Assembly: GCA_023150415.1 (NCBI GenBank)
Contig: JAKLKY010000005.1
Span: forward strand, 1-62,308
Direction: 5' to 3'
Length of the DNA: 62,308 nt
Source of the DNA: Alphaproteobacteria bacterium
GTDB lineage: Bacteria > Pseudomonadota > Alphaproteobacteria > Micavibrionales > Micavibrionaceae
Numbering within the stretch: position 1 is the stretch's first letter; the number at the start of each line of letters is the position of its first letter. Of the stretch, positions 1 through 62,308 are shown one piece after another. The translations under genes and the position numbers were made by a program. The notes beneath the pieces are model-generated. The model did not search any database, was not told the origin of the DNA, and worked only from the letters and a program-made list of their open reading frames with translations.

Positions 1-882
1 CTGCCAGGCGAGAATGGACAAGCGGGCGGGCGCAGCGGGATCGAGCGCGTCAGCCTCAATTTCCGTGACCAGGCTCCGCAGAATGTGACGATTGGCCCCG
101 GCGATTCGGTGCGCGTGAACCAGAAATTCCGCGCTGTGGAAGATCAAAGCGTGATGATCATGGGCGAGGTAAAAAATCCCGGCCGCTATGACATCCAGCC
201 TGGCGATAAAATTTCCGATCTGCTGCTGCGCGCCGGCGGCACCACCGATCAGGCTTATCCCATCGGCGCGATTTTCAGCCGGCGCAGCGAGCGTAAGGCT
301 GAAGAAAACCGCTTCCGCGCGCAGGCCCGCGCGATCAAGCAGGCTGTGGCCGCCGCGCTGGAAAGCAATGAAAAAAACACCGATGCCGGGAAAATCACCG
401 AAGCACGCGCCCTGGCGGATGAGCTGGAAAACGCGCGTGGCGTGGGTCGTGTGACGGTGGAAGCCGATCCTGCTGTGCTTTCCGCACGACCGGAGCTTGA
501 TATGTTGCTCGAGCCCGGCGACCGTCTGTTTATCCCCAAACGCTCCCTGACCGTGCGCGTAGCCGGTGAAATTCTCTCCCCCGCCGCGCTGCAATTTCGC
601 GATGGCAAAAAGCCGCTGGATTACATTCACGAGGCAGGCGGGTTCACCTTTCATGCGGATAAGGAGCGCAGCTTCGTCCTCTACCCCGACGGCAGCGCGC
701 AGCCTTTGCAAGTTTCGCCCTGGAATTACAAACCGATTTTCATTCCGCCCGGATCGACCATCGTCGTGCCGCGTGATCCCGAGCCTTTCGATTTCGTCGA
801 AAGCGCGAAAGACATCAGCCAGATCCTCTCAAACCTGGCCGTGACCGCTATCTTTATCGACGATGTGCGGGATGGGGATTAG
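1..882 (+). CDS. SLBB-domain polysaccharide export protein, C-terminal part
   Basis: The frame is open from the first base to the stop at 880-882 (293 codons visible), so the true start lies outside the window; the GTG at 85 is not the start. Two SLBB-type (soluble ligand-binding beta-grasp) repeats are readable: one around codon 51 (VMIMGEVKNPGRYDI followed by RAGG) and one around codon 182 (TVRVAGEILSP followed by EAGG). A hydrophilic, charged helical stretch separates them. In this family (Wza/capsule or O-antigen export) the protein forms an outer-membrane or periplasmic export channel. The neighbouring glycosyltransferases, Wzz-like protein and polymerase/ligase support that role. The N-terminal Poly_export domain is presumably upstream and cannot be seen. 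Confidence 0.85.
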   Translation: MPGENGQAGGRSGIERVSLNFRDQAPQNVTIGPGDSVRVNQKFRAVEDQSVMIMGEVKNPGRYDIQPGDKISDLLLRAGGTTDQAYPIGAIFSRRSERKAEENRFRAQARAIKQAVAAALESNEKNTDAGKITEARALADELENARGVGRVTVEADPAVLSARPELDMLLEPGDRLFIPKRSLTVRVAGEILSPAALQFRDGKKPLDYIHEAGGFTFHADKERSFVLYPDGSAQPLQVSPWNYKPIFIPPGSTIVVPRDPEPFDFVESAKDISQILSNLAVTAIFIDDVRDGD

Positions 883-1814
883 GCCGCAACCATTCCCGGA
901 CCTTGCGGACCGATGCGACCAATAATGGCCACGGGTTCAGCTTCTGGTGTGCTCGCGTCCGGTTGTTGTGCTGCTGGTTTTTCTTCCAGCGTCTGTAATG
1001 TTTCTTTAACCTTAGGATTCATCTTATCGCGCATGACATCATCAGGATTGACCATGATGCCCATGCCCTCAGCATTTGCGATGTAATAGGCAATGACGCT
1101 GCCGTCTTGCATAACGCTTTGGATCGACAGATCACTGCCGAGAAATTGTTCTGAGGCCAGATCGGATACATTCGATTCGCCCACAGCAACCATCTGTCCG
1201 GTTTTATCAATCGTCATGCAACTAAAATTCGGCTTGAGTGCAACCTTGCCCAGTGGCACAGGTTGGCTGTAGGTGAAGTTATAACCTTCGGGACGACCAT
1301 CTATTAATTCAGCTGGAATCAAATGATCAACGAAATCCACGCCTTTTGCTGCTTTAGCGAATTGCGCGGTCAAGGAATCAATCTCGCTTTGATCCAACGT
1401 GCCATCGCCATTCTTATCCGCCGATTCCAGCGCGGCTTTGGCTTTGGAAATAAAAGCTTCTTCTTGCCCCGGCTGCTCAAAACTTAACCGGCCCTCCGCT
1501 TTCATCTCTTGAATTTGCGCTTCAAAAGTTTTTGTGGCCGTATCGACATTGAACGGCGTGCCCGCAACACCTGCGAATGTCGTCACCAAGGACGCCGCGC
1601 CTGCTTTAACGGCCTCCGACACAGGCTTCTCGCTTGTCATCATGTTTGCGATGATCGGGCCGATCACGGGAATTTTTTCAAGAAATTCGCTGATTTTTTC
1701 TAAGATGCCGGAAAAGTTACCTTCGCCCAGATTACTCAGACCGGGGATACCGCCCAATAATTGGCTCAAAAAGCCAAAGTCGCCATCTTCGGGCTTCTTT
1801 TTCTCTTCACTCAT
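879..1814 (-). CDS. Unknown protein with one EF-hand calcium loop
   Basis: The protein is not recognised as a whole. Counting from the upstream GTG at 1823, residues 136-147 form a canonical EF-hand loop (DKNGDGTLDQSE), with acidic residues at the positions that bind calcium and the conserved Gly at position 6. The N-terminus is short-repeat-like and rich in Gly/Leu, followed by a hydrophobic stretch (IPVIGPIIANMM) and an Ala-rich segment. No signal peptide is evident. The ATG at 1814 is preferred over the GTG at 1823 because an AGGG motif lies 8 nt upstream of it. The stop overlaps the stop of the convergent SLBB gene by 4 bp. Its place inside a polysaccharide locus suggests, but does not prove, a surface or envelope role. 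Confidence 0.75.
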   Translation of the reverse strand: MSEEKKKPEDGDFGFLSQLLGGIPGLSNLGEGNFSGILEKISEFLEKIPVIGPIIANMMTSEKPVSEAVKAGAASLVTTFAGVAGTPFNVDTATKTFEAQIQEMKAEGRLSFEQPGQEEAFISKAKAALESADKNGDGTLDQSEIDSLTAQFAKAAKGVDFVDHLIPAELIDGRPEGYNFTYSQPVPLGKVALKPNFSCMTIDKTGQMVAVGESNVSDLASEQFLGSDLSIQSVMQDGSVIAYYIANAEGMGIMVNPDDVMRDKMNPKVKETLQTLEEKPAAQQPDASTPEAEPVAIIGRIGPQGPGMVAA

Positions 1815-1908
1815 ATACAACACCCTTTTAATTTATTTTATACACTTATGTAATTTTTCTTTATCATCGCATATTTAGGCGCTAAAGTGCAAGCAAAAGC
1901 GTGCAGAT

Positions 1909-2730
1909 ATGCTGTTTTCGATTATCACCATCGCCAAAAACAATCGCGCCGGGTTGGCGCGCACGAGTATTTCTGTGCAAAATCAATCTCTTACCGATCA
2001 TGAGTGGATCATCATCGACGGCGCCTCAACCGATGGCACGGCAGAAGATCTCCCCACCTACAGCGCCCATGTGGTCTCCGAACCCGATCACGGCATTTAC
2101 GACGCCATGAACAAAGGCTTGGCCCACGCGAAAGGCGATTATGTGGTGTTCATGAATGCGGGGGATCGTTTCGCCACCACTACCACGTTGGCCATTCTCG
2201 CCGCCGAAATTAAAAACACCAGCGCAGATTTCCTTTACGGCGATGCGTGGGAAGAGAGCATCCGGACGGACGCGATATTCTATAAATCCGCGCGCGATTT
2301 AACAGGACTTGCCTACGGTATGCCTACACATCATCAGGCCATGATCTACCGTCGCGAGACGATTGGCGCCTTGCGCTATGATACGGATTATAAAATCGCA
2401 GCTGATTACGATTTCACCTGCCGGTTTTTGCTGCAAGACCCTGCCCCAAAAGTCCGTCGTTTACGCGAACCGCTGTGTTTTTATGCGCTGGGGGGGTTGT
2501 CGATGCAGTTTGCTGGCCGCGCGCGGTGGGAGGATTTCCTGATCCGGCAACGCCTGCACATGATGCCCCTGCCTTTGAACATGATGTTCACCATGGCTAA
2601 AACCGCGCCATGGCTTATACGCTCGGCCTCGCCCGGGCTTTATCATTGGCTGCGATCCTTGAATAATAGGCCCCTCGCGCCCGTGCAAAATCAAACCCTG
2701 CCCGGCCGTCCCGCCATCCGCCTCGAATAA
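1909..2730 (+). CDS. Family 2 glycosyltransferase (WcaE-like)
   Basis: This 273-residue GT-A fold transferase probably adds a sugar from a nucleotide donor to a lipid-linked polysaccharide repeat at the cytoplasmic face. The N-terminus MLFSIITIAKNN is the first beta strand, DGASTDGT (about residue 38) is the nucleotide-binding loop, and SEPDHGIYDAMNKGL followed by FMNAGD (about residue 80) matches the donor/metal site of the WcaE-type subgroup, where the usual DxD is NxGD-like. The region around residue 145 (MPTHHQAMIYRR) also fits that subgroup. There is no strong ribosome binding site. The last 116 bp overlap, tail to tail, the convergent glycosyltransferase at 2615-3469. The acceptor sugar cannot be predicted. 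Confidence 0.9.
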   Translation: MLFSIITIAKNNRAGLARTSISVQNQSLTDHEWIIIDGASTDGTAEDLPTYSAHVVSEPDHGIYDAMNKGLAHAKGDYVVFMNAGDRFATTTTLAILAAEIKNTSADFLYGDAWEESIRTDAIFYKSARDLTGLAYGMPTHHQAMIYRRETIGALRYDTDYKIAADYDFTCRFLLQDPAPKVRRLREPLCFYALGGLSMQFAGRARWEDFLIRQRLHMMPLPLNMMFTMAKTAPWLIRSASPGLYHWLRSLNNRPLAPVQNQTLPGRPAIRLE

Positions 2731-3469
2731 AATACGAATGCGCGAACGCCGCCGCGCCGCGCATCGGCAGGGCGCGAAATATTTTTTTGATGAGATTTCT
2801 AAAGATGCTGTTTTCTGTAGGCCAAGCGCTGCGCGCGTTCATGCCCGCCTCCCAGCGCGCATAGCGTTCGTGCCGCGTCTGCCATTGTTTCACATCATCA
2901 ATCATATGCAGCATTTCCGATCTCAATTGCCCGATTTTTCCCGCCTGCTTCAACACAGGCTGATAATGCCCCTCGACCTCGCCCATGCCAGGCAGATCAA
3001 GATCATTCACCACGGGAAATGCCATGCGCTTGCGGTTGAATAGCGCCAGCTTGTTGTTTTTCAGACCGTGATGCAATTCACGCCCCGCCCACACATACCG
3101 CGCCCGCACAAAATATCCAGCCGCTGTATAATCTAACGCAGCAATTTCCCGCAGCAAATCCGGCGTGACAATCTCATCCGCATCGACAAAGAACACCCAA
3201 TCATACGCCAGCGGCAGATGATCCAGACACCATTGGCGTTTCTTAGGGTAGCGCCCATCCCACATAAAATGTCTGGTTTTTGCGTTCATCTTTTGCGCAA
3301 GAGCAACGGTATTATCCGTACTGGCGGAATCAACTACCCAGATCTCGGAAAAACCCTGCAAGGCTTGCAGGCATCTAACAATTCGCGCCTCTTCATTACG
3401 CGTGACAACAATAACGCTGACGGGAATTTTAGGCACGCTCTTATCCCGGACGGCGCAGCGCATAGACAA
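2615..3469 (-). CDS. Family 2 glycosyltransferase (WaaE/KdtX-like)
   Basis: This 284-residue enzyme begins after a short leader with PVSVIVVTRNEEARI, then VDSASTDNT (nucleotide-binding loop) and FVDADE, the DxD metal/donor motif, at about residue 97. The order and spacing resemble WaaE-type LPS core glycosyltransferases, with the motif RYPKKRQWCLD typical of that group. It is the last gene of a leftward operon: its start overlaps the end of the Wzz-like gene by 29 bp, which argues for translational coupling. Its 3' end overlaps the convergent glycosyltransferase by 116 bp, so each transcript is antisense to the other's end. Substrate is unknown. Confidence 0.9.
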   Translation of the reverse strand: MSMRCAVRDKSVPKIPVSVIVVTRNEEARIVRCLQALQGFSEIWVVDSASTDNTVALAQKMNAKTRHFMWDGRYPKKRQWCLDHLPLAYDWVFFVDADEIVTPDLLREIAALDYTAAGYFVRARYVWAGRELHHGLKNNKLALFNRKRMAFPVVNDLDLPGMGEVEGHYQPVLKQAGKIGQLRSEMLHMIDDVKQWQTRHERYARWEAGMNARSAWPTENSIFRNLIKKIFRALPMRGAAAFAHSYFIRGGWRDGRAGFDFARARGAYYSRIAANDKARARPSV

Positions 3470-4409
3470 GCAATCCCGCCCCCGCCCCCAACGCCATCAG
3501 GACCAAAACTATCAACGGCTTATCCGGCCAGCGCGGACGCGCCGAAGGTGCTGCGGCCTCGACAACCGTAGCGGCATAAGGTTGATCAATCGCCGCCAGC
3601 ATCCGCATGCGCTCCTGCTCCATAAGCAAGTTGGTCAACGCCCGCTGGTTATCAGGATTAAGGGTACGCGATAAAGCTTGCTGCAAATAATCAATACGCT
3701 GCTGCGTATCGCGGCGCACCGTGTCCCGAATGATTTGATCTGCAGTGGCATGAACCTGCTGCAAAAATGCTGCAGCAAAAGCCGGATTGGGATGCAAGTA
3801 AACCATCCGCCGCATCATGGTGGCACCCACAGGTTCCAGCCGCACGCGCTGGCGCAGATATTCGCTCATCTCAGCCGCATTGCGGGGTGGTGCTTGCCGC
3901 CAGAAAATAAAAGCACGGTCCTGCGCCAGACCTTGCCGCACGGCCGGATCTCGCAGCAAAATATTGCCCACGGCGGGACCCGTAATCAATTGCTCGAAAC
4001 GCGAAAAATCATTTATGTTGGTGGCGCTTAATTGCTGCATCACCATCTTCAGCGCAAACCAGTTTTCATTCCCGGAAGGGACCGGAGCCTCTGCGCCATT
4101 GATGGGATTGGCTGGTGCCAGCAAAACCTGGGCTTTATAGTGCTGCACCGCCAGCATGAAAAAACCCAGCGCGGCGCAAAGCCCGACCAAAGCCCCCAGC
4201 GCGATGGCCATACGCGCAGCAGCCATTAAACGCAGCAAGTCATGAAGGCTGGCTTCTGCAGCAGGCGCAGAAGGCGGCGGCGTCAAATCCGATGGCGGTT
4301 CCAGCCAATCGGCATAGTTCCGCTCCCGGGCAAAACCCTCCCGGCGCTCTTCTTCCAGGCGCTCGAGCATCTGCCGGTAATTCTCGGCTCGTTGATTGGC
4401 GTTGTGCAT
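3441..4409 (-). CDS. Wzz-like polysaccharide chain-length determinant
   Basis: The 322-residue protein has the classic Wzz/PCP layout. It has a charged cytoplasmic N-terminus (about 60 residues, first part likely helical), a transmembrane segment at about 66-90 (GALVGLCAALGFFML), a long periplasmic domain with a helical late part (RRDTQQRIDYLQQAL), and a second transmembrane segment near the C-terminus (LIVLVLMALGAGAGLLVYAL) preceded by the Pro-rich stretch seen in the family. Such proteins set the modal length of O-antigen or capsule chains at the inner membrane. It lacks a C-terminal tyrosine-kinase domain. It lies between a GT4 glycosyltransferase gene and the GT2 gene it overlaps, all on the same strand. 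Confidence 0.85.
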   Translation of the reverse strand: MHNANQRAENYRQMLERLEEERREGFARERNYADWLEPPSDLTPPPSAPAAEASLHDLLRLMAAARMAIALGALVGLCAALGFFMLAVQHYKAQVLLAPANPINGAEAPVPSGNENWFALKMVMQQLSATNINDFSRFEQLITGPAVGNILLRDPAVRQGLAQDRAFIFWRQAPPRNAAEMSEYLRQRVRLEPVGATMMRRMVYLHPNPAFAAAFLQQVHATADQIIRDTVRRDTQQRIDYLQQALSRTLNPDNQRALTNLLMEQERMRMLAAIDQPYAATVVEAAAPSARPRWPDKPLIVLVLMALGAGAGLLVYALRRPG

Positions 4410-4469
4410 AATAGTGATTTATAGGATTGCGGCGCCAATTACAAATGCTTTGGCATGTGGTGCATATAA

Positions 4470-5696
4470 CTACTGCTGCCAATCCTCTTGCACCACGCTC
4501 CAGGCCCGCTCTATCCAGGCATCCGTGGCCGCCTTGGGATTAAATTGCGCCGCTGCTGCCAGCGCACCCTCATGCGCCTTGAACCAGGCCTCGCCATCCA
4601 TCCGAAATTTCTTGATCGCCTGCACAAGAAGATCAGCCCGTCCCGAGGGGATTACCGTGCCAGCGCCAAAGTCATGGATCACTTTGGCCACTTCCGATTG
4701 CGCAGGACCCACGAAAATTACAGGCCGTCCGACCGCCAGAGCCGAATAAAGACGCGATGGCACGACCAATCCCCCTGCGCGGTCCTTGAGCGTGATGATA
4801 TGCACATCCCCACTTTCCATCACTTGCCGCCAGGTTTCAAGAGGTTGCGGCGGCAAGAAACGCATATTATCCAGATGCCGCTGTATCCGCTGGCGCGTCA
4901 GCATTTCGTAACGTGGGCCTTCGCCTACAAACATAAATTCGATTTCTGGATGTTCACTCGCTAACGCTTGCGCAGCATCGAGAATTATCTCCGGCGCATG
5001 CGCCCGGCCCACAGTGCCGGTATGCAAGATGCGAAAGCGCGGCCCAGCCTGCAATTGATATTCAGGCGGCCGTACAGTATCCGGCAAATGCATCGAAAAT
5101 CGCGGTGTTTGATCGTCGCCCGGTTGCAGCAATTCCGGCTCTGGCCAATTGGCCACCACAGTCACCTGCCGAGGATCAAGGCCCTTGAGCGTGAGAATAC
5201 GCGCCATGCAGCGGCCAATGGCAATCACGCGGTCGGCTTGGGTCATGGCACGGCGCACCTGCTCTTTGAATGCATCCATAACCAGCGCAGGCACCCAGAC
5301 ATCCAGCACCGGCAGCAAATCCGGATACACATCATGGCACCAGTGAATATGCCTGATTTTGCGCCATTTCTGCAGCAAGCGTCCAACGAGTATCAACAAG
5401 GGCGGGTCCGTCATACTCACCACAATCGCAGGCGAGGGCTGGCGAAGGGCGATCAGCAACATCTTTAGAAGAATGTAAAGATAATGAAACATACCCCGGG
5501 GTTTGGCGGGGCCGCGCGTTCGGACAATACGAACACCGCCGTCCCGCTCAGTGCCGCCCTTTTTTCCTGTGGTAATAATCGTCACCTGCCAGCCTTCCGC
5601 CGCCATGGCACGCGCCAAATCGCGCAGCAACCGCCCCGTCGCGCCAGGCGTCGGCGGATAGACACGATTAAGAAAAAGAATCGAAGGTCTGCGCAT
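4470..5696 (-). CDS. Family 4 glycosyltransferase
   Basis: The 408-residue protein has the GT-B two-domain layout of GT4 enzymes. The N-terminal domain starts RRPSILFLNRVYPP, with the acceptor-side glycine-rich turn GATGRLLRDLARAM. The C-terminal nucleotide-sugar domain contains FRILHTGTVGRAHAPE and, near residue 330, PSRLYSALAVGRPVIFVG, the region where the family's ExxGxP-type motif sits (degenerate here). It resembles WbuB-like enzymes of O-antigen clusters. Its ATG overlaps the upstream gene's TGA by one base (TGATG), a typical coupled pair with the polymerase/ligase-like gene. Donor sugar cannot be deduced. Confidence 0.9.
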   Translation of the reverse strand: MRRPSILFLNRVYPPTPGATGRLLRDLARAMAAEGWQVTIITTGKKGGTERDGGVRIVRTRGPAKPRGMFHYLYILLKMLLIALRQPSPAIVVSMTDPPLLILVGRLLQKWRKIRHIHWCHDVYPDLLPVLDVWVPALVMDAFKEQVRRAMTQADRVIAIGRCMARILTLKGLDPRQVTVVANWPEPELLQPGDDQTPRFSMHLPDTVRPPEYQLQAGPRFRILHTGTVGRAHAPEIILDAAQALASEHPEIEFMFVGEGPRYEMLTRQRIQRHLDNMRFLPPQPLETWRQVMESGDVHIITLKDRAGGLVVPSRLYSALAVGRPVIFVGPAQSEVAKVIHDFGAGTVIPSGRADLLVQAIKKFRMDGEAWFKAHEGALAAAAQFNPKAATDAWIERAWSVVQEDWQQ

Positions 5697-6868
5697 CAGA
5701 CTTTAACGGATACATGAGCGTTGCCCAGCTTGCAACTGCGCATCGCGCAACCCGCAGCTAGCACCAGAATAAGGCCAAAATCGAGTGATTTATAACTCGC
5801 GTACAGAAGAATATCAATCACCACAGGACCCCATAAGCACAATACCATCACTGGCTGCCTCTTGCGTTCCTTTGTCAGAGCATGGAGTAAACTCAGGAGA
5901 TAAAGACAGCCCAAAATCAAGCCTGTTACCCCGGCCTTGAGCAATAAACTCGAGAGCAGACTGTGCGTGAAATTCACACGAATGCCCGCAACAGCAGGTG
6001 ATTCGAATGTCCCGCCCCAACCCAGACCGAAGAGGATATTCATCGGATCATCGCGCAAGGCATCCCAGACGGCTTGTATTTCGGCCCAGCGCTGATTGCC
6101 TCCGTAAAGCGTTGTCTTTTCCGCCAGCGCATGCCAAAGACCCACCCCTTGCGGCCAGATCATGATCGCCGCCAAAATGGCGATCATGATCATCGCGCTA
6201 CTGCGAACGGGGGCGCGCGAAAATGTCATAGCAAAGAAAATGGCCACAGAGATTACGCTATAGGCAAGGCTGGCACGCTGCAGGCTCCAGCTCATCGCTA
6301 TGAAAGGCAAAATGCAGAGCAAAAGACAAGCCACACCAAGCAAGACCTTCCGCAGGTCCGACACAGCGATCAGATGCGTAAATCCCCCTAGGGATAAAAA
6401 CAAGGCCGCAAACAAAACAGTCGGCGCATTTGCAAAATACGACAGCGCATCCGTATCACCCAATGGCCAGAACCACCCCATCACCGGCGCCAGCGCGCGC
6501 ACGGAGAAAAGCAACCCCGTCAGAACAACCCAGCGCGCATCCAGCCGTGTCAATACCAGCGGCAACGCCAGAAACAAAAGCCCAATGACATCGCGAAAAA
6601 TCAAAACCGGGTCATTGCCGCCTAAAAATCCCATGAGCAGAGGAACGCTCAGACCAAAAAACAAAAAAAACTGCCCAGATGAAAACCATAAGGGATTATC
6701 GCCCTTATAACGAAACACATTCATGAGTCCGGACATACCAGCTGCGCCCATTAAAAAAGTGCTGATCGCGATTTCCACCGCGCCTGGACGATCGGGCGTG
6801 GGCGAGCCGGCCAATCCATAGATCAACAGTGCCAGGCCCAGACAAAGCGAGCGCAAAGGGATGTTCAT
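5696..6868 (-). CDS. O-antigen polymerase/ligase-like membrane protein
   Basis: The 390-residue protein is almost wholly hydrophobic, with about ten to twelve predicted membrane spans and one larger hydrophilic loop around residues 255-300 (LAEKTTLYGGNQRWAEIQAVWDAL and following glycine-rich FGLGWGGTFE). That loop arrangement, including the GLGWG-type motif and a downstream His in FTHSLLSSLLLKAG, is characteristic of the Wzy/WaaL superfamily. Members polymerise O-antigen units or join them to lipid A-core in the periplasm. It is the first gene of the leftward operon that continues into the GT4 gene. Polymerase versus ligase cannot be settled from sequence. Confidence 0.85.
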   Translation of the reverse strand: MNIPLRSLCLGLALLIYGLAGSPTPDRPGAVEIAISTFLMGAAGMSGLMNVFRYKGDNPLWFSSGQFFLFFGLSVPLLMGFLGGNDPVLIFRDVIGLLFLALPLVLTRLDARWVVLTGLLFSVRALAPVMGWFWPLGDTDALSYFANAPTVLFAALFLSLGGFTHLIAVSDLRKVLLGVACLLLCILPFIAMSWSLQRASLAYSVISVAIFFAMTFSRAPVRSSAMIMIAILAAIMIWPQGVGLWHALAEKTTLYGGNQRWAEIQAVWDALRDDPMNILFGLGWGGTFESPAVAGIRVNFTHSLLSSLLLKAGVTGLILGCLYLLSLLHALTKERKRQPVMVLCLWGPVVIDILLYASYKSLDFGLILVLAAGCAMRSCKLGNAHVSVKV

Positions 6869-6887
6869 GAAAGAAAGTCTTATCAGA

Positions 6888-7394
6888 CTAAAGCGAACCC
6901 GTCATCACGCGGGCCATAGCGCCGGAACGTCGCGCCGTTGCAATCGAAAGCAATTCTTGTGTGTTCGCAGGTTCTTGCGCATTGCTCAAAACTTTCGCCT
7001 GCGGAACTTTGGCTGCCTGATCTATCAGGCCCAGAGTATTTTGATCTTGTTCCAATTTTTGCATCTGACTGCGTTCTAAGGCCTGCTTGAAGGCATCTGC
7101 GCCGCTGCGCGGTCCCTCCTGACGCAGGGCAGGGCTGACATAGGGTAGATCCGTGCGCGGTTCCACATCCTTGGATAGGGAATCGCGCGCATAGCCTTTG
7201 ACTTGATCTTGCCCCTGATTTTTAAGTTGATTTTTCAACTGGCCGCTGTCGGGCACTTGCGGCACTGCGTTGGGAATGTTCTTGGGTACTGATTTCTGGC
7301 TTGGAGAAACATAAAATTGGCCCTGGGCATGAGCAGACGCCATAAATCCAAACACCATAAACAGCATAAGAATAAGGCAAAAATTTCTTGTCAT
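6888..7394 (-). CDS. Small secreted protein of unknown function
   Basis: The 168-residue product starts with a clear signal peptide (MTRNFCLILMLFMVFGFMASAHA, cleavage after AHA) and is otherwise hydrophilic, rich in Gln, Lys, Pro and Ala, with no Cys in the mature part. No domain is recognised. Low-complexity stretches (LKNQLKNQGQDQ) suggest a disordered or helical periplasmic protein. It lies 19 bp upstream of the O-antigen polymerase-like gene in the same direction and could be the first gene of that operon. Residues 85-110 (PYVSPALRQEGPRSGADAF) look the most structured. Confidence 0.75.
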   Translation of the reverse strand: MTRNFCLILMLFMVFGFMASAHAQGQFYVSPSQKSVPKNIPNAVPQVPDSGQLKNQLKNQGQDQVKGYARDSLSKDVEPRTDLPYVSPALRQEGPRSGADAFKQALERSQMQKLEQDQNTLGLIDQAAKVPQAKVLSNAQEPANTQELLSIATARRSGAMARVMTGSL

Positions 7395-7431
7395 TTTTTT
7401 ATTCTAGCAGATAGCGGGAAAAAGGGAAAAT

Positions 7432-7446
7432 TTAACGGATTGTTAA
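7432..7446. promoter_or_regulatory. Possible CtrA-type site (TTAA-N7-TTAA)
   Basis: The sequence TTAACGGATTGTTAA matches the two half-sites and the 7-nt spacing of the CtrA cell-cycle regulator box of Alphaproteobacteria (consensus TTAA-N7-TTAAC). It lies in the divergent gap between genes at 7394 (leftward) and 7520 (rightward). Short AT-rich matches can occur by chance, so this is a candidate only. Confidence 0.35.
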
Positions 7447-7519
7447 GGATTTTAGACGATTATTATATCAATCTGCTTAAAGGAAAAGACGTGACAAACG
7501 GCAGAAAAGGAGCGGTGTT

Positions 7520-8191
7520 ATGAAGATCAATATCAAGGAATTTCTGGCCCACGCAGGCATCACGGAGCCGTTTTATCCCGGCAAGCGTCTGGTCCATGCC
7601 TGCCGTCAGCCCGGCGAATTCAAAAGCCATTGTGTCGTGCTGGACTGGCGTGATCCTGCCCGTGTGCGCATCGAAATCAAGGCTGGTTTGAATGGCCGCG
7701 ACCTTGAGCCTAAGCAGCTCAAAAACTATCCGGTTTCATTCCAAAGCCCAACCTTTGTCGACATCGAATTCGACGACCATACCAACCTCAAAAATAAAGA
7801 GGAAGAAGAAGGCGATAGCAAAGGCCGGGCTTCCGGTGGCGGCAAAAAACCAGCGATGAAAAAGAATCTCGAGGAAATGCGCGCCCTGGCCACGCAAGCG
7901 TTTGGTGCTGTTCGCGAAGGGAAAATTCCTGAACTCGGACTCATCGCGCAAATCGTTGTAATGGGAACAAAGATTGCCAAAGAAGCTCATGGCAGTGTCA
8001 TGGAAACGCTGGCCCATCAAATTCAGCACGCCAAAATCGCAGCTACGGATTTGCTGGCTCATGCAGGAAAATACATCACGCGTTATACGCCACCCGGCTT
8101 TCTTAAGCCAACTGGTGATGAGGATAAGGTCTATCGCTATGACAGGGAGAAAAACGCCGATATCGGCTTCCGCCCAAGTTTAAGCGTATAG
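7520..8191 (+). CDS. Unknown 223-residue protein
   Basis: The protein is not recognised. It is soluble, with no signal peptide. Residues 1-90 look like a compact beta-rich domain (LVHACRQPGEFKSHCVVLDWRD). A highly charged linker with a run of Glu and Lys follows (about 93-115). The C-terminal half is helical (NLEEMRALATQAFGAVREGKIPEL) and ends with an Arg/Tyr-rich tail. An AGGAG motif 8 nt before the ATG supports the start. It is monocistronic: a divergent gene lies upstream and a strong terminator follows at 8226. A CtrA-like box lies in its promoter region. Confidence 0.75.
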   Translation: MKINIKEFLAHAGITEPFYPGKRLVHACRQPGEFKSHCVVLDWRDPARVRIEIKAGLNGRDLEPKQLKNYPVSFQSPTFVDIEFDDHTNLKNKEEEEGDSKGRASGGGKKPAMKKNLEEMRALATQAFGAVREGKIPELGLIAQIVVMGTKIAKEAHGSVMETLAHQIQHAKIAATDLLAHAGKYITRYTPPGFLKPTGDEDKVYRYDREKNADIGFRPSLSV

Positions 8192-8225
8192 CTTTTTTAC
8201 CACGATTCTCACGCTCTTTTCTTAA

Positions 8226-8259
8226 GCCCCCATTCTGATAGGATGGGGGCGCATTTTTT
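8226..8259 (+). terminator. Rho-independent terminator
   Basis: An 8-bp perfect stem (GCCCCCAT / ATGGGGGC) with a 9-nt loop is followed by GCATTTTTT. It ends the transcript of the 7520-8191 gene. Because it overlaps the ATG at 8243, that ATG is unlikely to be the start of the next gene. Confidence 0.85.
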
Positions 8260-8266
8260 GCCGCCC

Positions 8267-9004
8267 ATGACAACAAACGAAGAAGAGCCGCGCAATCCCG
8301 ATGAACAGGGCAAGATCCTGTCCTTTAACGATGCCCTGCATCGCCGACGCCAGAGCAAAACATCCGTGCCAAGCAGCGTATCACAAGGGCCTCTCTTCAA
8401 TTTTCACCGCATTCCGCCTTTTGTGCGATCTCTGCTCAGTGCGATTTTGCTGATCAACATCCCACTGCTGGCGTTGGCGGACGAGAATGCGATTTTCTGG
8501 ACCTTCTATCATTTTGGATTCATTCCGGGCGCCTATACAGGCTCTCTTGATCCGCAATGGCCATGGTTTTCTTTTGCGTTCGCACCTTTCACACATATGG
8601 TTTTGCATGGAAGCTGGCTGCATCTGATCATCAATACAGTCATGGCGCTGGCTTTTGGGACGTTGGTGGAACGCAGTTGGGGTTCTTATCGCGCCGCGCT
8701 CATGTTCGTCCTTAGCGGCCTGGCCGGGGTTGTTCTTTTTGCTCTTTTAAATCCGGATTCCACCATGCCGCTGATCGGCGCATCGGGTGGATTATCCGGA
8801 TGGTTTGGCGCCAGCCTTGTCTTGCTTCATGCGCAAGGACGGTTGGGCAGCTGGCGCAGCGACAGCCCCTGGCCCATTATTTTATTCTGGGCCGGCTTGA
8901 TGACTGTGGTCGCCTTCTTGAGTGGTGAACTCATTGCCTGGCAAGCACATCTGGGCGGCTTTTTTGCAGGTGCCCTTTGTGCCATGCGCTGGCGCGTTGA
9001 CTAG
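8267..9004 (+). CDS. Rhomboid-family intramembrane serine protease
   Basis: The 245-residue protein has a cytoplasmic N-terminus of about 50 residues and then at least six membrane spans. The catalytic dyad is visible: Ser173 in GASGGLSG and His228 in AWQAHLGGFFAG; the conserved HxxxN-type motif of TM2 is present (HGSWLHLIINTVMALAFG). Rhomboids cleave transmembrane segments of single-pass proteins inside the inner membrane. The ATG at 8267 is chosen because the one at 8243 lies inside the preceding terminator hairpin. No strong ribosome binding site is seen. The stop overlaps the convergent hemY-like gene by 4 bp. Natural substrates are unknown. Confidence 0.93.
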   Translation: MTTNEEEPRNPDEQGKILSFNDALHRRRQSKTSVPSSVSQGPLFNFHRIPPFVRSLLSAILLINIPLLALADENAIFWTFYHFGFIPGAYTGSLDPQWPWFSFAFAPFTHMVLHGSWLHLIINTVMALAFGTLVERSWGSYRAALMFVLSGLAGVVLFALLNPDSTMPLIGASGGLSGWFGASLVLLHAQGRLGSWRSDSPWPIILFWAGLMTVVAFLSGELIAWQAHLGGFFAGALCAMRWRVD

Positions 9005-10320
9005 GCGCTTGCCGCCAGACGCAATGTCTGCGCCATTTCCGGCAACCCCCAAAGGATGCTGTTAAACGCGCCATGCGGCTCGGCTACAGGTTGCCACTGC
9101 GGATAGATGCGCCCTGTCTGCGCACAAATCCAAACACCGGCAGGTGCAGAATCGCGCTGCTTCTCCAGCCAACTTCCAGCAGCAGCCGAATTGCCGCTCT
9201 GCACTTCAAGCGAAGCCAACGCAGCATAAAGACGTTGATCAGGGCCTAATTGTTCTGCCTTCATATAATATCCACGCGCCAAGCCCCAGAGCGCTTGCGC
9301 CTGCGCTTCCCGTGCCAGCGCCAGATAGCCCTCCGCCTGTGCAGGCGCAAGATCCACCAAACGCTTCATCCATTGCAGACGCGGAGATCCCTTGGCAGCC
9401 TTATGCGGGGGCATCAGATCATGCCACAGCGTTGCCAGTTCCGGATGCGCATGCCGCCGCCAGCATTTTAAAACCACAGCGCGCGCAGCCTGCGGCCTTC
9501 CTATAAGACGATAAAGCTGCGCCAGACGCAGCGCAGCCGGCACGAATTCCTGGTCCAGCCGCCATGCAGCTTTGAAAAAACCAAGGGCCTGCGCTTGATA
9601 GCCTTGCGCCAGAAAGTCATCGCCCTGCGCAATCAACAACGCACGGCGCAGGCCAATTGCTTGCGCTGAATCTTTACCATGTAAGCGCGGCAACAGAGCC
9701 AAAGCTTCTTGCCAGCGGCGCGTCCGCAAGGCCAGATCATAAGCCGATTGCAAAGCCCACTGCCCATGCCGCGCACGCGTTAAGGCCTTTTGCGCCAGCA
9801 TGCGCGCTTGGGAAATATCATCTCGGCCAAGGGCAATTTGAATCTGTCCGCGCAATCCCAAAAATCCGCCGTCTTTATCAGCGCTCAATTTTTCAAACAA
9901 ACGAAGCGCTGATTGCTCATCGCCCTGTAATTGCGCCGTTTGCGCTGCAAGCAAAAGCCTGAGCGGCGCCTGTGCCGGAAGAAATTTTCCAGCGCGCCGC
10001 ACAGCGTGCGCCGCTGCTTTACCATCCCCAGCTGCTACAGCCGCCAGTCCGCGCGTGAGCACACGCAACCCCTTTTCCTGTCGCCGTTGCCGACGCGACA
10101 GCATCCAAAATCGCGGCCAATACAAAATGCTGTCAATGCTGCGCACCACAAAAATAAGCGCTAGAACAGCGGCCATAAGCGCCAGCAGCACAAATCCCAA
10201 CTGCGCCTTGAGCGTATAATCCTGCCAGGTTATTTCCAGGGCACCGGGTTGATTCATCACCAAAACAGCCAGCGCCACCACTGCGCCTGTCTTCACGAGA
10301 AACCAAAAAGCCTGGATCAT
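9001..10320 (-). CDS. hemY: HemY-like TPR membrane protein of the haem cluster
   Basis: The 439-residue protein has the HemY_N layout: two N-terminal membrane spans (MIQAFWFLVKTGAVVALAVLV and about 42-62) separated by a short loop ending in DYTLKAQLG, then cytoplasm- or periplasm-facing TPR repeats to the C-terminus (repeated ALGFFKAAWRLDQ- and GYYMKAEQLGPDQ-like helices). HemY of this type is not an enzyme of haem synthesis but is nearly always linked to hemC/hemD. It is the last gene of the leftward cluster hemC-hemD-HTH/TM-mitofilin-hemY. It starts 6 bp after the mitofilin-like gene and ends 4 bp into the convergent rhomboid gene. Confidence 0.88.
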   Translation of the reverse strand: MIQAFWFLVKTGAVVALAVLVMNQPGALEITWQDYTLKAQLGFVLLALMAAVLALIFVVRSIDSILYWPRFWMLSRRQRRQEKGLRVLTRGLAAVAAGDGKAAAHAVRRAGKFLPAQAPLRLLLAAQTAQLQGDEQSALRLFEKLSADKDGGFLGLRGQIQIALGRDDISQARMLAQKALTRARHGQWALQSAYDLALRTRRWQEALALLPRLHGKDSAQAIGLRRALLIAQGDDFLAQGYQAQALGFFKAAWRLDQEFVPAALRLAQLYRLIGRPQAARAVVLKCWRRHAHPELATLWHDLMPPHKAAKGSPRLQWMKRLVDLAPAQAEGYLALAREAQAQALWGLARGYYMKAEQLGPDQRLYAALASLEVQSGNSAAAGSWLEKQRDSAPAGVWICAQTGRIYPQWQPVAEPHGAFNSILWGLPEMAQTLRLAASA

Positions 10321-10326
10321 GGAATC

Positions 10327-11328
10327 TTAATTCCGTTTCAACACGTTGATACCGCCGCTGTCATCTTGAATCAGATCCGCAGGCGCATAACCACTGCCTT
10401 GTACTGTAAACGGGGCGCCACCGCGCACCTGACGTGCTATGCTTTGGCCCAGGAATGTCCCTACTTGCCGCGCATTCAAGGTTGCCTGTGCGCGTGAAAT
10501 CCATGGCGCCAGCGTCTGCGCCGCCGGCCCATCGATACCCTGCACCAGCCCCAGCGCACCTGCTATGTCACCCATAGCTAGCCTTGCTTGCGCTTGATCC
10601 AACGTATTTTTGGTTTCGTTCTGCGCAGGTGCGGCTAATACATTCTCTCCGTTTTTCTCTACCTGAAACACGGTACTGAGCTGTGCCTTTAGACGATCGC
10701 TCACCGACAGATCCTCGCCTTTAAGCGATGCAACCACCGCATCACCCGCAATTGTTTTTAATTCCCGGCTCAGACCCTCTGGCGTCAGCACACCAGTCTG
10801 TGCTTGCGGCGCTAGTCTGCTCAATGCGTCTTGCAGCGCCGGATCATCCGCAGCACTCAGTCGCGACAATAATTGTAAATCCTGATCGAAAGGTTGATTG
10901 TCACGACCCAGGGCCGTGCGAAACTGATTCATCGCCAGTAGCAGGGCCGCTGCCTTCAATTCGCTCGCAGGAATTTCAGCAAAAGTTTGCGCCAATGTCG
11001 GATCCTGTGATCGCGCTGCTTCCAAGATCTGAGCGGGCGCAACATCGGGCGTCGTGTTCTGTGATAAAAGTGTATTCAGCGCTTGCACCGTCGCATCGAG
11101 CTGTGCCTGTCCCCCTGCGCTGGCGGCCAGATTCTGCATGCGCACCCACAATCCTTGCAGGGCTTGCGTCGCAGCCAGTGATTTCAAATGGCTCTCCATT
11201 GCCTGGAGACGGGCGTTTAAATCGCCTGCTTCCGCGCCCAGAACATCCTGGGAAAGAGTTTGCGCCTGTGCGATAGCAGCATTCAGGTTCTGTTGGGCAT
11301 TCTGAGCCTGTTCCTCCAGAACCTTCAT
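10327..11328 (-). CDS. Mitofilin (Mic60)-like protein lacking its membrane anchor
   Basis: The 333-residue protein is helical, with an N-terminal coiled coil (about 1-60, LEEQAQNAQQNLNAAI) and a C-terminal mitofilin-like domain (ARLAMGDIAGALGLVQGIDG to the end). Alphaproteobacterial Mic60 homologues sit between hemD and hemY and shape inner-membrane invaginations. They normally carry an N-terminal transmembrane helix. Here that helix is absent, but the upstream overlapping gene ends with one. The ATG overlaps the upstream TGA (ATGA). The downstream frame is open back to about 11401, so a frameshift could once have joined the two. Confidence 0.8.
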   Translation of the reverse strand: MKVLEEQAQNAQQNLNAAIAQAQTLSQDVLGAEAGDLNARLQAMESHLKSLAATQALQGLWVRMQNLAASAGGQAQLDATVQALNTLLSQNTTPDVAPAQILEAARSQDPTLAQTFAEIPASELKAAALLLAMNQFRTALGRDNQPFDQDLQLLSRLSAADDPALQDALSRLAPQAQTGVLTPEGLSRELKTIAGDAVVASLKGEDLSVSDRLKAQLSTVFQVEKNGENVLAAPAQNETKNTLDQAQARLAMGDIAGALGLVQGIDGPAAQTLAPWISRAQATLNARQVGTFLGQSIARQVRGGAPFTVQGSGYAPADLIQDDSGGINVLKRN

Positions 11329-11732
11329 CCGTGCATCCCAATCGGAAGGTGTCTTGTTTTGGCCGCCAAGGCGACCAGAACCAGAAGGATATTCAACATG
11401 CTGCTAAAAATTCCTTGATTAGCATTCGTGTAATGGGTGGTACGCGGCGCGTACGCACGCGATGCCGTTGGGGATTTCGGCTGCGATGCCATTGCGGGCT
11501 CGGATGATCCATTCACATTGGATGTGATATGCAAAAATTCATCAAGCGCTATTCCATGCTGATTAGCCGCTTCGCGCAGCGTGACAAAGCGATTTTCGGG
11601 TATGGCGTTGCGTTTCTTCCATCCTTGAATGGTGGTGACTGGAATCCCGGTCTTGGTCGCCATCGGACGTAAGCCCCCAAACTGTTCGATCAGGGCAGGT
11701 ACATCGACTGTACGTGTCATATCGTTCTTCAT
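11325..11732 (-). CDS. HTH plus transmembrane segment, likely the 5' part of the mitofilin-like gene
   Basis: The 135-residue product has a Cro-like helix-turn-helix at about residues 10-60 (LRPMATKTGIPVTTIQGW followed by NRFVTLREAANQHGI). A Pro/Ser-rich linker follows, then one transmembrane helix (SSMLNILLVLVALAA) and a short tail. The membrane helix ends about 10 codons before the stop, exactly where the mitofilin-like frame takes over. It may be a separate translationally coupled membrane protein, or the N-terminal half of a frameshifted HTH-TM-mitofilin protein. The gene follows hemD by 27 bp on the same strand. Confidence 0.7.
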   Translation of the reverse strand: MKNDMTRTVDVPALIEQFGGLRPMATKTGIPVTTIQGWKKRNAIPENRFVTLREAANQHGIALDEFLHITSNVNGSSEPAMASQPKSPTASRAYAPRTTHYTNANQGIFSSMLNILLVLVALAAKTRHLPIGMHG

Positions 11733-11759
11733 GCATCACCTTCTTGCAAGGCGCGTTTA

Positions 11760-12497
11760 TTAAAGCTTCTGCGCGATCTGTTGTATAAGATCCCGCATCG
11801 CCGCACCACGCGGAACCGACGCAGTGTACGTCTTGTACCAGCCCGCGTCCTGTACGCAATCTAGCACGTTTTTGCTGATTGACAAGGCGGTGATAGAAGT
11901 AAAACATTCTCGCAATCCAGCTTGGGCCGCAAGCTGCATGAAAACCCTTGCCGATCGCGCGGAATAAAATGGGATAAGGGAGACCCTTCCTTGCCGCAAA
12001 GCCGTCTGGGTCACATTCCCAAGCTGAGATGCGGGCATAGCCGCATAAACAATATATTCAAGAACTTTTATGTTGTATGTCTGAAATTCTGCCTGAAGAT
12101 CATAAGCACAATCTTGCCCGCGCACATAGGCAAGATGTTCGAACAGTTCAGACTGAGCTTCTTTCGCCTTTAAAATAGTTTGTGCCAGCGCCGCAGAATC
12201 TTTGGGGCCCGTTGTCACATGATGAAAACCATGCTCCAATGCCACTGCTTCTGTTTCGTCGCCGACAACAAACAACGGTTGCCGTTTTGCTGCCGCGGTG
12301 AAATGCCCATGGCGCAGCGCCTGCGCACTGGTCACCACCCACGCCCGTCCCGGCGCTGCCGCCAGCGGCAGATGCGGCTGAGACACAATGTGCAAAACAG
12401 GATCCACAAGATAAGAGATTTGCAAATGGGCAAGCTGCTGCGCCAGCTTATCCGCGTCGGGTTGCGGGCGGATAATCAGAACCTGTCCTGCCATCAC
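11760..12497 (-). CDS. hemD: Uroporphyrinogen-III synthase
   Basis: The 245-residue protein cyclises hydroxymethylbilane to uroporphyrinogen III with inversion of ring D, in the cytoplasm. HemD sequences diverge strongly, so the assignment rests on length, the two-lobe alternation (VLIIRPQPDADKLAQQL at the start, VTSAQALRHG around residue 55, FVVGDETEAVALEHGF around 75, PFYSARSARVFMQLA around 180) and position. Its ATG overlaps the hemC stop by 4 bp (ATGA), giving a coupled hemCD pair. Confidence 0.88.
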   Translation of the reverse strand: MMAGQVLIIRPQPDADKLAQQLAHLQISYLVDPVLHIVSQPHLPLAAAPGRAWVVTSAQALRHGHFTAAAKRQPLFVVGDETEAVALEHGFHHVTTGPKDSAALAQTILKAKEAQSELFEHLAYVRGQDCAYDLQAEFQTYNIKVLEYIVYAAMPASQLGNVTQTALRQGRVSLIPFYSARSARVFMQLAAQAGLRECFTSITALSISKNVLDCVQDAGWYKTYTASVPRGAAMRDLIQQIAQKL

Positions 12498-13444
12498 GCC
12501 ACCTGTTGCAAAAGCCCGTGTGGTAATCTCCGGCGAAGAATACTGGCCTGTGCCGCGCCAAACTCTTTTGCCTGCGCTTCATCGACTACCGCCTGCTCTG
12601 CCGCATGTTCATAGATTTTCGAGCCATCCAGCGCTGCGACGGCTAGCCGCAAACGGAGCTGATGACCGGCGCGCTGCGCATAAGCACCAATCGGCGTGTG
12701 ACAGGAACCATCCAGCGCCCCCAGTGCTGCCCGCTCCGCCGCAACACACAACACAGTCTGCATACAAGTGAGCGGATCAAACAATGCAGCAATCGGCGCG
12801 TGGGCAATTCCTGTTTCAATTCCGATCGCGCCCTGGCCTGCCGAAGGTAAAAATTCATCCGCCTGCAAAATAAAATCCGCGTGATGATCCAAATTCAAAC
12901 GCTTTAAGCCCGCGAGCGCCAGAAATGTCGCATCCACTTGCCCAGCCGCAAGTTTGTCAATCCGCGTTTGTACATTGCCGCGCAAAGGCACAACTTTTAA
13001 ATCTGGCCGTCGCGCCAGCACAAAAGCCTGCCGCCGTACGCTGGCTGTACCAATGATGGTATCAGAAGGAAAATCCGCAATTGTTCTCAATCCCTTTAGT
13101 CGCGGGCCCAACAATACGGCATCGCGGACATCCTCGCGCGGCAGCATATGTTTGATTTGCAATCCCGCCGGTAGAACAGCGGGCATATCTTTCATCGAAT
13201 GCACAGCGGCATCAATCTCGCCGCGCAGCAGTACTTCCTCAATTTCCTTGGCGAACAGGCCCTTGCCGCCTTGTTGCGTGTTTAGGCGCGTCTCGCCGTC
13301 TTGCGGCTTCCAGTCGCCCGACGTTGTAATGATGCGTACAGCGATCTCCAAATCCGGCCAATGCGCGCGCAAGCCCGCGCACACCATATCCGTCTGCAAC
13401 CGCGCCAAGGGCGAGCCGCGCGTGCCCAAAATAATCTTCTTCAT
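12494..13444 (-). CDS. hemC: Hydroxymethylbilane synthase (porphobilinogen deaminase)
   Basis: The 316-residue enzyme polymerises four porphobilinogens into hydroxymethylbilane. Clear family signatures are KKIILGTRGSPLARLQ at the N-terminus, GGKGLFAKEIEE, DAAVHSMKDMP and LRGNVQTRIDKL, plus the cofactor-attachment Cys in ALDGSCHTPIGAY. The frame is open upstream to 13684, but the ATG at 13444 is chosen because it starts exactly at the conserved N-terminus and the extension has no homology-like features. It is the first gene of the haem/mitofilin cluster and diverges from tsaD across a 78-bp gap that must hold both promoters. Confidence 0.96.
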   Translation of the reverse strand: MKKIILGTRGSPLARLQTDMVCAGLRAHWPDLEIAVRIITTSGDWKPQDGETRLNTQQGGKGLFAKEIEEVLLRGEIDAAVHSMKDMPAVLPAGLQIKHMLPREDVRDAVLLGPRLKGLRTIADFPSDTIIGTASVRRQAFVLARRPDLKVVPLRGNVQTRIDKLAAGQVDATFLALAGLKRLNLDHHADFILQADEFLPSAGQGAIGIETGIAHAPIAALFDPLTCMQTVLCVAAERAALGALDGSCHTPIGAYAQRAGHQLRLRLAVAALDGSKIYEHAAEQAVVDEAQAKEFGAAQASILRRRLPHGLLQQVA

Positions 13445-13522
13445 GAGGGGTTTATAGCATAGCGCCTGAGGCAGAACAGCCAATAAACTTGAGAAACCCC
13501 GCAAGATATGGTCATGTGACGC

Positions 13523-14581
13523 ATGCTTGTTTTGGGTATTGAAACCAGTTGCGATGAAACCTCGGCTGCGCTTGTGGATGATGTAGGGCGCGTCCATGCG
13601 CACCTGATCCTCTCCCAGCTCAAGGATCATGCCGCCTTCGGCGGCGTCGTGCCGGAGCTTGCGGCACGCAAGCATCTTGAGCATTTACCCACTCTTATCG
13701 CGCGTACTCTAAGCGAAGCGGGGAAAAATTTCAAGGATCTCTCTGCTGTGGCTGCCACCGCCGGGCCGGGATTGATCGGCGGCTTGCTGGTGGGCACGAT
13801 GATGGGCAAGGCGATTGCGGCTGCACATGATTTGCCCTTTATTGCAATCAACCATCTTGAGGGCCATGCCCTGACACCGCGTCTTACACACCGGATTTCC
13901 CTTCCCTATCTTCTTTTGCTGGTTTCAGGCGGGCATACGCAAATCCTTTGCGTGAAGGGCGTAGGCGACTATGAGCGCTGGGGCACAACGCTCGATGACG
14001 CGGCGGGCGAATGTTTCGACAAGGCCGCCAAACTCATGGGCCTGGCCTATCCCGGCGGGCCGCAGGTGGAGAAAATGGCCGCGCAATGCGCGGATATCGA
14101 ATCCGCCCGCGTGCGTTTTCCCCTGCCGCATCCTCTGCAAGCGCGCAAGGATTTCAATTTCTCTTTCTCCGGCTTGAAGACTGCGGTGCGCCAGCATGTC
14201 GAAGCCCTGCCGCAAGGTGCGTTGAAACAGGCGGATGTGGCTGATCTTTGCGCGTCGCTTCAAGCCACCATCGCCGATGTGATGGCGCAACGCTGCGCGC
14301 GCGCGATGGATCGTTTTGCAATCGAATTCCAAACCGATTCGCCTGTGCTTGTCGTGGCCGGTGGCGTGGCGGCGAATAAAGCGCTGCGGACACGATTGGA
14401 GCAAGAGGCCGCCGCGAAAAATTTCCGCCTCTGCGCGCCGCCTTTGAATTTGTGCGGCGATAATGCAGCGATGATCGCCTGGGCGGGGGTGGAGCGTCTG
14501 CGCCTCGGCCTTACCGACGGCCTCGATTTCAAAGCGCGCCCAAGGTGGCCTTTGCATGAATTGAAAAAGAGGACGGAGTAA
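13523..14581 (+). CDS. tsaD: tRNA threonylcarbamoyladenosine synthase subunit TsaD
   Basis: The 352-residue ASKHA-fold protein transfers threonylcarbamoyl from threonylcarbamoyl-AMP to A37 of ANN-decoding tRNAs, with TsaB and TsaE. Hallmarks are LGIETSCDETSAA at the N-terminus, the metal-binding HLEGH at residues 111-115, and LLLVSGGHTQIL. The end (NLCGDNAAMIAWAG) carries the conserved NxxDNAAMIA motif. It is divergent from hemC and convergent with dnaA, with about 40 bp between the stops. Confidence 0.97.
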   Translation: MLVLGIETSCDETSAALVDDVGRVHAHLILSQLKDHAAFGGVVPELAARKHLEHLPTLIARTLSEAGKNFKDLSAVAATAGPGLIGGLLVGTMMGKAIAAAHDLPFIAINHLEGHALTPRLTHRISLPYLLLLVSGGHTQILCVKGVGDYERWGTTLDDAAGECFDKAAKLMGLAYPGGPQVEKMAAQCADIESARVRFPLPHPLQARKDFNFSFSGLKTAVRQHVEALPQGALKQADVADLCASLQATIADVMAQRCARAMDRFAIEFQTDSPVLVVAGGVAANKALRTRLEQEAAAKNFRLCAPPLNLCGDNAAMIAWAGVERLRLGLTDGLDFKARPRWPLHELKKRTE

Positions 14582-14621
14582 AATCACTCCATCCCCTTCC
14601 ATCTTTAGATCGAGGTAAAAA

Positions 14622-16070
14622 CTAGCCCACTAACGCGCGGCGGATCACATCCACATCCTGCGCGACCTGCGAATCATCGCCGATCAACTCTTCTACCTTG
14701 CGCACGGCATGCATCACCGTGGTGTGATCACGGCCGCCGAATTTGCGACCAATTTCCGGCAGCGAACGCGCGGTCAGAAGCTTGGCCAAATACATCGCCA
14801 CTTGACGTGGACGCGCCACCTGACGCGCACGGCGCGCAGAGTGCATGTCGGTCAGGCGCAGATTGTAATGCTCGGCGACTTTCTTTTGAATTTCATCAAT
14901 CGTGACGCGCCGGTCGTGGGAACGCAGCAGATCCTGCAGCACTTCCTGCGTCGTTTCGAGCGTGATCTCCTGCTTCGCCACGTCGGCATGTGCCACGATG
15001 CGGTTGAGCGCTCCTTCGAGTTCACGCACGTTGGACGTGACTTTCAGCGCCAGAAATTCCAGCACCGAATCGGGCACACTGGCCTTCAGTTGCGCGCGCT
15101 TGGCCTGCAGAATGCCCAAACGCAATTCGTAGGAAGTGGGCTGGATGTCCGCCACCAAACCCCAAGCCAGACGCGAGCGCAGACGCTCATCAATCCCCGC
15201 CAGGTCAGACGGCGCACGGTCGGCCGAGATAATGATCTGCTTGTTCTGATCCACCAGCGCGTTGAATGTGTGGAAAAATTCTTCCTGCGTTGATTCCTTG
15301 CCGGCGATAAACTGAATATCGTCGATCATAAGAATATCAACACTGCGGAACTGCTCCTTGAAATTCATCGTCTCGTTCGAGCGCAGCGCACGCACGAACT
15401 GGTACATGAATTTCTCGGCTGAAAGATACATCACAGTCTTGGCTGGCCAGAATTCTTCCATCGCATGCGCGATCGCGTGCATCAGGTGCGTCTTGCCCAA
15501 ACCAACACCGCCATAGATGAACAGCGGATTGAAGGGGACGCTCATGCTCTCCACAACCCGGCGCGCCGCAGCATGAGCCAGAGCATTGGATTTGCCGATT
15601 ACGAATGTTTCGAATTTGAAGCGCGGGTCAAGCGGAGAAGCCAGCGCGGCAATTGCCTCTTTGCGGTTCTGGTTGGCAAGAGCTTGTGCAGAAGACGAGC
15701 TTTGCGAATCGGCCGAAGCGCCCACAGGCTCCGCATCCGCAGATGTTGAATTCTGCACGACAACAAATTGTACGCGCTTGATATCGGCATTGGCCTGGGC
15801 GCACATCTCAAGAATGCGGCTAGCATAGTGATTTTGAATCCAGTCGCGCATAAAGCGTGTTGGAACGGAAATCTCCATCGTGCCGTGGTAATAGGCCTGC
15901 AACGCCAGCGGTCGCAACCAACTGCGGAAAATCGCCTCCCCGAATTCCTTGCGCATGTCCTGATGTACCTGCTCCCACTGGGCGCGCATTTCCGCGCTAG
16001 GCTCCAGGGATTCAGGCTGTATCTGCATGGCACCGCTAAGATAGGCAACTTTTCCGCCAAAGTCTGACAT
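14622..16070 (-). CDS. dnaA: Chromosomal replication initiator DnaA
   Basis: DnaA binds 9-mer DnaA boxes and opens the origin. Domain I is at about 20-100 (the region FGEAIFRSWLRPL), followed by a Ser/Gln-rich domain II linker. Domain III is the AAA+ core with Walker A GGVGLGKTHLMHA and Walker B ILMIDDIQFI. Domain IV ends with the DnaA signature GRDHTTVMHAVRKVE. The ATG at 16070 is preferred over 16079: a GGAG motif is 10 nt before the former and only 1 nt before the latter. The upstream gap contains DnaA boxes, consistent with autoregulation or an origin. It runs leftward with rpsT 430 bp upstream. Confidence 0.97.
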   Translation of the reverse strand: MSDFGGKVAYLSGAMQIQPESLEPSAEMRAQWEQVHQDMRKEFGEAIFRSWLRPLALQAYYHGTMEISVPTRFMRDWIQNHYASRILEMCAQANADIKRVQFVVVQNSTSADAEPVGASADSQSSSSAQALANQNRKEAIAALASPLDPRFKFETFVIGKSNALAHAAARRVVESMSVPFNPLFIYGGVGLGKTHLMHAIAHAMEEFWPAKTVMYLSAEKFMYQFVRALRSNETMNFKEQFRSVDILMIDDIQFIAGKESTQEEFFHTFNALVDQNKQIIISADRAPSDLAGIDERLRSRLAWGLVADIQPTSYELRLGILQAKRAQLKASVPDSVLEFLALKVTSNVRELEGALNRIVAHADVAKQEITLETTQEVLQDLLRSHDRRVTIDEIQKKVAEHYNLRLTDMHSARRARQVARPRQVAMYLAKLLTARSLPEIGRKFGGRDHTTVMHAVRKVEELIGDDSQVAQDVDVIRRALVG

Positions 16071-16079
16071 GATTTTCAT

Positions 16080-16509
16080 TCTCCGTTACTTAAAATTTTG
16101 TCCAGAACGCAGCAAAACGCAGACAACAAAAAGACATCCAGACAAGGCGCTATACCAATGTCTGCTTTGGTCTTTTAGGTTCTTTATAAAATTTGGAAGA
16201 AGTCCAAAGTTGTAAAAACTTTTTATTCTTCCCGAATAAACCGATTCGCTCGGTTTTTTACGAAGGCTACGGATCCCCCTTAGGCTCAGCCGCTACCCCA
16301 TCACACACACTGGATAAAAAATTCATTCACCCGTGCATGGGGATAACTACAACAGGTTTTTTATCCACATGCAACAAGATCAAAGAGAGAACATCGAAAA
16401 AAGAAATTTTTTTATTTTAGATTTACCAGTATAAGCGCAAAAACCTGAAGAAATTACTTTCTCCAGGGAAATAATACTAAAGAATTCAGGAAGCGCTTTG
16501 AAGTAATGT
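16080..16509. promoter_or_regulatory. dnaA-rpsT intergenic region with DnaA-box cluster; possible origin
   Basis: A perfect DnaA box TTATCCACA is at 16361-16369 on the plus strand. A one-mismatch box in reverse (TGGGGATAA) is at 16338-16346 and a weaker reverse one (ACTGGATAA) at 16309-16317. A strongly AT-rich tract (about 16397-16432) adjoins them and could be an unwinding element. The region must also hold the dnaA promoter. Many alphaproteobacterial origins lie near hemE rather than dnaA, so either an origin or dnaA autoregulation is possible. No protein gene is seen here. Confidence 0.5.
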
Positions 16510-16773
16510 TTACTTCAATGCTTTCACGCGCGCTGCAAGTCGCGACATTTTTCGCGCAGCTGCATTACGCTTGAGCAATCCCTTGGAAACGCCGCGGCCC
16601 AATTCCGGCTGAACGTCTTTCAAAGCGGTTTGCGCCGCCGTACGGTCGCCCGCAGCAACAGCTTGCTCAACTTTTTTAATGAAGGTCCGTAAACGGCTCA
16701 TCCGAGCGCTATTGATGAGCGCGCGGCTGGCATTTCGTCTGACGCGCTTACGCGCTGAAGGTGTATTGGCCAT
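16510..16773 (-). CDS. rpsT: 30S ribosomal protein S20
   Basis: The 87-residue, very basic, all-helical protein matches S20 over its whole length: [19 protein letters not shown] at the start, [11 protein letters not shown] in the middle, and [20 protein letters not shown] at the end. S20 binds the 5' domain of 16S rRNA early in 30S assembly. The rpsT-dnaA neighbourhood is common in Alphaproteobacteria. Confidence 0.97.
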
Positions 16774-16855
16774 CGGTTATCTACCCGTTGTTATCGTCAT
16801 GAAAAGATGATCGAAGTGGTATAAGCGCCCACACCCCCCGTTGTCAAGTTTTGTA

Positions 16856-16864
16856 TGTGGATAA
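16856..16864 (-). promoter_or_regulatory. DnaA box upstream of rpsT
   Basis: TGTGGATAA is the exact complement of the consensus box TTATCCACA. It lies between the 124-residue secreted-protein gene and rpsT, about 490 bp from the box cluster next to dnaA. It may belong to the same replication or regulatory region. Confidence 0.5.
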
Positions 16865-16877
16865 AATGAGAATTTTT

Positions 16878-17252
16878 CTATTGCCCGGGTTCAGTCGGGC
16901 GCACAAGCAAGCTGAGCACTAGTCCCTGCCCACCCGCCGCCTGCGCCACGGCTAGTTCCAGCACTTCACCCTCGCGAAAGTATTGATTTTCCAAGGTTTT
17001 CCGCCAGCCCAGCTGAGGCAGGGTTGTTTGATAAAAAGCCATCACTGCCGCTGCGTTCACGAGGCCAAGACGTGCTTTGCCCTCGGCGATTCGGCCTTGC
17101 GGGGAGTCGAACAGCGAAGCCTGAGCCTCCATCTCCTCCAGACCCGCCATTAGCGGAATATCAGGCAGTGTCTGAAAAAACTGCTGCTGCGCCAGCGCTG
17201 GAACAGTCATAATGAACAACACGATCAAAAGCACAGCAAGGCGAATCATCAT
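16878..17252 (-). CDS. Small secreted protein of unknown function next to mutM
   Basis: The 124-residue product has a signal peptide (MIRLAVLLIVLFIMTVPALA) and a small mature domain with alternating strands and helices. The block VMAFYQTTLPQLGW followed by YFREGEVLELAVAQAAGG resembles small periplasmic or lipid-associated proteins in which a helix (FYQ..LPQLGW) precedes a beta sheet. It is not assigned to a named family. Its start overlaps the mutM stop by 4 bp, so it is translationally coupled to mutM. That linkage suggests shared expression rather than a shared pathway. Confidence 0.8.
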   Translation of the reverse strand: MMIRLAVLLIVLFIMTVPALAQQQFFQTLPDIPLMAGLEEMEAQASLFDSPQGRIAEGKARLGLVNAAAVMAFYQTTLPQLGWRKTLENQYFREGEVLELAVAQAAGGQGLVLSLLVRPTEPGQ

Positions 17253-18100
17253 TCCACCTTATCTGCGCATCGGGGACAATAAAAGCTGCTGCGCCCAGCT
17301 TGCACCACACGATCCACAACCCCAGCACAGCGCGGGCGCACGCATGTTTCTCCCGCGCGGTCATACACTTTAAACTGGTGCTGAAAATATCCTTTTGCGC
17401 CATCGGCGCCGCGATAATCGCGTAATGTACTGCCGCCCGATTCAAGAGCCGCATGAAGCACATTTTTCAAACTTTGCGCCAATCTGTTGGATGCTGATTT
17501 CCCAAGATTTTGACATCCGTGTAGGGGATGAATTCGCGCTTCATAAAGAGCTTCACAAGCATAGATATTCCCAATCCCAGCAACAACGCGTTGATCGAGA
17601 AGGGCCGTTTTTATGGGGCTCTTGCGTTTGCGAAGCGCTTCATAAAGCGTCGCGCCATCGAACGCGGCGGCGAGTGGCTCCAGGCCCATTCCTGCAAACG
17701 GCTTATGTTCTTGCCAATTTTTCAAAGGCAATAGCGTCATGAAACCAAAGCGACGCGGATCATGAAAAACGATGCGATGCGCCTGCTGGTCTTTTTCAAT
17801 TTCAAAGATCACATGATCATGCCGCTGCGGCTGATACGCATGAAAATTCTGCGCCACACCCATATGTCCCGACATGCCCAGATGAACAACCAGCATATGC
17901 GTCTTGCCTATTGGAAAAAGCATGTATTTTCCGCGCCTCAGCGGCAAACCAATTCGCTGCCCATTCAAGCTTTCAGAAAAATTTGTCGGCAGGGGTTGGC
18001 GCAAATCAGCGCGACGAATCTGGACCGCGCGAACCATGCCATTCTCCATCCAGGGCTGAAGGCCGCGCAATGTTGTCTCGACTTCGGGTAATTCTGGCAT
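17249..18100 (-). CDS. mutM: Formamidopyrimidine-DNA glycosylase (8-oxoG repair)
   Basis: The 283-residue bifunctional glycosylase/AP lyase removes oxidised purines. The start is fixed by the catalytic N-terminus MPELPEVETTLRGL, since Pro2 is the nucleophile and Glu3 catalytic; an open frame extends 345 nt further upstream but would bury Pro2. Other motifs are LVVHLGMSGHM, VVAGIGNIYACEALYEA (helix-two-turn-helix) and a C-terminal zinc finger with Cys pairs (CVRPRC and YCPRC). It is coupled to the downstream 124-residue gene. A minus-strand terminator-like hairpin lies about 50 bp upstream of the ATG. Confidence 0.96.
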   Translation of the reverse strand: MPELPEVETTLRGLQPWMENGMVRAVQIRRADLRQPLPTNFSESLNGQRIGLPLRRGKYMLFPIGKTHMLVVHLGMSGHMGVAQNFHAYQPQRHDHVIFEIEKDQQAHRIVFHDPRRFGFMTLLPLKNWQEHKPFAGMGLEPLAAAFDGATLYEALRKRKSPIKTALLDQRVVAGIGNIYACEALYEARIHPLHGCQNLGKSASNRLAQSLKNVLHAALESGGSTLRDYRGADGAKGYFQHQFKVYDRAGETCVRPRCAGVVDRVVQAGRSSFYCPRCADKVE

Positions 18101-18148
18101 AGAACGAACATGGAGAGATTGCAAAGAGGAATCAAGTCGCTGAACCAC

Positions 18149-18182
18149 AAAGAAAAAACCGGCTGCAAAAACAGCCGGTTTT
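18149..18182 (-). terminator. Minus-strand terminator hairpin upstream of mutM
   Basis: On the minus strand an 11-bp stem (AAAACCGGCTG / CAGCCGGTTTT, 6-nt loop) is followed by TTCTTT, giving a U-rich tail. No recognised gene ends here, so it either attenuates mutM or ends an unannotated short transcript from 18184-18470. Confidence 0.6.
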
Positions 18183-18428
18183 AAGTTGCGTGTGTGGGGA
18201 TTCAAAAGAACATATTTACTCGGTTTAACCCGAAGGTATATGAATAATATATGCGCTTTGATGATAGTTTTATAACATAGAACTTGACCTGTCAAGAAAA
18301 TAGTGCAATAATCTATGAAAATAGCCTTTGCGAACCGTTTTCGAATATATGGAAATTTTTTAGTGGACAGGATTACTGCTTTCAGGGTATAGAATAGAAC
18401 CGGCAAATATAAGTGTGAGGAATTTATG

Positions 18429-18446
18429 GGTGCGGCTTGCCGCACC
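18429..18446. repeat. Perfect inverted repeat before the XRE regulator gene
   Basis: GGTGCGGC-tt-GCCGCACC is an 18-bp perfect palindrome 32 bp before the regulator's ATG. It could be an operator for the regulator itself or a leader hairpin. The remainder of 18184-18428 is AT-rich with no gene seen. Confidence 0.45.
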
Positions 18447-18477
18447 TCACCTGTAACCGGAAAAGTGAGAGAACAAA

Positions 18478-19128
18478 ATGCCTACGATTGAACAAATCCG
18501 TGCCGCCCGCGCCCTCCTGGACTGGAGCCAATCCGACCTGGCCGATCGCGCCGGCCTGTCGCAAACCGGAATCGCCCGCATAGAAAACGGAACGAACCAA
18601 CCCAACTCCAGCACGTTGGCCAAAATTGAAGCAGCGTTTGAAAAAGGCAGTATCGAGTTTCTTGGTCTTTCAGGCGTTCGTTTAAAGACCGGCGAAATCA
18701 AAACCTTCCGCGGCCAGGAAGGTTTTCGCGCTTTTATGGATGATGTTTATGAGACCGCGCGGGATAAAGGTGGGGAGATTTGTTTGTTTAATGGTGTGCC
18801 ACGCTTCTTTTCTAAGTTCTTAGGTGAAGAGTGGTACCAGATGCACTCCGCGCGTATGCAACAGATTAAAGATAAATTCACCTTCAAGATTATCGTTAGA
18901 GAAGGCGATGAACATACGATTGCGCAAGGCTTTGCTGAATATCGTTGGTTTCCTGAGAACTTATTTAATGAACGCACGTTCTATGCTTACGGCGATCGTT
19001 TGGCATTTATGAATTTCTCGGATGACAATGTTACCATACGTGTTCTCCCACAAGAGGAATTTGCAGATAGCTTTAGAGTTTTATTCAACATTGCGTGGGA
19101 CAATATTGCTAAGCCTATTAGGAAATAG
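18478..19128 (+). CDS. XRE-family regulator with C-terminal sensor-like domain
   Basis: The 216-residue protein has an N-terminal Cro/C1 helix-turn-helix (about 4-60; QIRAARALLDWSQSDLADRA, then GLSQTGIARIENG). A C-terminal domain of about 140 residues is mixed alpha/beta with motifs such as EICLFNGVPRFF and ERTFYAYGDRLAFMNF. That C-terminal part recalls the PLD-like effector domain of TrmB-type regulators, an inference from pattern only. The gene is followed after 8 bp by the GNAT-like gene, likely an operon. A palindrome upstream may be its own operator. The effector ligand is unknown. Confidence 0.85.
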   Translation: MPTIEQIRAARALLDWSQSDLADRAGLSQTGIARIENGTNQPNSSTLAKIEAAFEKGSIEFLGLSGVRLKTGEIKTFRGQEGFRAFMDDVYETARDKGGEICLFNGVPRFFSKFLGEEWYQMHSARMQQIKDKFTFKIIVREGDEHTIAQGFAEYRWFPENLFNERTFYAYGDRLAFMNFSDDNVTIRVLPQEEFADSFRVLFNIAWDNIAKPIRK

Positions 19129-19136
19129 ACTCTCGT

Positions 19137-20012
19137 ATGACAACACAAGCAGAGAACCGCCCCCAAGATGGAGCCAGTTCACCAGCTAATGCTGGTGAAG
19201 AGTTTGGCAATGTTGCCAAGCCAAGATCTGTCCCCGCGCGACCTCTTGAAAGGGAAGAGTTTAAACTCTTGCATCTTGCAATTTCCCGCGGCCAACGAGA
19301 GGCGCGTCGAAGCAAAATTGCTCAAGGTGACCCGCCGCCTGCCTTCTTACGTATGATAAGGGTAACAGATGCAACAGCGGATGATTTCTTGCATCATTTG
19401 CAACGCGTGGGAGCCAAATATGGATGGGATCGCCGGAGAAAATACCAAGATAGCAATAAGCCGGCACTAGAAGAAATGATGCGAAAACCGGAGACGAGAT
19501 TATACATCTTCCTCGTTTCCAATCAGCCTGCAGGCTTTTGTTTAATTACTCCTATTGATGGGATGCCTAGTTTGGATCACGAACAAAGACAAGGCTTAGA
19601 AAAAACTGCAGTCATCGATGAATTTAAAAAGAAACATAGATTAACGGCAGATTCCCGCGCTATCGAGATTAATAAAATCGGTCTTTATGATGAGTTCACA
19701 GGTAAGAATTATGGAGACGTCTTTCTTGAAAAAATCTTTACTGAACTTTTTGAGAAAGAGGGAAAATACGATATCATTTATTTAGATACCAGAGATACAA
19801 ATCATCCTGGTGTTCCAGGATTTTATCGTGCCCATGGCATGCGCCTTATAAGAACTGAGCATTTACAGAGTGATCTTGTGCCTCCTGAGACCGCACCAAC
19901 ATGGCAACCAGCACCCATTAATCGCGAGCGCGTTTTGATTATTAACGGTGGCCCACCAAAGCCTTGGCCTGCTGATATCCCTCCACCATCTCCACCTGAT
20001 GGCCCTGCCTAA
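19137..20012 (+). CDS. GNAT-like acetyltransferase with disordered ends
   Basis: The 291-residue protein has a Pro/Ala-rich N-terminus and a Pro-rich tail (PPSPPDGPA). The core around residues 150-245 fits a GNAT fold: IEINKIGLYDEFTGKNYGD corresponds to the beta4/acetyl-CoA region, followed by a helix (FLEKIFTELFEK), then DIIYLDTRDTNHPGVPGFYRAHGM. The last part matches the C-terminal GNAT element in which an Asn and a Phe-Tyr pair precede a Gly. The cofactor-binding loop is not the classic Q/RxxGxG/A, so activity is uncertain. It is the second gene of the XRE pair and is followed by a terminator. Confidence 0.7.
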   Translation: MTTQAENRPQDGASSPANAGEEFGNVAKPRSVPARPLEREEFKLLHLAISRGQREARRSKIAQGDPPPAFLRMIRVTDATADDFLHHLQRVGAKYGWDRRRKYQDSNKPALEEMMRKPETRLYIFLVSNQPAGFCLITPIDGMPSLDHEQRQGLEKTAVIDEFKKKHRLTADSRAIEINKIGLYDEFTGKNYGDVFLEKIFTELFEKEGKYDIIYLDTRDTNHPGVPGFYRAHGMRLIRTEHLQSDLVPPETAPTWQPAPINRERVLIINGGPPKPWPADIPPPSPPDGPA

Positions 20013-20042
20013 AAAAGCCGCTCAGAAATGAGCGGCTTTTTT
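20011..20042. terminator. Bidirectional terminator between the GNAT-like gene and groEL
   Basis: A 14-bp stem made of AAAAAAGCCGCTCA and its complement with a GAAA loop carries T-runs on both strands. It can end both the rightward GNAT-like transcript and the leftward groEL transcript. Confidence 0.9.
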
Positions 20043-20108
20043 GTTTTTGGATTTTGTGCGGTTGGGAAGACTGCCCCCGCTTGCGCGGGGACAGCTCCGT
20101 ACAGATTC

Positions 20109-21761
<1,653 letters not shown>

Positions 21762-21784
21762 TTAATACTCCTTCTTTCATGTCA

Positions 21785-21802
21785 TCCCCGCGAAGGCGGG
21801 GA
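21785..21802. repeat. Extragenic hairpin in the groS-groL gap
   Basis: TCCCCGC-gaag-GCGGGGA forms a 7-bp GC stem with a 4-nt loop. A similar hairpin, CCCCGC-ttgc-GCGGGG, lies at 20075-20090 beyond the groL stop. These look like small extragenic palindromes rather than terminators, since no T-run follows. Confidence 0.5.
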
Positions 21803-21871
21803 TACGGTTAATTTATTTTTTTCTTTTCCTGCAACCGCTGCAGCGCAGCGTCGTGGAAAAGACCATTGCAG

Positions 21872-22174
21872 CTACGCTGCAATCACCCCAATAATGTCAG
21901 ACTCCTTCATGACCATCAGCTCTTCGCCGTCGATCGTGACTTCGGTGCCGGCCCATTTGGAAAACAGGACGCGGTCGCCCTTCTTCACATCCAGCGGACG
22001 CACCTGGCCGTTATCGTTGATATGGCCCTTGCCGGTAGCGAGGATTTCGCCTTCCATCGGCTTTTCCTTGGCAGTGTCGGGAATGATGATGCCCCCGGCG
22101 GTTTTGCCGCTTTGCTCGATCCGGCGGACCAGCACGCGGTCATGCAGAGGCGTGAAATTGACTTTCTTGGCCAT
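21872..22174 (-). CDS. groS: Co-chaperonin GroES (10 kDa)
   Basis: The 100-residue heptameric lid of the GroEL cage is seen across its full length: [20 protein letters not shown] at the N-terminus, the mobile loop [16 protein letters not shown], and [17 protein letters not shown] near the end. It is the first gene of the groSL operon and is preceded, about 95 bp upstream, by a CIRCE operator. Confidence 0.98.
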
Positions 22175-22268
22175 TGACTATCTCCTTGGCTCTAGAGTTG
22201 CACAGCAGGTTTTCCGGACTTCGTTAAACATCCGAAAAACCCCTTATCTCACAAGCGGGCAGACTTTG

Positions 22269-22295
22269 TTAGCACTCCACATCTGTGAGTGCTAA
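22269..22295 (-). promoter_or_regulatory. CIRCE operator (HrcA site) for groSL
   Basis: The inverted repeat TTAGCACTC-N9-GAGTGCTAA is a perfect match to CIRCE, the target of the heat-shock repressor HrcA. Its place upstream of groS indicates that the chaperonin operon is repressed by HrcA until heat or misfolding stress. Confidence 0.96.
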
Positions 22296-22322
22296 GAGTT
22301 ATAGGCGCATAGCGCTAGAATT

Positions 22323-23129
22323 TCAAGTCTTATAAGTCTCAAATATCCCTCGTAAGGCATGGCGAAGTATATTTTCTAGAATACTTAACCGCCCCGGCAC
22401 CTGATAAGGCGGGTTGAGGAGGATCACGCCGCTGCCATTAAAGGTTTCCGCCTGATGGCGGGGGTGCTTGAGGAACTCCCAAATAAAGACATCTTCGCCC
22501 CAATTTTGCGCGGCTTCGTGCAATTCCGGCACAGGCAGATGCGCCTTGATCGGATACCAGATCATATAGGTGCCGGTGGGCCAGCGCTTCTTCCATTCCT
22601 TCATTTGTTTCACAAGGGTCTGGAATTCATCTTTCTTCTCAAACGGCGGGTCGATCAGCACCAAGCCGCGGCGCTGGGTGGGCGGGATGTGCGCGCGGAT
22701 CGCCTCATACGCATCCATCTGCAGCACGCGCGCATTCTCAAATCCGCCCAGATTAGCCTTCAGCGTCTGCACATCCTCAGGGTGCAGCTCATTGGCCAGC
22801 AGTTGATCTTGCGGTCGCAGCATTCTTGCAATCAAAAGTGGTGAACCGGGATAGTGTTTGCGTTTCCAGTCTTTGGCGATTTGTCTTTGATAAAGTTGGA
22901 TATCGTCAGGCGCTTCTTGCACCGCCATTAGCGCCGCAATCCCCGCCTCATATTCTTTGGTCTTTTGAGCCTGCTCTGATTTCAAATCATACAGCCCGCA
23001 ACCCCCATGCGCGTCGAGCACAAAAAACCCCTTCTCTTTCTGCTTCAGATAGTCGATGCACAGCACCAGAGCCAGATGCTTCATAACATCGGCAAAGTTC
23101 CCGGCGTGATAGATATGGCGATAGTTCAT
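22323..23129 (-). CDS. rlmJ: 23S rRNA (adenine2030-N6)-methyltransferase RlmJ
   Basis: The 268-residue Rossmann-fold methyltransferase methylates A2030 of 23S rRNA with SAM. The start MNYRHIYHAGNFADVMKHL is the family's conserved N-terminus. FVLDAHGGCGLYDL is the SAM-binding region and LVLIDPPFE is the catalytic D-P-P-Y/F-like motif of N6-adenine methylases. It lies just beyond the groSL operator in the same orientation and is likely transcribed separately. Confidence 0.93.
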   Translation of the reverse strand: MNYRHIYHAGNFADVMKHLALVLCIDYLKQKEKGFFVLDAHGGCGLYDLKSEQAQKTKEYEAGIAALMAVQEAPDDIQLYQRQIAKDWKRKHYPGSPLLIARMLRPQDQLLANELHPEDVQTLKANLGGFENARVLQMDAYEAIRAHIPPTQRRGLVLIDPPFEKKDEFQTLVKQMKEWKKRWPTGTYMIWYPIKAHLPVPELHEAAQNWGEDVFIWEFLKHPRHQAETFNGSGVILLNPPYQVPGRLSILENILRHALRGIFETYKT

Positions 23130-23186
23130 AGCCTTCCTTCACCCTTTTTTAAGGAATTTTCAAGGAATTTTAGGTAATATAATTCT

Positions 23187-23450
23187 ATGGCCACGTTTGA
23201 ACGTCAACTCAACGACTATCGCCTGACCACCGCCCACATCTATTACCACATGCCTGACCATGTCCATTTGCTGCAGGAATTTCTGTGGCAGGAGTATGAT
23301 CTGGCACCACGCTTTCCCATGCTACATAAATTTCTGGATTTCTGGGTGCGGGAGCTGGAGGGCAAGCTGCATTCGGTCTATGTTGCAAAAATCCCCATCA
23401 TCACGCCCGGCGACTGCCGATTTGCCGCGTGGCAGGGAACCCTGCATTAA
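23187..23450 (+). CDS. usg: Usg-family protein
   Basis: The 87-residue protein matches the Usg family (small alphaproteobacterial proteins first noted near a tryptophan operon, function unknown). Shared features are the N-terminal QLNDYRLTTAHIYYHMPDH, then LLQEFLWQEYDLAPRFPMLHKFLDFW and GKLHSVYVA. Length is normal. The stop overlaps the convergent methyltransferase stop by 4 bp. Confidence 0.9.
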   Translation: MATFERQLNDYRLTTAHIYYHMPDHVHLLQEFLWQEYDLAPRFPMLHKFLDFWVRELEGKLHSVYVAKIPIITPGDCRFAAWQGTLH

Positions 23451-24292
23451 TCCTTCTTGCGAAACACGTATTCCGCGCAGCCTGAACCAAATAGACCGCA
23501 CGCCTTCATCGGCTGCGTATTGAAGCATTTTTCCAGCATAAATCCGCGCTGCGTCATAAAATCGTTCACATCTTGCGGGGTTGCGGATTCATAAGGATAG
23601 CCGCCCAACCAGTCGCGCACATCAGTGATAAAATTCATGCCGCGCTTGACATGGTAATTTCTGAGATAGGCAGAAAAATTTCCGCCCGCCGCGGAATAAG
23701 CCAATCCATAGAGCGCCATATAAACGGTTTCACAGACACGTCGCACAAAGCGCGGTGCGCTTTTATAAAATTTCTTCTCTATCTGCCAGAACCGACACAA
23801 TGGTGTTTGCTTGTACAGCGCGATCACCAGGCAGCCCCCCGGCCGCACATACAGCGCCGCATGATCGAGCGCCGCCCACAATGCGCCCGTATGGTGCAAC
23901 ACGCCCCAGCTATAGACAATGTCATAGGGCGCTTTGGGCAATTCCGGCGTACGTAGGATGTTGCCCTCCTGCACATGCCAGTTTTCGCCAGGCGCATAAT
24001 TTTGCAACAAATCCTTCGCCGTAGTCACCGATTGCGGATCGAAATCAACGCAGCAAACTGATGCCGCCCCCAGGCGTAGCATCGCCAGCGCATGCAAACC
24101 GGAACCGCAGCCGATGTCCAAAATGCTGCGGTTCTGCCATTCGCTTTCAGGCAGCAGGCTGAGCAATGCTTCCTGCGCGCGAATGATCTTCTCCATGCCG
24201 ATATGCTGCGCAAAGTCAGCCCAGTTCTCTCCGAATTTAAAGTGTGTTTGAACGTCATAGCGTTCATCGTTCTCGTGCAATATTTGCATCAT
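23447..24292 (-). CDS. Class I SAM-dependent methyltransferase
   Basis: The 281-residue protein has a SAM-binding core: ILDIGCGSGLHALAM (motif I, about residue 60), CCVDFDPQSV (acidic end of strand 2), APYDIVYSWGVLHHTG (post-I/II region) and LYVRPGGCLVIALYK. An N-terminal segment of about 50 residues and a C-terminal region rich in aromatics (VKRGMNFITDVRDWLGG) probably recognise the substrate, which cannot be predicted. It is the last gene of a leftward pair; its start overlaps the ferredoxin stop by 4 bp. Confidence 0.9.
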   Translation of the reverse strand: MMQILHENDERYDVQTHFKFGENWADFAQHIGMEKIIRAQEALLSLLPESEWQNRSILDIGCGSGLHALAMLRLGAASVCCVDFDPQSVTTAKDLLQNYAPGENWHVQEGNILRTPELPKAPYDIVYSWGVLHHTGALWAALDHAALYVRPGGCLVIALYKQTPLCRFWQIEKKFYKSAPRFVRRVCETVYMALYGLAYSAAGGNFSAYLRNYHVKRGMNFITDVRDWLGGYPYESATPQDVNDFMTQRGFMLEKCFNTQPMKACGLFGSGCAEYVFRKKD

Positions 24293-24615
24293 AGTTCCGT
24301 CCCCGGAGCCAATGTTAGCATTAAACCATCTAAAGTTTCATCCATAATTATTTGACAAGAAAGGCGGGAATTTTCCTGTACCATAAAGGCCTGATCATCC
24401 AGCAAATCGCGCTCTTCGCCCCGCATGGGGGCCAGGCGCGCGACCCAGCCCGGATCAACATAGACATGACAGGTGGCGCAGGCGCAGGCGCCGCCGCATT
24501 CAGCCTTAATCGGCAGGCCGTAATCACGAATGATCTCCATCACACGCCAGCCTTCGATGGCTTCAAGGGTTTGCTGATTTCCTTTCTGGTCGGTTACATG
24601 GATATGCACGAACAC
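24289..24615 (-). CDS. 2Fe-2S ferredoxin (adrenodoxin type)
   Basis: The 108-residue electron carrier contains the plant/vertebrate-type [2Fe-2S] pattern: C-x5-C-x2-C in ECGGACACATCHVYVDPGW, and the fourth Cys about 36 residues later in SRLSCQI. EGWRVMEIIRDYGLPIKAEC is the usual preceding region. Such ferredoxins take part in iron-sulfur cluster assembly or serve oxidoreductases. It is coupled to the downstream methyltransferase by a 4-bp overlap and follows the membrane-protein gene by 5 bp. Confidence 0.93.
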   Translation of the reverse strand: MFVHIHVTDQKGNQQTLEAIEGWRVMEIIRDYGLPIKAECGGACACATCHVYVDPGWVARLAPMRGEERDLLDDQAFMVQENSRLSCQIIMDETLDGLMLTLAPGTEL

Positions 24616-24620
24616 CTCCC

Positions 24621-25394
24621 TTAAAACACTTTCCGGTCCGGAGCGCCCTGCAGTGCGCTTCGAATGCCATAGGCCATCGCAACGTTGCCGATCACCGCGA
24701 TTAAGACCGCGAACAAAGACTGCAAAAAGAAATTTAGCCCAATCAGCGCCAGCGGTGTATTCGCGGAGCTACCGCCGAAGGGCGCATTTAAAAGCTGAAC
24801 AACAATAATCAGCACCATACCCGGAGGCACCAAAGTTACAACCCAAATGCCCATCATCTGCAAGGACGAGAAATAGCTGCGAATATGCTGCAGAAATTGC
24901 TGCATCGAAATATCCATCACAACCGGAATATGCAGCCAGAATAAGCGAAAGAGCCATACTGTTGTCGCTAAAATCGCCAGACTGGCCAGAAACTCCATCA
25001 TGCTTGCACTGTCCCCCGCTTCGGGCGCATGTGGCGCCAATTGTTCTAGCGGTCCCATCGCCAAACCCGCTGCCAGTGAAAGCATCATCTGAACCAGCAC
25101 ATAAACAAGCGTCGCCCCCAACAAGGGTCGTTGCAGGCCGAGAAGCGATTCCTGTATGCCAAACATCGCCATGCGAACGCACACGGCAATCATCCAACCT
25201 TCCATGAAAGTGGCGGGAATGAAGATCAAACCTTGCCGCAAAATATTGTCCTGCCATCCCAGCGCAAAAACCAGCGCCAACGAGGCTGTCTTTGTGAGGA
25301 CAGGGAGCGCAGCGAGGCGCAAAACCAAGCCGCGATTATCCCAAGCAAAACGATAGCCACTTGCGGCGGAATCGATAAAATCAAATGATGCCAT
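24621..25394 (-). CDS. Integral membrane protein of unknown function
   Basis: The 257-residue product has about six membrane spans (for example LRLAALPVLTKTASLALVFALG near 30 and LFRLFWLHIPVV near 155). Motif-like features are FDFIDSAASGYRFAW at the start and a Gly/Pro-rich loop with PFGG. No catalytic motif is seen. The ATG at 25394 is chosen because upstream in-frame codons begin with a TTG at 25430 and look non-conserved. It heads the leftward group followed by the ferredoxin and methyltransferase genes. Its divergent neighbour is the heme A synthase gene. Confidence 0.75.
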   Translation of the reverse strand: MASFDFIDSAASGYRFAWDNRGLVLRLAALPVLTKTASLALVFALGWQDNILRQGLIFIPATFMEGWMIAVCVRMAMFGIQESLLGLQRPLLGATLVYVLVQMMLSLAAGLAMGPLEQLAPHAPEAGDSASMMEFLASLAILATTVWLFRLFWLHIPVVMDISMQQFLQHIRSYFSSLQMMGIWVVTLVPPGMVLIIVVQLLNAPFGGSSANTPLALIGLNFFLQSLFAVLIAVIGNVAMAYGIRSALQGAPDRKVF

Positions 25395-25500
25395 TGCGTT
25401 TTTTCTAGCAGTTTGTGGGCCATCCGGCAATGGATCGTCTCTTCCGGAACCGCTTCAGTCCCGATTGTTTTTGAACTGCAAAAGTCTATGATATGGCTCC

Positions 25501-26529
25501 ATGAATACGATAGTTGCCCCCAATTCCCGCCGCCTTGGCATCGCGTTGTGGCTGTTTCTGACAGCCGCCGCCGTTTTTATCATGATCCTGATCGGTGCCA
25601 TCACGCGCTTGACCGAATCTGGCCTGTCGATGGTGGAATGGAAACCGCTGATCGGCGCCATTCCCCCGTTGAATCATGAACAATGGCAACATGTTTTTGA
25701 TCTCTACAAAAAGACGCCGGAGTTCACGCAGAAAAATTTCTGGATGGAGCTGAGCGATTTTAAAACCATCTTTTTCTGGGAATGGCTGCATCGTTTCTGG
25801 GGCAGGTTGATCGGCTTGATATACGCGCTGCCCCTTTTATATTTCTGGATGCGAGGCAGAATCCCGCGCGGCTATAGCTTGCTTTTATTGAGCATCTTGT
25901 TTCTAGGTGCGCTTCAAGGCGCACTGGGCTGGTACATGGTCAAGAGCGGCCTTATCGATATCCCCGCTGTCTCGCATTACAGGCTGGCTGCACATCTGGG
26001 GCTGGCATTGCTGATTTTCATGGCCCTGATCTGGACCGGGTTCAACCTCGTGAACACACATATCCTCTCACGGTCAAATCCTCCTTTGTTTTACCACGGG
26101 CTGGGCGTTCTGCTTTCCGCCTTAATCACCATCACCTGGGGCGCATTCACAGCCGGCCTCGATGCCGGATTGATCTATAATGAATTCCCCACAATGGGAG
26201 GCCAGTGGGCGCCGCCCGACCTTTGGCATCTAAGCCCAGAATGGCTGAATTTTTTTGAAAACCCCGCGGGTGTGCAGTTCTTACATCGTTGTTGGGCGTT
26301 CTTTTTCCTGATCATGGTCTTTGGCTGGCTCGGCCATGCCACAGTACGGCGCGGCGCATTTCCAGCGCTGTGGGCTCTAGGTTTGATGATCGTGATACAG
26401 CTGGGCCTTGGCATCGCCACCGTAATCCATGCCGTGCCCGTCGGCTTGGCAACTTTACATCAGGCGGGCGCGGTCATTATTTTATTCTTGATTGTGCTTG
26501 CGCTATTCCAGCTGCAGCCGCGCCGATAG
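25501..26529 (+). CDS. ctaA: Heme A synthase (COX15/CtaA)
   Basis: The 342-residue inner-membrane enzyme oxidises the methyl group of heme O to give heme A for cytochrome oxidases. Key elements are GAITRLTESGLSMVEWKP near the N-terminus and EFxWEWxHRFWGRLIG around residue 90, whose His binds haem. The second haem region is AVSHYRLAAHLGLAL and FLHRCWAFFFLI, the His again a likely ligand. Eight membrane spans are expected. It is divergent from the membrane-protein gene and followed by the minus-strand SRP RNA. Confidence 0.94.
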   Translation: MNTIVAPNSRRLGIALWLFLTAAAVFIMILIGAITRLTESGLSMVEWKPLIGAIPPLNHEQWQHVFDLYKKTPEFTQKNFWMELSDFKTIFFWEWLHRFWGRLIGLIYALPLLYFWMRGRIPRGYSLLLLSILFLGALQGALGWYMVKSGLIDIPAVSHYRLAAHLGLALLIFMALIWTGFNLVNTHILSRSNPPLFYHGLGVLLSALITITWGAFTAGLDAGLIYNEFPTMGGQWAPPDLWHLSPEWLNFFENPAGVQFLHRCWAFFFLIMVFGWLGHATVRRGAFPALWALGLMIVIQLGLGIATVIHAVPVGLATLHQAGAVIILFLIVLALFQLQPRR

Positions 26530-26536
26530 ATAAAAA

Positions 26537-26632
26537 GCGGAAGACCGAACGCGACCCGGCGAAATTCGTTACGGCTGCTGCCTTTCGGCCCTGACCGGAT
26601 TAGCGACACGGCCGCCCGCGCCGATCTTCCGT
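26537..26632 (-). ncRNA. ffs: Signal recognition particle RNA (4.5S, small bacterial type)
   Basis: On the minus strand the conserved SRP apical loop CCGGTCAGGGCCGAAAGGCA is followed by GCAGCC. The ends pair as CGGAAGA with TCTTCCG to close a hairpin of about 96 nt, and the 3' end runs into CGCTTTTTATC, a terminator. Upstream on the same strand TTGTGC and TATATA are 16-17 nt apart, a plausible promoter. This RNA joins Ffh for co-translational membrane targeting. No protein gene overlaps it. Confidence 0.9.
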
Positions 26633-26744
26633 CGATATATATAGGTGCGTGTACGGCACAAATCCAGCGTTTTTCAAACCTGCATGCAATTTTACTTGAA
26701 TTCGGACTCATTTTGCCGTTACCTGCACAAGCCCATCTCGGCAC

Positions 26745-26819
26745 GCCGTTGTAGCTCAGGGGTAGAGCAGCGCTTTCGTAAAGCGAAGGTCGGGGGTTCA
26801 AATCCCTTCAACGGCACCA
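26745..26819 (+). tRNA. tRNA-Thr (anticodon CGU)
   Basis: The acceptor stem GCCGTTG pairs with CAACGGC. The D-arm is GTAGCTCAGGGGTAGAGC, the anticodon stem-loop GCGCT-TTCGTAA-AGCGA carries CGT (reads ACG), and the T-arm contains GGTTCAAATCC. CCA is encoded. Upstream TTGAAT and TTACCT spaced by 17 nt may form a promoter. Its 3' end was used as an integration site (see the repeat at 31750-31785). Confidence 0.95.
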
Positions 26820-26821
26820 TT
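26786..26821. repeat. Left direct repeat (att-like), within tRNA-Thr
   Basis: This stretch from the variable/T-arm region to just past the CCA is repeated at 31750-31785 with 33 of 36 matching bases. The last 22 bases are identical. It is the usual signature of an element that integrated into a tRNA 3' end. Confidence 0.85.
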
Positions 26822-26977
26822 TTTTGATAAATTATCCTTTGAGCCGCGCGTTACTCCTGCTGGCTGTAAGCCGTTCAAATTCTGATCGTGTGTTGGTCTG
26901 GGTGAGCTCTTGTTTTGGAGAAATTTTACGTGACAATAGAGGTTAGTTAATTCGAACTATCATCAGATTTGTGTTTT

Positions 26978-26992
26978 ACTGACATTGTCAGT
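26978..26992. promoter_or_regulatory. 15-bp perfect palindrome (ACTGACATTGTCAGT)
   Basis: The perfect palindrome lies in the 215-bp gene-free gap between tRNA-Thr and the first islet gene's 3' end. It could be an operator, or a core site used in integration. No other feature is seen in this gap. Confidence 0.35.
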
Positions 26993-27034
26993 TCTAGGTT
27001 GCATGATCCCTAGATAGCATTTCTAAGGAGTACG

Positions 27035-27622
27035 TCATTTCCGAAAGGAAACATAATGACTATGGTCAATCGCATTGTCCCTATGTTCGCCGCCCATCGT
27101 TGCCGCCCACCACGAAGCCACCGCGGCAACTAACGAAGTTGAAGATGTAATGAAGGCGAATATAATAGTTGCTGTGCGCTCCATCTGAAGTGTGTCAGGC
27201 GTTTTCTGAGACATCGCAACGTCTGGCTCATTTGTTAAAGACATCAGCGCAGCAGAAAACCCCCATGCAATTGCAACGGCAACCATACCCGTCGCCCATA
27301 CAAGCAACCCATGAGCACCGTCGCGTATTTCACGTTCATGATCTTGAGAACCTGCAATAGGTCTGCGCATTCTTCCAGCCAGATAGCCACCTGTTATTGC
27401 GGCAAGGACTTGCACCCAAATACCGTAAAGTCCTACAGCAATTATACCTGCCCATGCCTCTTTCCCCTCCGCGTGATACTCATGTGGCAAGGACAAGCCG
27501 ATGGCAGCGCCAAAATTTGCCAGCACAAGTGAAATAGCGATCGCCAAAACAGCCCCGCCCATGATTGCGGGAAGATCCAAATAAGAGATTCTCGATTGTT
27601 CAATTAAAAGTTCTTTCGCCAT
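27035..27622 (-). CDS. Multi-span membrane protein (PhnA-like/YrzE-like)
   Basis: The 195-residue protein has a short polar N-terminus and five or so membrane spans. LDLPAIMGGAVLAIAISLVL begins the membrane region, and ITGGYLAGRMRRP is a basic loop motif seen in small conserved membrane proteins labelled PhnA-like or YrzE-type in Alphaproteobacteria. Function is unknown. It lies just downstream of a 25-residue membrane peptide gene (10-bp gap) on the same strand, probably in one transcript. Confidence 0.75.
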   Translation of the reverse strand: MAKELLIEQSRISYLDLPAIMGGAVLAIAISLVLANFGAAIGLSLPHEYHAEGKEAWAGIIAVGLYGIWVQVLAAITGGYLAGRMRRPIAGSQDHEREIRDGAHGLLVWATGMVAVAIAWGFSAALMSLTNEPDVAMSQKTPDTLQMERTATIIFAFITSSTSLVAAVASWWAATMGGEHRDNAIDHSHYVSFRK

Positions 27623-27631
27623 TATGCACTC

Positions 27632-27709
27632 CTACGTGTGAATGCCAATGAACGACAAGATCGCCATAACGATTACAACGAGGCCGACGAGATAAATGAT
27701 CTGGTTCAA
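27632..27709 (-). CDS. 25-residue membrane peptide (TTG start)
   Basis: Too short for usual gene calling. Reading from the TTG at 27709, it encodes an N-terminal polar pair followed by one hydrophobic helix (IIYLVGLVVIVMAILSFIG) and a short His-Thr tail. An AGGAG motif lies 7 nt before the TTG. Peptides of this shape (MNxIIYxVGxVVIVxxxLSFxG) are frequent in Alphaproteobacteria, often beside stress genes. An EcfG-like promoter lies upstream. It is followed by the multi-span membrane protein gene. Confidence 0.65.
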   Translation of the reverse strand: MNQIIYLVGLVVIVMAILSFIGIHT

Positions 27710-27747
27710 AACAATTCTCCTGCTTTGTATATAAATGACCCCCTCAC

Positions 27748-27773
27748 AAACAGAAGAAAATGCTTAAAGTTCC
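27748..27773 (-). promoter_or_regulatory. EcfG-like stress promoter
   Basis: On the minus strand GGAAC is followed after 17 nt by GTTT, close to the alphaproteobacterial general-stress sigma factor EcfG pattern (GGAAC-N16/17-CGTT). It sits about 40 bp before the membrane-peptide start, the right place to drive it and the membrane-protein gene. Confidence 0.45.
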
Positions 27774-28061
27774 GTGGATTTTTGAATCCTTTATGCTTCT
27801 AAAACTTTCTTCAGCCTACTGCCGCAGCAGTTTTCTGTGACCACAGCAGAAAATCAAACACGGAAGATCTCTATCACCATTATTTGAAAGACATCCTATG
27901 CTGAATAAGAAAATTCCTAAAGCATTGCCCAGTCTCGCCCTCCCTAGGGTCAAAACATTTACACTATCCTTATATGTTTCGGATTCTTACCTATCGCTTC
28001 CTGACATGGTCCTGCCATATTTTGTTTATGAAGATCACCTAAAAACAAAAAGAGGAACACG

Positions 28062-28529
28062 ATGCAAATAAAAGAAATTATGAGCAAAGATGTTGTTGTA
28101 GTTGCTCCCGATACGCTTCTTTACGACGTTGCTAGGAAAATGCAACAACGTGATTGTGGCAGTATTCTTGTCGCGAAAGATGACAGGTTGCTCGGCGTTA
28201 TCACAGACCGCGACCTTGCCCTGCGCTGCGTAGCGGAATCACATCACCCAGCGGAAGCAAAAGCAGAAAAAGTCATGACGAAGGAAATTCTTTACTGCTG
28301 GGACACCGATGAGTCTGAGAACGTTGCCTTGAATATGACGAAAAACAAGGTGCGGCGATTACCCGTTCTTGATAGGAACAAGCGGTTGGTGGGTATTGTT
28401 TCGCTCGGCGATCTGGCTGTGCATTCCACGGATCATGTCGTCTGCGGAAGGGCGTTGGGCTTTATATGCGCAGCACCAGGGCAAACCGTGCAAGCAGAAG
28501 GCAAGCACCACCATCTTTCCGTCGTTTAA
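28062..28529 (+). CDS. Tandem CBS-domain protein
   Basis: The 155-residue protein has two CBS domains: MQIKEIMSKDVVVVAPDT to ITDRDLALRC (residues 1-60), and VMTKEILYCWDTDESENV to GIVSLGDLAV (about 70-125). A short tail ends in His-rich residues. CBS pairs bind adenosyl ligands such as AMP, ATP or SAM and act as energy sensors. RBS GAGGAA is 5 nt before the ATG. It is a free-standing module, likely stress-related. The 352-bp gap upstream holds no gene, but it includes an imperfect inverted repeat (about 27825-27852). Confidence 0.92.
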   Translation: MQIKEIMSKDVVVVAPDTLLYDVARKMQQRDCGSILVAKDDRLLGVITDRDLALRCVAESHHPAEAKAEKVMTKEILYCWDTDESENVALNMTKNKVRRLPVLDRNKRLVGIVSLGDLAVHSTDHVVCGRALGFICAAPGQTVQAEGKHHHLSVV

Positions 28530-28665
28530 AAAGCAAGCATCCTTATGACTTCCTTTTCCAACCGGATGCAATGCGCATCGCATTCTTATGCCATACCTGT
28601 CACAACATCATACGCGTCTGCGCTTTGCAGTCCTGAATTAAACAACAACGATCAAGGAGATCAAA

Positions 28666-28935
28666 ATGACAAACCCAAATCAAAACACGAACAAGGCTGA
28701 AAATGCTGACAAGTTCGCAAGCTTCAATGCGAAAATCAAAGAAACATATAGCAAAATGAACGATGATGATGTCAAACTTTATGACGGCAAGCGCGACCAG
28801 TTTTTTGCAAAGCTGCAAGAAAAACAAAATGTATCTAAAGAAGATGGCGAAAGAAAAATGAAAGAACTTGAACAGACTTGTGGTTGCAGTTCCACCACTA
28901 ATAATGAAAATAGCAGTATTGTTAAAGTCGCGTAA
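28666..28935 (+). CDS. CsbD-like small stress protein
   Basis: The 89-residue acidic, helical protein resembles CsbD-family stress proteins in the stretch FNAKIKETYSKMNDDDVKLY, then GKRDQFFAKLQEKQNVSKED, the conserved 'DG(K/R)RDQ..GKLQ..YG.SKE' pattern. A CGC pair and a Ser/Thr/Asn-rich tail follow, which is unusual. An AAGGAG motif 8 nt before the ATG supports the start. A strong terminator follows. Function in the family is unknown but expression is stress-induced. Confidence 0.75.
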   Translation: MTNPNQNTNKAENADKFASFNAKIKETYSKMNDDDVKLYDGKRDQFFAKLQEKQNVSKEDGERKMKELEQTCGCSSTTNNENSSIVKVA

Positions 28936-28963
28936 CTTTTAATGAATTTAAAAATTAAAACAG

Positions 28964-28996
28964 CCGCCAGACGTGCCCCTCGTCTGGCGGTTTTCT
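28964..28996 (+). terminator. Rho-independent terminator after the CsbD-like gene
   Basis: A 10-bp stem CCGCCAGACG / CGTCTGGCGG with a 7-nt loop is followed by TTTTCT. Confidence 0.9.
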
Positions 28997-29016
28997 AATG
29001 TAACAGCTTCTAATTT

Positions 29017-29922
29017 ATGAAGAAATTATATAGTAATTTATTTGCCTTATCGATTCTTTACAGAGACATAGATAGAGTTTCCTTTATGAAACCTTCTAGT
29101 TCCAAATATCCGATGCCCTGCAGTTATTACAAAGAAAAAAATAATGAATGCAGCCTGTTAGCTAAGTTAAAGGAAGCACAAATTGAGCGTATTAGAGCCA
29201 ATGATGCCAATGATGCAAAATCCGAATTTCTCGCAAATATGAGTCATGAAATCCGTAATCCGGCCGGCGTTATGATAAATATCGCAAACATTCTTGCAAT
29301 AGGCAGTAATTTCTCTACCAAACAAAGGGATTTAATCCGTATCCTACAATTAAGTTCGGAGTCTCTTATAAATCTCATCAACGATTTTCTTGATATTACA
29401 AAGATAGAAGCACGGCACATCAACCTGGAAAAAATCCCCTTCAGCCTTTTCCAAACGGTGCAGGAGGTTGCCCACATGATGTCGGCAAGTGCAAGGAGCA
29501 AGGGATTAAAATTTACCACGGACTGCGAGTCTGTCAGGGACCAGATTTTTCTTGGCGACCCCATGCGCCTGCGCCAGATGCTACTTAATCTATGTAGCAA
29601 TGCCATAAAATTCACCGAGAAGGGAGACATCAGTATTTTGGTCATTTCCGAGGCTTCCTCTATAAAAGAAATAAAACAGATCAGAATCAGCGTTCGTGAT
29701 ACTGGAATAGGAATTTCTCCTGAATATCAGGAGAGAATATTTGAGAAGTTCTCGCAACCTGATGCCACAATAGGTAGAAAATATGGCGGCACGGGTTTGG
29801 GTCTAAACATCACGAAAAAGCTGGCCGAAGCTATGGACGGCACAATTAGTCTGAAAAGCTTCCTGGGAAAAGGCTCGACTTTTACTCTATGTCTTCCCTT
29901 GCCGCTTAAGGCAGCACTTTAA
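29017..29922 (+). CDS. Sensorless histidine kinase
   Basis: The 301-residue protein contains a HisKA domain with the phospho-accepting His in [14 protein letters not shown] (about residue 76). An HATPase domain follows with the N-box [17 protein letters not shown], the G1 box DTGIGISPE and the G2 box [15 protein letters not shown]. The N-terminus is a short polar segment with no sensor or membrane span, so input must come from a partner. Several in-frame starts exist (29017, 29086, 29113) and no strong ribosome binding site selects among them. No receiver domain is attached; a cognate may be the receiver protein at 30183. A dedicated output regulator is not obvious. Confidence 0.92.
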
Positions 29923-30035
29923 TTAAATATTTCTTTATCAAAAAATTATACGCGGCAGAATTCCACGGATGGTTTTATAACATTTAAACCCTATTCTTAA
30001 TGTCAGGGCTATTTTTAAACTCAACAACAGTTATC

Positions 30036-30167
30036 ATGTTCCATTCAAATAAAAAGCTTAAAACTAAAAAGACAAAACCCGCCGACAGCAAGGGCGCACA
30101 AAAACCAGAAAATGACACGCAAGCTCTATCTGCCTGGGTTTCTGAGGGTGGACATCAAGCCAGTTAG
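30036..30167 (+). CDS. Small Lys-rich ORF of 43 residues
   Basis: A short open frame of 43 residues, basic at the N-terminus (KKLKTKKTKP) and ending ALSAWVSEGGHQAS. The ALxxWxxEGG ending resembles small alphaproteobacterial proteins, a pattern recollection only. No clear ribosome binding site is present. It stops 15 bp before the receiver gene, which suggests an operon if real. Confidence 0.4.
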   Translation: MFHSNKKLKTKKTKPADSKGAQKPENDTQALSAWVSEGGHQAS

Positions 30168-30182
30168 ACAAGGAAGCGTATA

Positions 30183-30755
30183 ATGGGCGAAAACATCACC
30201 AGCAATGGTACAAATACAAAGATATTGCTTGTTAGTGACAACCGGGCTGACGTTGGAAATATCAAACTGAGACTTGAAGAGTCGATTGATTTCCCTTGCT
30301 ACATTTGGCACTGCCAAACATTGGCGGAAGCTTTGGCATATCTGGATGAGAAAAAATTACGCGCAGATCTTGTTATTCTAGATCTCGGCTTGATCAGCAC
30401 TGCTAATCCTAAAGAGATTTATAAAAAAATGGGTGATGCCGCACAAAGCATTCCCATCATTGTGCTGACCGGGGCAGGTAAGGAAGAACATGACCTGGCA
30501 ACCTTCGTCATGGAAGCTGGCGCGTCGGATCATATGGTCCGGGGACAATTCACCAGGATTGCGGACGCTATAGAATTCTCACTAATTCGACACAAAATCA
30601 CTGCCGCAACGTCAAAGCAGAATCTGCATTATCATGATCACGAAAGGATGAAAGCAAAAGGAGACAGCGATAAAAGAAATGGGGAAAAGAAGCAGTATAT
30701 TTCATGGATCATGGGTGGCTATTCGGTGGAAAATAATGAGGAGGAAGAGAGATAA
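30183..30755 (+). CDS. Atypical response-regulator receiver protein
   Basis: The 190-residue protein has one receiver-like domain (about 13-140) and a charged tail, with no output domain. The phospho-acceptor Asp is in LVILDLGL, and the Thr in IVLTGAG is present. The acidic pair normally reading DD/DE is SD (LLVSDN), and the conserved Lys of the last strand is replaced by Arg (DHMVRGQF). Such substitutions weaken metal binding or phospho-signalling. AAGGA at 7 nt precedes the ATG. It is plausibly a partner of the upstream sensorless kinase or a phospho-sink. Confidence 0.8.
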   Translation: MGENITSNGTNTKILLVSDNRADVGNIKLRLEESIDFPCYIWHCQTLAEALAYLDEKKLRADLVILDLGLISTANPKEIYKKMGDAAQSIPIIVLTGAGKEEHDLATFVMEAGASDHMVRGQFTRIADAIEFSLIRHKITAATSKQNLHYHDHERMKAKGDSDKRNGEKKQYISWIMGGYSVENNEEEER

Positions 30756-30818
30756 ATAATTGTAATCAAAATACTTCCCACATTGCATGTGTAGAAAAAG
30801 TAACCGCCAGATAAGCAA

Positions 30819-31520
30819 TTATTCGGCCTTAACGATTTCCATACGGTAACCAATACCAGCTTCCGTAGTAATCATTTCTGGCGCAGCGGGATCGGTTTCA
30901 ATTTTCTCCCGCAACTGTCTGATAAAAACACGCAAATATTGGGTATCATTGCTATGGGCGGGACCCCAAACCTCTTTTAATATCTGCCGATGGGTAAGCA
31001 TTTTGCCGCGATGAACGATAAAATAACGGAGTAAATTGTATTCCTTGGGCGTAAAAGCCAGCAACTGGTCGTGCAGAAAAACCTCATGCCGTACCAAGTC
31101 CATGCGGAGAGGTCCGTTCTGGAGTTCTGGTTCGCCTGTCTCATGCACAGCGGATTTTCGCAAGGATGCATTAATGCGGGCATAGAGCACATCGACATTG
31201 AATGGCTTAACAACGTAATCGTCAGCTCCCATATTCAAGGCAGTGATCACATTCTCATCTTCTGCGTTTTCAGAAAGAACAATAATGGGCGTTTGTGACC
31301 AGCTGCGAATATCTGCGATAATCTGCTTACCTTCCATATCCGGTAGATCAAGGGCAAGCAGCACAAGGTCGGGCTTTGAACACACGCAAAACTGAAGGGC
31401 TTGCTTGCCCGTTGCGCAGCCAACCACCTTAAAAACAGGCGTGTCCAGAATCAGGCTCAACATTTTCTGAGTCTGCGGGTCGGTATCGACAACAAGAATG
31501 GTGTTTTTCTTTACATTCAT
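30819..31520 (-). CDS. OmpR/KdpE-like regulator lacking the phospho-acceptor Asp
   Basis: The 233-residue protein has a receiver domain and an OmpR-type winged-helix output (PKEYNLLRYFIVHRGKMLTH, with LRVFIRQLREKIE). It resembles KdpE. The receiver keeps an acidic pair (LVVDTDPQ), Ser in IVLSENA and Lys in DDYVVKPF. The strand-3 motif reads LVLLALDLPD, where related proteins have LVILDLGLPD: the Asp is Ala. It may act without phosphorylation. No KdpD-type kinase or kdp genes are present. It is convergent with the receiver gene, with a 63-bp gap. Confidence 0.88.
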   Translation of the reverse strand: MNVKKNTILVVDTDPQTQKMLSLILDTPVFKVVGCATGKQALQFCVCSKPDLVLLALDLPDMEGKQIIADIRSWSQTPIIVLSENAEDENVITALNMGADDYVVKPFNVDVLYARINASLRKSAVHETGEPELQNGPLRMDLVRHEVFLHDQLLAFTPKEYNLLRYFIVHRGKMLTHRQILKEVWGPAHSNDTQYLRVFIRQLREKIETDPAAPEMITTEAGIGYRMEIVKAE

Positions 31521-31749
31521 ATTTCAGGGGCACCTAAATCCGCCCTAACGCAATATTTGCTCTTTCCTGTCCGCACAATTCTATTACAACTTTACGTTTA
31601 GCATATGGTTAGGGAATTAGATAGTTCGTGCGAGGCGATCTTCAAGCTGGATTAGGTTTCTAATAAGGCGATAATAAGGTTGAGAGGTCAGAATAAAGTA
31701 TGAACCTGTGCGATTACAGCCGATTTGCGGCGTTCACAGAGACACAAAA

Positions 31750-31785
31750 AAGGTCCGGGATTTAAATCCCTTCAACGGCACCATT
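31750..31785. repeat. Right direct repeat: displaced tRNA-Thr 3' fragment
   Basis: 33 of 36 bases match the tRNA-Thr T-arm and acceptor region at 26786-26821. The last 22 bases are identical and include CCA and two flanking T's. The repeat ends within the stop codon (31785-31787) of the leftward prepilin-like gene. No rest of the tRNA is present. Confidence 0.85.
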
Positions 31786-33056
31786 CACCGCTGGATGCAT
31801 CTTATGTACCCGGTCTGGCCGTCGTCTTCGTCTTCGGGGCTGATATTCATCAGGCGTTCATTGCTGCTGTCGTCGTCGGCATAGGCGTCATCCTTGGAAA
31901 AACGCCGCGCCCACACTTTCATTTTGCGGTCGTCGTTTTCGATGAGGCCGGGATTATAATAGGACCGCGTCAGGTAAAACTGGTCAGCCACGAAGCCGCC
32001 TATTTCATTGCGGTGATCGTGCAAGATCTTAAGCTCCGCCATGCTAGGCAACTGCCAGCCCGGCCCGAAATCGCAGGCATGTTTCCAGGTGGTGATGTCG
32101 TGTTCATAAGGATTATCCGAATCCGTGCCTGCCGTCACATCCTGACGATGTGTGCATAGGGGCAGGCCGTCACTGCCGCCGCGCACCTGGCAGATTTGCT
32201 CCAGGCCTTTATTTTCTGCTGTGCAGACGGGGCGCTCGCGGCATGCGATTTGTTGATCGCCCCGGCCCACGCTGTTCGCTGCAAAAACAAGATAGTCATC
32301 ATACTTGCCGCTGCCTTCGCCCTCGGCGTGAAAACCCGCGCGAAACACGGCATCAATTTTAGTCGGGCTGGCGTAATCGCAATTCTCGTCATCCAGATTT
32401 TGCCCGGGCGGACAGGACACCACAGCATTCTGCGCATACAGCGACCGCGCCCCAAATCCGTTGCGTCCCTGGCTGTAGAGAACATAATCGGCCGTTCCTG
32501 GCGGATTTATAACTGAAGCGCCGCTTTCATCAACGATGCTGATCGCGCCTTCCGATTCCTGATAATGGGCCGCGGTTTGCGCCATCGATTCCGTCACCGC
32601 GTAAATGATCCGGTTCCCCCAGACATCGTAGGTCAGCTCAAACGGCACATTAATAGCCCGCGCCGGAACACCGCCAATGCGCACGCGCGCCGGCTTTTGA
32701 TCGGCCAGATCAAGGCTTTTGCGCATCCGCCCTGCCTGCACGCAATAGCTGTTATCCTTGGCGCATAAGCCAATCGGTACGTCCATATCCGAACAATTCG
32801 CCGGCCGGGCGAATTCAGCACTGGCCGGGATCGCGCTCAACGAAGCGGGGCACGGCAAATGGCCAAAGCGTTCGACATGGCTCTGAAGTGCGACCTGAAT
32901 TGTTTTCAAACGCTCCTTAACCGTGCGCTCCTGCGCGCCCGAAACCATCGCGCCAAAAAACGCCAGCGAGCCCCCAACGAAAATGCCGACAATAATCAGC
33001 ACCATGGCCAACTCGATCAGCGTGAACCCCTTCGTCGTGTGTGGAATGCGTGCCAT
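31785..33056 (-). CDS. Prepilin-like protein with Lcl/DUF1566-like C-terminal domain
   Basis: The 423-residue product begins with a type IV prepilin-like leader (MARIPHTTKGFTLIELAMVL: Gly then Phe-Thr-Leu-Ile-Glu, with a hydrophobic helix), cleaved by prepilin peptidase. The C-terminal part (about 320-420) has a Trp-Gln-Leu-Pro element (WQLPSMAELK), aromatic/acidic stretches and an ending YIRCIQR, which matches the DUF1566/Lcl-type C-terminal pattern of secreted lectin-like domains. It therefore looks like a minor pilin with a binding domain. The upstream GTG at 33128 lacks a ribosome binding site; the ATG at 33056 (or 33062) puts the leader near the start. Confidence 0.85.
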   Translation of the reverse strand: MARIPHTTKGFTLIELAMVLIIVGIFVGGSLAFFGAMVSGAQERTVKERLKTIQVALQSHVERFGHLPCPASLSAIPASAEFARPANCSDMDVPIGLCAKDNSYCVQAGRMRKSLDLADQKPARVRIGGVPARAINVPFELTYDVWGNRIIYAVTESMAQTAAHYQESEGAISIVDESGASVINPPGTADYVLYSQGRNGFGARSLYAQNAVVSCPPGQNLDDENCDYASPTKIDAVFRAGFHAEGEGSGKYDDYLVFAANSVGRGDQQIACRERPVCTAENKGLEQICQVRGGSDGLPLCTHRQDVTAGTDSDNPYEHDITTWKHACDFGPGWQLPSMAELKILHDHRNEIGGFVADQFYLTRSYYNPGLIENDDRKMKVWARRFSKDDAYADDDSSNERLMNISPEDEDDGQTGYIRCIQR

Positions 33057-33177
33057 GCACATCAATAGAAAATGGACCGGAAACGCGGCATAATCAAGAG
33101 AAGCCGCAGGATTCCATCTTATATTCACTTTTTAAACATAAGATTAATGTCAAGCAGCGTCTAAAAAGCACATAAAA

Positions 33178-35481
33178 TCAAGGGCAAGTCTGGTTAGCCA
33201 GCGTCGATGTCACACTGACGGGCTCCGACCATGTCCAGCCGCTGGTGGTGCGTTGCTCGCGGACGCGCAGACGATAGGTGCCAACAGTCTCCTTATTAAC
33301 CACCACCGTCAAAGTGTTTGCCCGTGCGCCTTTATAGTTTTTGCGGTCTGCCGGGTTTGAACCGTCCGAAGTCAGAACCCGCAACAAACCTTGCCCATCC
33401 TTCATGCGCGCAGGGGGAATATCTGCTGCGGGATTGGCTTTGCGCGGGTAAAAATACCATTCATATTGCAGGGCTCTGCCACGGGGTGAAAATGCACTTG
33501 TCTTAAGGGTAACGGTGTTAAAACACGCGCCCACTGCATTTGCAGGCTGTTTGGTCAGAACGGGGTAATACGGCTTTTGCAGATCCTTGGGCACAAGACG
33601 TTTGAAGCTCGGCTGGACCTTCTCATACTTGTTAATAGCGCCCACCTGTCCAAACAGCCAGGTTTCATGCAACCCCGGCATCAGGAAATCCGCCATCACC
33701 ATCGGCTGATAGGCGGGCACAGGATTCTTGCAGTGTGACTGATCGGTCCCGAAGGGATATTTTTTAATCTCCATAAAATTCGCAGCCATCACGTTCATGA
33801 AATCGGCGCGCACCGATTCCGTGACAAAGCGCATACCCGGATAGCGTGTTTGCATCTCCGTAATCCAGCGCGCCCCTCCCGGTCCATGCGCAAATTCATC
33901 AAGACCGATCGTTGTTGCGGAAACATAGCGCGCACCCTCAAGTTCCTTAAACGCTGCTTTACGGTGGACCAGATTATACTGATCGAAAGATTCATAAGAT
34001 GCGGATTCCCAGGACGACATGACTTTCATGGACCGACCCCACCACAGGCCAAGTCCTTGATGCGCAAGTCCGTATTCCGCCAGCATTTCTTTCGTATCGC
34101 GCATGGGACGTGCGCCAAAAGGATTGATGATCTCATCCCAATGTGATGTGAATTTATAGTGATAGTTTCCCTCTGGCGTGGGTGCGATTCCGGTTGGGGC
34201 CCAAAGCATGCTGCGCATCCAGTCCAACCCTTTGGGGGCGGGCGTGGTTTTGTACCACAAATCCTTGACGATCAATTCCCAGCCATTCAGATCGGGGCGC
34301 TCCGTTGTGAATCCATGCGGTGACGCCGTGCTAACGCGTGATTGAATCGCCATCAAATTACCAATCACGGGCGCCGGATTACGTGCATAGCGCGGCGCAC
34401 CGTATAATGTTTGGAAATACTGGCGATAAGGCTCCAGCGTATACAGCCATTCCTGTTCCGGCGTGGTTTCGTACTCCGGCTTGTCGCGCAGGACGCGCAC
34501 GCTCAACGTATAACGCCGAATATGCCCTGTGGGATTTTTCGCATCATAGGGCGGAATATCCAGCGTGGGATTATAGCTGGCGCTGAATTTACCGTTGCAA
34601 GGCGGGGCTGTGCCGCAATATTTCGGATTGCTGTGGAAGCCAACACGAGTCTTGCCCTTCACGCGCTGCAACGCCACGCGCACATCATGCCCATATTCCA
34701 TGATCGGATACTGCAATGAAACCCCGATCGTATAGGAAGACAGGCGGCCTTGCGCATCCGGAAGATCGCCTTTAAGCAAAAGAATCGGAGAATACGCATC
34801 CACCGGATAGGTTCGCCCGCCCACCAGCCAATAGCCTTTATCGCTCATGGTGGCCGTGCCCCATGTTTCAGTGGGCTTAAAAAGATAATTGAAATCCCGG
34901 AAATGCACGCTCTTGCCAAAGGGCATATTATCCACCCACAGCGTGCCCATGCGCTGCGGTTTATCGGTCGTGTTAACCAGCGTCACCGTAACGTCATAGC
35001 CATCGGGTTTTGGTTTGAATTGAATGTCTGAAGGCTCAAGCGCCGTTTCATCCTTGGTAAAATCCCAGGACAGATCATAAACCTTCTTCACTTTATTGTC
35101 CGGGCTATTGCCGGAGTCGATGATGTCCGTATCGTCTTGCAGCACCGCGCCGTTTGTACTGTCGATCATGCGCACTTTGCGCGTTTTGCTGTCGTAGGAA
35201 GATTCAATACCGGTGGTGAAACTTCCACCGTCGAACCCTTTCATATCGCCGCCCGGATTACCTTGCGCGGAGCCACCGCTGCCAAAGCTCTTTCCTTGCC
35301 CTTTCTGGTTACGGCTGGCAGCAAAGACTTTGCTGTTGGCGCTCTGTGAAGTGGAATTATAAAGCGCAGACGATTTTTGCGTATTTGTCTTGCTTTGTGC
35401 TGCCCAGGTAGGCGGGCCTACATGCATGACAAGGGTCAGCAACCCAATACCAAAAATAAAACGCAGAAAGACCTTACGCAT
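33178..35481 (-). CDS. Large exported protein, possible glycoside-hydrolase-like
   Basis: The 767-residue protein has a signal peptide (RFIFGIGLLTLVMHVGPPTWAA) and a Ser/Gly-rich linker to about residue 80. A beta-rich region and a possible barrel follow (about 350-620) with GLDEFAHGPGGARWI and MRFVTESVRADFMN, motifs with acidic residues at strand ends as in glycoside hydrolases. The C-terminus has an Ig-like or Fn3-like sheet (RALQYEWYFYP and TYRLRVREQRTT). Cys pairs are present (YCGTAPPC). No family is recognised with certainty. An AAGGAG at 5 nt precedes the ATG and a perfect inverted repeat lies about 50 bp upstream. Confidence 0.8.
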   Translation of the reverse strand: MRKVFLRFIFGIGLLTLVMHVGPPTWAAQSKTNTQKSSALYNSTSQSANSKVFAASRNQKGQGKSFGSGGSAQGNPGGDMKGFDGGSFTTGIESSYDSKTRKVRMIDSTNGAVLQDDTDIIDSGNSPDNKVKKVYDLSWDFTKDETALEPSDIQFKPKPDGYDVTVTLVNTTDKPQRMGTLWVDNMPFGKSVHFRDFNYLFKPTETWGTATMSDKGYWLVGGRTYPVDAYSPILLLKGDLPDAQGRLSSYTIGVSLQYPIMEYGHDVRVALQRVKGKTRVGFHSNPKYCGTAPPCNGKFSASYNPTLDIPPYDAKNPTGHIRRYTLSVRVLRDKPEYETTPEQEWLYTLEPYRQYFQTLYGAPRYARNPAPVIGNLMAIQSRVSTASPHGFTTERPDLNGWELIVKDLWYKTTPAPKGLDWMRSMLWAPTGIAPTPEGNYHYKFTSHWDEIINPFGARPMRDTKEMLAEYGLAHQGLGLWWGRSMKVMSSWESASYESFDQYNLVHRKAAFKELEGARYVSATTIGLDEFAHGPGGARWITEMQTRYPGMRFVTESVRADFMNVMAANFMEIKKYPFGTDQSHCKNPVPAYQPMVMADFLMPGLHETWLFGQVGAINKYEKVQPSFKRLVPKDLQKPYYPVLTKQPANAVGACFNTVTLKTSAFSPRGRALQYEWYFYPRKANPAADIPPARMKDGQGLLRVLTSDGSNPADRKNYKGARANTLTVVVNKETVGTYRLRVREQRTTSGWTWSEPVSVTSTLANQTCP

Positions 35482-35531
35482 AAAAACTCCTTGCCAAAAA
35501 CAACGTGGCTATAAATGAAGTGGGCAGAAAC

Positions 35532-35556
35532 TAGCAATATTCTCGAAATATTGCTA
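35532..35556. promoter_or_regulatory. 25-bp perfect inverted repeat, candidate operator
   Basis: TAGCAATATT-ctcga-AATATTGCTA has two perfect 10-bp arms with a 5-nt spacer. It lies 51-75 bp before the ATG of the large exported protein gene and after the Cys-rich gene's stop. It is not followed by a U-tract on the minus strand, so an operator fits better than a terminator. Confidence 0.5.
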
Positions 35557-35587
35557 ATTCTTTTTCGGCAAGATTATGTTATTAGAT

Positions 35588-35785
35588 TTATGCGTCCCCA
35601 GCTGGTGCCGGTCCCCCTGCGCTTATGGATGGCATCTTGCTTGCCTCGCCATTTGAACGATTGGCACACCCCCCGCAGTTCCCTGAGCAGGGCTTTTTTT
35701 CTTCGGTCGGGGACGCATTCGCTGGTCGCGCGGCGTCTAAAAAAGGACAACCGGTGCGTTTTGGTGGTGGGTTTTGCGATGACAT
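35588..35785 (-). CDS. Small Cys-rich protein (possible metal binding)
   Basis: The 65-residue soluble protein carries four Cys, three of them in the cluster PCSGNCGGC, and an earlier one in TGCPFLDAARPA. The rest is Pro/Ala/Ser/Lys-rich. No signal peptide is present. An AGGAG with 6-nt spacing gives a good ribosome binding site. It follows the 769-residue gene by 22 bp and so belongs to the iron-box operon. The cluster suggests a metal- or Fe-S-binding peptide, but no known family is recognised. Confidence 0.6.
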   Translation of the reverse strand: MSSQNPPPKRTGCPFLDAARPANASPTEEKKPCSGNCGGCANRSNGEASKMPSISAGGPAPAGDA

Positions 35786-35807
35786 CGTTTTCTCCTGGGT
35801 TTGAGGG

Positions 35808-38117
35808 TTAATAATGGTGGGGAACGGTAGGCCCCAGACTGATTGCCTCAGTCGGTGCCGGTGAAATCAAATCCTTGAGCCTATCCTCTCCAAGTGTTTC
35901 CATCCCGGCTAGAACCAGCGGTTTAATACCCCCCCGCCAGGTCTTGCCCGCGATATCCGCGGTCAGCACATTCGACGCACCACCCACAAGGTGAATGCCC
36001 AAAATATCTTGAAAGAAATTGTATATCAGGAAAGCGCTGACCGTTAATGCAGCAGCAGAGCTATAACCAGCCCCCGCCGCAACGGCATTGGTGAATGCGC
36101 CCCCTTTGCCAAGCAAATCAAGTACAACGCATGTGCCAGCAAAAGTTGCTGCCGTTGCTGCGGATACTTTCAAGGGTGTCAAAATTAGTGTTTCTTGCTG
36201 GCCATCCTGAAGCTTGAGATCCATCGGCATTCTTGCGTTAAGACGATCCTTCATCTTTGCAATTTTATCCGTGAAAGGATCGCCTTTTCTGGTGATCGTA
36301 TTCTTGAACGCGGATGCCGTGTAGCAAGCCATGTCCATTGGCTCCTCCAAAAATTCTCCGAGAACACTGACCGTCCGGCGTGTGCCAAGACGAAAGCCAA
36401 GATAAAGACAGCCCGCAAGATAGAAAACATGCGTAAAATTCTGAAACGCATCGCCATAGAAAATGATGTTGGAAACCGGCTTGATAGTGTTATTCGCCGC
36501 CGAAATAAAATGAGATTGATGATCTTCTGGCACCACATTCTCCGCCAAACCATACACGAACTGGACAGGACCGATGATAAAGCCATCATACGCGTAGTGT
36601 TTGAATTTTACGAGCCCCCCGATAAAGTAATCGAAATGAAAATCCTGCATCCGCTGCGCCTCTTCAGGGTAGCGGCCAATATCGCTCATCCGCTGTTGAA
36701 TACCTTCTTCCCTGAAGACCAACGTTGTATTGTTCTCGACATTCCTTTGATCAATTTTCCGATGATTGATATACCCGCCGATCCCTAGCATAGCGGCCAC
36801 AAAAGTCGCGGTCAGATAAGGATGTTCACGCACGGCGGTTTTGATTTCGCCCCCGAATTCAGAAGCCCAGTCGCGTATGGTCCGTCCCCACTGTCGGGGC
36901 ATCGAGCCTGCCTTTTTCGCTGCACGGCGGAATGCTTCAAGCACTTTTTCATGATGCGGCCCCGCGTCTTTCTCAATTGCAGGATTTTGGATATTCAGCA
37001 GATCGTGAAAATCCGGTCGATCCATAATCGCGGCGAGCTCTGCATAGAACGACATTAAAGGGCTGAATTCCTGCAGAATACCCTGTGGCGATAAATCACG
37101 CTCCGCACCGTCAAGATGCGCCTTTGCAATCGCAGAGAACGCTTCATGTTCTCTTAGAATTTGGCGCATCACCGGCGCATTCCGCTGCGAGCGGTAATAA
37201 TAGGACCATATCGCCTTTGTCTGCGGCGAATTCAAGAGTGGTGTCAATGCCGTTGTTGTTTGCAAAACCGCCTTAAGGTTTATCCCCATATCAGAGTTTT
37301 GCGTCTGCTGCTGTACGCGAATATTTTGCATGTGGTGCTGGATGATCTCGCTTTTTTCCGCCTGCTCGAGCAGTGGCACAATTTCCCGCCATTCTCGCGA
37401 CGCGTGCAAACATAAATTCTCAAGAACCTGTCCGCTAAGCACAAGCTGCTCTGTGCGCTCTGCAAATTTTTTCCCCGTTGCCGCCTGGACCAAAAACCAG
37501 AATTTTTCGCGCAACGCCGCGTGCGCGAAAGAATCGTGCAGCATCGATCGTGAAAGATCGAAAATAAATCCTCGCTCTGAATCCACGAGCGTGGCGGGTA
37601 TGCTGCTGACGCGAGTTTTTGTCGCACCGAATTCCGGCGCGTTTGCCCAGGTTTCCCGATCGCGAGCCTTGCGCTCTGTGGCGGCATGGCATTCTGCTGA
37701 TTCCCCCTCCAGCGATTTATAATAGTCGGGCGGGATAATAACGCGGCCTGTGGTCATGAGGCGCAGCAAGCGATGAATCATCACGCGCCTTTCCTGCAGC
37801 CTAGCAGCATGCGCTCCCTGATCTTCCCGGCTTTTGCTGACAGGTGCGACGCGTTCCAGCGCCCGCCGGATTGGTTGATGCGTGAACTCCAAAAAGGTCT
37901 GGATGTTCTTGGCTGTAAACACGCCGTTTTCATGCGCGATATGATTTGGGCACAGCGCCTGATATTTCGGCGCAGGTTCCAGGCTATAACGATCCGCGCC
38001 TCGGCAGACCAAGCCCCAGCCGCGCGCTGCCGCAATCATTTTACAATGATCCGCAATCGCATAATGCCCGCGCAGGCCCAAGCGCGTTTTTGGTGCATTG
38101 AACAGCATGATGCTCAC
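35808..38117 (-). CDS. 769-residue protein with C-terminal membrane spans, unknown
   Basis: The protein is not recognised. The N-terminal two thirds is a long soluble, helical region rich in Arg/Glu/Gln, with about five Cys and no known catalytic motif. Four hydrophobic segments are in the C-terminal part: about 437-455 (YLTATFVAAMLGIGGYI), about 565 (FTHVFYLAGCLYLGFRLG), about 655 (AATAATFAGTCVVLDLL) and about 690 (AALTVSAFLIYNFF). It begins with GTG overlapping the lipoprotein stop (GTGA), so it is coupled to that gene. A Cys-rich small gene follows. The Fur-like boxes upstream of the lipoprotein suggest iron control. Confidence 0.8.
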   Translation of the reverse strand: MSIMLFNAPKTRLGLRGHYAIADHCKMIAAARGWGLVCRGADRYSLEPAPKYQALCPNHIAHENGVFTAKNIQTFLEFTHQPIRRALERVAPVSKSREDQGAHAARLQERRVMIHRLLRLMTTGRVIIPPDYYKSLEGESAECHAATERKARDRETWANAPEFGATKTRVSSIPATLVDSERGFIFDLSRSMLHDSFAHAALREKFWFLVQAATGKKFAERTEQLVLSGQVLENLCLHASREWREIVPLLEQAEKSEIIQHHMQNIRVQQQTQNSDMGINLKAVLQTTTALTPLLNSPQTKAIWSYYYRSQRNAPVMRQILREHEAFSAIAKAHLDGAERDLSPQGILQEFSPLMSFYAELAAIMDRPDFHDLLNIQNPAIEKDAGPHHEKVLEAFRRAAKKAGSMPRQWGRTIRDWASEFGGEIKTAVREHPYLTATFVAAMLGIGGYINHRKIDQRNVENNTTLVFREEGIQQRMSDIGRYPEEAQRMQDFHFDYFIGGLVKFKHYAYDGFIIGPVQFVYGLAENVVPEDHQSHFISAANNTIKPVSNIIFYGDAFQNFTHVFYLAGCLYLGFRLGTRRTVSVLGEFLEEPMDMACYTASAFKNTITRKGDPFTDKIAKMKDRLNARMPMDLKLQDGQQETLILTPLKVSAATAATFAGTCVVLDLLGKGGAFTNAVAAGAGYSSAAALTVSAFLIYNFFQDILGIHLVGGASNVLTADIAGKTWRGGIKPLVLAGMETLGEDRLKDLISPAPTEAISLGPTVPHHY

Positions 38118-38716
38118 CGTGGTGCCGGCTTAGCTACGGGCGGGGGTCTGGGAATTTCAAGCTGGTCGTAGCACTTCATGACAGCCTGGCCTAATTCTGA
38201 GAGAGGAATGCCATGCCCCTTATTCAAATGATCGGGCATGATAACCAGACCTTTTCCGCGCACACCTAACAAGGCCGGATCATCAGGAGGCAGTCCGGTA
38301 TAGCTGGCCACCTGGCCTTCGGTTTTTATGGGTGTTAATTGGCCGTTGATGCTCACAAAGAAGATCCCGCGCGGCTTCAGCACAACAGCGCCATCCGCCT
38401 CATCATTGTCGAGCATCGTGTGATCAGGATCAATCCACACGGTTTGCTTGCCAGCGTTGGTATTAAAAATAAATTGGAATTCGTTTCCTGGCCTGTTGGA
38501 ATATTTTTGCTCCTCTGGCGTTATCTTCCGGTAGCGAGAATCGGCTGTATGAGAAGAGCCTGTTTGGACCGGAGCCTGTGATTGCGTTTGAGCAGATACT
38601 GTAATCTTTTTTTCTTCCGCCTTTTTCTCGCGCGGCTCGCTTTCACGCGAACACCCGAACACGGCGGCAAGGACAATTCCTACGCTCGCAACCTGTGCAA
38701 ATTTTCCCTTATTCAT
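38114..38716 (-). CDS. Lipoprotein of unknown function, first gene of Fur-boxed operon
   Basis: The 200-residue product starts MNKGKFAQVASVGIVLAAVFGC, with a lipobox-like AVFGC, so it is a lipid-anchored periplasmic or outer-membrane protein. The rest has a Glu/Lys/Gln-rich linker and a compact beta-rich domain with GKQTVWIDPDHTM and VSINGQLTPIKTEG. A Pro-rich tail follows. The ATG at 38716 is preferred over one at 38752 because GGAG lies 7 nt before it. Its stop overlaps the GTG of the 769-residue gene. The Fur-like boxes at 38737 and 38795 lie in its promoter region. Confidence 0.8.
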   Translation of the reverse strand: MNKGKFAQVASVGIVLAAVFGCSRESEPREKKAEEKKITVSAQTQSQAPVQTGSSHTADSRYRKITPEEQKYSNRPGNEFQFIFNTNAGKQTVWIDPDHTMLDNDEADGAVVLKPRGIFFVSINGQLTPIKTEGQVASYTGLPPDDPALLGVRGKGLVIMPDHLNKGHGIPLSELGQAVMKCYDQLEIPRPPPVAKPAPR

Positions 38717-38736
38717 ATTTGGACTCCACTCTCCCA

Positions 38737-38751
38737 TGAGAATAATTCTCA
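38737..38751. promoter_or_regulatory. Fur-like box 1 (TGAGAATAATTCTCA)
   Basis: The perfect 15-bp palindrome closely resembles the gammaproteobacterial-type Fur core TGAGAATCATTCTCA. It lies in the divergent gap between the lipoprotein gene and the 93-residue gene. Confidence 0.65.
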
Positions 38752-38794
38752 ATTGCTATTGACAGTGATAGTGATTCGCATTTAACAAGTCAAC

Positions 38795-38809
38795 TGAGAA
38801 TAATTCTTA
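38795..38809. promoter_or_regulatory. Fur-like box 2 (TGAGAATAATTCTTA)
   Basis: It differs from box 1 by one base and is 58 bp away, with a third weaker match (about 38766, TGATAGTGATTCGCA) between them. The three together suggest Fur or Irr control of both divergent genes. Confidence 0.6.
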
Positions 38810-38834
38810 TTTTCAAATTTCACAGGAGAGTGCC

Positions 38835-39116
38835 ATGTCCTTAACCGATGTGTTTACAAAAGCCGCTAAATGGGGCGGAGCCTTATTGCTTGGGGCCATT
38901 TTGACGGAGCCTATTGTATTCTGTTTCTCTCACTTCAATATGGGCGGAATCGCGCTGATGTCGCAGCTTAGCACATGGCTAAACCCTTGGTTTGATGCAC
39001 TGGGATTAACGGATGCAGCGTATGCCGGCGCACAAATTTTGGGCTTCGACCCTGTTAACATCGCCACCGGGATGGGGGCAAATATAAGCACTGCTGGAGA
39101 TTTGATTATTCGTTGA
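38835..39116 (+). CDS. Small membrane protein divergent from the lipoprotein
   Basis: The 93-residue protein has one clear N-terminal membrane helix (WGGALLLGAILTEPIVFCFSH) and a less hydrophobic second segment around IALMSQLSTWL. A Gly/Ala-rich end contains an aromatic-Asp-Pro sequence. Function unknown. GGAGAG is 5 nt before the ATG. It shares the divergent promoter region with the two Fur-like boxes. No terminator precedes the tRNA-Trp that follows. Confidence 0.75.
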   Translation: MSLTDVFTKAAKWGGALLLGAILTEPIVFCFSHFNMGGIALMSQLSTWLNPWFDALGLTDAAYAGAQILGFDPVNIATGMGANISTAGDLIIR

Positions 39117-39149
39117 GAGATACTTGTCCGCCGAAGCCTGAAAGGCGGA

Positions 39150-39225
<76 letters not shown>

Positions 39226-39294
39226 AATCCTGATCGGACGTCACTTCTTACCCTTTTATATCACAAAAGGGAAGATTTGTCTTTTTCTTACGCG

Positions 39295-39729
39295 CTAGGG
39301 CCGGATGAACCGCCGGAAAGCCTTGAGGGTCTCGGCGCTGACATGATGCTCAATACCTTCCGCATCGGCCTCGGCCGTGGCGGCGGAGACCCCCAGTTTG
39401 CGCAGGAAATCGACAATCAGAATATGCCGCTGCTTGCAGGCGCGGGCCAAGGCCATTCCCTTGTCCGTCAGGAACAGCGCGCGATAAGGACGGCTCATCA
39501 CCAGCCCTTCGCGGTTCAGGCGCGCAATGATTTTATTCACCGTCGCATGCGAGACCCCAAACCTGCGGGATAGATCGACAATCCGTGCTTCACCCTGCGC
39601 TGCAATCAGATCGGCGATCAGCTCCACATAATCTTCGGCCATTTCCGTCTGATGCGCAGCGCGTACGCGGCCAAACCACTGCGCCTGCTTTTCCGCGTCC
39701 ACCAGCGCATTTTTTGGCTTGCTTTTCAT
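39295..39729 (-). CDS. mntR: MntR-type DtxR-family metal-dependent regulator
   Basis: The 144-residue protein has a winged helix-turn-helix at about residues 42-85 (LSRRFGVSHATVNKIIARLN) and a dimerisation/metal-binding part (GIEHHVSAETLKAF) with the family's Glu-His-His pattern. Alphaproteobacterial MntR represses manganese import when Mn2+ is high. It diverges from mntH, and the gap contains a palindrome over the mntH promoter. The ATG at 39729 (AGGACG just upstream) or 39747 may be used. Confidence 0.9.
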   Translation of the reverse strand: MKSKPKNALVDAEKQAQWFGRVRAAHQTEMAEDYVELIADLIAAQGEARIVDLSRRFGVSHATVNKIIARLNREGLVMSRPYRALFLTDKGMALARACKQRHILIVDFLRKLGVSAATAEADAEGIEHHVSAETLKAFRRFIRP

Positions 39730-39765
39730 CGTCCTGATTTCGCACATTTCCAGCCTGCTGTCAAA

Positions 39766-39799
39766 AATGTTGCCTTGGCTTCATTATGTTGTGTATACT
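39766..39799 (+). promoter_or_regulatory. mntH promoter overlapped by MntR-like palindrome
   Basis: The imperfect palindrome AATG..GCC..GGC..CATT (39766-39785) overlaps the -35 element TTGCCT (39770-39775). The -10 TATACT lies at 39794-39799, 18 nt away. The predicted +1 falls at or next to the ATG at 39807. Confidence 0.55.
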
Positions 39800-39806
39800 T
39801 CACGCG

Positions 39807-41135
39807 ATGATAAAAAACCCAGCATCTCCGTCGCCGCCCGCCGTCAGCCTGATGGAAGTCTATCGCAGCGTGCGCATTCCGGCTGCCAATGCCGGATTCT
39901 GGCGCAAAATGTTTGCTTTCGCCGGGCCAGGTTATCTGGTGTCGGTAGGATATATGGACCCCGGCAACTGGGCCACGGATCTGGCCGGCGGCGCACAGTT
40001 CGGCTATACGCTGCTGGCTGTCATTCTTCTTTCCAATCTGATGGCGATTTTGCTGCAAACCCTCTCAGCCCGGCTGGGCATCGTTGCGGGCCTCGATCTT
40101 GCCCAGGCCTGTCGACGCCATTACCCAAAGCCCGTGAACTTCATCCTGTGGGTTCTGTGCGAGATTGCCATTTGCGCCTGCGACCTGGCGGAGCTGATCG
40201 GCACCGCGATTGCGCTTAACTTGTTGTTCGGCATTCCGCTGCTGGCGGGCATTGTTCTGACCGCCCTTGATGTTCTCTTGATTTTACTGCTACAGAGCCG
40301 TGGTTTTCGCTATCTTGAAGCTTTCATTATCGCGCTCATTATCCTCATTGCCGGCTGTTTTGCGGCTGAGATGTTCTTGGCCCAGCCCGCTTTACATTCT
40401 GTTCTGGCCGGATATGTACCCAGCACTGAAATCGTCACCAACCCCGCGATGCTGTATATTGCTATCGGCATTCTGGGAGCAACCGTCATGCCCCATAATC
40501 TCTATCTGCATTCGGCCGTGGTGCAGACGCGCGCCTTCGATCAGAGCAGCGCCGGCAAGCGCGAGGCGATTCGCTTTTGTACCATAGACACCGTGGTAGC
40601 GCTCAGCTTCGCGCTCTTTATTAACTCTGCGATTTTGATCATGGCGGCAGCCGTGTTTCATGAGCGCGGCCTGACCGACGTCGCGGAAATCCAGCACGCG
40701 CATGAACTTCTTGCACCTTTGCTCGGCACCGCGGCGGCCAGTACCTTATTCGCGCTGGCCTTGCTGGCCTCGGGACAGAATTCCACCATCACGGCCACCT
40801 TGGCGGGGCAGATCGTCATGGAAGGATTTCTGCAGCTGCGCCTGCCGCCCTGGTTGCGGCGCATGATCACACGTTTGCTGGCGATTATTCCAGCGATTAT
40901 CGTCACCGCGCTCTACGGCGAGAGCGGCACGGCGGATTTGCTCATCCTCTCGCAAGTGGTGCTCAGCCTGCAGCTGCCCTTCGCCATCATTCCCCTGATC
41001 CAATTCACCGGCAGCCGCATGCTGATGGGCGAATTCCGCACGCCTTTGCCCGTGCTGATACTCTCCTGGGCTGTGGCCGCCGTGATCGTGGCATTGAATA
41101 TCAAACTGCTGGTTGATTTTTTCAGCAGTTTTTAA
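39807..41135 (+). CDS. mntH: Nramp-family Mn2+/Fe2+ transporter
   Basis: The 442-residue proton-driven divalent-metal importer has about 11 membrane spans. The metal-site motifs are DPGNWATD in TM1 and MPHNLYLHS in TM6. The start at 39807 follows the predicted -10 box with essentially no leader, so the transcript may be leaderless; the ATG at 39786 would precede the -10 element. MntR next door (divergent) probably represses it. It supplies manganese, possibly for oxidative-stress defence. Confidence 0.95.
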
Positions 41136-41176
41136 GAGCTAGCGAATAAGGTTAAATTGCATCCAGCCATAGACTT

Positions 41177-41185
41177 TATCCACAA
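41177..41185 (+). promoter_or_regulatory. Isolated DnaA box
   Basis: The exact match TTATCCACA is in the gap between mntH and rpe. It may be a titration or regulatory site, or chance. Confidence 0.3.
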
Positions 41186-41240
41186 TGCATAATATAATTA
41201 TCCTGATAGATGTCTCGATCATTCCTAAGCTTTTGATTTC

Positions 41241-41900
41241 ATGGCCTTACGCCCGATTCGCATCGCGCCCTCCATCCTCTCGGCGGATTTTGCTCGCCTG
41301 GGCGAAGAGGTTCGCGCCATCGACGCCGCGGGCGCGGATTATATTCATATCGACGTAATGGACGGGCATTTTGTGCCCAATCTCACCTTCGGCGCGCCTG
41401 TGGTCAAGGCCATCCGCAGCGCCACAGCCAAACCCTTCGACGTGCATTTGATGATCACGCCGGTCGATCCACTGATCGCTGACTTCGCCGCTGCGGGCGC
41501 TAATATCATCACCGCGCATGTCGAGGCCGGACCGCATCTGCATCGTACCTTACAAGCGATCAAGGGCCACAGCGTGAAGGCGGGTGTGGCGCTCAACCCG
41601 GCGACGCCGATCGAAAGCATTCGCCACGTCATTGGTGATGTCGATTTGATCTTGCTGATGACCGTGAACCCCGGCTTTGGCGGCCAGAGCTTTATTCCCA
41701 TTCTGGATAAAATCGGCGCGGCACGCGCTATGATCGACGCCAGCGGACGCGCGATTGATCTCGAAGTCGATGGCGGCATTAACCCGCAAACCGCGCGCGA
41801 TTGTATTGTTGCCGGTGCCGATGTGCTGGTGGCGGGCACGGCTGTTTTTGGAAAAGGCCCTGCGCATTATGCCGATGCGATCAAAGCCCTGCGAGGGTAA
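41241..41900 (+). CDS. rpe: Ribulose-phosphate 3-epimerase
   Basis: The 219-residue TIM barrel interconverts ribulose 5-phosphate and xylulose 5-phosphate. It shows [36 protein letters not shown] (metal-binding His and the Asp), FDVHLMI and the phosphate-binding GGIN. There is little ribosome binding sequence. The next gene starts at the base after the stop, so the pair is probably one transcript. Confidence 0.97.
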
Positions 41901-43466
41901 ATGCGCCAGCATGTCATAAATTCCCTCACTCATCTTAATCCCTTGCGCTTAGGGCGTTCTACGCCAATATCAGACCGACTGGTCGTTCGCCCGGTGGATT
42001 CCCGTCCGGGCTGTGCGGAAACCGGGGCTGCACTGTTGAACGGCGCGCAGGGGCTGGAGCCGGAATATTGGCATCGCTGTTTGTGGCTGCGGGATATGCG
42101 CGCCTGCAGCGACGATGATGCGCGACAATCGGCGCGGCAGATGATCTTGCACTGGATCGAACAACATGGGCGCGAAGACCGTTTCGCCTGGCGCGCGGAT
42201 TTTATCGGTGCGCGTCTGACGCAGTGGTTATCGCACCATGATTTTTTCACAGGATCTGATGAGAGCGATTTTGATGAAAAATTCTTTGCAAGCGTTGATG
42301 AACATATCCGTCACCTGGACAAAATAATACCGGGCGGTTTGTACGGAATACCTGTTTTAGAGGCTCTGCAAGGCTTGATTTATGCCGGTTTGACGCTTGA
42401 AGGATGGGAGAATATAATTCCCCGGGCGCTTGCGATGTTCAGTGATGAGATCAATCGCCAGATCCTGCCTGATGGTTTGCATATCTCACGCTCGCCGGGG
42501 CAGCTGCAGCAGGCGCTCCAGATCCTTATGGATTGCAGAACACTGATGGCCTTGGCCGGCTATCCGCAACCTTTGATCCTGCAGCGCGCAGCCGAGCGCA
42601 TGGGCTTGGGCCTGCGCCTGTTTCGCATGCCTGACCGGGCGCTGGGCACTTTGCAAGGTACGGCAGAAGGCAATCCTGACATTATCGAAGCCTTGCTAGC
42701 ACAGGCGGCACCCGCCACCAAAACCATCGAAAGTCTCAAGCAAAGCGGGTTTGAACGCGTCAGCCGCGGCCGCAGCGTCTTGTTGATCGATCGCGGCGAT
42801 GCACCGCCCAAGCCCTATCTGGGCCATGCCGCGCCGCTGTCGTTTGAATTCTTCTGCGGCAAGCATCGCTTATTTGTCTCTTGTGGCACACACACCGCCA
42901 GTGCGGACTGGCAGGAAATCCTGCGTGCCAGCGCGGCGCATAATATGGTCGTTGTCGATAACCGCAGTGCGCATCCCCACAAGATTGTACTGGAGCGTCA
43001 AGACAATGCACGGCACACAGTGCTCGAAGGCCATCATGATGGCTATAGCAGCTTGAAGAATTTGATCGTCCAGCGCCAACTTGTGCTCAGCGCCGACGGC
43101 AACCGCTTGCAGGGTCAGGAATTGCTGAGCAGCGCGCGCAAGCCCAGCCAAGCGGTGCCGCTGGCGGTACGTTTTCATCTTCATCCCCGGGTTATTGCCT
43201 CGATCATTCGCAGCGGCGCAGCGGCCTTGCTACGTCTGCCCGATGGGTCAGGCTGGCGCTTCACGCCACAAAGTTCGCAAGATCTGTCTCTGCAGATCGA
43301 GGAAAGCATTTACCTGGGCGATGGCAAAACCCCGCGCAAAACGCAGCAGCTGGTGATCCATAGCGCGCTTGAGGAGAAGGATGCGCACATCCTGTGGTCG
43401 CTAACGCGCGAAGGCCTGTCCGACACACCTGCCAAGCGCGTGCAAACCCGGCAAACCCTTCTGTGA
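41901..43466 (+). CDS. Heparinase II/III family protein
   Basis: The 521-residue protein fits the heparinase II/III fold: an N-terminal alpha-helical toroid (about 50-260, with LPDGLHISRSPGQLQ) and a C-terminal beta domain (GHAAPLSFEFFCGKHRLFVSCGT, then AHNMVVVDNRSA with the conserved His-Asn). In Alphaproteobacteria such genes commonly follow rpe and are linked to cell-wall or polysaccharide turnover, though substrates are mostly unproven. No signal peptide is visible. Confidence 0.88.
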   Translation: MRQHVINSLTHLNPLRLGRSTPISDRLVVRPVDSRPGCAETGAALLNGAQGLEPEYWHRCLWLRDMRACSDDDARQSARQMILHWIEQHGREDRFAWRADFIGARLTQWLSHHDFFTGSDESDFDEKFFASVDEHIRHLDKIIPGGLYGIPVLEALQGLIYAGLTLEGWENIIPRALAMFSDEINRQILPDGLHISRSPGQLQQALQILMDCRTLMALAGYPQPLILQRAAERMGLGLRLFRMPDRALGTLQGTAEGNPDIIEALLAQAAPATKTIESLKQSGFERVSRGRSVLLIDRGDAPPKPYLGHAAPLSFEFFCGKHRLFVSCGTHTASADWQEILRASAAHNMVVVDNRSAHPHKIVLERQDNARHTVLEGHHDGYSSLKNLIVQRQLVLSADGNRLQGQELLSSARKPSQAVPLAVRFHLHPRVIASIIRSGAAALLRLPDGSGWRFTPQSSQDLSLQIEESIYLGDGKTPRKTQQLVIHSALEEKDAHILWSLTREGLSDTPAKRVQTRQTLL

Positions 43467-43669
43467 GACAGACAACACAGACGTACGTACGCCTCTTATA
43501 TTTCATAATTTAAGATTTTAACTTATTGAATATATGGAATAATTTCAGGTCCTTCAGTTTGTTTGGAGAATTTTTATGAGACGTACATCTTCTCTTTTTA
43601 TACAGGACCAAGACCCTAAAACTCATATTCATAATATAAATTTTAGATATGAATGTCAACAGGATTCTC

Positions 43670-45871
43670 ATGAAACATACTCTTCCAACACTCTTACTTA
43701 AGCACCATAAACACGCTATATTCGCTAGTATGATGACGATTATTCGCCGCGCCTGCTTTTCCTTTTTTCTTGCCGCCTTCGTTATTTTGACAATAGATGA
43801 ATCTGTGTGCGCGCAGACACAAGAACCGGTGATTCCGGTTGAGCGCTTCAGCGCCGAGGACATTGCCAAATTGCTGCATATTCGCCTGCTGGCGCAGCGC
43901 GAAACGATACAACCCGGAGAGACAATATGGATTGGTATCGAACATGCGATTGCACCTGGCTGGCATACCTATTGGCTCAATCCCGGCGATTCCGGCAGCG
44001 CGACACGCATCAGCTGGCAACTGCCTGAAGGCTTTCAGATCGGCGCCATCAACTGGCCGGTGCCACAGAAAATCCCCTATGGACCGTTGTTAAATTACGG
44101 CTATTCCGAGCAGGTCATTTTACTGCAGCCTCTGACCTCGCCGGAAGCCTTGCCTGAAGGACCGTTGAGCCTGCGCGCGAATATTGACGCGCTGGTATGC
44201 AAGGATGAATGCATCCCGGTTTCGCACAGCCTGGATCTGGTTCTGAACGGAGACAATGACGGGCTGGGCAATAACGAATTGTTGCAAAAAGCGCTGGCGC
44301 GTTTGCCGCTGCAGACGGCGTGGGACGTGTCCTATTTTCAGAGCGGGCCGGATTTCGTGCTGAATTTCCCCGCGCAAGCCGTGCAGGAGATCGGCGCGGC
44401 GCAGGATATTTCCTTTATCCCCGCCGATTGGGGGTTGATTAGCAACCCGGCCGCCGCCAAGGTTGAGAAAACCGAAACCGGCCTGCGCATAATGCAGCCA
44501 CGCGGGGAGCGCGACTTAGCCGAAGTCAAAACCATCACGGGCCTGTTGGCGATGAAGAACGCGCGGGGCGTGTTGACTGGATATGAGTTTCAAGCAAACC
44601 CCGATCCATCTGCCCCGCCCGTTACAATGCCGCCTTTGGCACAAGACACACAGCCAAAAGCGCAGCCATTACTGTCGCTGTCGATGGCGTTTTTCTACGC
44701 CCTTATCGGCGGATTGATCCTGAACTTGATGCCTTGCGTGTTTCCGGTTCTTTCCTTAAAAGCGCTGTCAATTGTTAAGAACGCGCATCATAATGCGGCG
44801 ACTGCGCGTTATCACGGGATGGTCTATACCGCAGGGGTGTTGGTCAGTTTCTGGCTGATTGCAGGCGCGTTGATCGCGTTGCAAAGCGCTGGCGCGCAAA
44901 TCGGTTGGGGCTTTCAACTGCAGCATCCGGCGGTGATTGCGTTGCTGGCGGCGCTGATGTTCCTTGTGGGTTTGAATTTGGCCGGGTTCTTTGAACTTAC
45001 GGTTATGGCCGGGCACGGCCTGTCACGCTGGATTGCCGGGCACGGGCTGGGCGCGTCTTTCTTCACAGGCGTTCTGGCGGTGCTGGTGGCCACGCCCTGC
45101 ACCGCTCCGTTTATGGCCGCGGCTTTGGGCTATGCCGCGCTGCAGCCGCCACACGCTTCGCTCATGATTTTCACGGGGCTGGGCCTGGGGCTGGCGCTGC
45201 CGTATCTGGCGATCTGTTTCATTCCGGCGCTACAAAAAACCCTGCCCAAGCCGGGTCCGTGGATGGAGATTTTCCGCCAGGCGCTGGCGTTTCCGATGTT
45301 TGGTTTTGCGGCATGGCTGGTGTGGGTGTTGGCGCAGCAAGGCGGGAGCTTCGCTGTGCTGAGCGCTTTACTGGGCCTGATTGCCCTGACGCTGGGGATT
45401 TGGCTTTTGAAACATCATGCGCGCGTTGCAAAATTATTGAGCTTAATGGCTTTTGCGCTGGGTTTTTGTTTGTTGCTGGCCACAGGATGGATGGGCGCAA
45501 CGGCCGCGCCCCAGCCCGATTTTGGCCAGCGCTTTTCCCCCGCTGTGCTTGAAGAGGCGCTGCAATCGCCCGATCCGGTGTTTGTAGAGATGACAGCAGC
45601 ATGGTGCATTACCTGCAAGTTTAATCACGCAACATCGATCAATATTGAATCCACCCGCGCGCTGTTTGCCGAGAAGAAGGTGCGGTATCTGGTGGGCGAC
45701 TGGACGAATGCCGATCCGCAAATCACTGAATTTCTGCGCGGCTATGGACGCAATGGCGTGCCGCTCTATATTGTTTACGGGCAGCCCGACCCGGCGACGG
45801 GAACACGGCCGGAGCCCGTTGTTCTGCCGCAGATCCTGACGCCGGGGATTGTGGCGAACGCGGTAGAGTAA
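43670..45871 (+). CDS. dsbD: DsbD/ScsB-type thiol-disulfide interchange protein
   Basis: The 733-residue protein has a signal-like N-terminus, a periplasmic domain (residues 50-330) with two internal Cys, and a membrane domain of about eight spans with the redox Cys in NLMPCVFPVLS and ATPCTAPFM. A C-terminal thioredoxin-like domain follows with AAWCITCKFN. It moves electrons from the cytoplasm to periplasmic partners. AGGA at 6 nt precedes the ATG at 43670; the in-frame ATG at 43649 lacks this, and one at 43733 would start directly at the signal peptide. A secreted redoxin gene follows. Confidence 0.93.
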   Translation: MKHTLPTLLLKHHKHAIFASMMTIIRRACFSFFLAAFVILTIDESVCAQTQEPVIPVERFSAEDIAKLLHIRLLAQRETIQPGETIWIGIEHAIAPGWHTYWLNPGDSGSATRISWQLPEGFQIGAINWPVPQKIPYGPLLNYGYSEQVILLQPLTSPEALPEGPLSLRANIDALVCKDECIPVSHSLDLVLNGDNDGLGNNELLQKALARLPLQTAWDVSYFQSGPDFVLNFPAQAVQEIGAAQDISFIPADWGLISNPAAAKVEKTETGLRIMQPRGERDLAEVKTITGLLAMKNARGVLTGYEFQANPDPSAPPVTMPPLAQDTQPKAQPLLSLSMAFFYALIGGLILNLMPCVFPVLSLKALSIVKNAHHNAATARYHGMVYTAGVLVSFWLIAGALIALQSAGAQIGWGFQLQHPAVIALLAALMFLVGLNLAGFFELTVMAGHGLSRWIAGHGLGASFFTGVLAVLVATPCTAPFMAAALGYAALQPPHASLMIFTGLGLGLALPYLAICFIPALQKTLPKPGPWMEIFRQALAFPMFGFAAWLVWVLAQQGGSFAVLSALLGLIALTLGIWLLKHHARVAKLLSLMAFALGFCLLLATGWMGATAAPQPDFGQRFSPAVLEEALQSPDPVFVEMTAAWCITCKFNHATSINIESTRALFAEKKVRYLVGDWTNADPQITEFLRGYGRNGVPLYIVYGQPDPATGTRPEPVVLPQILTPGIVANAVE

Positions 45872-45894
45872 ATATTTAAAAAGAGGGAAATAGC

Positions 45895-46497
45895 ATGAAA
45901 CGCTTGATGATGATCGTTGCTTTGGTTTTGTTCAATCTGCCCGTACTGGCCGCGCCGGAGATCGGCCAGCCAGCACCGGATTTCACCATCAAGGATATCG
46001 ACGGCAAGGAATTCAACCTCGCTGATCACAAGGGCAAGGTTATTGTTCTCGAATGGACAAACCACGAATGCCCCTTCGTACGCAAACATTATGAAAGCGG
46101 CAACATGCAAAAAACCCAGCAAGCCGCACGTGATCAGGGCGTGGAATGGGTGAGTATTGTCTCTAGCGCGCCGGGCCGCCAAGGTCATGTCGGCGCGGAT
46201 GAGGCGCGCAAAATCGCGCAGGAGAACAAGGCTGTGATCACAACCAAATTGCTGGATGAAAGCGGCGAGATTGGCAAAGCCTACGCCGCGCAAACAACCC
46301 CGCATATGTTCGTGATCAACAAGGATGGGGTATTGGCCTATATGGGCGCGATCGACGACCAGCCCAGCCCGCGCGCCGAAACCGTGGAAGGCGCACAGAA
46401 CTACGTGCTGGCAGCGCTGGCGGATTTGAGCGCCGGCAAACCCGTCACCACCGCGCAAACCCAGCCCTATGGCTGCGCGGTGAAGTACGGGGAATAA
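45895..46497 (+). CDS. Secreted redoxin (AhpC/TSA-thioredoxin fold)
   Basis: The 200-residue protein has a signal peptide (MIVALVLFNLPVLAAPE) and a redoxin domain with IGQPAPDFTIKDIDG, then one Cys in NHECPFVRKHY (where peroxiredoxins or TlpA have the peroxidatic Cys). A second Cys is in YGCAVKYGE at the C-terminus. It may be a periplasmic thiol peroxidase-like protein or a DsbD-reduced disulfide carrier. It lies 23 bp after dsbD, so the DsbD product is a likely electron donor. Confidence 0.9.
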   Translation: MKRLMMIVALVLFNLPVLAAPEIGQPAPDFTIKDIDGKEFNLADHKGKVIVLEWTNHECPFVRKHYESGNMQKTQQAARDQGVEWVSIVSSAPGRQGHVGADEARKIAQENKAVITTKLLDESGEIGKAYAAQTTPHMFVINKDGVLAYMGAIDDQPSPRAETVEGAQNYVLAALADLSAGKPVTTAQTQPYGCAVKYGE

Positions 46498-46590
46498 TGT
46501 TCTTATAATTTCCCTTTCTTAACCACTGAAAATTATGGTATTTTGGGGATAAGTCTGTTTGTCCGCTGATTCGCTTCTATCTTATTCCTG

Positions 46591-48354
46591 ATGTTTTCAT
46601 CGCAGAGAAAAAACGCTCCGTCCAACGCTGGCGGCTTTAACCTGCCGCAGGCGCAAGGGGAAGGCCCACGCATTGTTTTGAATGCTGAAGGGAAGCTGGT
46701 TTACGCCAGCGCGGATATCTTCATCCCGCAGGAAGACCCTATGGCCTTTCAGTTTGACTGGATTACGGGTGCTGACCGGCGCATGTATCTGGTGGGCGCG
46801 GCGGTTGAAGAAAGGCAGATCAATACGCCACGGGTTTCCACCTCTGCAGAAATGTTTATGGAGCTCAGCAGCGATGCGATGTTGATTTTGGATGCGCAAG
46901 GCGTGATTGTTAGGGCGAATTCTGCCTTCTTCAGCGCCACAGGGATCAACGCCGAAAAAATTGGCCGCCAGACTTTCATCGACCTGTTTCAAGAAAACGA
47001 TCGCCCCGCCATTCGCACCAATCTGCAGATGCTGCATTGCGCGGGGGGCGAAGATCAAACGCCTTGCCGCGGTGCGGATTTTGAAGGGCGTATGATGACG
47101 GCCGACAACCGCGCACTGCGGATGCAGTGGCAGCCTTTTAAAATCGGTGACCTCTATTACTGCATCGGCCGCGATGTCGGCGCCACGAAGGCGCAGCAAA
47201 AAGCACTGGAGCGCCGCGAAAAACAATTGGAAGAAGCGGAATCCATCGCACGCATGGGCCATTGGCACTGGACGATAGGGCAGCAGCGCTTTGAGTGGTC
47301 GGTTGAAATTTACCGCATCTTTGGCCTGGACCCCAGGGAATTTTCGCCGGATTTTCACGCGCTGGCGGGGCGCGTGCACAAACATGACCGCGACCGCGTG
47401 AACCAGGCGTTTCAACGCGCGATCATCGAGCAAAACGATTACGACATGGAATTTCGCATTCTGCGTCCGGAGGGCGAGGTGCGGTATATTCGCTGCGAGG
47501 GGCGCTGCGCGCGCGATGCCAGCGGCGAGGTCACAGCGCTTTACGGCATCATGCAGGACATGACGGAACGCGTTGCGCAGGAAATTGCCTTGCGGGACGC
47601 CAAGGACGCGGCAGAGCGCGCCTATAACGCCAAGTCGCAATTTCTGGCCAATATGAGCCATGAGCTGCGCACGCCCTTGAACGCCATTATCGGCTTTTCC
47701 GAGATGATGCAGCGCCAGTTGCTGGGCCCCATCGGCACCGAGAAATATCTGGAGTATATCGCGGGCATTCGCGAGAGCGGTGAGCATTTGCTCGACCTGA
47801 TCACCGACATTCTTGATATGTCGAAGATCGAGGCGGGGAAATACGAATTGGATCTTGAAGAAGTGCCCGTCGCCAAAACCATCGGACTGGCGCTGCATAT
47901 GATGGAAGGGCGCGGTTTGGAATCCGGCGTGAAGATTTGCGCTCTGAAGGACGTCGCGCAGGATTTGCACATCATTGCCGACCGGCGCGCGGTGATGCAG
48001 ATCATGCTTAATTTGCTCTCCAATGCCGTGAAGTTTTCAAGACAGGGCGGCGAAGTGCAGGTGACCTGCCAAGCGCGCGAGAGCGATATTGTTCTGAAAG
48101 TCATCGATCACGGCATCGGCATTCCGCCCAACAAGCTGGCAACGATCACGCGCCCGTTCGAGCAGGTGAGCGCGTCCTACACGCGCGAGCATGAAGGATC
48201 GGGCCTCGGCCTGGCGATCACAAAAGAACTCGTGGAAATGCATGGCGGAAGCATGAGCATCGATTCCGTTCTCGGCCACGGCACCAGCGTCACCATCCGC
48301 CTGCCGTTTGATGCCAGCAAGGCGGGGAAGAAAAGCAAGAAGGCGGCGGCGTAG
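46591..48354 (+). CDS. PAS-domain sensor histidine kinase
   Basis: The 587-residue soluble protein lacks membrane spans. PAS domains are at about residues 85-200 and 215-330 (the second is PAC-like, with HRDRVNQAFQRAI preceding). The HisKA H-box [20 protein letters not shown] follows at about residue 353. The HATPase has an N-box (MLNLLSNAVKFSRQGG), G1 (DHGIGIPPN) and G2 (SGLGLAITKELVEMHGG). No receiver domain or regulator gene is adjacent. It is probably a global or cell-cycle-like (PleC/DivJ-type) kinase, as this arrangement is common in Alphaproteobacteria, but no partner can be assigned. Confidence 0.93.
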   Translation: MFSSQRKNAPSNAGGFNLPQAQGEGPRIVLNAEGKLVYASADIFIPQEDPMAFQFDWITGADRRMYLVGAAVEERQINTPRVSTSAEMFMELSSDAMLILDAQGVIVRANSAFFSATGINAEKIGRQTFIDLFQENDRPAIRTNLQMLHCAGGEDQTPCRGADFEGRMMTADNRALRMQWQPFKIGDLYYCIGRDVGATKAQQKALERREKQLEEAESIARMGHWHWTIGQQRFEWSVEIYRIFGLDPREFSPDFHALAGRVHKHDRDRVNQAFQRAIIEQNDYDMEFRILRPEGEVRYIRCEGRCARDASGEVTALYGIMQDMTERVAQEIALRDAKDAAERAYNAKSQFLANMSHELRTPLNAIIGFSEMMQRQLLGPIGTEKYLEYIAGIRESGEHLLDLITDILDMSKIEAGKYELDLEEVPVAKTIGLALHMMEGRGLESGVKICALKDVAQDLHIIADRRAVMQIMLNLLSNAVKFSRQGGEVQVTCQARESDIVLKVIDHGIGIPPNKLATITRPFEQVSASYTREHEGSGLGLAITKELVEMHGGSMSIDSVLGHGTSVTIRLPFDASKAGKKSKKAAA

Positions 48355-48366
48355 GTCTCCGGCGAT

Positions 48367-48393
48367 GGGGACACAATGATTCATTGTGTCCCC
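48367..48393. repeat. 27-bp palindrome (GGGGACACAATGA arms)
   Basis: A 13-nt arm and its complement flank one base. It is followed only by GTTTAAT, so the case for a terminator is weak. It lies after the kinase gene. Confidence 0.5.
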
Positions 48394-48455
48394 GTTTAAT
48401 CCACAAAAAATTAACTTTTTACTATGAAGCGCACGAAAATCCTTCTTCGTGATTC

Positions 48456-49223
48456 TTATTGGGTGTAATCCACCCGCATCAAATACAGCCCACAGGCCGG
48501 GGCTGTGGGGCCGCCTTTGGTGCGGTCGCGGGCGGCTAATGCGGATTTTATATCCTCTGGCGTCCATTTGCCCTGCCCCACCAGCGCCAGCGTACCCACC
48601 ATATTGCGCACCTGATGATGCAAGAATGATTTTGCCTCAACATGAATAGCGAGATGCTGCGATTCATCGTGCGGTGACATGTGCTCTTCAATATCTAATC
48701 GCATGAGCGTGCGCAGTGGCGTTTTGGCCTGGCATTGCGCGTCGCGGAACGTGCTGAAATCGTGATGACCCATCAGATGCACCGCCCCGGCGCGCATCGC
48801 CGCAACATCGAGCGGATGATAGACATGCCAGGCGCGATTGTGATCGAAGCTCAGCTTCTGCGGCCGGGCGATGATGCGGTAGGTATAGAGTTTATTGATC
48901 GCGCTGAACCGCGCGTTGAAATCCTCGCCTACGGCCTGAGCGCGGATGATGCTGATCGGGTGCAGGCGCAGATGCGCGTTAATGCCCTTGGCCAGTTCAA
49001 ATCCTGCATAGGCGCGGTCCAGCGTCAGATCCGCATGCGCAACCTGTCCTTTGGCATGCACGCCGGCATCGGTGCGCCCGGCGACGGTCAGTGCGACGGG
49101 TTGCTGCAGCATTTTTGCTGCAGCCTCTTCAATCGTTTGCTGCACGGAAGGCACATCGGCCTGACGCTGCCAGCCGGCATAGGCGCTGCCGTCATATTCG
49201 ATGGTGAAGGCCCAGCGAGTCAT
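48456..49223 (-). CDS. truA: tRNA pseudouridine38-40 synthase
   Basis: The 255-residue enzyme isomerises uridines 38-40 of tRNA anticodon stems. The catalytic Asp is in GRTDAGVHAKGQV, and RWAFTIEYDGSAYAGWQRQ is the conserved N-terminus. FLHHQVRNMVGTL is the family's C-terminal RNA-binding element. It is the last gene of a leftward operon and its ATG overlaps the fmt stop by 4 bp. Confidence 0.96.
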   Translation of the reverse strand: MTRWAFTIEYDGSAYAGWQRQADVPSVQQTIEEAAAKMLQQPVALTVAGRTDAGVHAKGQVAHADLTLDRAYAGFELAKGINAHLRLHPISIIRAQAVGEDFNARFSAINKLYTYRIIARPQKLSFDHNRAWHVYHPLDVAAMRAGAVHLMGHHDFSTFRDAQCQAKTPLRTLMRLDIEEHMSPHDESQHLAIHVEAKSFLHHQVRNMVGTLALVGQGKWTPEDIKSALAARDRTKGGPTAPACGLYLMRVDYTQ

Positions 49224-50119
49224 GCGATTTTAATATAGCCCCCGTTCACGGCATCGGTGAAATTCATCGGCGCTTTGCCCTCGGGCTGCAAGCGCAGGAT
49301 TTTCAGATAGGTGTTCTGGCCGCAGGCCCATGTTCCTGTGCCCGGCTCTAGCGCAATTTGTGCTTCCAGAATTTTAAACCGTTTTACGCCGATCTCCGCC
49401 CAGGTGCCCGGCCAGGGATTGAGTGCACGGATCTGGCGGTCGATTTGTGGCGCGGGCTGCGCCCAGTCGATAAGCCCGTCTTCTTTCTTCAGCAAGGGCG
49501 CATGCGTGGCCAGCGCGTTGTCTTGCGGCGTGGAATGCAGCATTTTTTGCTGCGCCAGCGTATCCATTTGCTGCACAATCATCCGTGCGCCCAGCGTCGC
49601 CAGTTCGTCATGCAGCGATTGCGCAGTTGTGCGTGCCGAGATGGGCACGCTTTGCTGCGCGATCATCGGGCCGGTGTCGAGCCCTTCATCCATTTGCATT
49701 AAGGTGATGCCGCTCTCATCATCGCCTTCCCAAATGGCGCGTTGAATAGGCGACGCGCCGCGCCAGCGCGGCAGGAGAGAAGCATGAATATTAATGCAGC
49801 CGTAGCATGGCGCCTGCAAAATCGCTTTGGGCAACAACAAGCCATACGCCGCCACCACCGCCACATCGGCACGCAAGGCGGCGAATTTTGTTTGTTCCTC
49901 GGCGGACTTTAAAGACGCTGGATGAAAGACCGGAATGCCGTGCAGCACGGCATAATCCTGCACAGGGCTGGGCTGCATCTGCTGCCCCCGACCTTTGGGG
50001 CGCGGCGGCTGGCTATATACCGCGATAATGTTGTGGCGCGATTGATAAAGCGAGGTCAAAGAGCCCACCGCAAAATCCGGCGTGCCCATGAAGATGATGC
50101 GTAATCGGTTATCGGTCAT
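49220..50119 (-). CDS. fmt: Methionyl-tRNA formyltransferase
   Basis: The 299-residue enzyme formylates initiator Met-tRNA using 10-formyl-THF. LRIIFMGTPDFAVGSL is the N-terminal strand-loop, and HASLLPRWRGASPIQRAI the active-site region (Asn-His-Asp motif with NIHASLL and the later ITLMQMDEGLDTGP). The C-terminal anticodon/binding domain is normal in length. It is coupled to truA by a 4-bp overlap and follows def after 3 bp. Confidence 0.97.
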   Translation of the reverse strand: MTDNRLRIIFMGTPDFAVGSLTSLYQSRHNIIAVYSQPPRPKGRGQQMQPSPVQDYAVLHGIPVFHPASLKSAEEQTKFAALRADVAVVAAYGLLLPKAILQAPCYGCINIHASLLPRWRGASPIQRAIWEGDDESGITLMQMDEGLDTGPMIAQQSVPISARTTAQSLHDELATLGARMIVQQMDTLAQQKMLHSTPQDNALATHAPLLKKEDGLIDWAQPAPQIDRQIRALNPWPGTWAEIGVKRFKILEAQIALEPGTGTWACGQNTYLKILRLQPEGKAPMNFTDAVNGGYIKIA

Positions 50120-50122
50120 CGA

Positions 50123-50644
50123 TTATAAAATTTCCTGTTTCTTCATTTTTTCCACCCGCTTTATAATCATATTCTTCTTGAGCTTCGAGAGGTAATCGAT
50201 GAAGAGCACGCCATTGAGATGATCGATCTCATGCTGCACGCAGTGGGAGAGGAGTCCGTTGGCCTCCAGCTCCGCCTCCTGATTGTTGAAATCCACATAT
50301 TTCACGCGCACGCTGGCCGGGCGTTCGACCTCGGCATATTGTTCGGGGATGGACAGGCAGCCTTCTTCCATCACGCTGATCTCCTCAGATTCCCAGATGA
50401 TCTGCGGATTGGCCATGAAGATCGGCGCGGGGGCTTCGCCTTCCTTACGGCTGGCCAGATCCATCACCAGAACACGGTTAAGAAGCCCCACCTGATTGGC
50501 GGCCAGCCCAATGCCGGGCGCGTCGTACATCGTTTGCAGCATGGCATTCATCTGCGCCTGCACATCGGCATCAACACGCGCGACTTCGCTGGCTGTTTGC
50601 CGCAGCACGGGATCGGGGATGGTTATAATAGTGTAGGGTTTCAT
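50123..50644 (-). CDS. def: Peptide deformylase
   Basis: The 173-residue metallohydrolase removes the N-formyl group from nascent proteins. Motif 1 is GIGLAANQVG, motif 2 EEGCLSIP with the metal-ligand Cys, and motif 3 HEIDHLNG with two ligand His and the catalytic Glu. It sits upstream of fmt in one operon (def-fmt-truA). Confidence 0.97.
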   Translation of the reverse strand: MKPYTIITIPDPVLRQTASEVARVDADVQAQMNAMLQTMYDAPGIGLAANQVGLLNRVLVMDLASRKEGEAPAPIFMANPQIIWESEEISVMEEGCLSIPEQYAEVERPASVRVKYVDFNNQEAELEANGLLSHCVQHEIDHLNGVLFIDYLSKLKKNMIIKRVEKMKKQEIL

Positions 50645-50650
50645 GGCTCT

Positions 50651-51838
50651 TTACGCGCTTTTTCTTTCCTGTGTTGGTGCGATCATCCGCAAGTTGTTGT
50701 CAATCGCCGTCGGTGAATCCAGATTTTTATTGCCGGGCTGCAGCGATTCAAATTTTCGCGCCTTAATCAAGACATTGCCCTCCAGCGATCCTATGGATTT
50801 ATTATACGCATCCACCGCGCCTTCCAAAGCACCGCCCAATTTCCCGACATGGTCGGCAAAGACGGTGAGGCTTTTATACAACTCACTGCCCAGCGCCGCA
50901 ATCTCCTGCGCGTTTTTGGCGATTTCCACCTGCCGCCAGCTCAGCAGCACGACGCGCAGCAAAGACATCAGCAAAGTCGGCGAGGCGATGATGATATTGC
51001 GCTCGGCCGCGTAATCGATCAATGCGGGATCAGCCCGCAGGGCCATGCTAAACAAGGGTTCGGAGGGGATGAACAGCACGGTGAAATCGGCGCTGTCCAC
51101 ATTTTCCCAATACCCTTTCTGCCCCAGCTTGCGCACGTGCTCACGCACCTGCCGGGCGAGGTTGGTGGTAATGTTTTGCTGCGCTGATTCATCAAGTGTG
51201 CTGGAAATTTGCTGCACGAATTCATTTATGGGTGCCTTCGCATCGACGACAATATGCAGGCCGTCTTGCAGATGGATCACCACGTCGGGGCGCAGGCGGC
51301 CCTGATCGTTGCTCATCGCCACTTGTGTCTGGTAATGCACGCCCTTGATCAAGCCAGATTTATCAAGAAGTCCTTCGAGCACAAATTCTCCCCAGACCCC
51401 CTGCGCCGCTGGATCGCGCAGCGCCCCTACCAGCCGCGCTGTCTCCCGCTGCAAGATTTGCAGATCGGCGCGCAATGCCTGATCGGTGCCTTTGGTTTGT
51501 TCTAAGACCTGATTCAGCGCCTCAAGATTTTTGTGCACGGGCTTGATCAGATCGTCGATCGCTCGCTGACGCTTGTCGAGGTCATGCGCGGAATCCTTAT
51601 GCGCTTCGCTCAGACGCGCCTCGGCCAGTTTCAAAAAAGATTCGTGGGCTTGTTGCACGGCTTCTTGTGCGGTCAGTTTAAAATGGCCGGTCATGGATTC
51701 TTGCGCCGCTTGCTGCGCCTCTATTTGCGCCTGCATTTCCGCAGCGCGCAGCTGCGTCCGCATCAAACGCGAGAACAGCACCGCTCCGCACGCCGCCGCG
51801 CCCAGAGCAAAGCCGATGATGAGACTCAAGATATCCAT
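50651..51838 (-). CDS. rmuC: DNA recombination protein RmuC
   Basis: The 395-residue protein has an N-terminal membrane helix (LIIGFALGAAACGAVLF), a long coiled coil (about 40-150) and a C-terminal RmuC domain (VIHLQDGLHIVVDAKAPINEF, with the nuclease-like DAK motif). RmuC limits recombination of inverted repeats. The ATG at 51838 (from MDILSL) is chosen over 51865, as the latter adds only a poorly conserved leader. def starts 7 bp beyond its stop. Confidence 0.9.
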   Translation of the reverse strand: MDILSLIIGFALGAAACGAVLFSRLMRTQLRAAEMQAQIEAQQAAQESMTGHFKLTAQEAVQQAHESFLKLAEARLSEAHKDSAHDLDKRQRAIDDLIKPVHKNLEALNQVLEQTKGTDQALRADLQILQRETARLVGALRDPAAQGVWGEFVLEGLLDKSGLIKGVHYQTQVAMSNDQGRLRPDVVIHLQDGLHIVVDAKAPINEFVQQISSTLDESAQQNITTNLARQVREHVRKLGQKGYWENVDSADFTVLFIPSEPLFSMALRADPALIDYAAERNIIIASPTLLMSLLRVVLLSWRQVEIAKNAQEIAALGSELYKSLTVFADHVGKLGGALEGAVDAYNKSIGSLEGNVLIKARKFESLQPGNKNLDSPTAIDNNLRMIAPTQERKSA

Positions 51839-51887
51839 TGTAAAAATCCCTTTTCGTATTTCCAAAAACCCAGTGTATCATGCCGCT

Positions 51888-52589
51888 ATGAAACATTCAT
51901 GCCAGTCCGGCAGTGCCCTTGTCTATGTCATTATCGCGATTGCGCTGTTCGCGGCGCTGAGCTTCACTTTGGCACGACAGACGGACAATTCCGAAGCGGG
52001 GGCGCTGAGCCAGGAACGCGCTGACCTGTATGCCACGCAGATCCTGAATTACGCTGCCCAGGCCAAGGGCGCGGTGGACCGGATGATCTGGGGCGGGTCG
52101 ACCATTGCGGGATTGGAATTCCTGCTGCCCGGCGAGGCGGGTTACGACGAGGCGGCCAACAGCGATAATATTCATAAGGTCTTTCACCCCGAGGGCGGCG
52201 GTCTGAACCCCGGCATGTTGAATGCCGATTACGTGGCGCAGGAAGATGCCGCGCCGCCACCGGGGTGGTATATGGGCCGGTTCAATAATATCGACTGGAC
52301 GAACACCAGCGCCACCGACATTATCCTCACGGCCTATCAGATCAACGCGGCCGTGTGCGCGAAGATCAACGAAAAACTGACCGGCAGCGCCACCATTCCG
52401 ACGCTTAATGGAAATATTAAAGACGTGCTGATTGATGAGAACGTCTCGACCAACAGCGGCAGCAATGCCGACTTCACCACCAGCGGCGGTGGCGCGACCT
52501 GCACTTCCTGCGCGGGAAAGGGATCATTATGTGTGAAAGACGGCGCGCTGGACACGTATGCGTTTTATGCCGTGATGGCGGAGCGGTAG
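51888..52589 (+). CDS. Pilin-like secreted/anchored protein
   Basis: The 233-residue product has an N-terminal hydrophobic helix (GSALVYVIIAIALFAALSF) after a short MKHSCQS leader, and a soluble domain of about 190 residues. The C-terminal domain has a Cys cluster (TCTSCAG, later LCVKDG). The shape of a short polar leader plus single helix suggests a pilin-like or type II/IV secretion pseudopilin, without the exact GFTLIE motif. The stop-to-start gap to rmuC upstream is divergent. The ATG at 51888 is the only one that fits; the longer frame back to 51573 is antisense to rmuC. Confidence 0.7.
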   Translation: MKHSCQSGSALVYVIIAIALFAALSFTLARQTDNSEAGALSQERADLYATQILNYAAQAKGAVDRMIWGGSTIAGLEFLLPGEAGYDEAANSDNIHKVFHPEGGGLNPGMLNADYVAQEDAAPPPGWYMGRFNNIDWTNTSATDIILTAYQINAAVCAKINEKLTGSATIPTLNGNIKDVLIDENVSTNSGSNADFTTSGGGATCTSCAGKGSLCVKDGALDTYAFYAVMAER

Positions 52590-52591
52590 TT

Positions 52592-53179
52592 TTAAAGGAG
52601 ATTACTTAGCGCTTCCCGCAATGCTTCAATCCCAGTGGCTTTTTCCGCGCTAACAGAAAACACGCGCGGGCGTAAAATCGCGCGGGTTTGCAGTTCTTGG
52701 GCGATGGCCTGTTCTTGCGCGGCGATCTGAGATTTTTTGATTTTATCGCATTTGGTGAGGATGACGATCGCCTGCATCGCTGTCTCTTGCAGCAGGGCGA
52801 GCATCGCGCGGTCGGAATCCTTTAGCCCATGCCGCGCATCAACCAGCAGCAAAACGCAGCGCAGCGTGGCGCGGTGGCGCAGATAATCGCGCATCATTGC
52901 CTGCCATTGCTGCGCGTCGCTGCGGCTGGCTTTGGCATAGCCGTAGCCCGGCATGTCCACGAGGCGCAGACGTTCAGCGATTTCATAGACATTGAGCGTT
53001 TGCGTCCGCCCCGGCGTCGAGGAAGAGAAGGCGAGCTTCCTGCGGCCACAGAGCGCATTAATCAAGGACGACTTGCCGACATTCGAGCGCCCGGCCAGCG
53101 CGATTTCCGGCACTGTCGGCGCGGGCAGGTTTTCAAGATCGGTGAAAGAGCCGAGAAATTGCGCGTGTTGTTTAAACAT
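52592..53179 (-). CDS. engB: Ribosome biogenesis GTPase EngB/YsxC
   Basis: The 195-residue GTPase aids large-subunit assembly. G1 is AGRSNVGKSSLIN, the switch region GRTQTLNVYEI, G3 is DMPGYGYA, and G4 is TKCDK. The C-terminus SAEKATGIEAL is the G5 region. It is convergent with the pilin-like gene (2-bp gap between stops). Confidence 0.97.
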   Translation of the reverse strand: MFKQHAQFLGSFTDLENLPAPTVPEIALAGRSNVGKSSLINALCGRRKLAFSSSTPGRTQTLNVYEIAERLRLVDMPGYGYAKASRSDAQQWQAMMRDYLRHRATLRCVLLLVDARHGLKDSDRAMLALLQETAMQAIVILTKCDKIKKSQIAAQEQAIAQELQTRAILRPRVFSVSAEKATGIEALREALSNLL

Positions 53180-53273
53180 CGTTCAAAGTTATATCAATAA
53201 ATGAGACGAATATCACGCGCTTTGGCAATAAAGACTATTCATTCAATCCTTTGTAGGTTAAGGTGGCTGGATA

Positions 53274-53942
53274 ATGCGAACTCTGTTTCACTTGTGGCTT
53301 CACCCTTTTTCGCGGAAGGTGCGCATCGCGTTGGGTGAAAAGCGTTTGGATTTTACGCTGCAGATCGAAAAGGTCTGGGAACGGCGGACGGAGTTTTTAG
53401 CCCTGAACCCGGCGGGTGATGTGCCAGTTCTGATTGAAAAGGACGGCACGACTCTGGCCAATTCCCAAGTGATTTGCGAATATCTGGAAGAGGTTTACAA
53501 GGATGTGAATCTGCTGGGCCGCGACCCGGCGCAACGCGCAGAAACACGCCGCCTGATCAGCTGGTTTGATATGAAATTCAACCGCGAGGTGACGGATAAT
53601 CTGGTCGGTGAGAAGCTGATGAAGCGCTTTTTGAATTTGGGCGAGCCCCATGGCCCCTCTGTGCGCGCGGGTTTGGCCAATATTCATTATCACCTTGATT
53701 ACATTGGATTCTTAACCGAGAAGCGCAACTGGCTGGCAGGGGATGATTTCTCGCTGGCGGATATCAGCGCGGCTGCGCATCTTTCTGCGATCGATTATAT
53801 CGGCGATGTACCTTGGGAAGAACATGAAGCGGCGCGCAACTGGTATGAGCGCGTCAAAAACCGCCCGAGCTTCCAGCCGTTGCTGGATGACCGGATGCCC
53901 GGCTTTGACCCAGCGGGTGCCTATCAGGGCGTTGCGTCCTAA
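53274..53942 (+). CDS. Glutathione S-transferase family protein
   Basis: The 222-residue protein has a thioredoxin-like N-terminal domain (FHLWLHPFSRKVRIALGEK, with Ser at the position of the glutathione-activating residue, then GDVPVLIEKDGT and DSQVICEYLE-like ANSQVICEYLE). An all-helical C-terminal domain follows with LAGDDFSLADISAAAHLS. Likely a cytosolic detoxification or stringent-starvation-type GST. It has no obvious partner. The next gene starts 25 bp later. Confidence 0.93.
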   Translation: MRTLFHLWLHPFSRKVRIALGEKRLDFTLQIEKVWERRTEFLALNPAGDVPVLIEKDGTTLANSQVICEYLEEVYKDVNLLGRDPAQRAETRRLISWFDMKFNREVTDNLVGEKLMKRFLNLGEPHGPSVRAGLANIHYHLDYIGFLTEKRNWLAGDDFSLADISAAAHLSAIDYIGDVPWEEHEAARNWYERVKNRPSFQPLLDDRMPGFDPAGAYQGVAS

Positions 53943-53967
53943 TTGTTTCTAAAGATTGAAGGCAGGG

Positions 53968-54897
53968 ATGAATAAACTTTTTTGTTTTGGTTATGGCTAT
54001 ACGTGCGATTATCTCGGGTACGCACTGGCACAGCATGACCGAGATTGGGTGCTGGCCGGTACAACGCGCGACTCGGAGAAGCGCATGGCACTGCGTGCGC
54101 GCGGCATTACTGCGCATATTTTCGATTACGAGCATCCGCTGGCCGATCCCTATCACGCGCTGGAGGGCACGACGCATCTGCTGATCTCAACACCGCCCGA
54201 TGATGCGGGCGATCCCAGTTTTAATATGCATGCTGAGGATGTGCTACAAATTTCGACCTTGCGTTGGCTGGGGTATCTTTCAACAACCAGCGTCTATGGT
54301 GATCGCGATGGTGGCATCGTGGATGAAACATCTGAATTGCGCCCAACATCAAAGCGTGGCTCGCGCCGGATGGAAGCGGAGCAACAATGGCTTTCCCTTT
54401 GTCATTCTCATGGTCTGCCGGTGCATATCTTTCGTCTGGCGGGGATTTACGGGCCCGGACGCAGCGCGCTGGATTCCGTGCGCGCCGGCGTGGCGCGGCG
54501 CATCAGCAAGCCCGGCCATGCTTTTGGCCGTGTGCATGTTGAGGATATCGTACAGACGCTGATGGCTTCTTTTACGCGGCCACAAGCCGGACAGGTTTAT
54601 AATGTTGTCGATGACATCCCGGCGCCCAGCCATGAGGTGATCGAGTATGCCTGCCAATTGCTCGGCAAGCCAGTGCCGCCGCTAGTGAATTTTGAGGATG
54701 CCAATCTGGCGCCGATTACCCGCAGTTTTTATATGGACAATCGCCACACCCTGAACAACAAGATCAAGACAGAATTGGGCGTTTCCCTGAAATACCCGAA
54801 TTTCCGCGCCGGTCTGGAGGGTTGTCTGGCTGCTGAAGACTATGCGCTCGCGCAGTTTGGCCACGGTGCGCAGCAATACCACAGTGGCACAGTTTAA
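53968..54897 (+). CDS. NAD(P)-dependent epimerase/reductase-like protein
   Basis: The 309-residue SDR-type protein has a Rossmann N-terminus (KLFCFGYGYTCDYLG, a GxGxxG-like turn with G-Y-G-Y), then LSTTSVYGDRDGG, where the Ser/Tyr of the extended SDR region lie. IFRLAGIYGPGRSALDSVRAG follows. It resembles YeeZ-type proteins, whose function is unknown. The ATG at 53968 follows GGCAGGG; a TTG at 53956 is less likely. Confidence 0.88.
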   Translation: MNKLFCFGYGYTCDYLGYALAQHDRDWVLAGTTRDSEKRMALRARGITAHIFDYEHPLADPYHALEGTTHLLISTPPDDAGDPSFNMHAEDVLQISTLRWLGYLSTTSVYGDRDGGIVDETSELRPTSKRGSRRMEAEQQWLSLCHSHGLPVHIFRLAGIYGPGRSALDSVRAGVARRISKPGHAFGRVHVEDIVQTLMASFTRPQAGQVYNVVDDIPAPSHEVIEYACQLLGKPVPPLVNFEDANLAPITRSFYMDNRHTLNNKIKTELGVSLKYPNFRAGLEGCLAAEDYALAQFGHGAQQYHSGTV

Positions 54898-55010
54898 AAA
54901 TACGGATCCAGTGTCTATAATTTTTCCAAATTCAAAGATCATTTAAAAAAAATAGCTGTCTTTACATGCTGTTGTATTCCCCTGTGCTTTGAAATGCAGA
55001 TTAATCATGA

Positions 55011-55044
55011 AACAATAGAATAAGTTATTGTTCTATATTCTATT
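55011..55044 (+). promoter_or_regulatory. Overlapping inverted repeats before the chemoreceptor gene
   Basis: AACAATA (55011-55017) pairs with TATTGTT (55026-55032), and AATAGAATA (55014-55022) pairs with TATTCTATT (55036-55044). The two stems share bases and exclude each other. The 190-bp gap is AT-rich and has no gene, so chance pairing is possible. Confidence 0.35.
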
Positions 55045-55089
55045 AACTTACTTAAATGATTAGCTAATATTTATTGAAAGGGGGAAGTA

Positions 55090-56619
55090 ATGACAAGCAC
55101 AGCACGGGTTTTGGGATTTAGCGCCTTTAGTAAGCATCAGAAATCTCTGGAGATGGATTTAGCGATCGCGGCCTTTATGTCTGTATCGGCAAGAATCATG
55201 GTGGTGGATAACGACCTCAATATCCTTGCGGCAAACGAATCTGTCAAAAATTTTCTCAGCACCGTCGAAAGCGACATTAGAAAGGACTTGCCTAATTTCT
55301 CGGTCAAGACGCTGGTCGGAACAAATATCGACGAGTTTCATCAAAAACCTGAGCGTCAGAGAAAAATGCTGGCGGGTATGAAAGAGCCTTATGAGACAGC
55401 GATTGCCTTAGGAGGACATATTTTCGCGCTGCGTGCCACGCCTCTTTACTCATCCAAAGGCGTACGCCTTGGAACAGCAATGGAATGGTTTGATTCCAAA
55501 ATCATGGATTATTCCGGGCAGATCCAGGCCATTAATCGTTCGCAAGCCGTCATTCATTTTACAATGGATGGCACAATTACCGATGCAAACGAGAATTTTC
55601 TAAAAACCATGGGATACAGCCTGAGTGAAATCAAAGGCAAACATCACAGCATGTTTGCCGAACCCAGCTTTGCCGCCAGCAGTGATTACAAAGATTTCTG
55701 GAAGAAGCTCAACGAAGGACAGTTCTTCAGCGCGCAGTATAAACGTATAGGTAAAGGTGGGAAAGAAATTTGGATTGAGGCTTCCTACAACCCGATTTTT
55801 GATACGATGGGAAAGCCGTTCAAGGTTACGAAATTCGCAACAGATCTCACACCCCGCAAGGAAGAGAACTTGAAGTTAGCAAATGATTTTGAAACAAACG
55901 TTCAATCGCTGGTTCAAAATGTAGCCTCCTCAGCGACTGAAATGCAAGTTACGGCGCAAAACCTGGCCGCAGCTGCAGAAGAAACCAGCAATCAATCCAG
56001 TACTGTTGCTGCAGCGACAGAGGAGCTCTCATCATCGGTGAATGAAATTTCGCGGCAGGTTACAAATTCCGTGCGAATTGTAGGCGAAGCTGTGAACGAA
56101 GCAAAAAAATCCGAGCAGATGGTTGAGGGCCTTGTCAACGCAGCCTCAAAGATTGGCGAGGTTACATCCCTTATCTCGGATATCGCCGATCAGACGAACC
56201 TGCTGGCCTTGAATGCAACAATTGAAGCGGCCCGCGCAGGAGAAGCCGGAAAAGGTTTTGCTGTCGTCGCCGCTGAAGTGAAATCCCTGGCGGCGGAAAC
56301 AGCCAAAGCCACAGAGGAAATCAGGTCGCATATCAGCGGTATTCAAAGCGTGAGCCAATCCACTGCCGAGGCGATTAAGAAGATTACCGATGTCATTGGA
56401 CAGGTCAGCGAAATCAGCACCACCATTTCCGGCGCAGTTGAAGAGCAATCGGCCGCAACGCGTGAAGTATCGTCCAACATCATCGGCGTTCAGACGGCTG
56501 CCAATGAAACGGGGCAATCTTCGTCGACAATGCTGGAAGTTTCAAAAGATTTGTCCAAGCGATCGGTCGAACTGCAACAGCGTGTAACTAATTTCCTAGA
56601 AAAAGTCCGCGCAATGTAA
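55090..56619 (+). CDS. Soluble PAS-linked methyl-accepting chemotaxis protein
   Basis: The 509-residue receptor has no membrane span. Two PAS domains (about 20-140 and 145-265, the second with a [13 protein letters not shown]-like start and a PAC tail) precede the MCP signalling helices. The tip region [18 protein letters not shown] is canonical, so it should bind CheA/CheW. It may sense cytoplasmic redox or energy through PAS. No che genes lie next to it. A GGGGGAAG ribosome site precedes the ATG. Confidence 0.93.
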
Positions 56620-56647
56620 CTTTGCTTGCGCTGTCTTTTGCGCCCGC

Positions 56648-57889
56648 TTACCGCGCCTGATTATTGCTGATGCTGCCTTCGATACGGGCGGCGTGGGTGC
56701 TGAGGGCTTCTTCCACCAGCAAGGAGGTCAGCATCTCGCGGCGCAAAGCGGATTCAAAGCGATCGCGCCCCTGCATCAATTTGATCGCATCAAGCGCAAC
56801 TTCCTGCCGGCGCACATTCGCAGGCTTGTCATACAGATTGGTGTAGAAATCAGGGCTTTCGAGCATTTTGCGCGACAGCACTTCCATCTGCGCGTAATAG
56901 CTGGGCCGTTCACCCAGCAGTGTCTTCGCTTCGTCCGCTTTAATACCGAAATGCTGCAAGAGCGCCTGTAGATAAGGACCGCTGGATTGCGCGGGATCTG
57001 TCTGTGCACTGCGCGTCTTCATCGCAAGAATACTGGCCAGCGAATCGTGCGCGACGCTGGCCGCAGCAAACAAGGAACGCGCCTTCATATAATCGTCGGA
57101 CTTGACGGGAATTTGTTTGGCCAAAGCAGGATCAAGTGCGATCGGCCAATAGAGATTACGCGCCAGAGCCATGGCATCTTGCTCGTCATTACTGGAGTCG
57201 CTGTCAGAGAAATCAAGATCCAGCGTCAAGCTATTGTCTGCAAGACGTGTGAAGTCGATATCGCGGTTGAGACGGGCAAGGTCCGTGCCGCCCACTTTCT
57301 CCCCCGCGGTGATGTCGGCATTGGCGAGGTCATGCTGACAGAGATTGGCGAGCGCGCCGCTGCGGTCTTGCGGGTCGCAATAGACTTCGCGGAACTGGCG
57401 AAAGCGCGATTGAAAATCCTGATAATATCCACTGGCGGTGCTAGCCGCGCTGGCACCCGTGTAATCATCAAATAATGCAGCGTTCATGGCCAGGCGGCTG
57501 AGTTGACCGCGCTGCTCGCTGTCGGCGAGGTTACGCGCAAACGTGCCGATCTGACACAGGGACTCACTGGGGTGATAGTCCTTATGCGCCTCGGCTTGCA
57601 GACTTTGCTGCAGCCGTTGCGCGGCCGATTGGCGTTGGGCGTCCACCAGTCCGCCCATAATTTGATTATGCTGCGCGCCCACAGCCGTGAGTTGTTCGGT
57701 CATCAGCATCATCGCCGCGAGATAATTCTGAACAATCGTATTCTGCCAGCCCAGCATATCGCCGCAGAAGCTGAATATTTTTCCGCTGCCGCAATGGCCG
57801 GTGAGAACAGGATCGGTTCCCGTCCCTTCCTGCGCGATAGCGGTCCGCGTGAACAACAAAAGCGCAGCGATGAGTAAAACGCGGATCAT
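56648..57889 (-). CDS. Tandem exported paralog 4 (KDYxPSE family)
   Basis: The 413-residue product has a signal peptide (LLIAALLLFTRTAIAQEG). Shared family features are the helix MMLMTEQLTAVGAQHNQIMG, a heptad-like AQRQSAAQRLQQSLQ, then AHKDYHPSESLCQIGTFARNLA, YCDPQDRSG, and a C-terminal block SYYAQMEVLSRKMLE, then FYTNLYDKPANVRR. No recognised domain. The N-terminal Cys pattern of its siblings is reduced to C..FSFC. The ATG overlaps the stop of paralog 3 by 4 bp. It is the last of four leftward genes divergent from dotI, so an extracytoplasmic role in that secretion system is inferred. Confidence 0.8.
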   Translation of the reverse strand: MIRVLLIAALLLFTRTAIAQEGTGTDPVLTGHCGSGKIFSFCGDMLGWQNTIVQNYLAAMMLMTEQLTAVGAQHNQIMGGLVDAQRQSAAQRLQQSLQAEAHKDYHPSESLCQIGTFARNLADSEQRGQLSRLAMNAALFDDYTGASAASTASGYYQDFQSRFRQFREVYCDPQDRSGALANLCQHDLANADITAGEKVGGTDLARLNRDIDFTRLADNSLTLDLDFSDSDSSNDEQDAMALARNLYWPIALDPALAKQIPVKSDDYMKARSLFAAASVAHDSLASILAMKTRSAQTDPAQSSGPYLQALLQHFGIKADEAKTLLGERPSYYAQMEVLSRKMLESPDFYTNLYDKPANVRRQEVALDAIKLMQGRDRFESALRREMLTSLLVEEALSTHAARIEGSISNNQAR

Positions 57890-59169
57890 TGCGTCCAGCC
57901 CGTTTGGTTTTCGATTTGATCCTGGATGTCCATCAAGGACAATTCCAGCAGAACCGATAGCGAGGCCTCATTCCGCAGATAGCTTTTGAACAGGTCAAAT
58001 TTCTGCATCAGACCGATCGCCTGCAGCGCTACGCCCTTGCGGTCGACGTTGGCGGGTTTGTCGTAGAGGTTTGTATAGAAATCAGGGTTCTGGTAGATCT
58101 TCTTGGCCAGAACTTCCATCTGCGCGTAATAGCTTGGGTTGTCGCCCAGCAGCGCCTTAAGCTCTGCATCATTCTCAAGCCCCAGATCTTTCAGCAAGGC
58201 CTGCAAATAAGCATTTGATCCGCCGCTCCCGGCCGCTTTCATCCCGGCAATCGCGTTGAAAGAGTTTTCCGCCACGCTGCGCTTGGCCAGAAGTGAACGC
58301 ATATCCATATACACACGCTGCGTCGCACTGAGCTTCCCGGCCTGGCTTTCTAACCCGACCGTAGGGCGGCGAAAGACCTCGTGGCCATAGAGATTACTCG
58401 CCAGCGCCAGAATATCTTCCTCGCCGTTGTTTATTTTTGCATCGGTGAAATCAACATCCAGAGTCCACGGTGCGGCCAGCGTCGCGACATAGTCGATATC
58501 GCGGTTGGAGCGCGCGGGATCCGCTGCGCCGATATTGCCGCCTCCGTGATCGCAGAGATAGCCAAGGCCTGAATTGTTATCCAAAGGATCGCAATATTTT
58601 TCCTTGAACTGCGCCAGACGGTTTTGAATGTCACCGCTATAGCCCGTGGCGGCAGCGCTTCCTGTCTGGCCCAGCTGGCGGTCCTGGGAGCGCTGCGCCA
58701 GCACGACGGCGGTGAACTCCCCTTTGCGCTCAGAGGCGGCCAGCGATTTCGCGGCGGAGCCGATCTGGCACAGGCCTTCGCTGGGGTGATAGTCTTTATG
58801 CGCCTGGGCGCGCAGGCGCTGGATTGTTTGCTGCGTTTCCATTTGCTGTCCGGCATCAAGAAATGTGCCAAAAATTTGCACTTGCTGCATGGCGACTGTC
58901 GAGAATTGTTCAGCCATCAGCATGAGGGCGGGCAGGATATTATCCTCCCACAGGACGGACGTGATCCAAACACGCTGCGCTGTCAGCTCGCTGCGGTAAT
59001 GGTTTTTAAGACGCGCTTCGGTACTTTTCCATTGCTTGGAAGATTCATCTTTTGCTGTCGCGGGACAATTGCAGCATGCCTCCGCCGGTGGTGCTGTGAT
59101 CGTAAAGAGCGCAAGCAAGAGCGCGGAGAGCAAAGACAGGCGCAAGATTTTTGTTCCCTTGATCGGCAT
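57886..59169 (-). CDS. Tandem exported paralog 3 (KDYxPSE family)
   Basis: The 427-residue product has an N-terminal hydrophobic region (LRLSLLSALLLALFTITAPPAEA) and then CCNCPA. The core blocks are ALMLMAEQFSTVAMQQVQIFG, QAHKDYHPSEGLCQIGSAAKSLA, YCDPLDNNSGLGYLC, and SYYAQMEVLAKKIYQ then FYTNLYDKPANVDRKGVAL. The ATG at 59169 is chosen because GGAGG ends the previous gene 8 nt before it, in contrast to one at 59190, which overlaps that gene by 17 bp. The family is not recognised; export and an N-terminal Cys patch are common to its members. Confidence 0.8.
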   Translation of the reverse strand: MPIKGTKILRLSLLSALLLALFTITAPPAEACCNCPATAKDESSKQWKSTEARLKNHYRSELTAQRVWITSVLWEDNILPALMLMAEQFSTVAMQQVQIFGTFLDAGQQMETQQTIQRLRAQAHKDYHPSEGLCQIGSAAKSLAASERKGEFTAVVLAQRSQDRQLGQTGSAAATGYSGDIQNRLAQFKEKYCDPLDNNSGLGYLCDHGGGNIGAADPARSNRDIDYVATLAAPWTLDVDFTDAKINNGEEDILALASNLYGHEVFRRPTVGLESQAGKLSATQRVYMDMRSLLAKRSVAENSFNAIAGMKAAGSGGSNAYLQALLKDLGLENDAELKALLGDNPSYYAQMEVLAKKIYQNPDFYTNLYDKPANVDRKGVALQAIGLMQKFDLFKSYLRNEASLSVLLELSLMDIQDQIENQTGWTQ

Positions 59170-59173
59170 TCTT

Positions 59174-60469
59174 TTAGCCTCCGCTTTCATTTAACTTGTT
59201 GTTGGCTTGCTGCGCCCGTTTGTGCAGGCGTGAAGACAACAAGACCGATGTCACCATTTCCTGGCGCAGCTGACTTTCATACAGAGCCTGATCCAACATG
59301 CGCTCTACGGCGCGCAGTGCCACGCTCTTGCGCCGCGAATTTGCAGGGCCGTCATAGAGATTGGCATAGAAGGAAGGTGTCTGAAAAATGCGCTTAGCGA
59401 GAATTTCAAGCTGCGCGTAATGGCTCGGATTCTTGCCGATCAAGCCATCGATTTCCTGAGGTGGGACACCAAGCTCGGCCATTGCTGCATCCAGATACTG
59501 CCAGGTGTTGGTTGCGCTTTCTGGTGCGGCGGCTTTCAGGCCGACAATACTGCTGAAGGAATGCTGTGCCACGGCACGGCGTGCGGCAATTGTGCGCAAT
59601 GCGAAATACACGTGATCCTTGCTGTTGCGCTGTGGGCCCAGCGCCTGTTCGTTCATACTGCGCGTCAAGACCGTATGGCCGTAGAGGTTATTGCCCAGCG
59701 CCAGAACATCGCGCAGAGTCGGTGTTTCAGGAGCACCGGGTGCAACATTAATATCCAGTGTGCGCGGCTCCTCGATCATGCGTGCAAAGCTGATATCCGC
59801 GCCCGGGCGCGCCGAACCTGAACTTGCTGTTTTACATTCGGGATTGATGCCGTTGTTGTCGGTGGCGCGGCAATAGGTCTTGGTGTATTCGGCCCAGCGC
59901 TGGAGTTTATCCTGATCCTCCCCGCCTGTGGCCACAGATCCGGCCGCGCCCAGATCGCGCTTGAGCTGGCGCGCATCCAGAAACCGCACAGCCAGATCGC
60001 CATGCGCTTCGGTCGTGGCCAGCGAACGCACAGCGGTGCCGATGCTGCACAAATTCTGCGAGGGCATGTAATCTTTCTGCGCGCGGGAATGGCCTTCTTG
60101 CAGCACACGTTGCGTGCTGAGCTGCTGATCGGCATCCAACAAAATTCCAACTGTCATGATTTGTTTTGCAGCGATTGCCGTCATTTGCTCTGTGAAATGC
60201 ATCAGGGTAGGTAAAACCTGCTGCTTGAAAAAACTTTCATACAGCCACACACGATGTGCATCCATCGCCGCAGATGCGTCGGCGATGATACTTTGCTCGT
60301 ATTTGTCATCGGCGTGGTCATTGGCGATATGTTGGCGCGCCTTCGGACAATCATCCGGTCGGCACCCCTTGCAGCCACTGCATCTGGCCCAAGCAGCATC
60401 GGCGGCGATCAAGAACGCGCAGAAAAGCAGCACGGGAAATACGAACGTCATCCGCCGCAGCATTTTCAT
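59174..60469 (-). CDS. Tandem exported paralog 2 (KDYxPSE family)
   Basis: The 431-residue product has an N-terminal membrane/signal helix (FVFPVLLFCAFLIAADAAWA) followed by CSGCKGCRPDDCP, a Cys patch that could bind metal or form disulfides. Blocks shared with its siblings: LPTLMHFTEQMTAIAAKQIMT, KDYMPSQNLCSIGTAVRSLA, YCRATDNNGINPEC, and HYAQLEILAKRIFQ then FYANLYDGPANSRRKSVAL. Its last codons supply the GGAGG ribosome site for paralog 3. It starts in an ATGA overlap with paralog 1, after a GGAGGAG motif. Confidence 0.8.
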   Translation of the reverse strand: MKMLRRMTFVFPVLLFCAFLIAADAAWARCSGCKGCRPDDCPKARQHIANDHADDKYEQSIIADASAAMDAHRVWLYESFFKQQVLPTLMHFTEQMTAIAAKQIMTVGILLDADQQLSTQRVLQEGHSRAQKDYMPSQNLCSIGTAVRSLATTEAHGDLAVRFLDARQLKRDLGAAGSVATGGEDQDKLQRWAEYTKTYCRATDNNGINPECKTASSGSARPGADISFARMIEEPRTLDINVAPGAPETPTLRDVLALGNNLYGHTVLTRSMNEQALGPQRNSKDHVYFALRTIAARRAVAQHSFSSIVGLKAAAPESATNTWQYLDAAMAELGVPPQEIDGLIGKNPSHYAQLEILAKRIFQTPSFYANLYDGPANSRRKSVALRAVERMLDQALYESQLRQEMVTSVLLSSRLHKRAQQANNKLNESGG

Positions 60470-61833
60470 TTGGCTCCTCCCGCCCGCGCAGTTTGGGGCA
60501 AGGTGCGGCGCACAGCCTCGAAACGATCATTCAATGCGCTTGAAAGCCAGACGGAAAGATTCATCTCCTGCCTCAATTCGCTTTCAAACATGGCCCGATC
60601 CAGCATCAGGTCAATGGCTGTCAGCGCCGCAGCCTGGCGCTGGATATTGGCGGGCTTGTCTACCAGGCCCGCATAAAATAACGGGTCTTGATACAGTTTC
60701 TGCGCCAACACTTCGAGCTGCACATACTGGCTGGGGTTGTCGTCGATCAGGCTGTAAACCTCCTGATCGGGAACGCCCAGCGCCTTAAAGGCAGCGCCCA
60801 GCGTTTTGATGGTTTGGGGATTTTCAGGATCACCATCATTTGTGCTTTTGATGGCTGCAATCGCGGCAAGAGAGTTCTGCGCGACACTGCGCTTGGCGGC
60901 AATCGATCGCAGTGCCAGATACCATTGCGCCTTTTGATCGAGCGCAAGATCTGCAGGCGGCGTATTCTGGCCCAGCGTTTTGTGGCCATAAAGATTGGCT
61001 GCAAGCGCAAAGACATCTTCGCCGTCATCACCGATTGCGCCAACGCCTGAGAAATTTGCATTAAGCGTGCGCGCCTTATCAATCAGACGGGTATAATCGA
61101 TGTCGATATTGGTGCGCGCAATGTTCGTAGAGCCCGTGCGCTTGCAAAATGGATGCAGGCCGGATTCTTCATTTCCGGGCACGCCGTTATTGTCGTTGGG
61201 GTCACAATAATTTTCCTGATATTGGGCCCAGCGCGAAAGCCAGTCCGCATCTTGTCCTTGCGCGTTGGCTGTTCCGGTTGTGGCAAGCTGGCGTGCCAGC
61301 GCCCAATCTGCCACCGCGACTTTGCTGTAGCGCGTACGGATTTCCGCCTGCGCCAGCGAACGGACATTCGAGCCCACCGCACATAGCGTTTCCGAAGGCT
61401 GATAATCTTTATAAGCAGCGAGTTGCAGCTCTTGCATCTGACGCTGCGCCCGCAGCTGGTTTTGCGCATCGAGCATGGTACCCGCCATATAGGCCTGATG
61501 TATGCCTACGGCTGAGAGCTGCTCGGTCATGAGCATCAGCCCCGGCAAGACGGACTGGCGGAAAAACGTATCGGTCCACCACGTACGGTGAAGAGCGAAT
61601 TTCTGGGATATGTCACCGGTCAGCAGATAGCGATATACATCATGATAATTGCTTATAATGCTGCGCACCGTGGGGCAGACATTGCTGGGGCAACCTTTGC
61701 AACACGCCGCCCATGCGACGCGTACAGGGATCAGCAGTGCAGGTACCAGAAGAGCGATAGCCAGCACAGCCAGAAGCAAACGCCTCCGGCCAAAGCCGCG
61801 CTGTGTATGGATTTTCCGCACCATCTCCCCCAT
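60466..61833 (-). CDS. Tandem exported paralog 1 (KDYxPSE family)
   Basis: The 455-residue product has the longest leader (RRLLLAVLAIALLVPALLIPV) followed by CCKGCPSNVCP. Blocks: LHRTWWTDTFFRQSVLPGLML, YKDYQPSETLCAVGSNVRSLA, YCDPNDNNGVPGNEE, and QYVQLEVLAQKLYQ then FYAGLVDKPANIQRQAAAL. It is the first gene of the leftward run. Start 61833 or the ATG at 61824 are both possible; neither has a clear ribosome site. It is divergent from dotI with a gap of about 105 bp containing both promoters. Confidence 0.8.
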   Translation of the reverse strand: MGEMVRKIHTQRGFGRRRLLLAVLAIALLVPALLIPVRVAWAACCKGCPSNVCPTVRSIISNYHDVYRYLLTGDISQKFALHRTWWTDTFFRQSVLPGLMLMTEQLSAVGIHQAYMAGTMLDAQNQLRAQRQMQELQLAAYKDYQPSETLCAVGSNVRSLAQAEIRTRYSKVAVADWALARQLATTGTANAQGQDADWLSRWAQYQENYCDPNDNNGVPGNEESGLHPFCKRTGSTNIARTNIDIDYTRLIDKARTLNANFSGVGAIGDDGEDVFALAANLYGHKTLGQNTPPADLALDQKAQWYLALRSIAAKRSVAQNSLAAIAAIKSTNDGDPENPQTIKTLGAAFKALGVPDQEVYSLIDDNPSQYVQLEVLAQKLYQDPLFYAGLVDKPANIQRQAAALTAIDLMLDRAMFESELRQEMNLSVWLSSALNDRFEAVRRTLPQTARAGGAK

Positions 61834-61938
61834 CTTAGCACAGGAAAAATCCCTTTGTCAGTTTTCAGTTGTGACAGGCCTTGCGCAAATGGCAGGAGGG
61901 TTCTTGTATCCGAGGTGCTTTTGGGCGATGATAAAAGA

Positions 61939-62308
61939 ATGGCACAGAGTGCAAAACCAGCCCCGAATGAACCGCAAACCCGCGACACCCCGGCCGATGA
62001 TACCAGCGGCCTGGGCAGGGTTGTGATCCGCAACGAATTCTATCGCGACGGCTACCGCAACATGCTGCGCCTGGTGGTGATTCAGGGGGCGGTTATTCTC
62101 GGTCTTTTGATTGTTGTCTTTATGATTTTACAGGCGCGGGAGCCGGAAAACCGCTATTTCGCCACCACCGAAGATGGCCGCCTGGTGCCCATGGTGCCCC
62201 TCAACCAGCCCAATCTCAGCACCCCCGCGTTAATGTCCTGGACCGCTCAGGCCGCGACGGAAGTCATGACCTTCGGCTTTAATGACTACCGCCGCCGGTT
62301 ACAGGAAG
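61939..62308 (+). CDS. dotI: DotI/IcmL (TraM)-like component of type IVB secretion, N-terminal part
   Basis: The gene runs off the window (123 codons visible). After a polar N-terminus come FYRDGYRNMLRLVVIQGAV and a membrane helix (VILGLLIVVFMILQ). NRYFATTEDGRLVPMVPLNQ and MSWTAQAATEVMTFGFNDYR follow; these are highly characteristic of DotI/IcmL, an inner-membrane core component of Dot/Icm and IncI transfer systems. The ATG at 61939 has a weak ribosome site; a GTG at 61915 is an alternative in frame. Further dot/icm genes would be expected beyond the right edge. Confidence 0.88.
   Translation, partial: MAQSAKPAPNEPQTRDTPADDTSGLGRVVIRNEFYRDGYRNMLRLVVIQGAVILGLLIVVFMILQAREPENRYFATTEDGRLVPMVPLNQPNLSTPALMSWTAQAATEVMTFGFNDYRRRLQE

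What the first reader, a model, noticed from the sequence alone, without database searches (positions are those of the whole stretch)
56648..61939. Four tandem, coupled paralogs of an unrecognised exported family beside dotI
Seen: four consecutive leftward genes of 413-455 residues share three blocks in the same order: a helix with LM.TEQ, KDYxPSx.LCxIG, YC..DN, and a C-terminal YxQxExLxxK then FYxNLxDxPAN. Each has an N-terminal membrane or signal helix, and three have a Cys-rich patch after it. Their starts are coupled by 4-bp overlaps or a GGAGG made by the last codons of the previous gene. Known: DotI/IcmL is a core subunit of type IVB secretion and IncI conjugation. Inference: the run arose by local duplication and provides an extracytoplasmic component (pilus, channel or substrate) specific to this lineage's Dot/Icm-like system.
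Basis: partly seen in the sequence, partly recalled or inferred. Interest (0 to 1): 0.9.

Follow-up and report, generated by a model that had tools for sequence, protein, structure and literature searches.

The report
Multiplied secretion-channel subunits in Micavibrio-type bacteria
Four look-alike exported proteins turn out to be divergent copies of a single-copy building block (IcmX/TraW/VirB5) of the central channel of type IV secretion machines, and since the partner protein DotA is also present in three copies, these Micavibrio-family bacteria may build that channel from mixed parts instead of identical ones.

Summary
The four paralogs are real: tandem, coupled, 31-44% identical, Sec-type N-termini, no Pfam, NCBIfam or PDB sequence hit. 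The genome is a Micavibrionaceae draft. dotI continues on another contig into dotH-dotG-dotF-TraQ/DUF6750-dotN-dotO-like, so the T4BSS is genuine. The family is not unknown in kind. The AlphaFold model of gene 3 (pLDDT 88) matches one PDB chain significantly: IcmX of the Legionella DotA-IcmX protochannel. Profile comparison links window arrays to divergent arrays elsewhere in the order (E 6e-56), and those to IncI TraW (E 5e-20); all controls fail. TraW and IcmX are the VirB5-class stalk/tip subunits. Across 40 complete loci the array has 3-6 genes (mode 5), divergent from dotI. It comprises three ancient classes (front, middle, last). The window has front x2, middle, last; only the front pair is a local duplication. 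The VirB6-class partner DotA is a tandem triplet in 25 of 25 Micavibrionaceae regions read, but single in the two order relatives read. Most likely these are subunits of one genetically mixed VirB5/VirB6 stalk; alternating homomeric tips remain possible. A 2011 analysis of M. aeruginosavorus reported no type IV system. New variant of a known kind.

The parts
60466..61833 (-). Paralog 1 (455 aa), IcmX/TraW-like, front class; Sec signal helix, then CCKGC Cys patch
   Evidence: class from trees
59174..60469 (-). Paralog 2 (431 aa), IcmX/TraW-like, front class; pairs with paralog 1 (lineage-specific duplicate, SH-aLRT 94)
   Evidence: GGAGG and ATGA coupling to paralog 1
57886..59169 (-). Paralog 3 (427 aa from ATG 59169; longest ORF begins 59190), IcmX/TraW-like, middle class; AF2 model matches Legionella IcmX
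56648..57889 (-). Paralog 4 (413 aa), IcmX/TraW-like, last class; lacks the N-terminal beta domain that most last-class relatives have and lacks the Cys patch
61834..61938 (.). 105-bp divergent intergenic region between dotI and the array, presumably carrying both promoters (inferred from position only)
   Evidence: the divergent layout is kept in 40 complete loci
61939..62307 (+). dotI/icmL 5' part (cut by the contig end; continues at G000:C57:2-325, followed by dotH, dotG, dotF, TraQ/DUF6750 fusion, DUF6750-like, dotN, dotO-like)

Best explanation
The four genes encode divergent IcmX/TraW (VirB5-class) subunits of a chromosomal type IVB secretion system of a Micavibrionaceae bacterium. Each is exported by Sec. 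Shown: homology, location, copy number and class structure. Inferred from the Legionella and R388 structures: in the periplasm the subunits assemble on the membrane platform formed by DotA (VirB6 class), making the central stalk or protochannel inside the DotG/DotH cage; on contact with a target cell the stalk rearranges into the conduit or tip. Inferred further: because the genes are co-operonic, the classes are ancient and jointly kept, and DotA too is an obligatory triplet, the stalk is probably assembled from several different subunits and not from five identical ones. Its target is probably a prey or partner cell, since the locus is chromosomal and syntenic across the family.
For: 1) Fold: AF2 model of paralog 3 (pLDDT 88) has one significant PDB match, 9ngy_AP1 (DotA-IcmX protochannel), E 2.6e-4, probability 1.00; the next hit is E 0.53. 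The DotA chain of that entry is FP1, 1048 aa, so the 417-residue AP1 is taken to be IcmX. 2) Profiles: array A2 vs divergent arrays of the order E 6e-56; divergent arrays vs TraW E 5.1e-20, probability 99.3; A2 vs TraW directly E 0.0015 with the motif order YC...C, then the C-terminal block; 12 other families and a reversed decoy all reach probability 2 or less. A TraW HMM also hits array members of sister families (E down to 6e-10). 3) Location: divergent from dotI in 40 complete loci; a single IcmX-like gene between dotI and flgK in family f7 (L137) and near DotA in G274. 4) No other TraW-like gene found in the own genome. 5) DotA is a tandem triplet in the own genome and in 25 of 25 Micavibrionaceae regions read, with positional orthology. 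6) Array classes front, middle and last (last a clade, SH 99). 7) Literature: TraW = IcmX = VirB5, TraY = DotA = VirB6, each a pentamer (PMC12624023).
Against: Direct A2-TraW hhalign is weak (probability 17%). Foldseek TM-score is low (0.31), as expected for long helices in other conformations but not a tight match. The last-class model (pLDDT 70) did not bring IcmX into the listed top 50 hits; its N-terminal beta domain dominates. The empty own-genome TraW search has no positive control. Paralog number varies from 2 (G022) to 6, so it does not equal 5 everywhere, and DotA is 3; a fixed one-of-each heteropentamer cannot hold in all species. DotC was not found in the own draft genome (92.5% complete). 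No complex was modelled.
Confidence: 0.85

Rival explanations
1. The paralogs are VirB5-class subunits but each forms its own homomeric stalk or tip; the cell swaps tips, for example for different prey surfaces.
For: VirB5-class proteins are thought to contact recipient cells at the pilus tip (PMC12624023). N-terminal regions vary greatly in length, up to about 700 extra residues. Front and middle classes duplicate repeatedly by lineage.
Against: All copies are translationally coupled in one run with no sign of separate or switchable expression; classes are positionally conserved and not shuffled; the rest of the machine (dotI/H/G/F) appears once in the cluster.
Confidence: 0.27
2. Each paralog forms a ring and the rings stack, giving a longer conduit.
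For: Legionella shows a 15-nm extracellular extension on activation (PMC12981334); the number of copies varies freely between species.
Against: DotA, an inner-membrane base protein, is multiplied too, which stacking does not explain.
Confidence: 0.1
3. The extra copies have left the stalk and are secreted adhesins or effectors that merely derive from IcmX.
For: A truncated IcmX is found outside Legionella (cited in PMC12981334); last-class copies carry an N-terminal beta-sandwich whose best fold hits are bacterial adhesins (E 8e-4).
Against: Core blocks, including the Cys positions and the C-terminal helix block, are conserved in all classes; the window's last-class copy has no beta domain at all.
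Confidence: 0.1
4. A new pilus or envelope family with no relation to VirB5/IcmX; the fold and profile links are helix-bundle artefacts.
For: No Pfam, NCBIfam or PDB sequence hit; low TM-score.
Against: The two-step profile chain reaches E 5e-20 with 12 control families and a reversed decoy all negative. Many other long-helix proteins were in the PDB library yet only the IcmX chain passed the threshold.
Confidence: 0.04

Closest known systems
IcmX of the Legionella Dot/Icm system (PDB 9ngy; Yue et al. 2025, cited in PMC12981334 and PMC12857230)
   Same: Exported periplasmic protein encoded with dot genes; the only significant fold match of the model; partner DotA present
   Different: Legionella has one IcmX and one DotA (general knowledge), each pentameric; here 2-6 IcmX-like and 3 DotA genes. 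Sequence similarity is undetectable by direct search
TraW of IncI1 plasmid R64 and of alphaproteobacterial plasmids (NF033888)
   Same: Profile-detectable homology, 390-430 aa, signal peptide, conserved Cys blocks (P..C; YC...C) and Y-x-N-x-x-Y-x-x-L type block in the same order
   Different: Single copy between traV and traX-traY; the arrays sit beside dotI and carry an extra Cys patch after the signal helix
VirB5/TrwJ/CagL and VirB6/TrwI (type IVA)
   Same: Functional position: periplasmic pentamer on an inner-membrane pentamer, pilus tip (PMC12624023)
   Different: No detectable sequence or fold hit to VirB5 itself in these searches; no array of several paralogs forming one stalk is known to me

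Membership tests
IcmX/TraW (VirB5 class of type IVB systems) | Homology to TraW or IcmX by profile or fold | tested here: met
IcmX/TraW (VirB5 class of type IVB systems) | Sec-exported, periplasmic location | tested here: inconclusive
   N-terminal signal helices with AxA sites read from the sequence and conserved Cys; no localisation experiment
IcmX/TraW (VirB5 class of type IVB systems) | Encoded with a type IVB system that has DotA/TraY | tested here: met
   dotI cluster, DotA triplet; single IcmX-like gene near DotA in G274
IcmX/TraW (VirB5 class of type IVB systems) | Single gene per system | tested here: not met
   2-6 genes; this describes known members and is not part of the homology definition, so membership in the protein family stands while the system is a variant
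IcmX/TraW (VirB5 class of type IVB systems) | Pentamer bound to DotA | not testable with these tools
   no complex prediction available
Type IVB (Dot/Icm, MPF_I) secretion system | Core genes dotB, dotC, dotD, dotG, dotH, dotI, dotO, dotA and a coupling protein | tested here: met
   dotI/H/G/F/N in the own genome, TraG-D_C coupling-like ORF of 762 aa, DotA; dotB/C/D in relatives beside the array; dotC not found in the own draft; dotO-like by position and a weak VirB4 hit of a relative's copy

The most novel reading that the evidence does not exclude
Micavibrionaceae build a hetero-oligomeric type IV secretion stalk: three ancient VirB5/IcmX classes, often expanded to five genes (the pentamer number), standing on a platform made of three different VirB6/DotA subunits. 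The T4SS stalks described in the reviews read here are pentamers of one VirB5-class and one VirB6-class protein, so in this lineage symmetry, gating and target recognition would be encoded by paralog order.
Probability: 0.47. Interest if true: 0.87.

Novelty: new variant of a known kind. Interest (0 to 1): 0.74.

Why it matters
It identifies a conserved, chromosomal Dot/Icm-like machine across the Micavibrio group, whose cultured member is an epibiotic predator of Gram-negative bacteria and was reported in 2011 to lack type III and IV secretion (PMC3189940). It thereby offers a concrete candidate for how these cells reach into prey. It also offers a natural system in which the two proteins of the central T4SS channel, VirB5/IcmX and VirB6/DotA, have been split into co-inherited paralogs. 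That makes subunit order, stoichiometry and tip specificity of T4SS channels testable. No family model in Pfam or NCBIfam recognises these proteins.

Tried and rejected
Direct Pfam, NCBIfam and PDB sequence searches with single proteins or with the 125-row profile found nothing. TraW searched alone or as a profile against PDB gave only chance hits, so IcmX could not be linked to TraW by sequence here; that equivalence is from PMC12624023. A TraW profile over the own genome found nothing, so the link had to go through the divergent arrays. Recent local duplication as the origin of the whole run was rejected by the position trees. One-of-each heteropentamer as a universal rule was rejected because complete arrays have 3-6 genes and the closed genome G022 has 2. 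The idea that the ~800- and ~397-aa genes downstream of the array in relatives are dotL/dotM was rejected: they read as FlgK and FlgL (by sequence). A fold search with a last-class copy identified its beta domain only vaguely and not its IcmX part.

Full report
What is there. Four leftward genes at 56648-61833 encode proteins of 413-455 aa that align end to end at 31-44% identity. They are coupled by ATGA overlaps (genes 1/2 and 3/4) or by a GGAGG in the last codons of the gene before; gene 3 probably starts at 59169. All have Sec-type signal helices. The window is contig C55 of a 96-contig draft whose relatives in public records are named Micavibrio or Micavibrionaceae. The dotI start at 61939 is cut by the contig end; the remainder begins contig C57 and joins in frame over 8 bases. 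C57 continues with dotH, a short dotG, dotF, a protein with DUF6750 and TraQ-like parts, a DUF6750-like protein, dotN and a dotO-like gene (dotO identity is by position and by a weak VirB4 hit of its L042 homologue).

Distribution. A profile of the four finds members in 49 of 58 related genomes and 54 loci of the genome collection. In 40 loci where both sides can be read the array begins right beside dotI, divergently, with 5 genes in 25, 3 in 8, 4 in 6 and 6 in 1 (gene calls are simple longest-ORF calls, so single counts may be off by one). In many relatives flgK and flgL follow, and then dotB, dotC and dotD on the other strand.

What family it is. No library model matches, nor any PDB sequence. 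An AlphaFold2 model of gene 3 with 125 aligned sequences (pLDDT 88) is all helical, with a 92-residue helix and a 55-residue C-terminal helix. Foldseek against the PDB gives one significant match: chain AP1 of 9ngy, the Legionella DotA-IcmX protochannel (E 2.6e-4, probability 1.00; next hit E 0.53). DotA in that entry is chain FP1 of 1048 residues, so AP1 with 417 residues is taken to be IcmX. Independently, the window-type arrays match more divergent arrays from other families of the order at E 6e-56, and these match TraW of IncI-type plasmids at E 5.1e-20 (probability 99.3), while 12 control families and a reversed TraW decoy stay at probability 2 or less. A TraW HMM also finds array members of sister families directly, best E 5.8e-10 in a small search set. 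TraW, IcmX and VirB5 are listed as equivalents, periplasmic and pentameric, and TraY, DotA and VirB6 likewise (PMC12624023). I therefore file the genes as IcmX/TraW-class (VirB5-class) proteins.

The partner is multiplied too. A TraY/DotA profile finds three tandem DotA genes of 898, 948 and 979 aa in the own genome, contig C28; two are 40-42% identical to the third. In 25 of 25 Micavibrionaceae regions read there are exactly three, with position-wise orthology across genera; the two regions read from other families, G037 and G049, have one.

History. Position labels cluster strongly on the IcmX-like tree (26 changes against 109 in shuffles). In a mixture-model tree the last-position copies form one clade (SH-aLRT 99), and most of the others fall into a front and a middle group; arrays of three (L042, L043, L072) hold one of each. 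The window is front, front, middle, last; its two front copies are a local pair (SH 94). Not every genus fits neatly: the L061/L069/L073/L074 lineage and L080 have front or middle copies outside these groups. Sister families f3 and f5 have their own four-gene arrays, in several cases beside dotD-dotC-dotB, separate from the Micavibrionaceae clade (SH 85), while G047 of f7 has a single copy between dotI and flgK. Multiplication of IcmX thus seems to have happened more than once (deep branches are long and weakly supported).

How it probably works. Shown: homology, synteny, co-operonic layout, conserved Cys and terminal blocks, the DotA triplet. Inferred: exported subunits stand on DotA and form the stalk/protochannel within the DotG/DotH cage, which extends on contact, as described for Legionella (PMC12981334, PMC12857230). 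That several paralogs share one stalk is the reading I prefer (about even odds): they are coupled in one run, their classes are ancient and jointly kept, and the base protein is an obligatory triplet. Alternating homomeric tips, stacked rings and escaped effectors or adhesins remain. The variable copy number (2 in the closed genome G022, up to 6) rules out a universal one-of-each heteropentamer. Most last-class copies in relatives carry a longer N-terminus; the one modelled has a membrane helix and a beta-sandwich domain before the IcmX part, with weak adhesin-like fold hits; the window copy lacks it.

Context in the literature. The 2011 genome paper of Micavibrio aeruginosavorus ARL-13 stated that there was no evidence of type III or IV secretion (PMC3189940). 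The closed genome G022 (2,458,610 bp, a size that fits M. aeruginosavorus as I remember it; not verified) has dotI/H/G/F/N, two icmX-like genes and three dotA genes. No paper found in the library describes this system in Micavibrio (open-licence papers only).

Limits. MAG-based; no complex modelling; identity of AP1 as IcmX is by exclusion; predation as the purpose is an inference from lineage, not tested.

Noticed in passing
L113 (G000:C28) 1343-9836: Three tandem, coupled DotA/TraY paralogs (979, 948, 898 aa), a triplet kept in 25 of 25 Micavibrionaceae regions read but single in the two other families read.
   Followed up: yes
L004 4576-6351: 591-aa membrane protein that by eye holds three DUF6750-like (IncI TraR-type) repeats fused to a TraQ-like domain, followed by a free DUF6750-like protein; its length varies between genera (about 330-610 aa).
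   Followed up: partly
L088 12870-14705 and other last-class copies: N-terminal membrane helix plus beta-sandwich domain (residues 48-200) fused before the IcmX-like part; weak fold hits to bacterial adhesin repeats (4p99 E 8e-4). Absent from the window's copy.
   Followed up: partly
L005 (G000:C12) 5952-6629: A second, divergent DotI/IcmL-like protein with a signal peptide, away from the dot cluster and next to a gapR-like gene.
   Followed up: no
L167 (G158:C1) 9430-14195: Four tandem IcmX-like genes in a distant alphaproteobacterial family with no dot gene recognised within 19 kb; may be another independent multiplication.
   Followed up: partly
L169 (G274:C3) 8774-15855: A single IcmX/TraW-like gene divergent from a DotA gene with a few short genes between, without other dot genes recognised nearby.
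   Followed up: no
window 55090-56619: In the window the array is followed by a PAS/methyl-accepting chemotaxis-type gene where most relatives have flgK-flgL, so the far end of the locus has been rearranged here.
   Followed up: no
PMC3189940; L124, L125, L139 (G022): The published M. aeruginosavorus analysis states no evidence of a type IV secretion system, at odds with the dot genes in closed genome G022 if that is the same species.
   Followed up: partly
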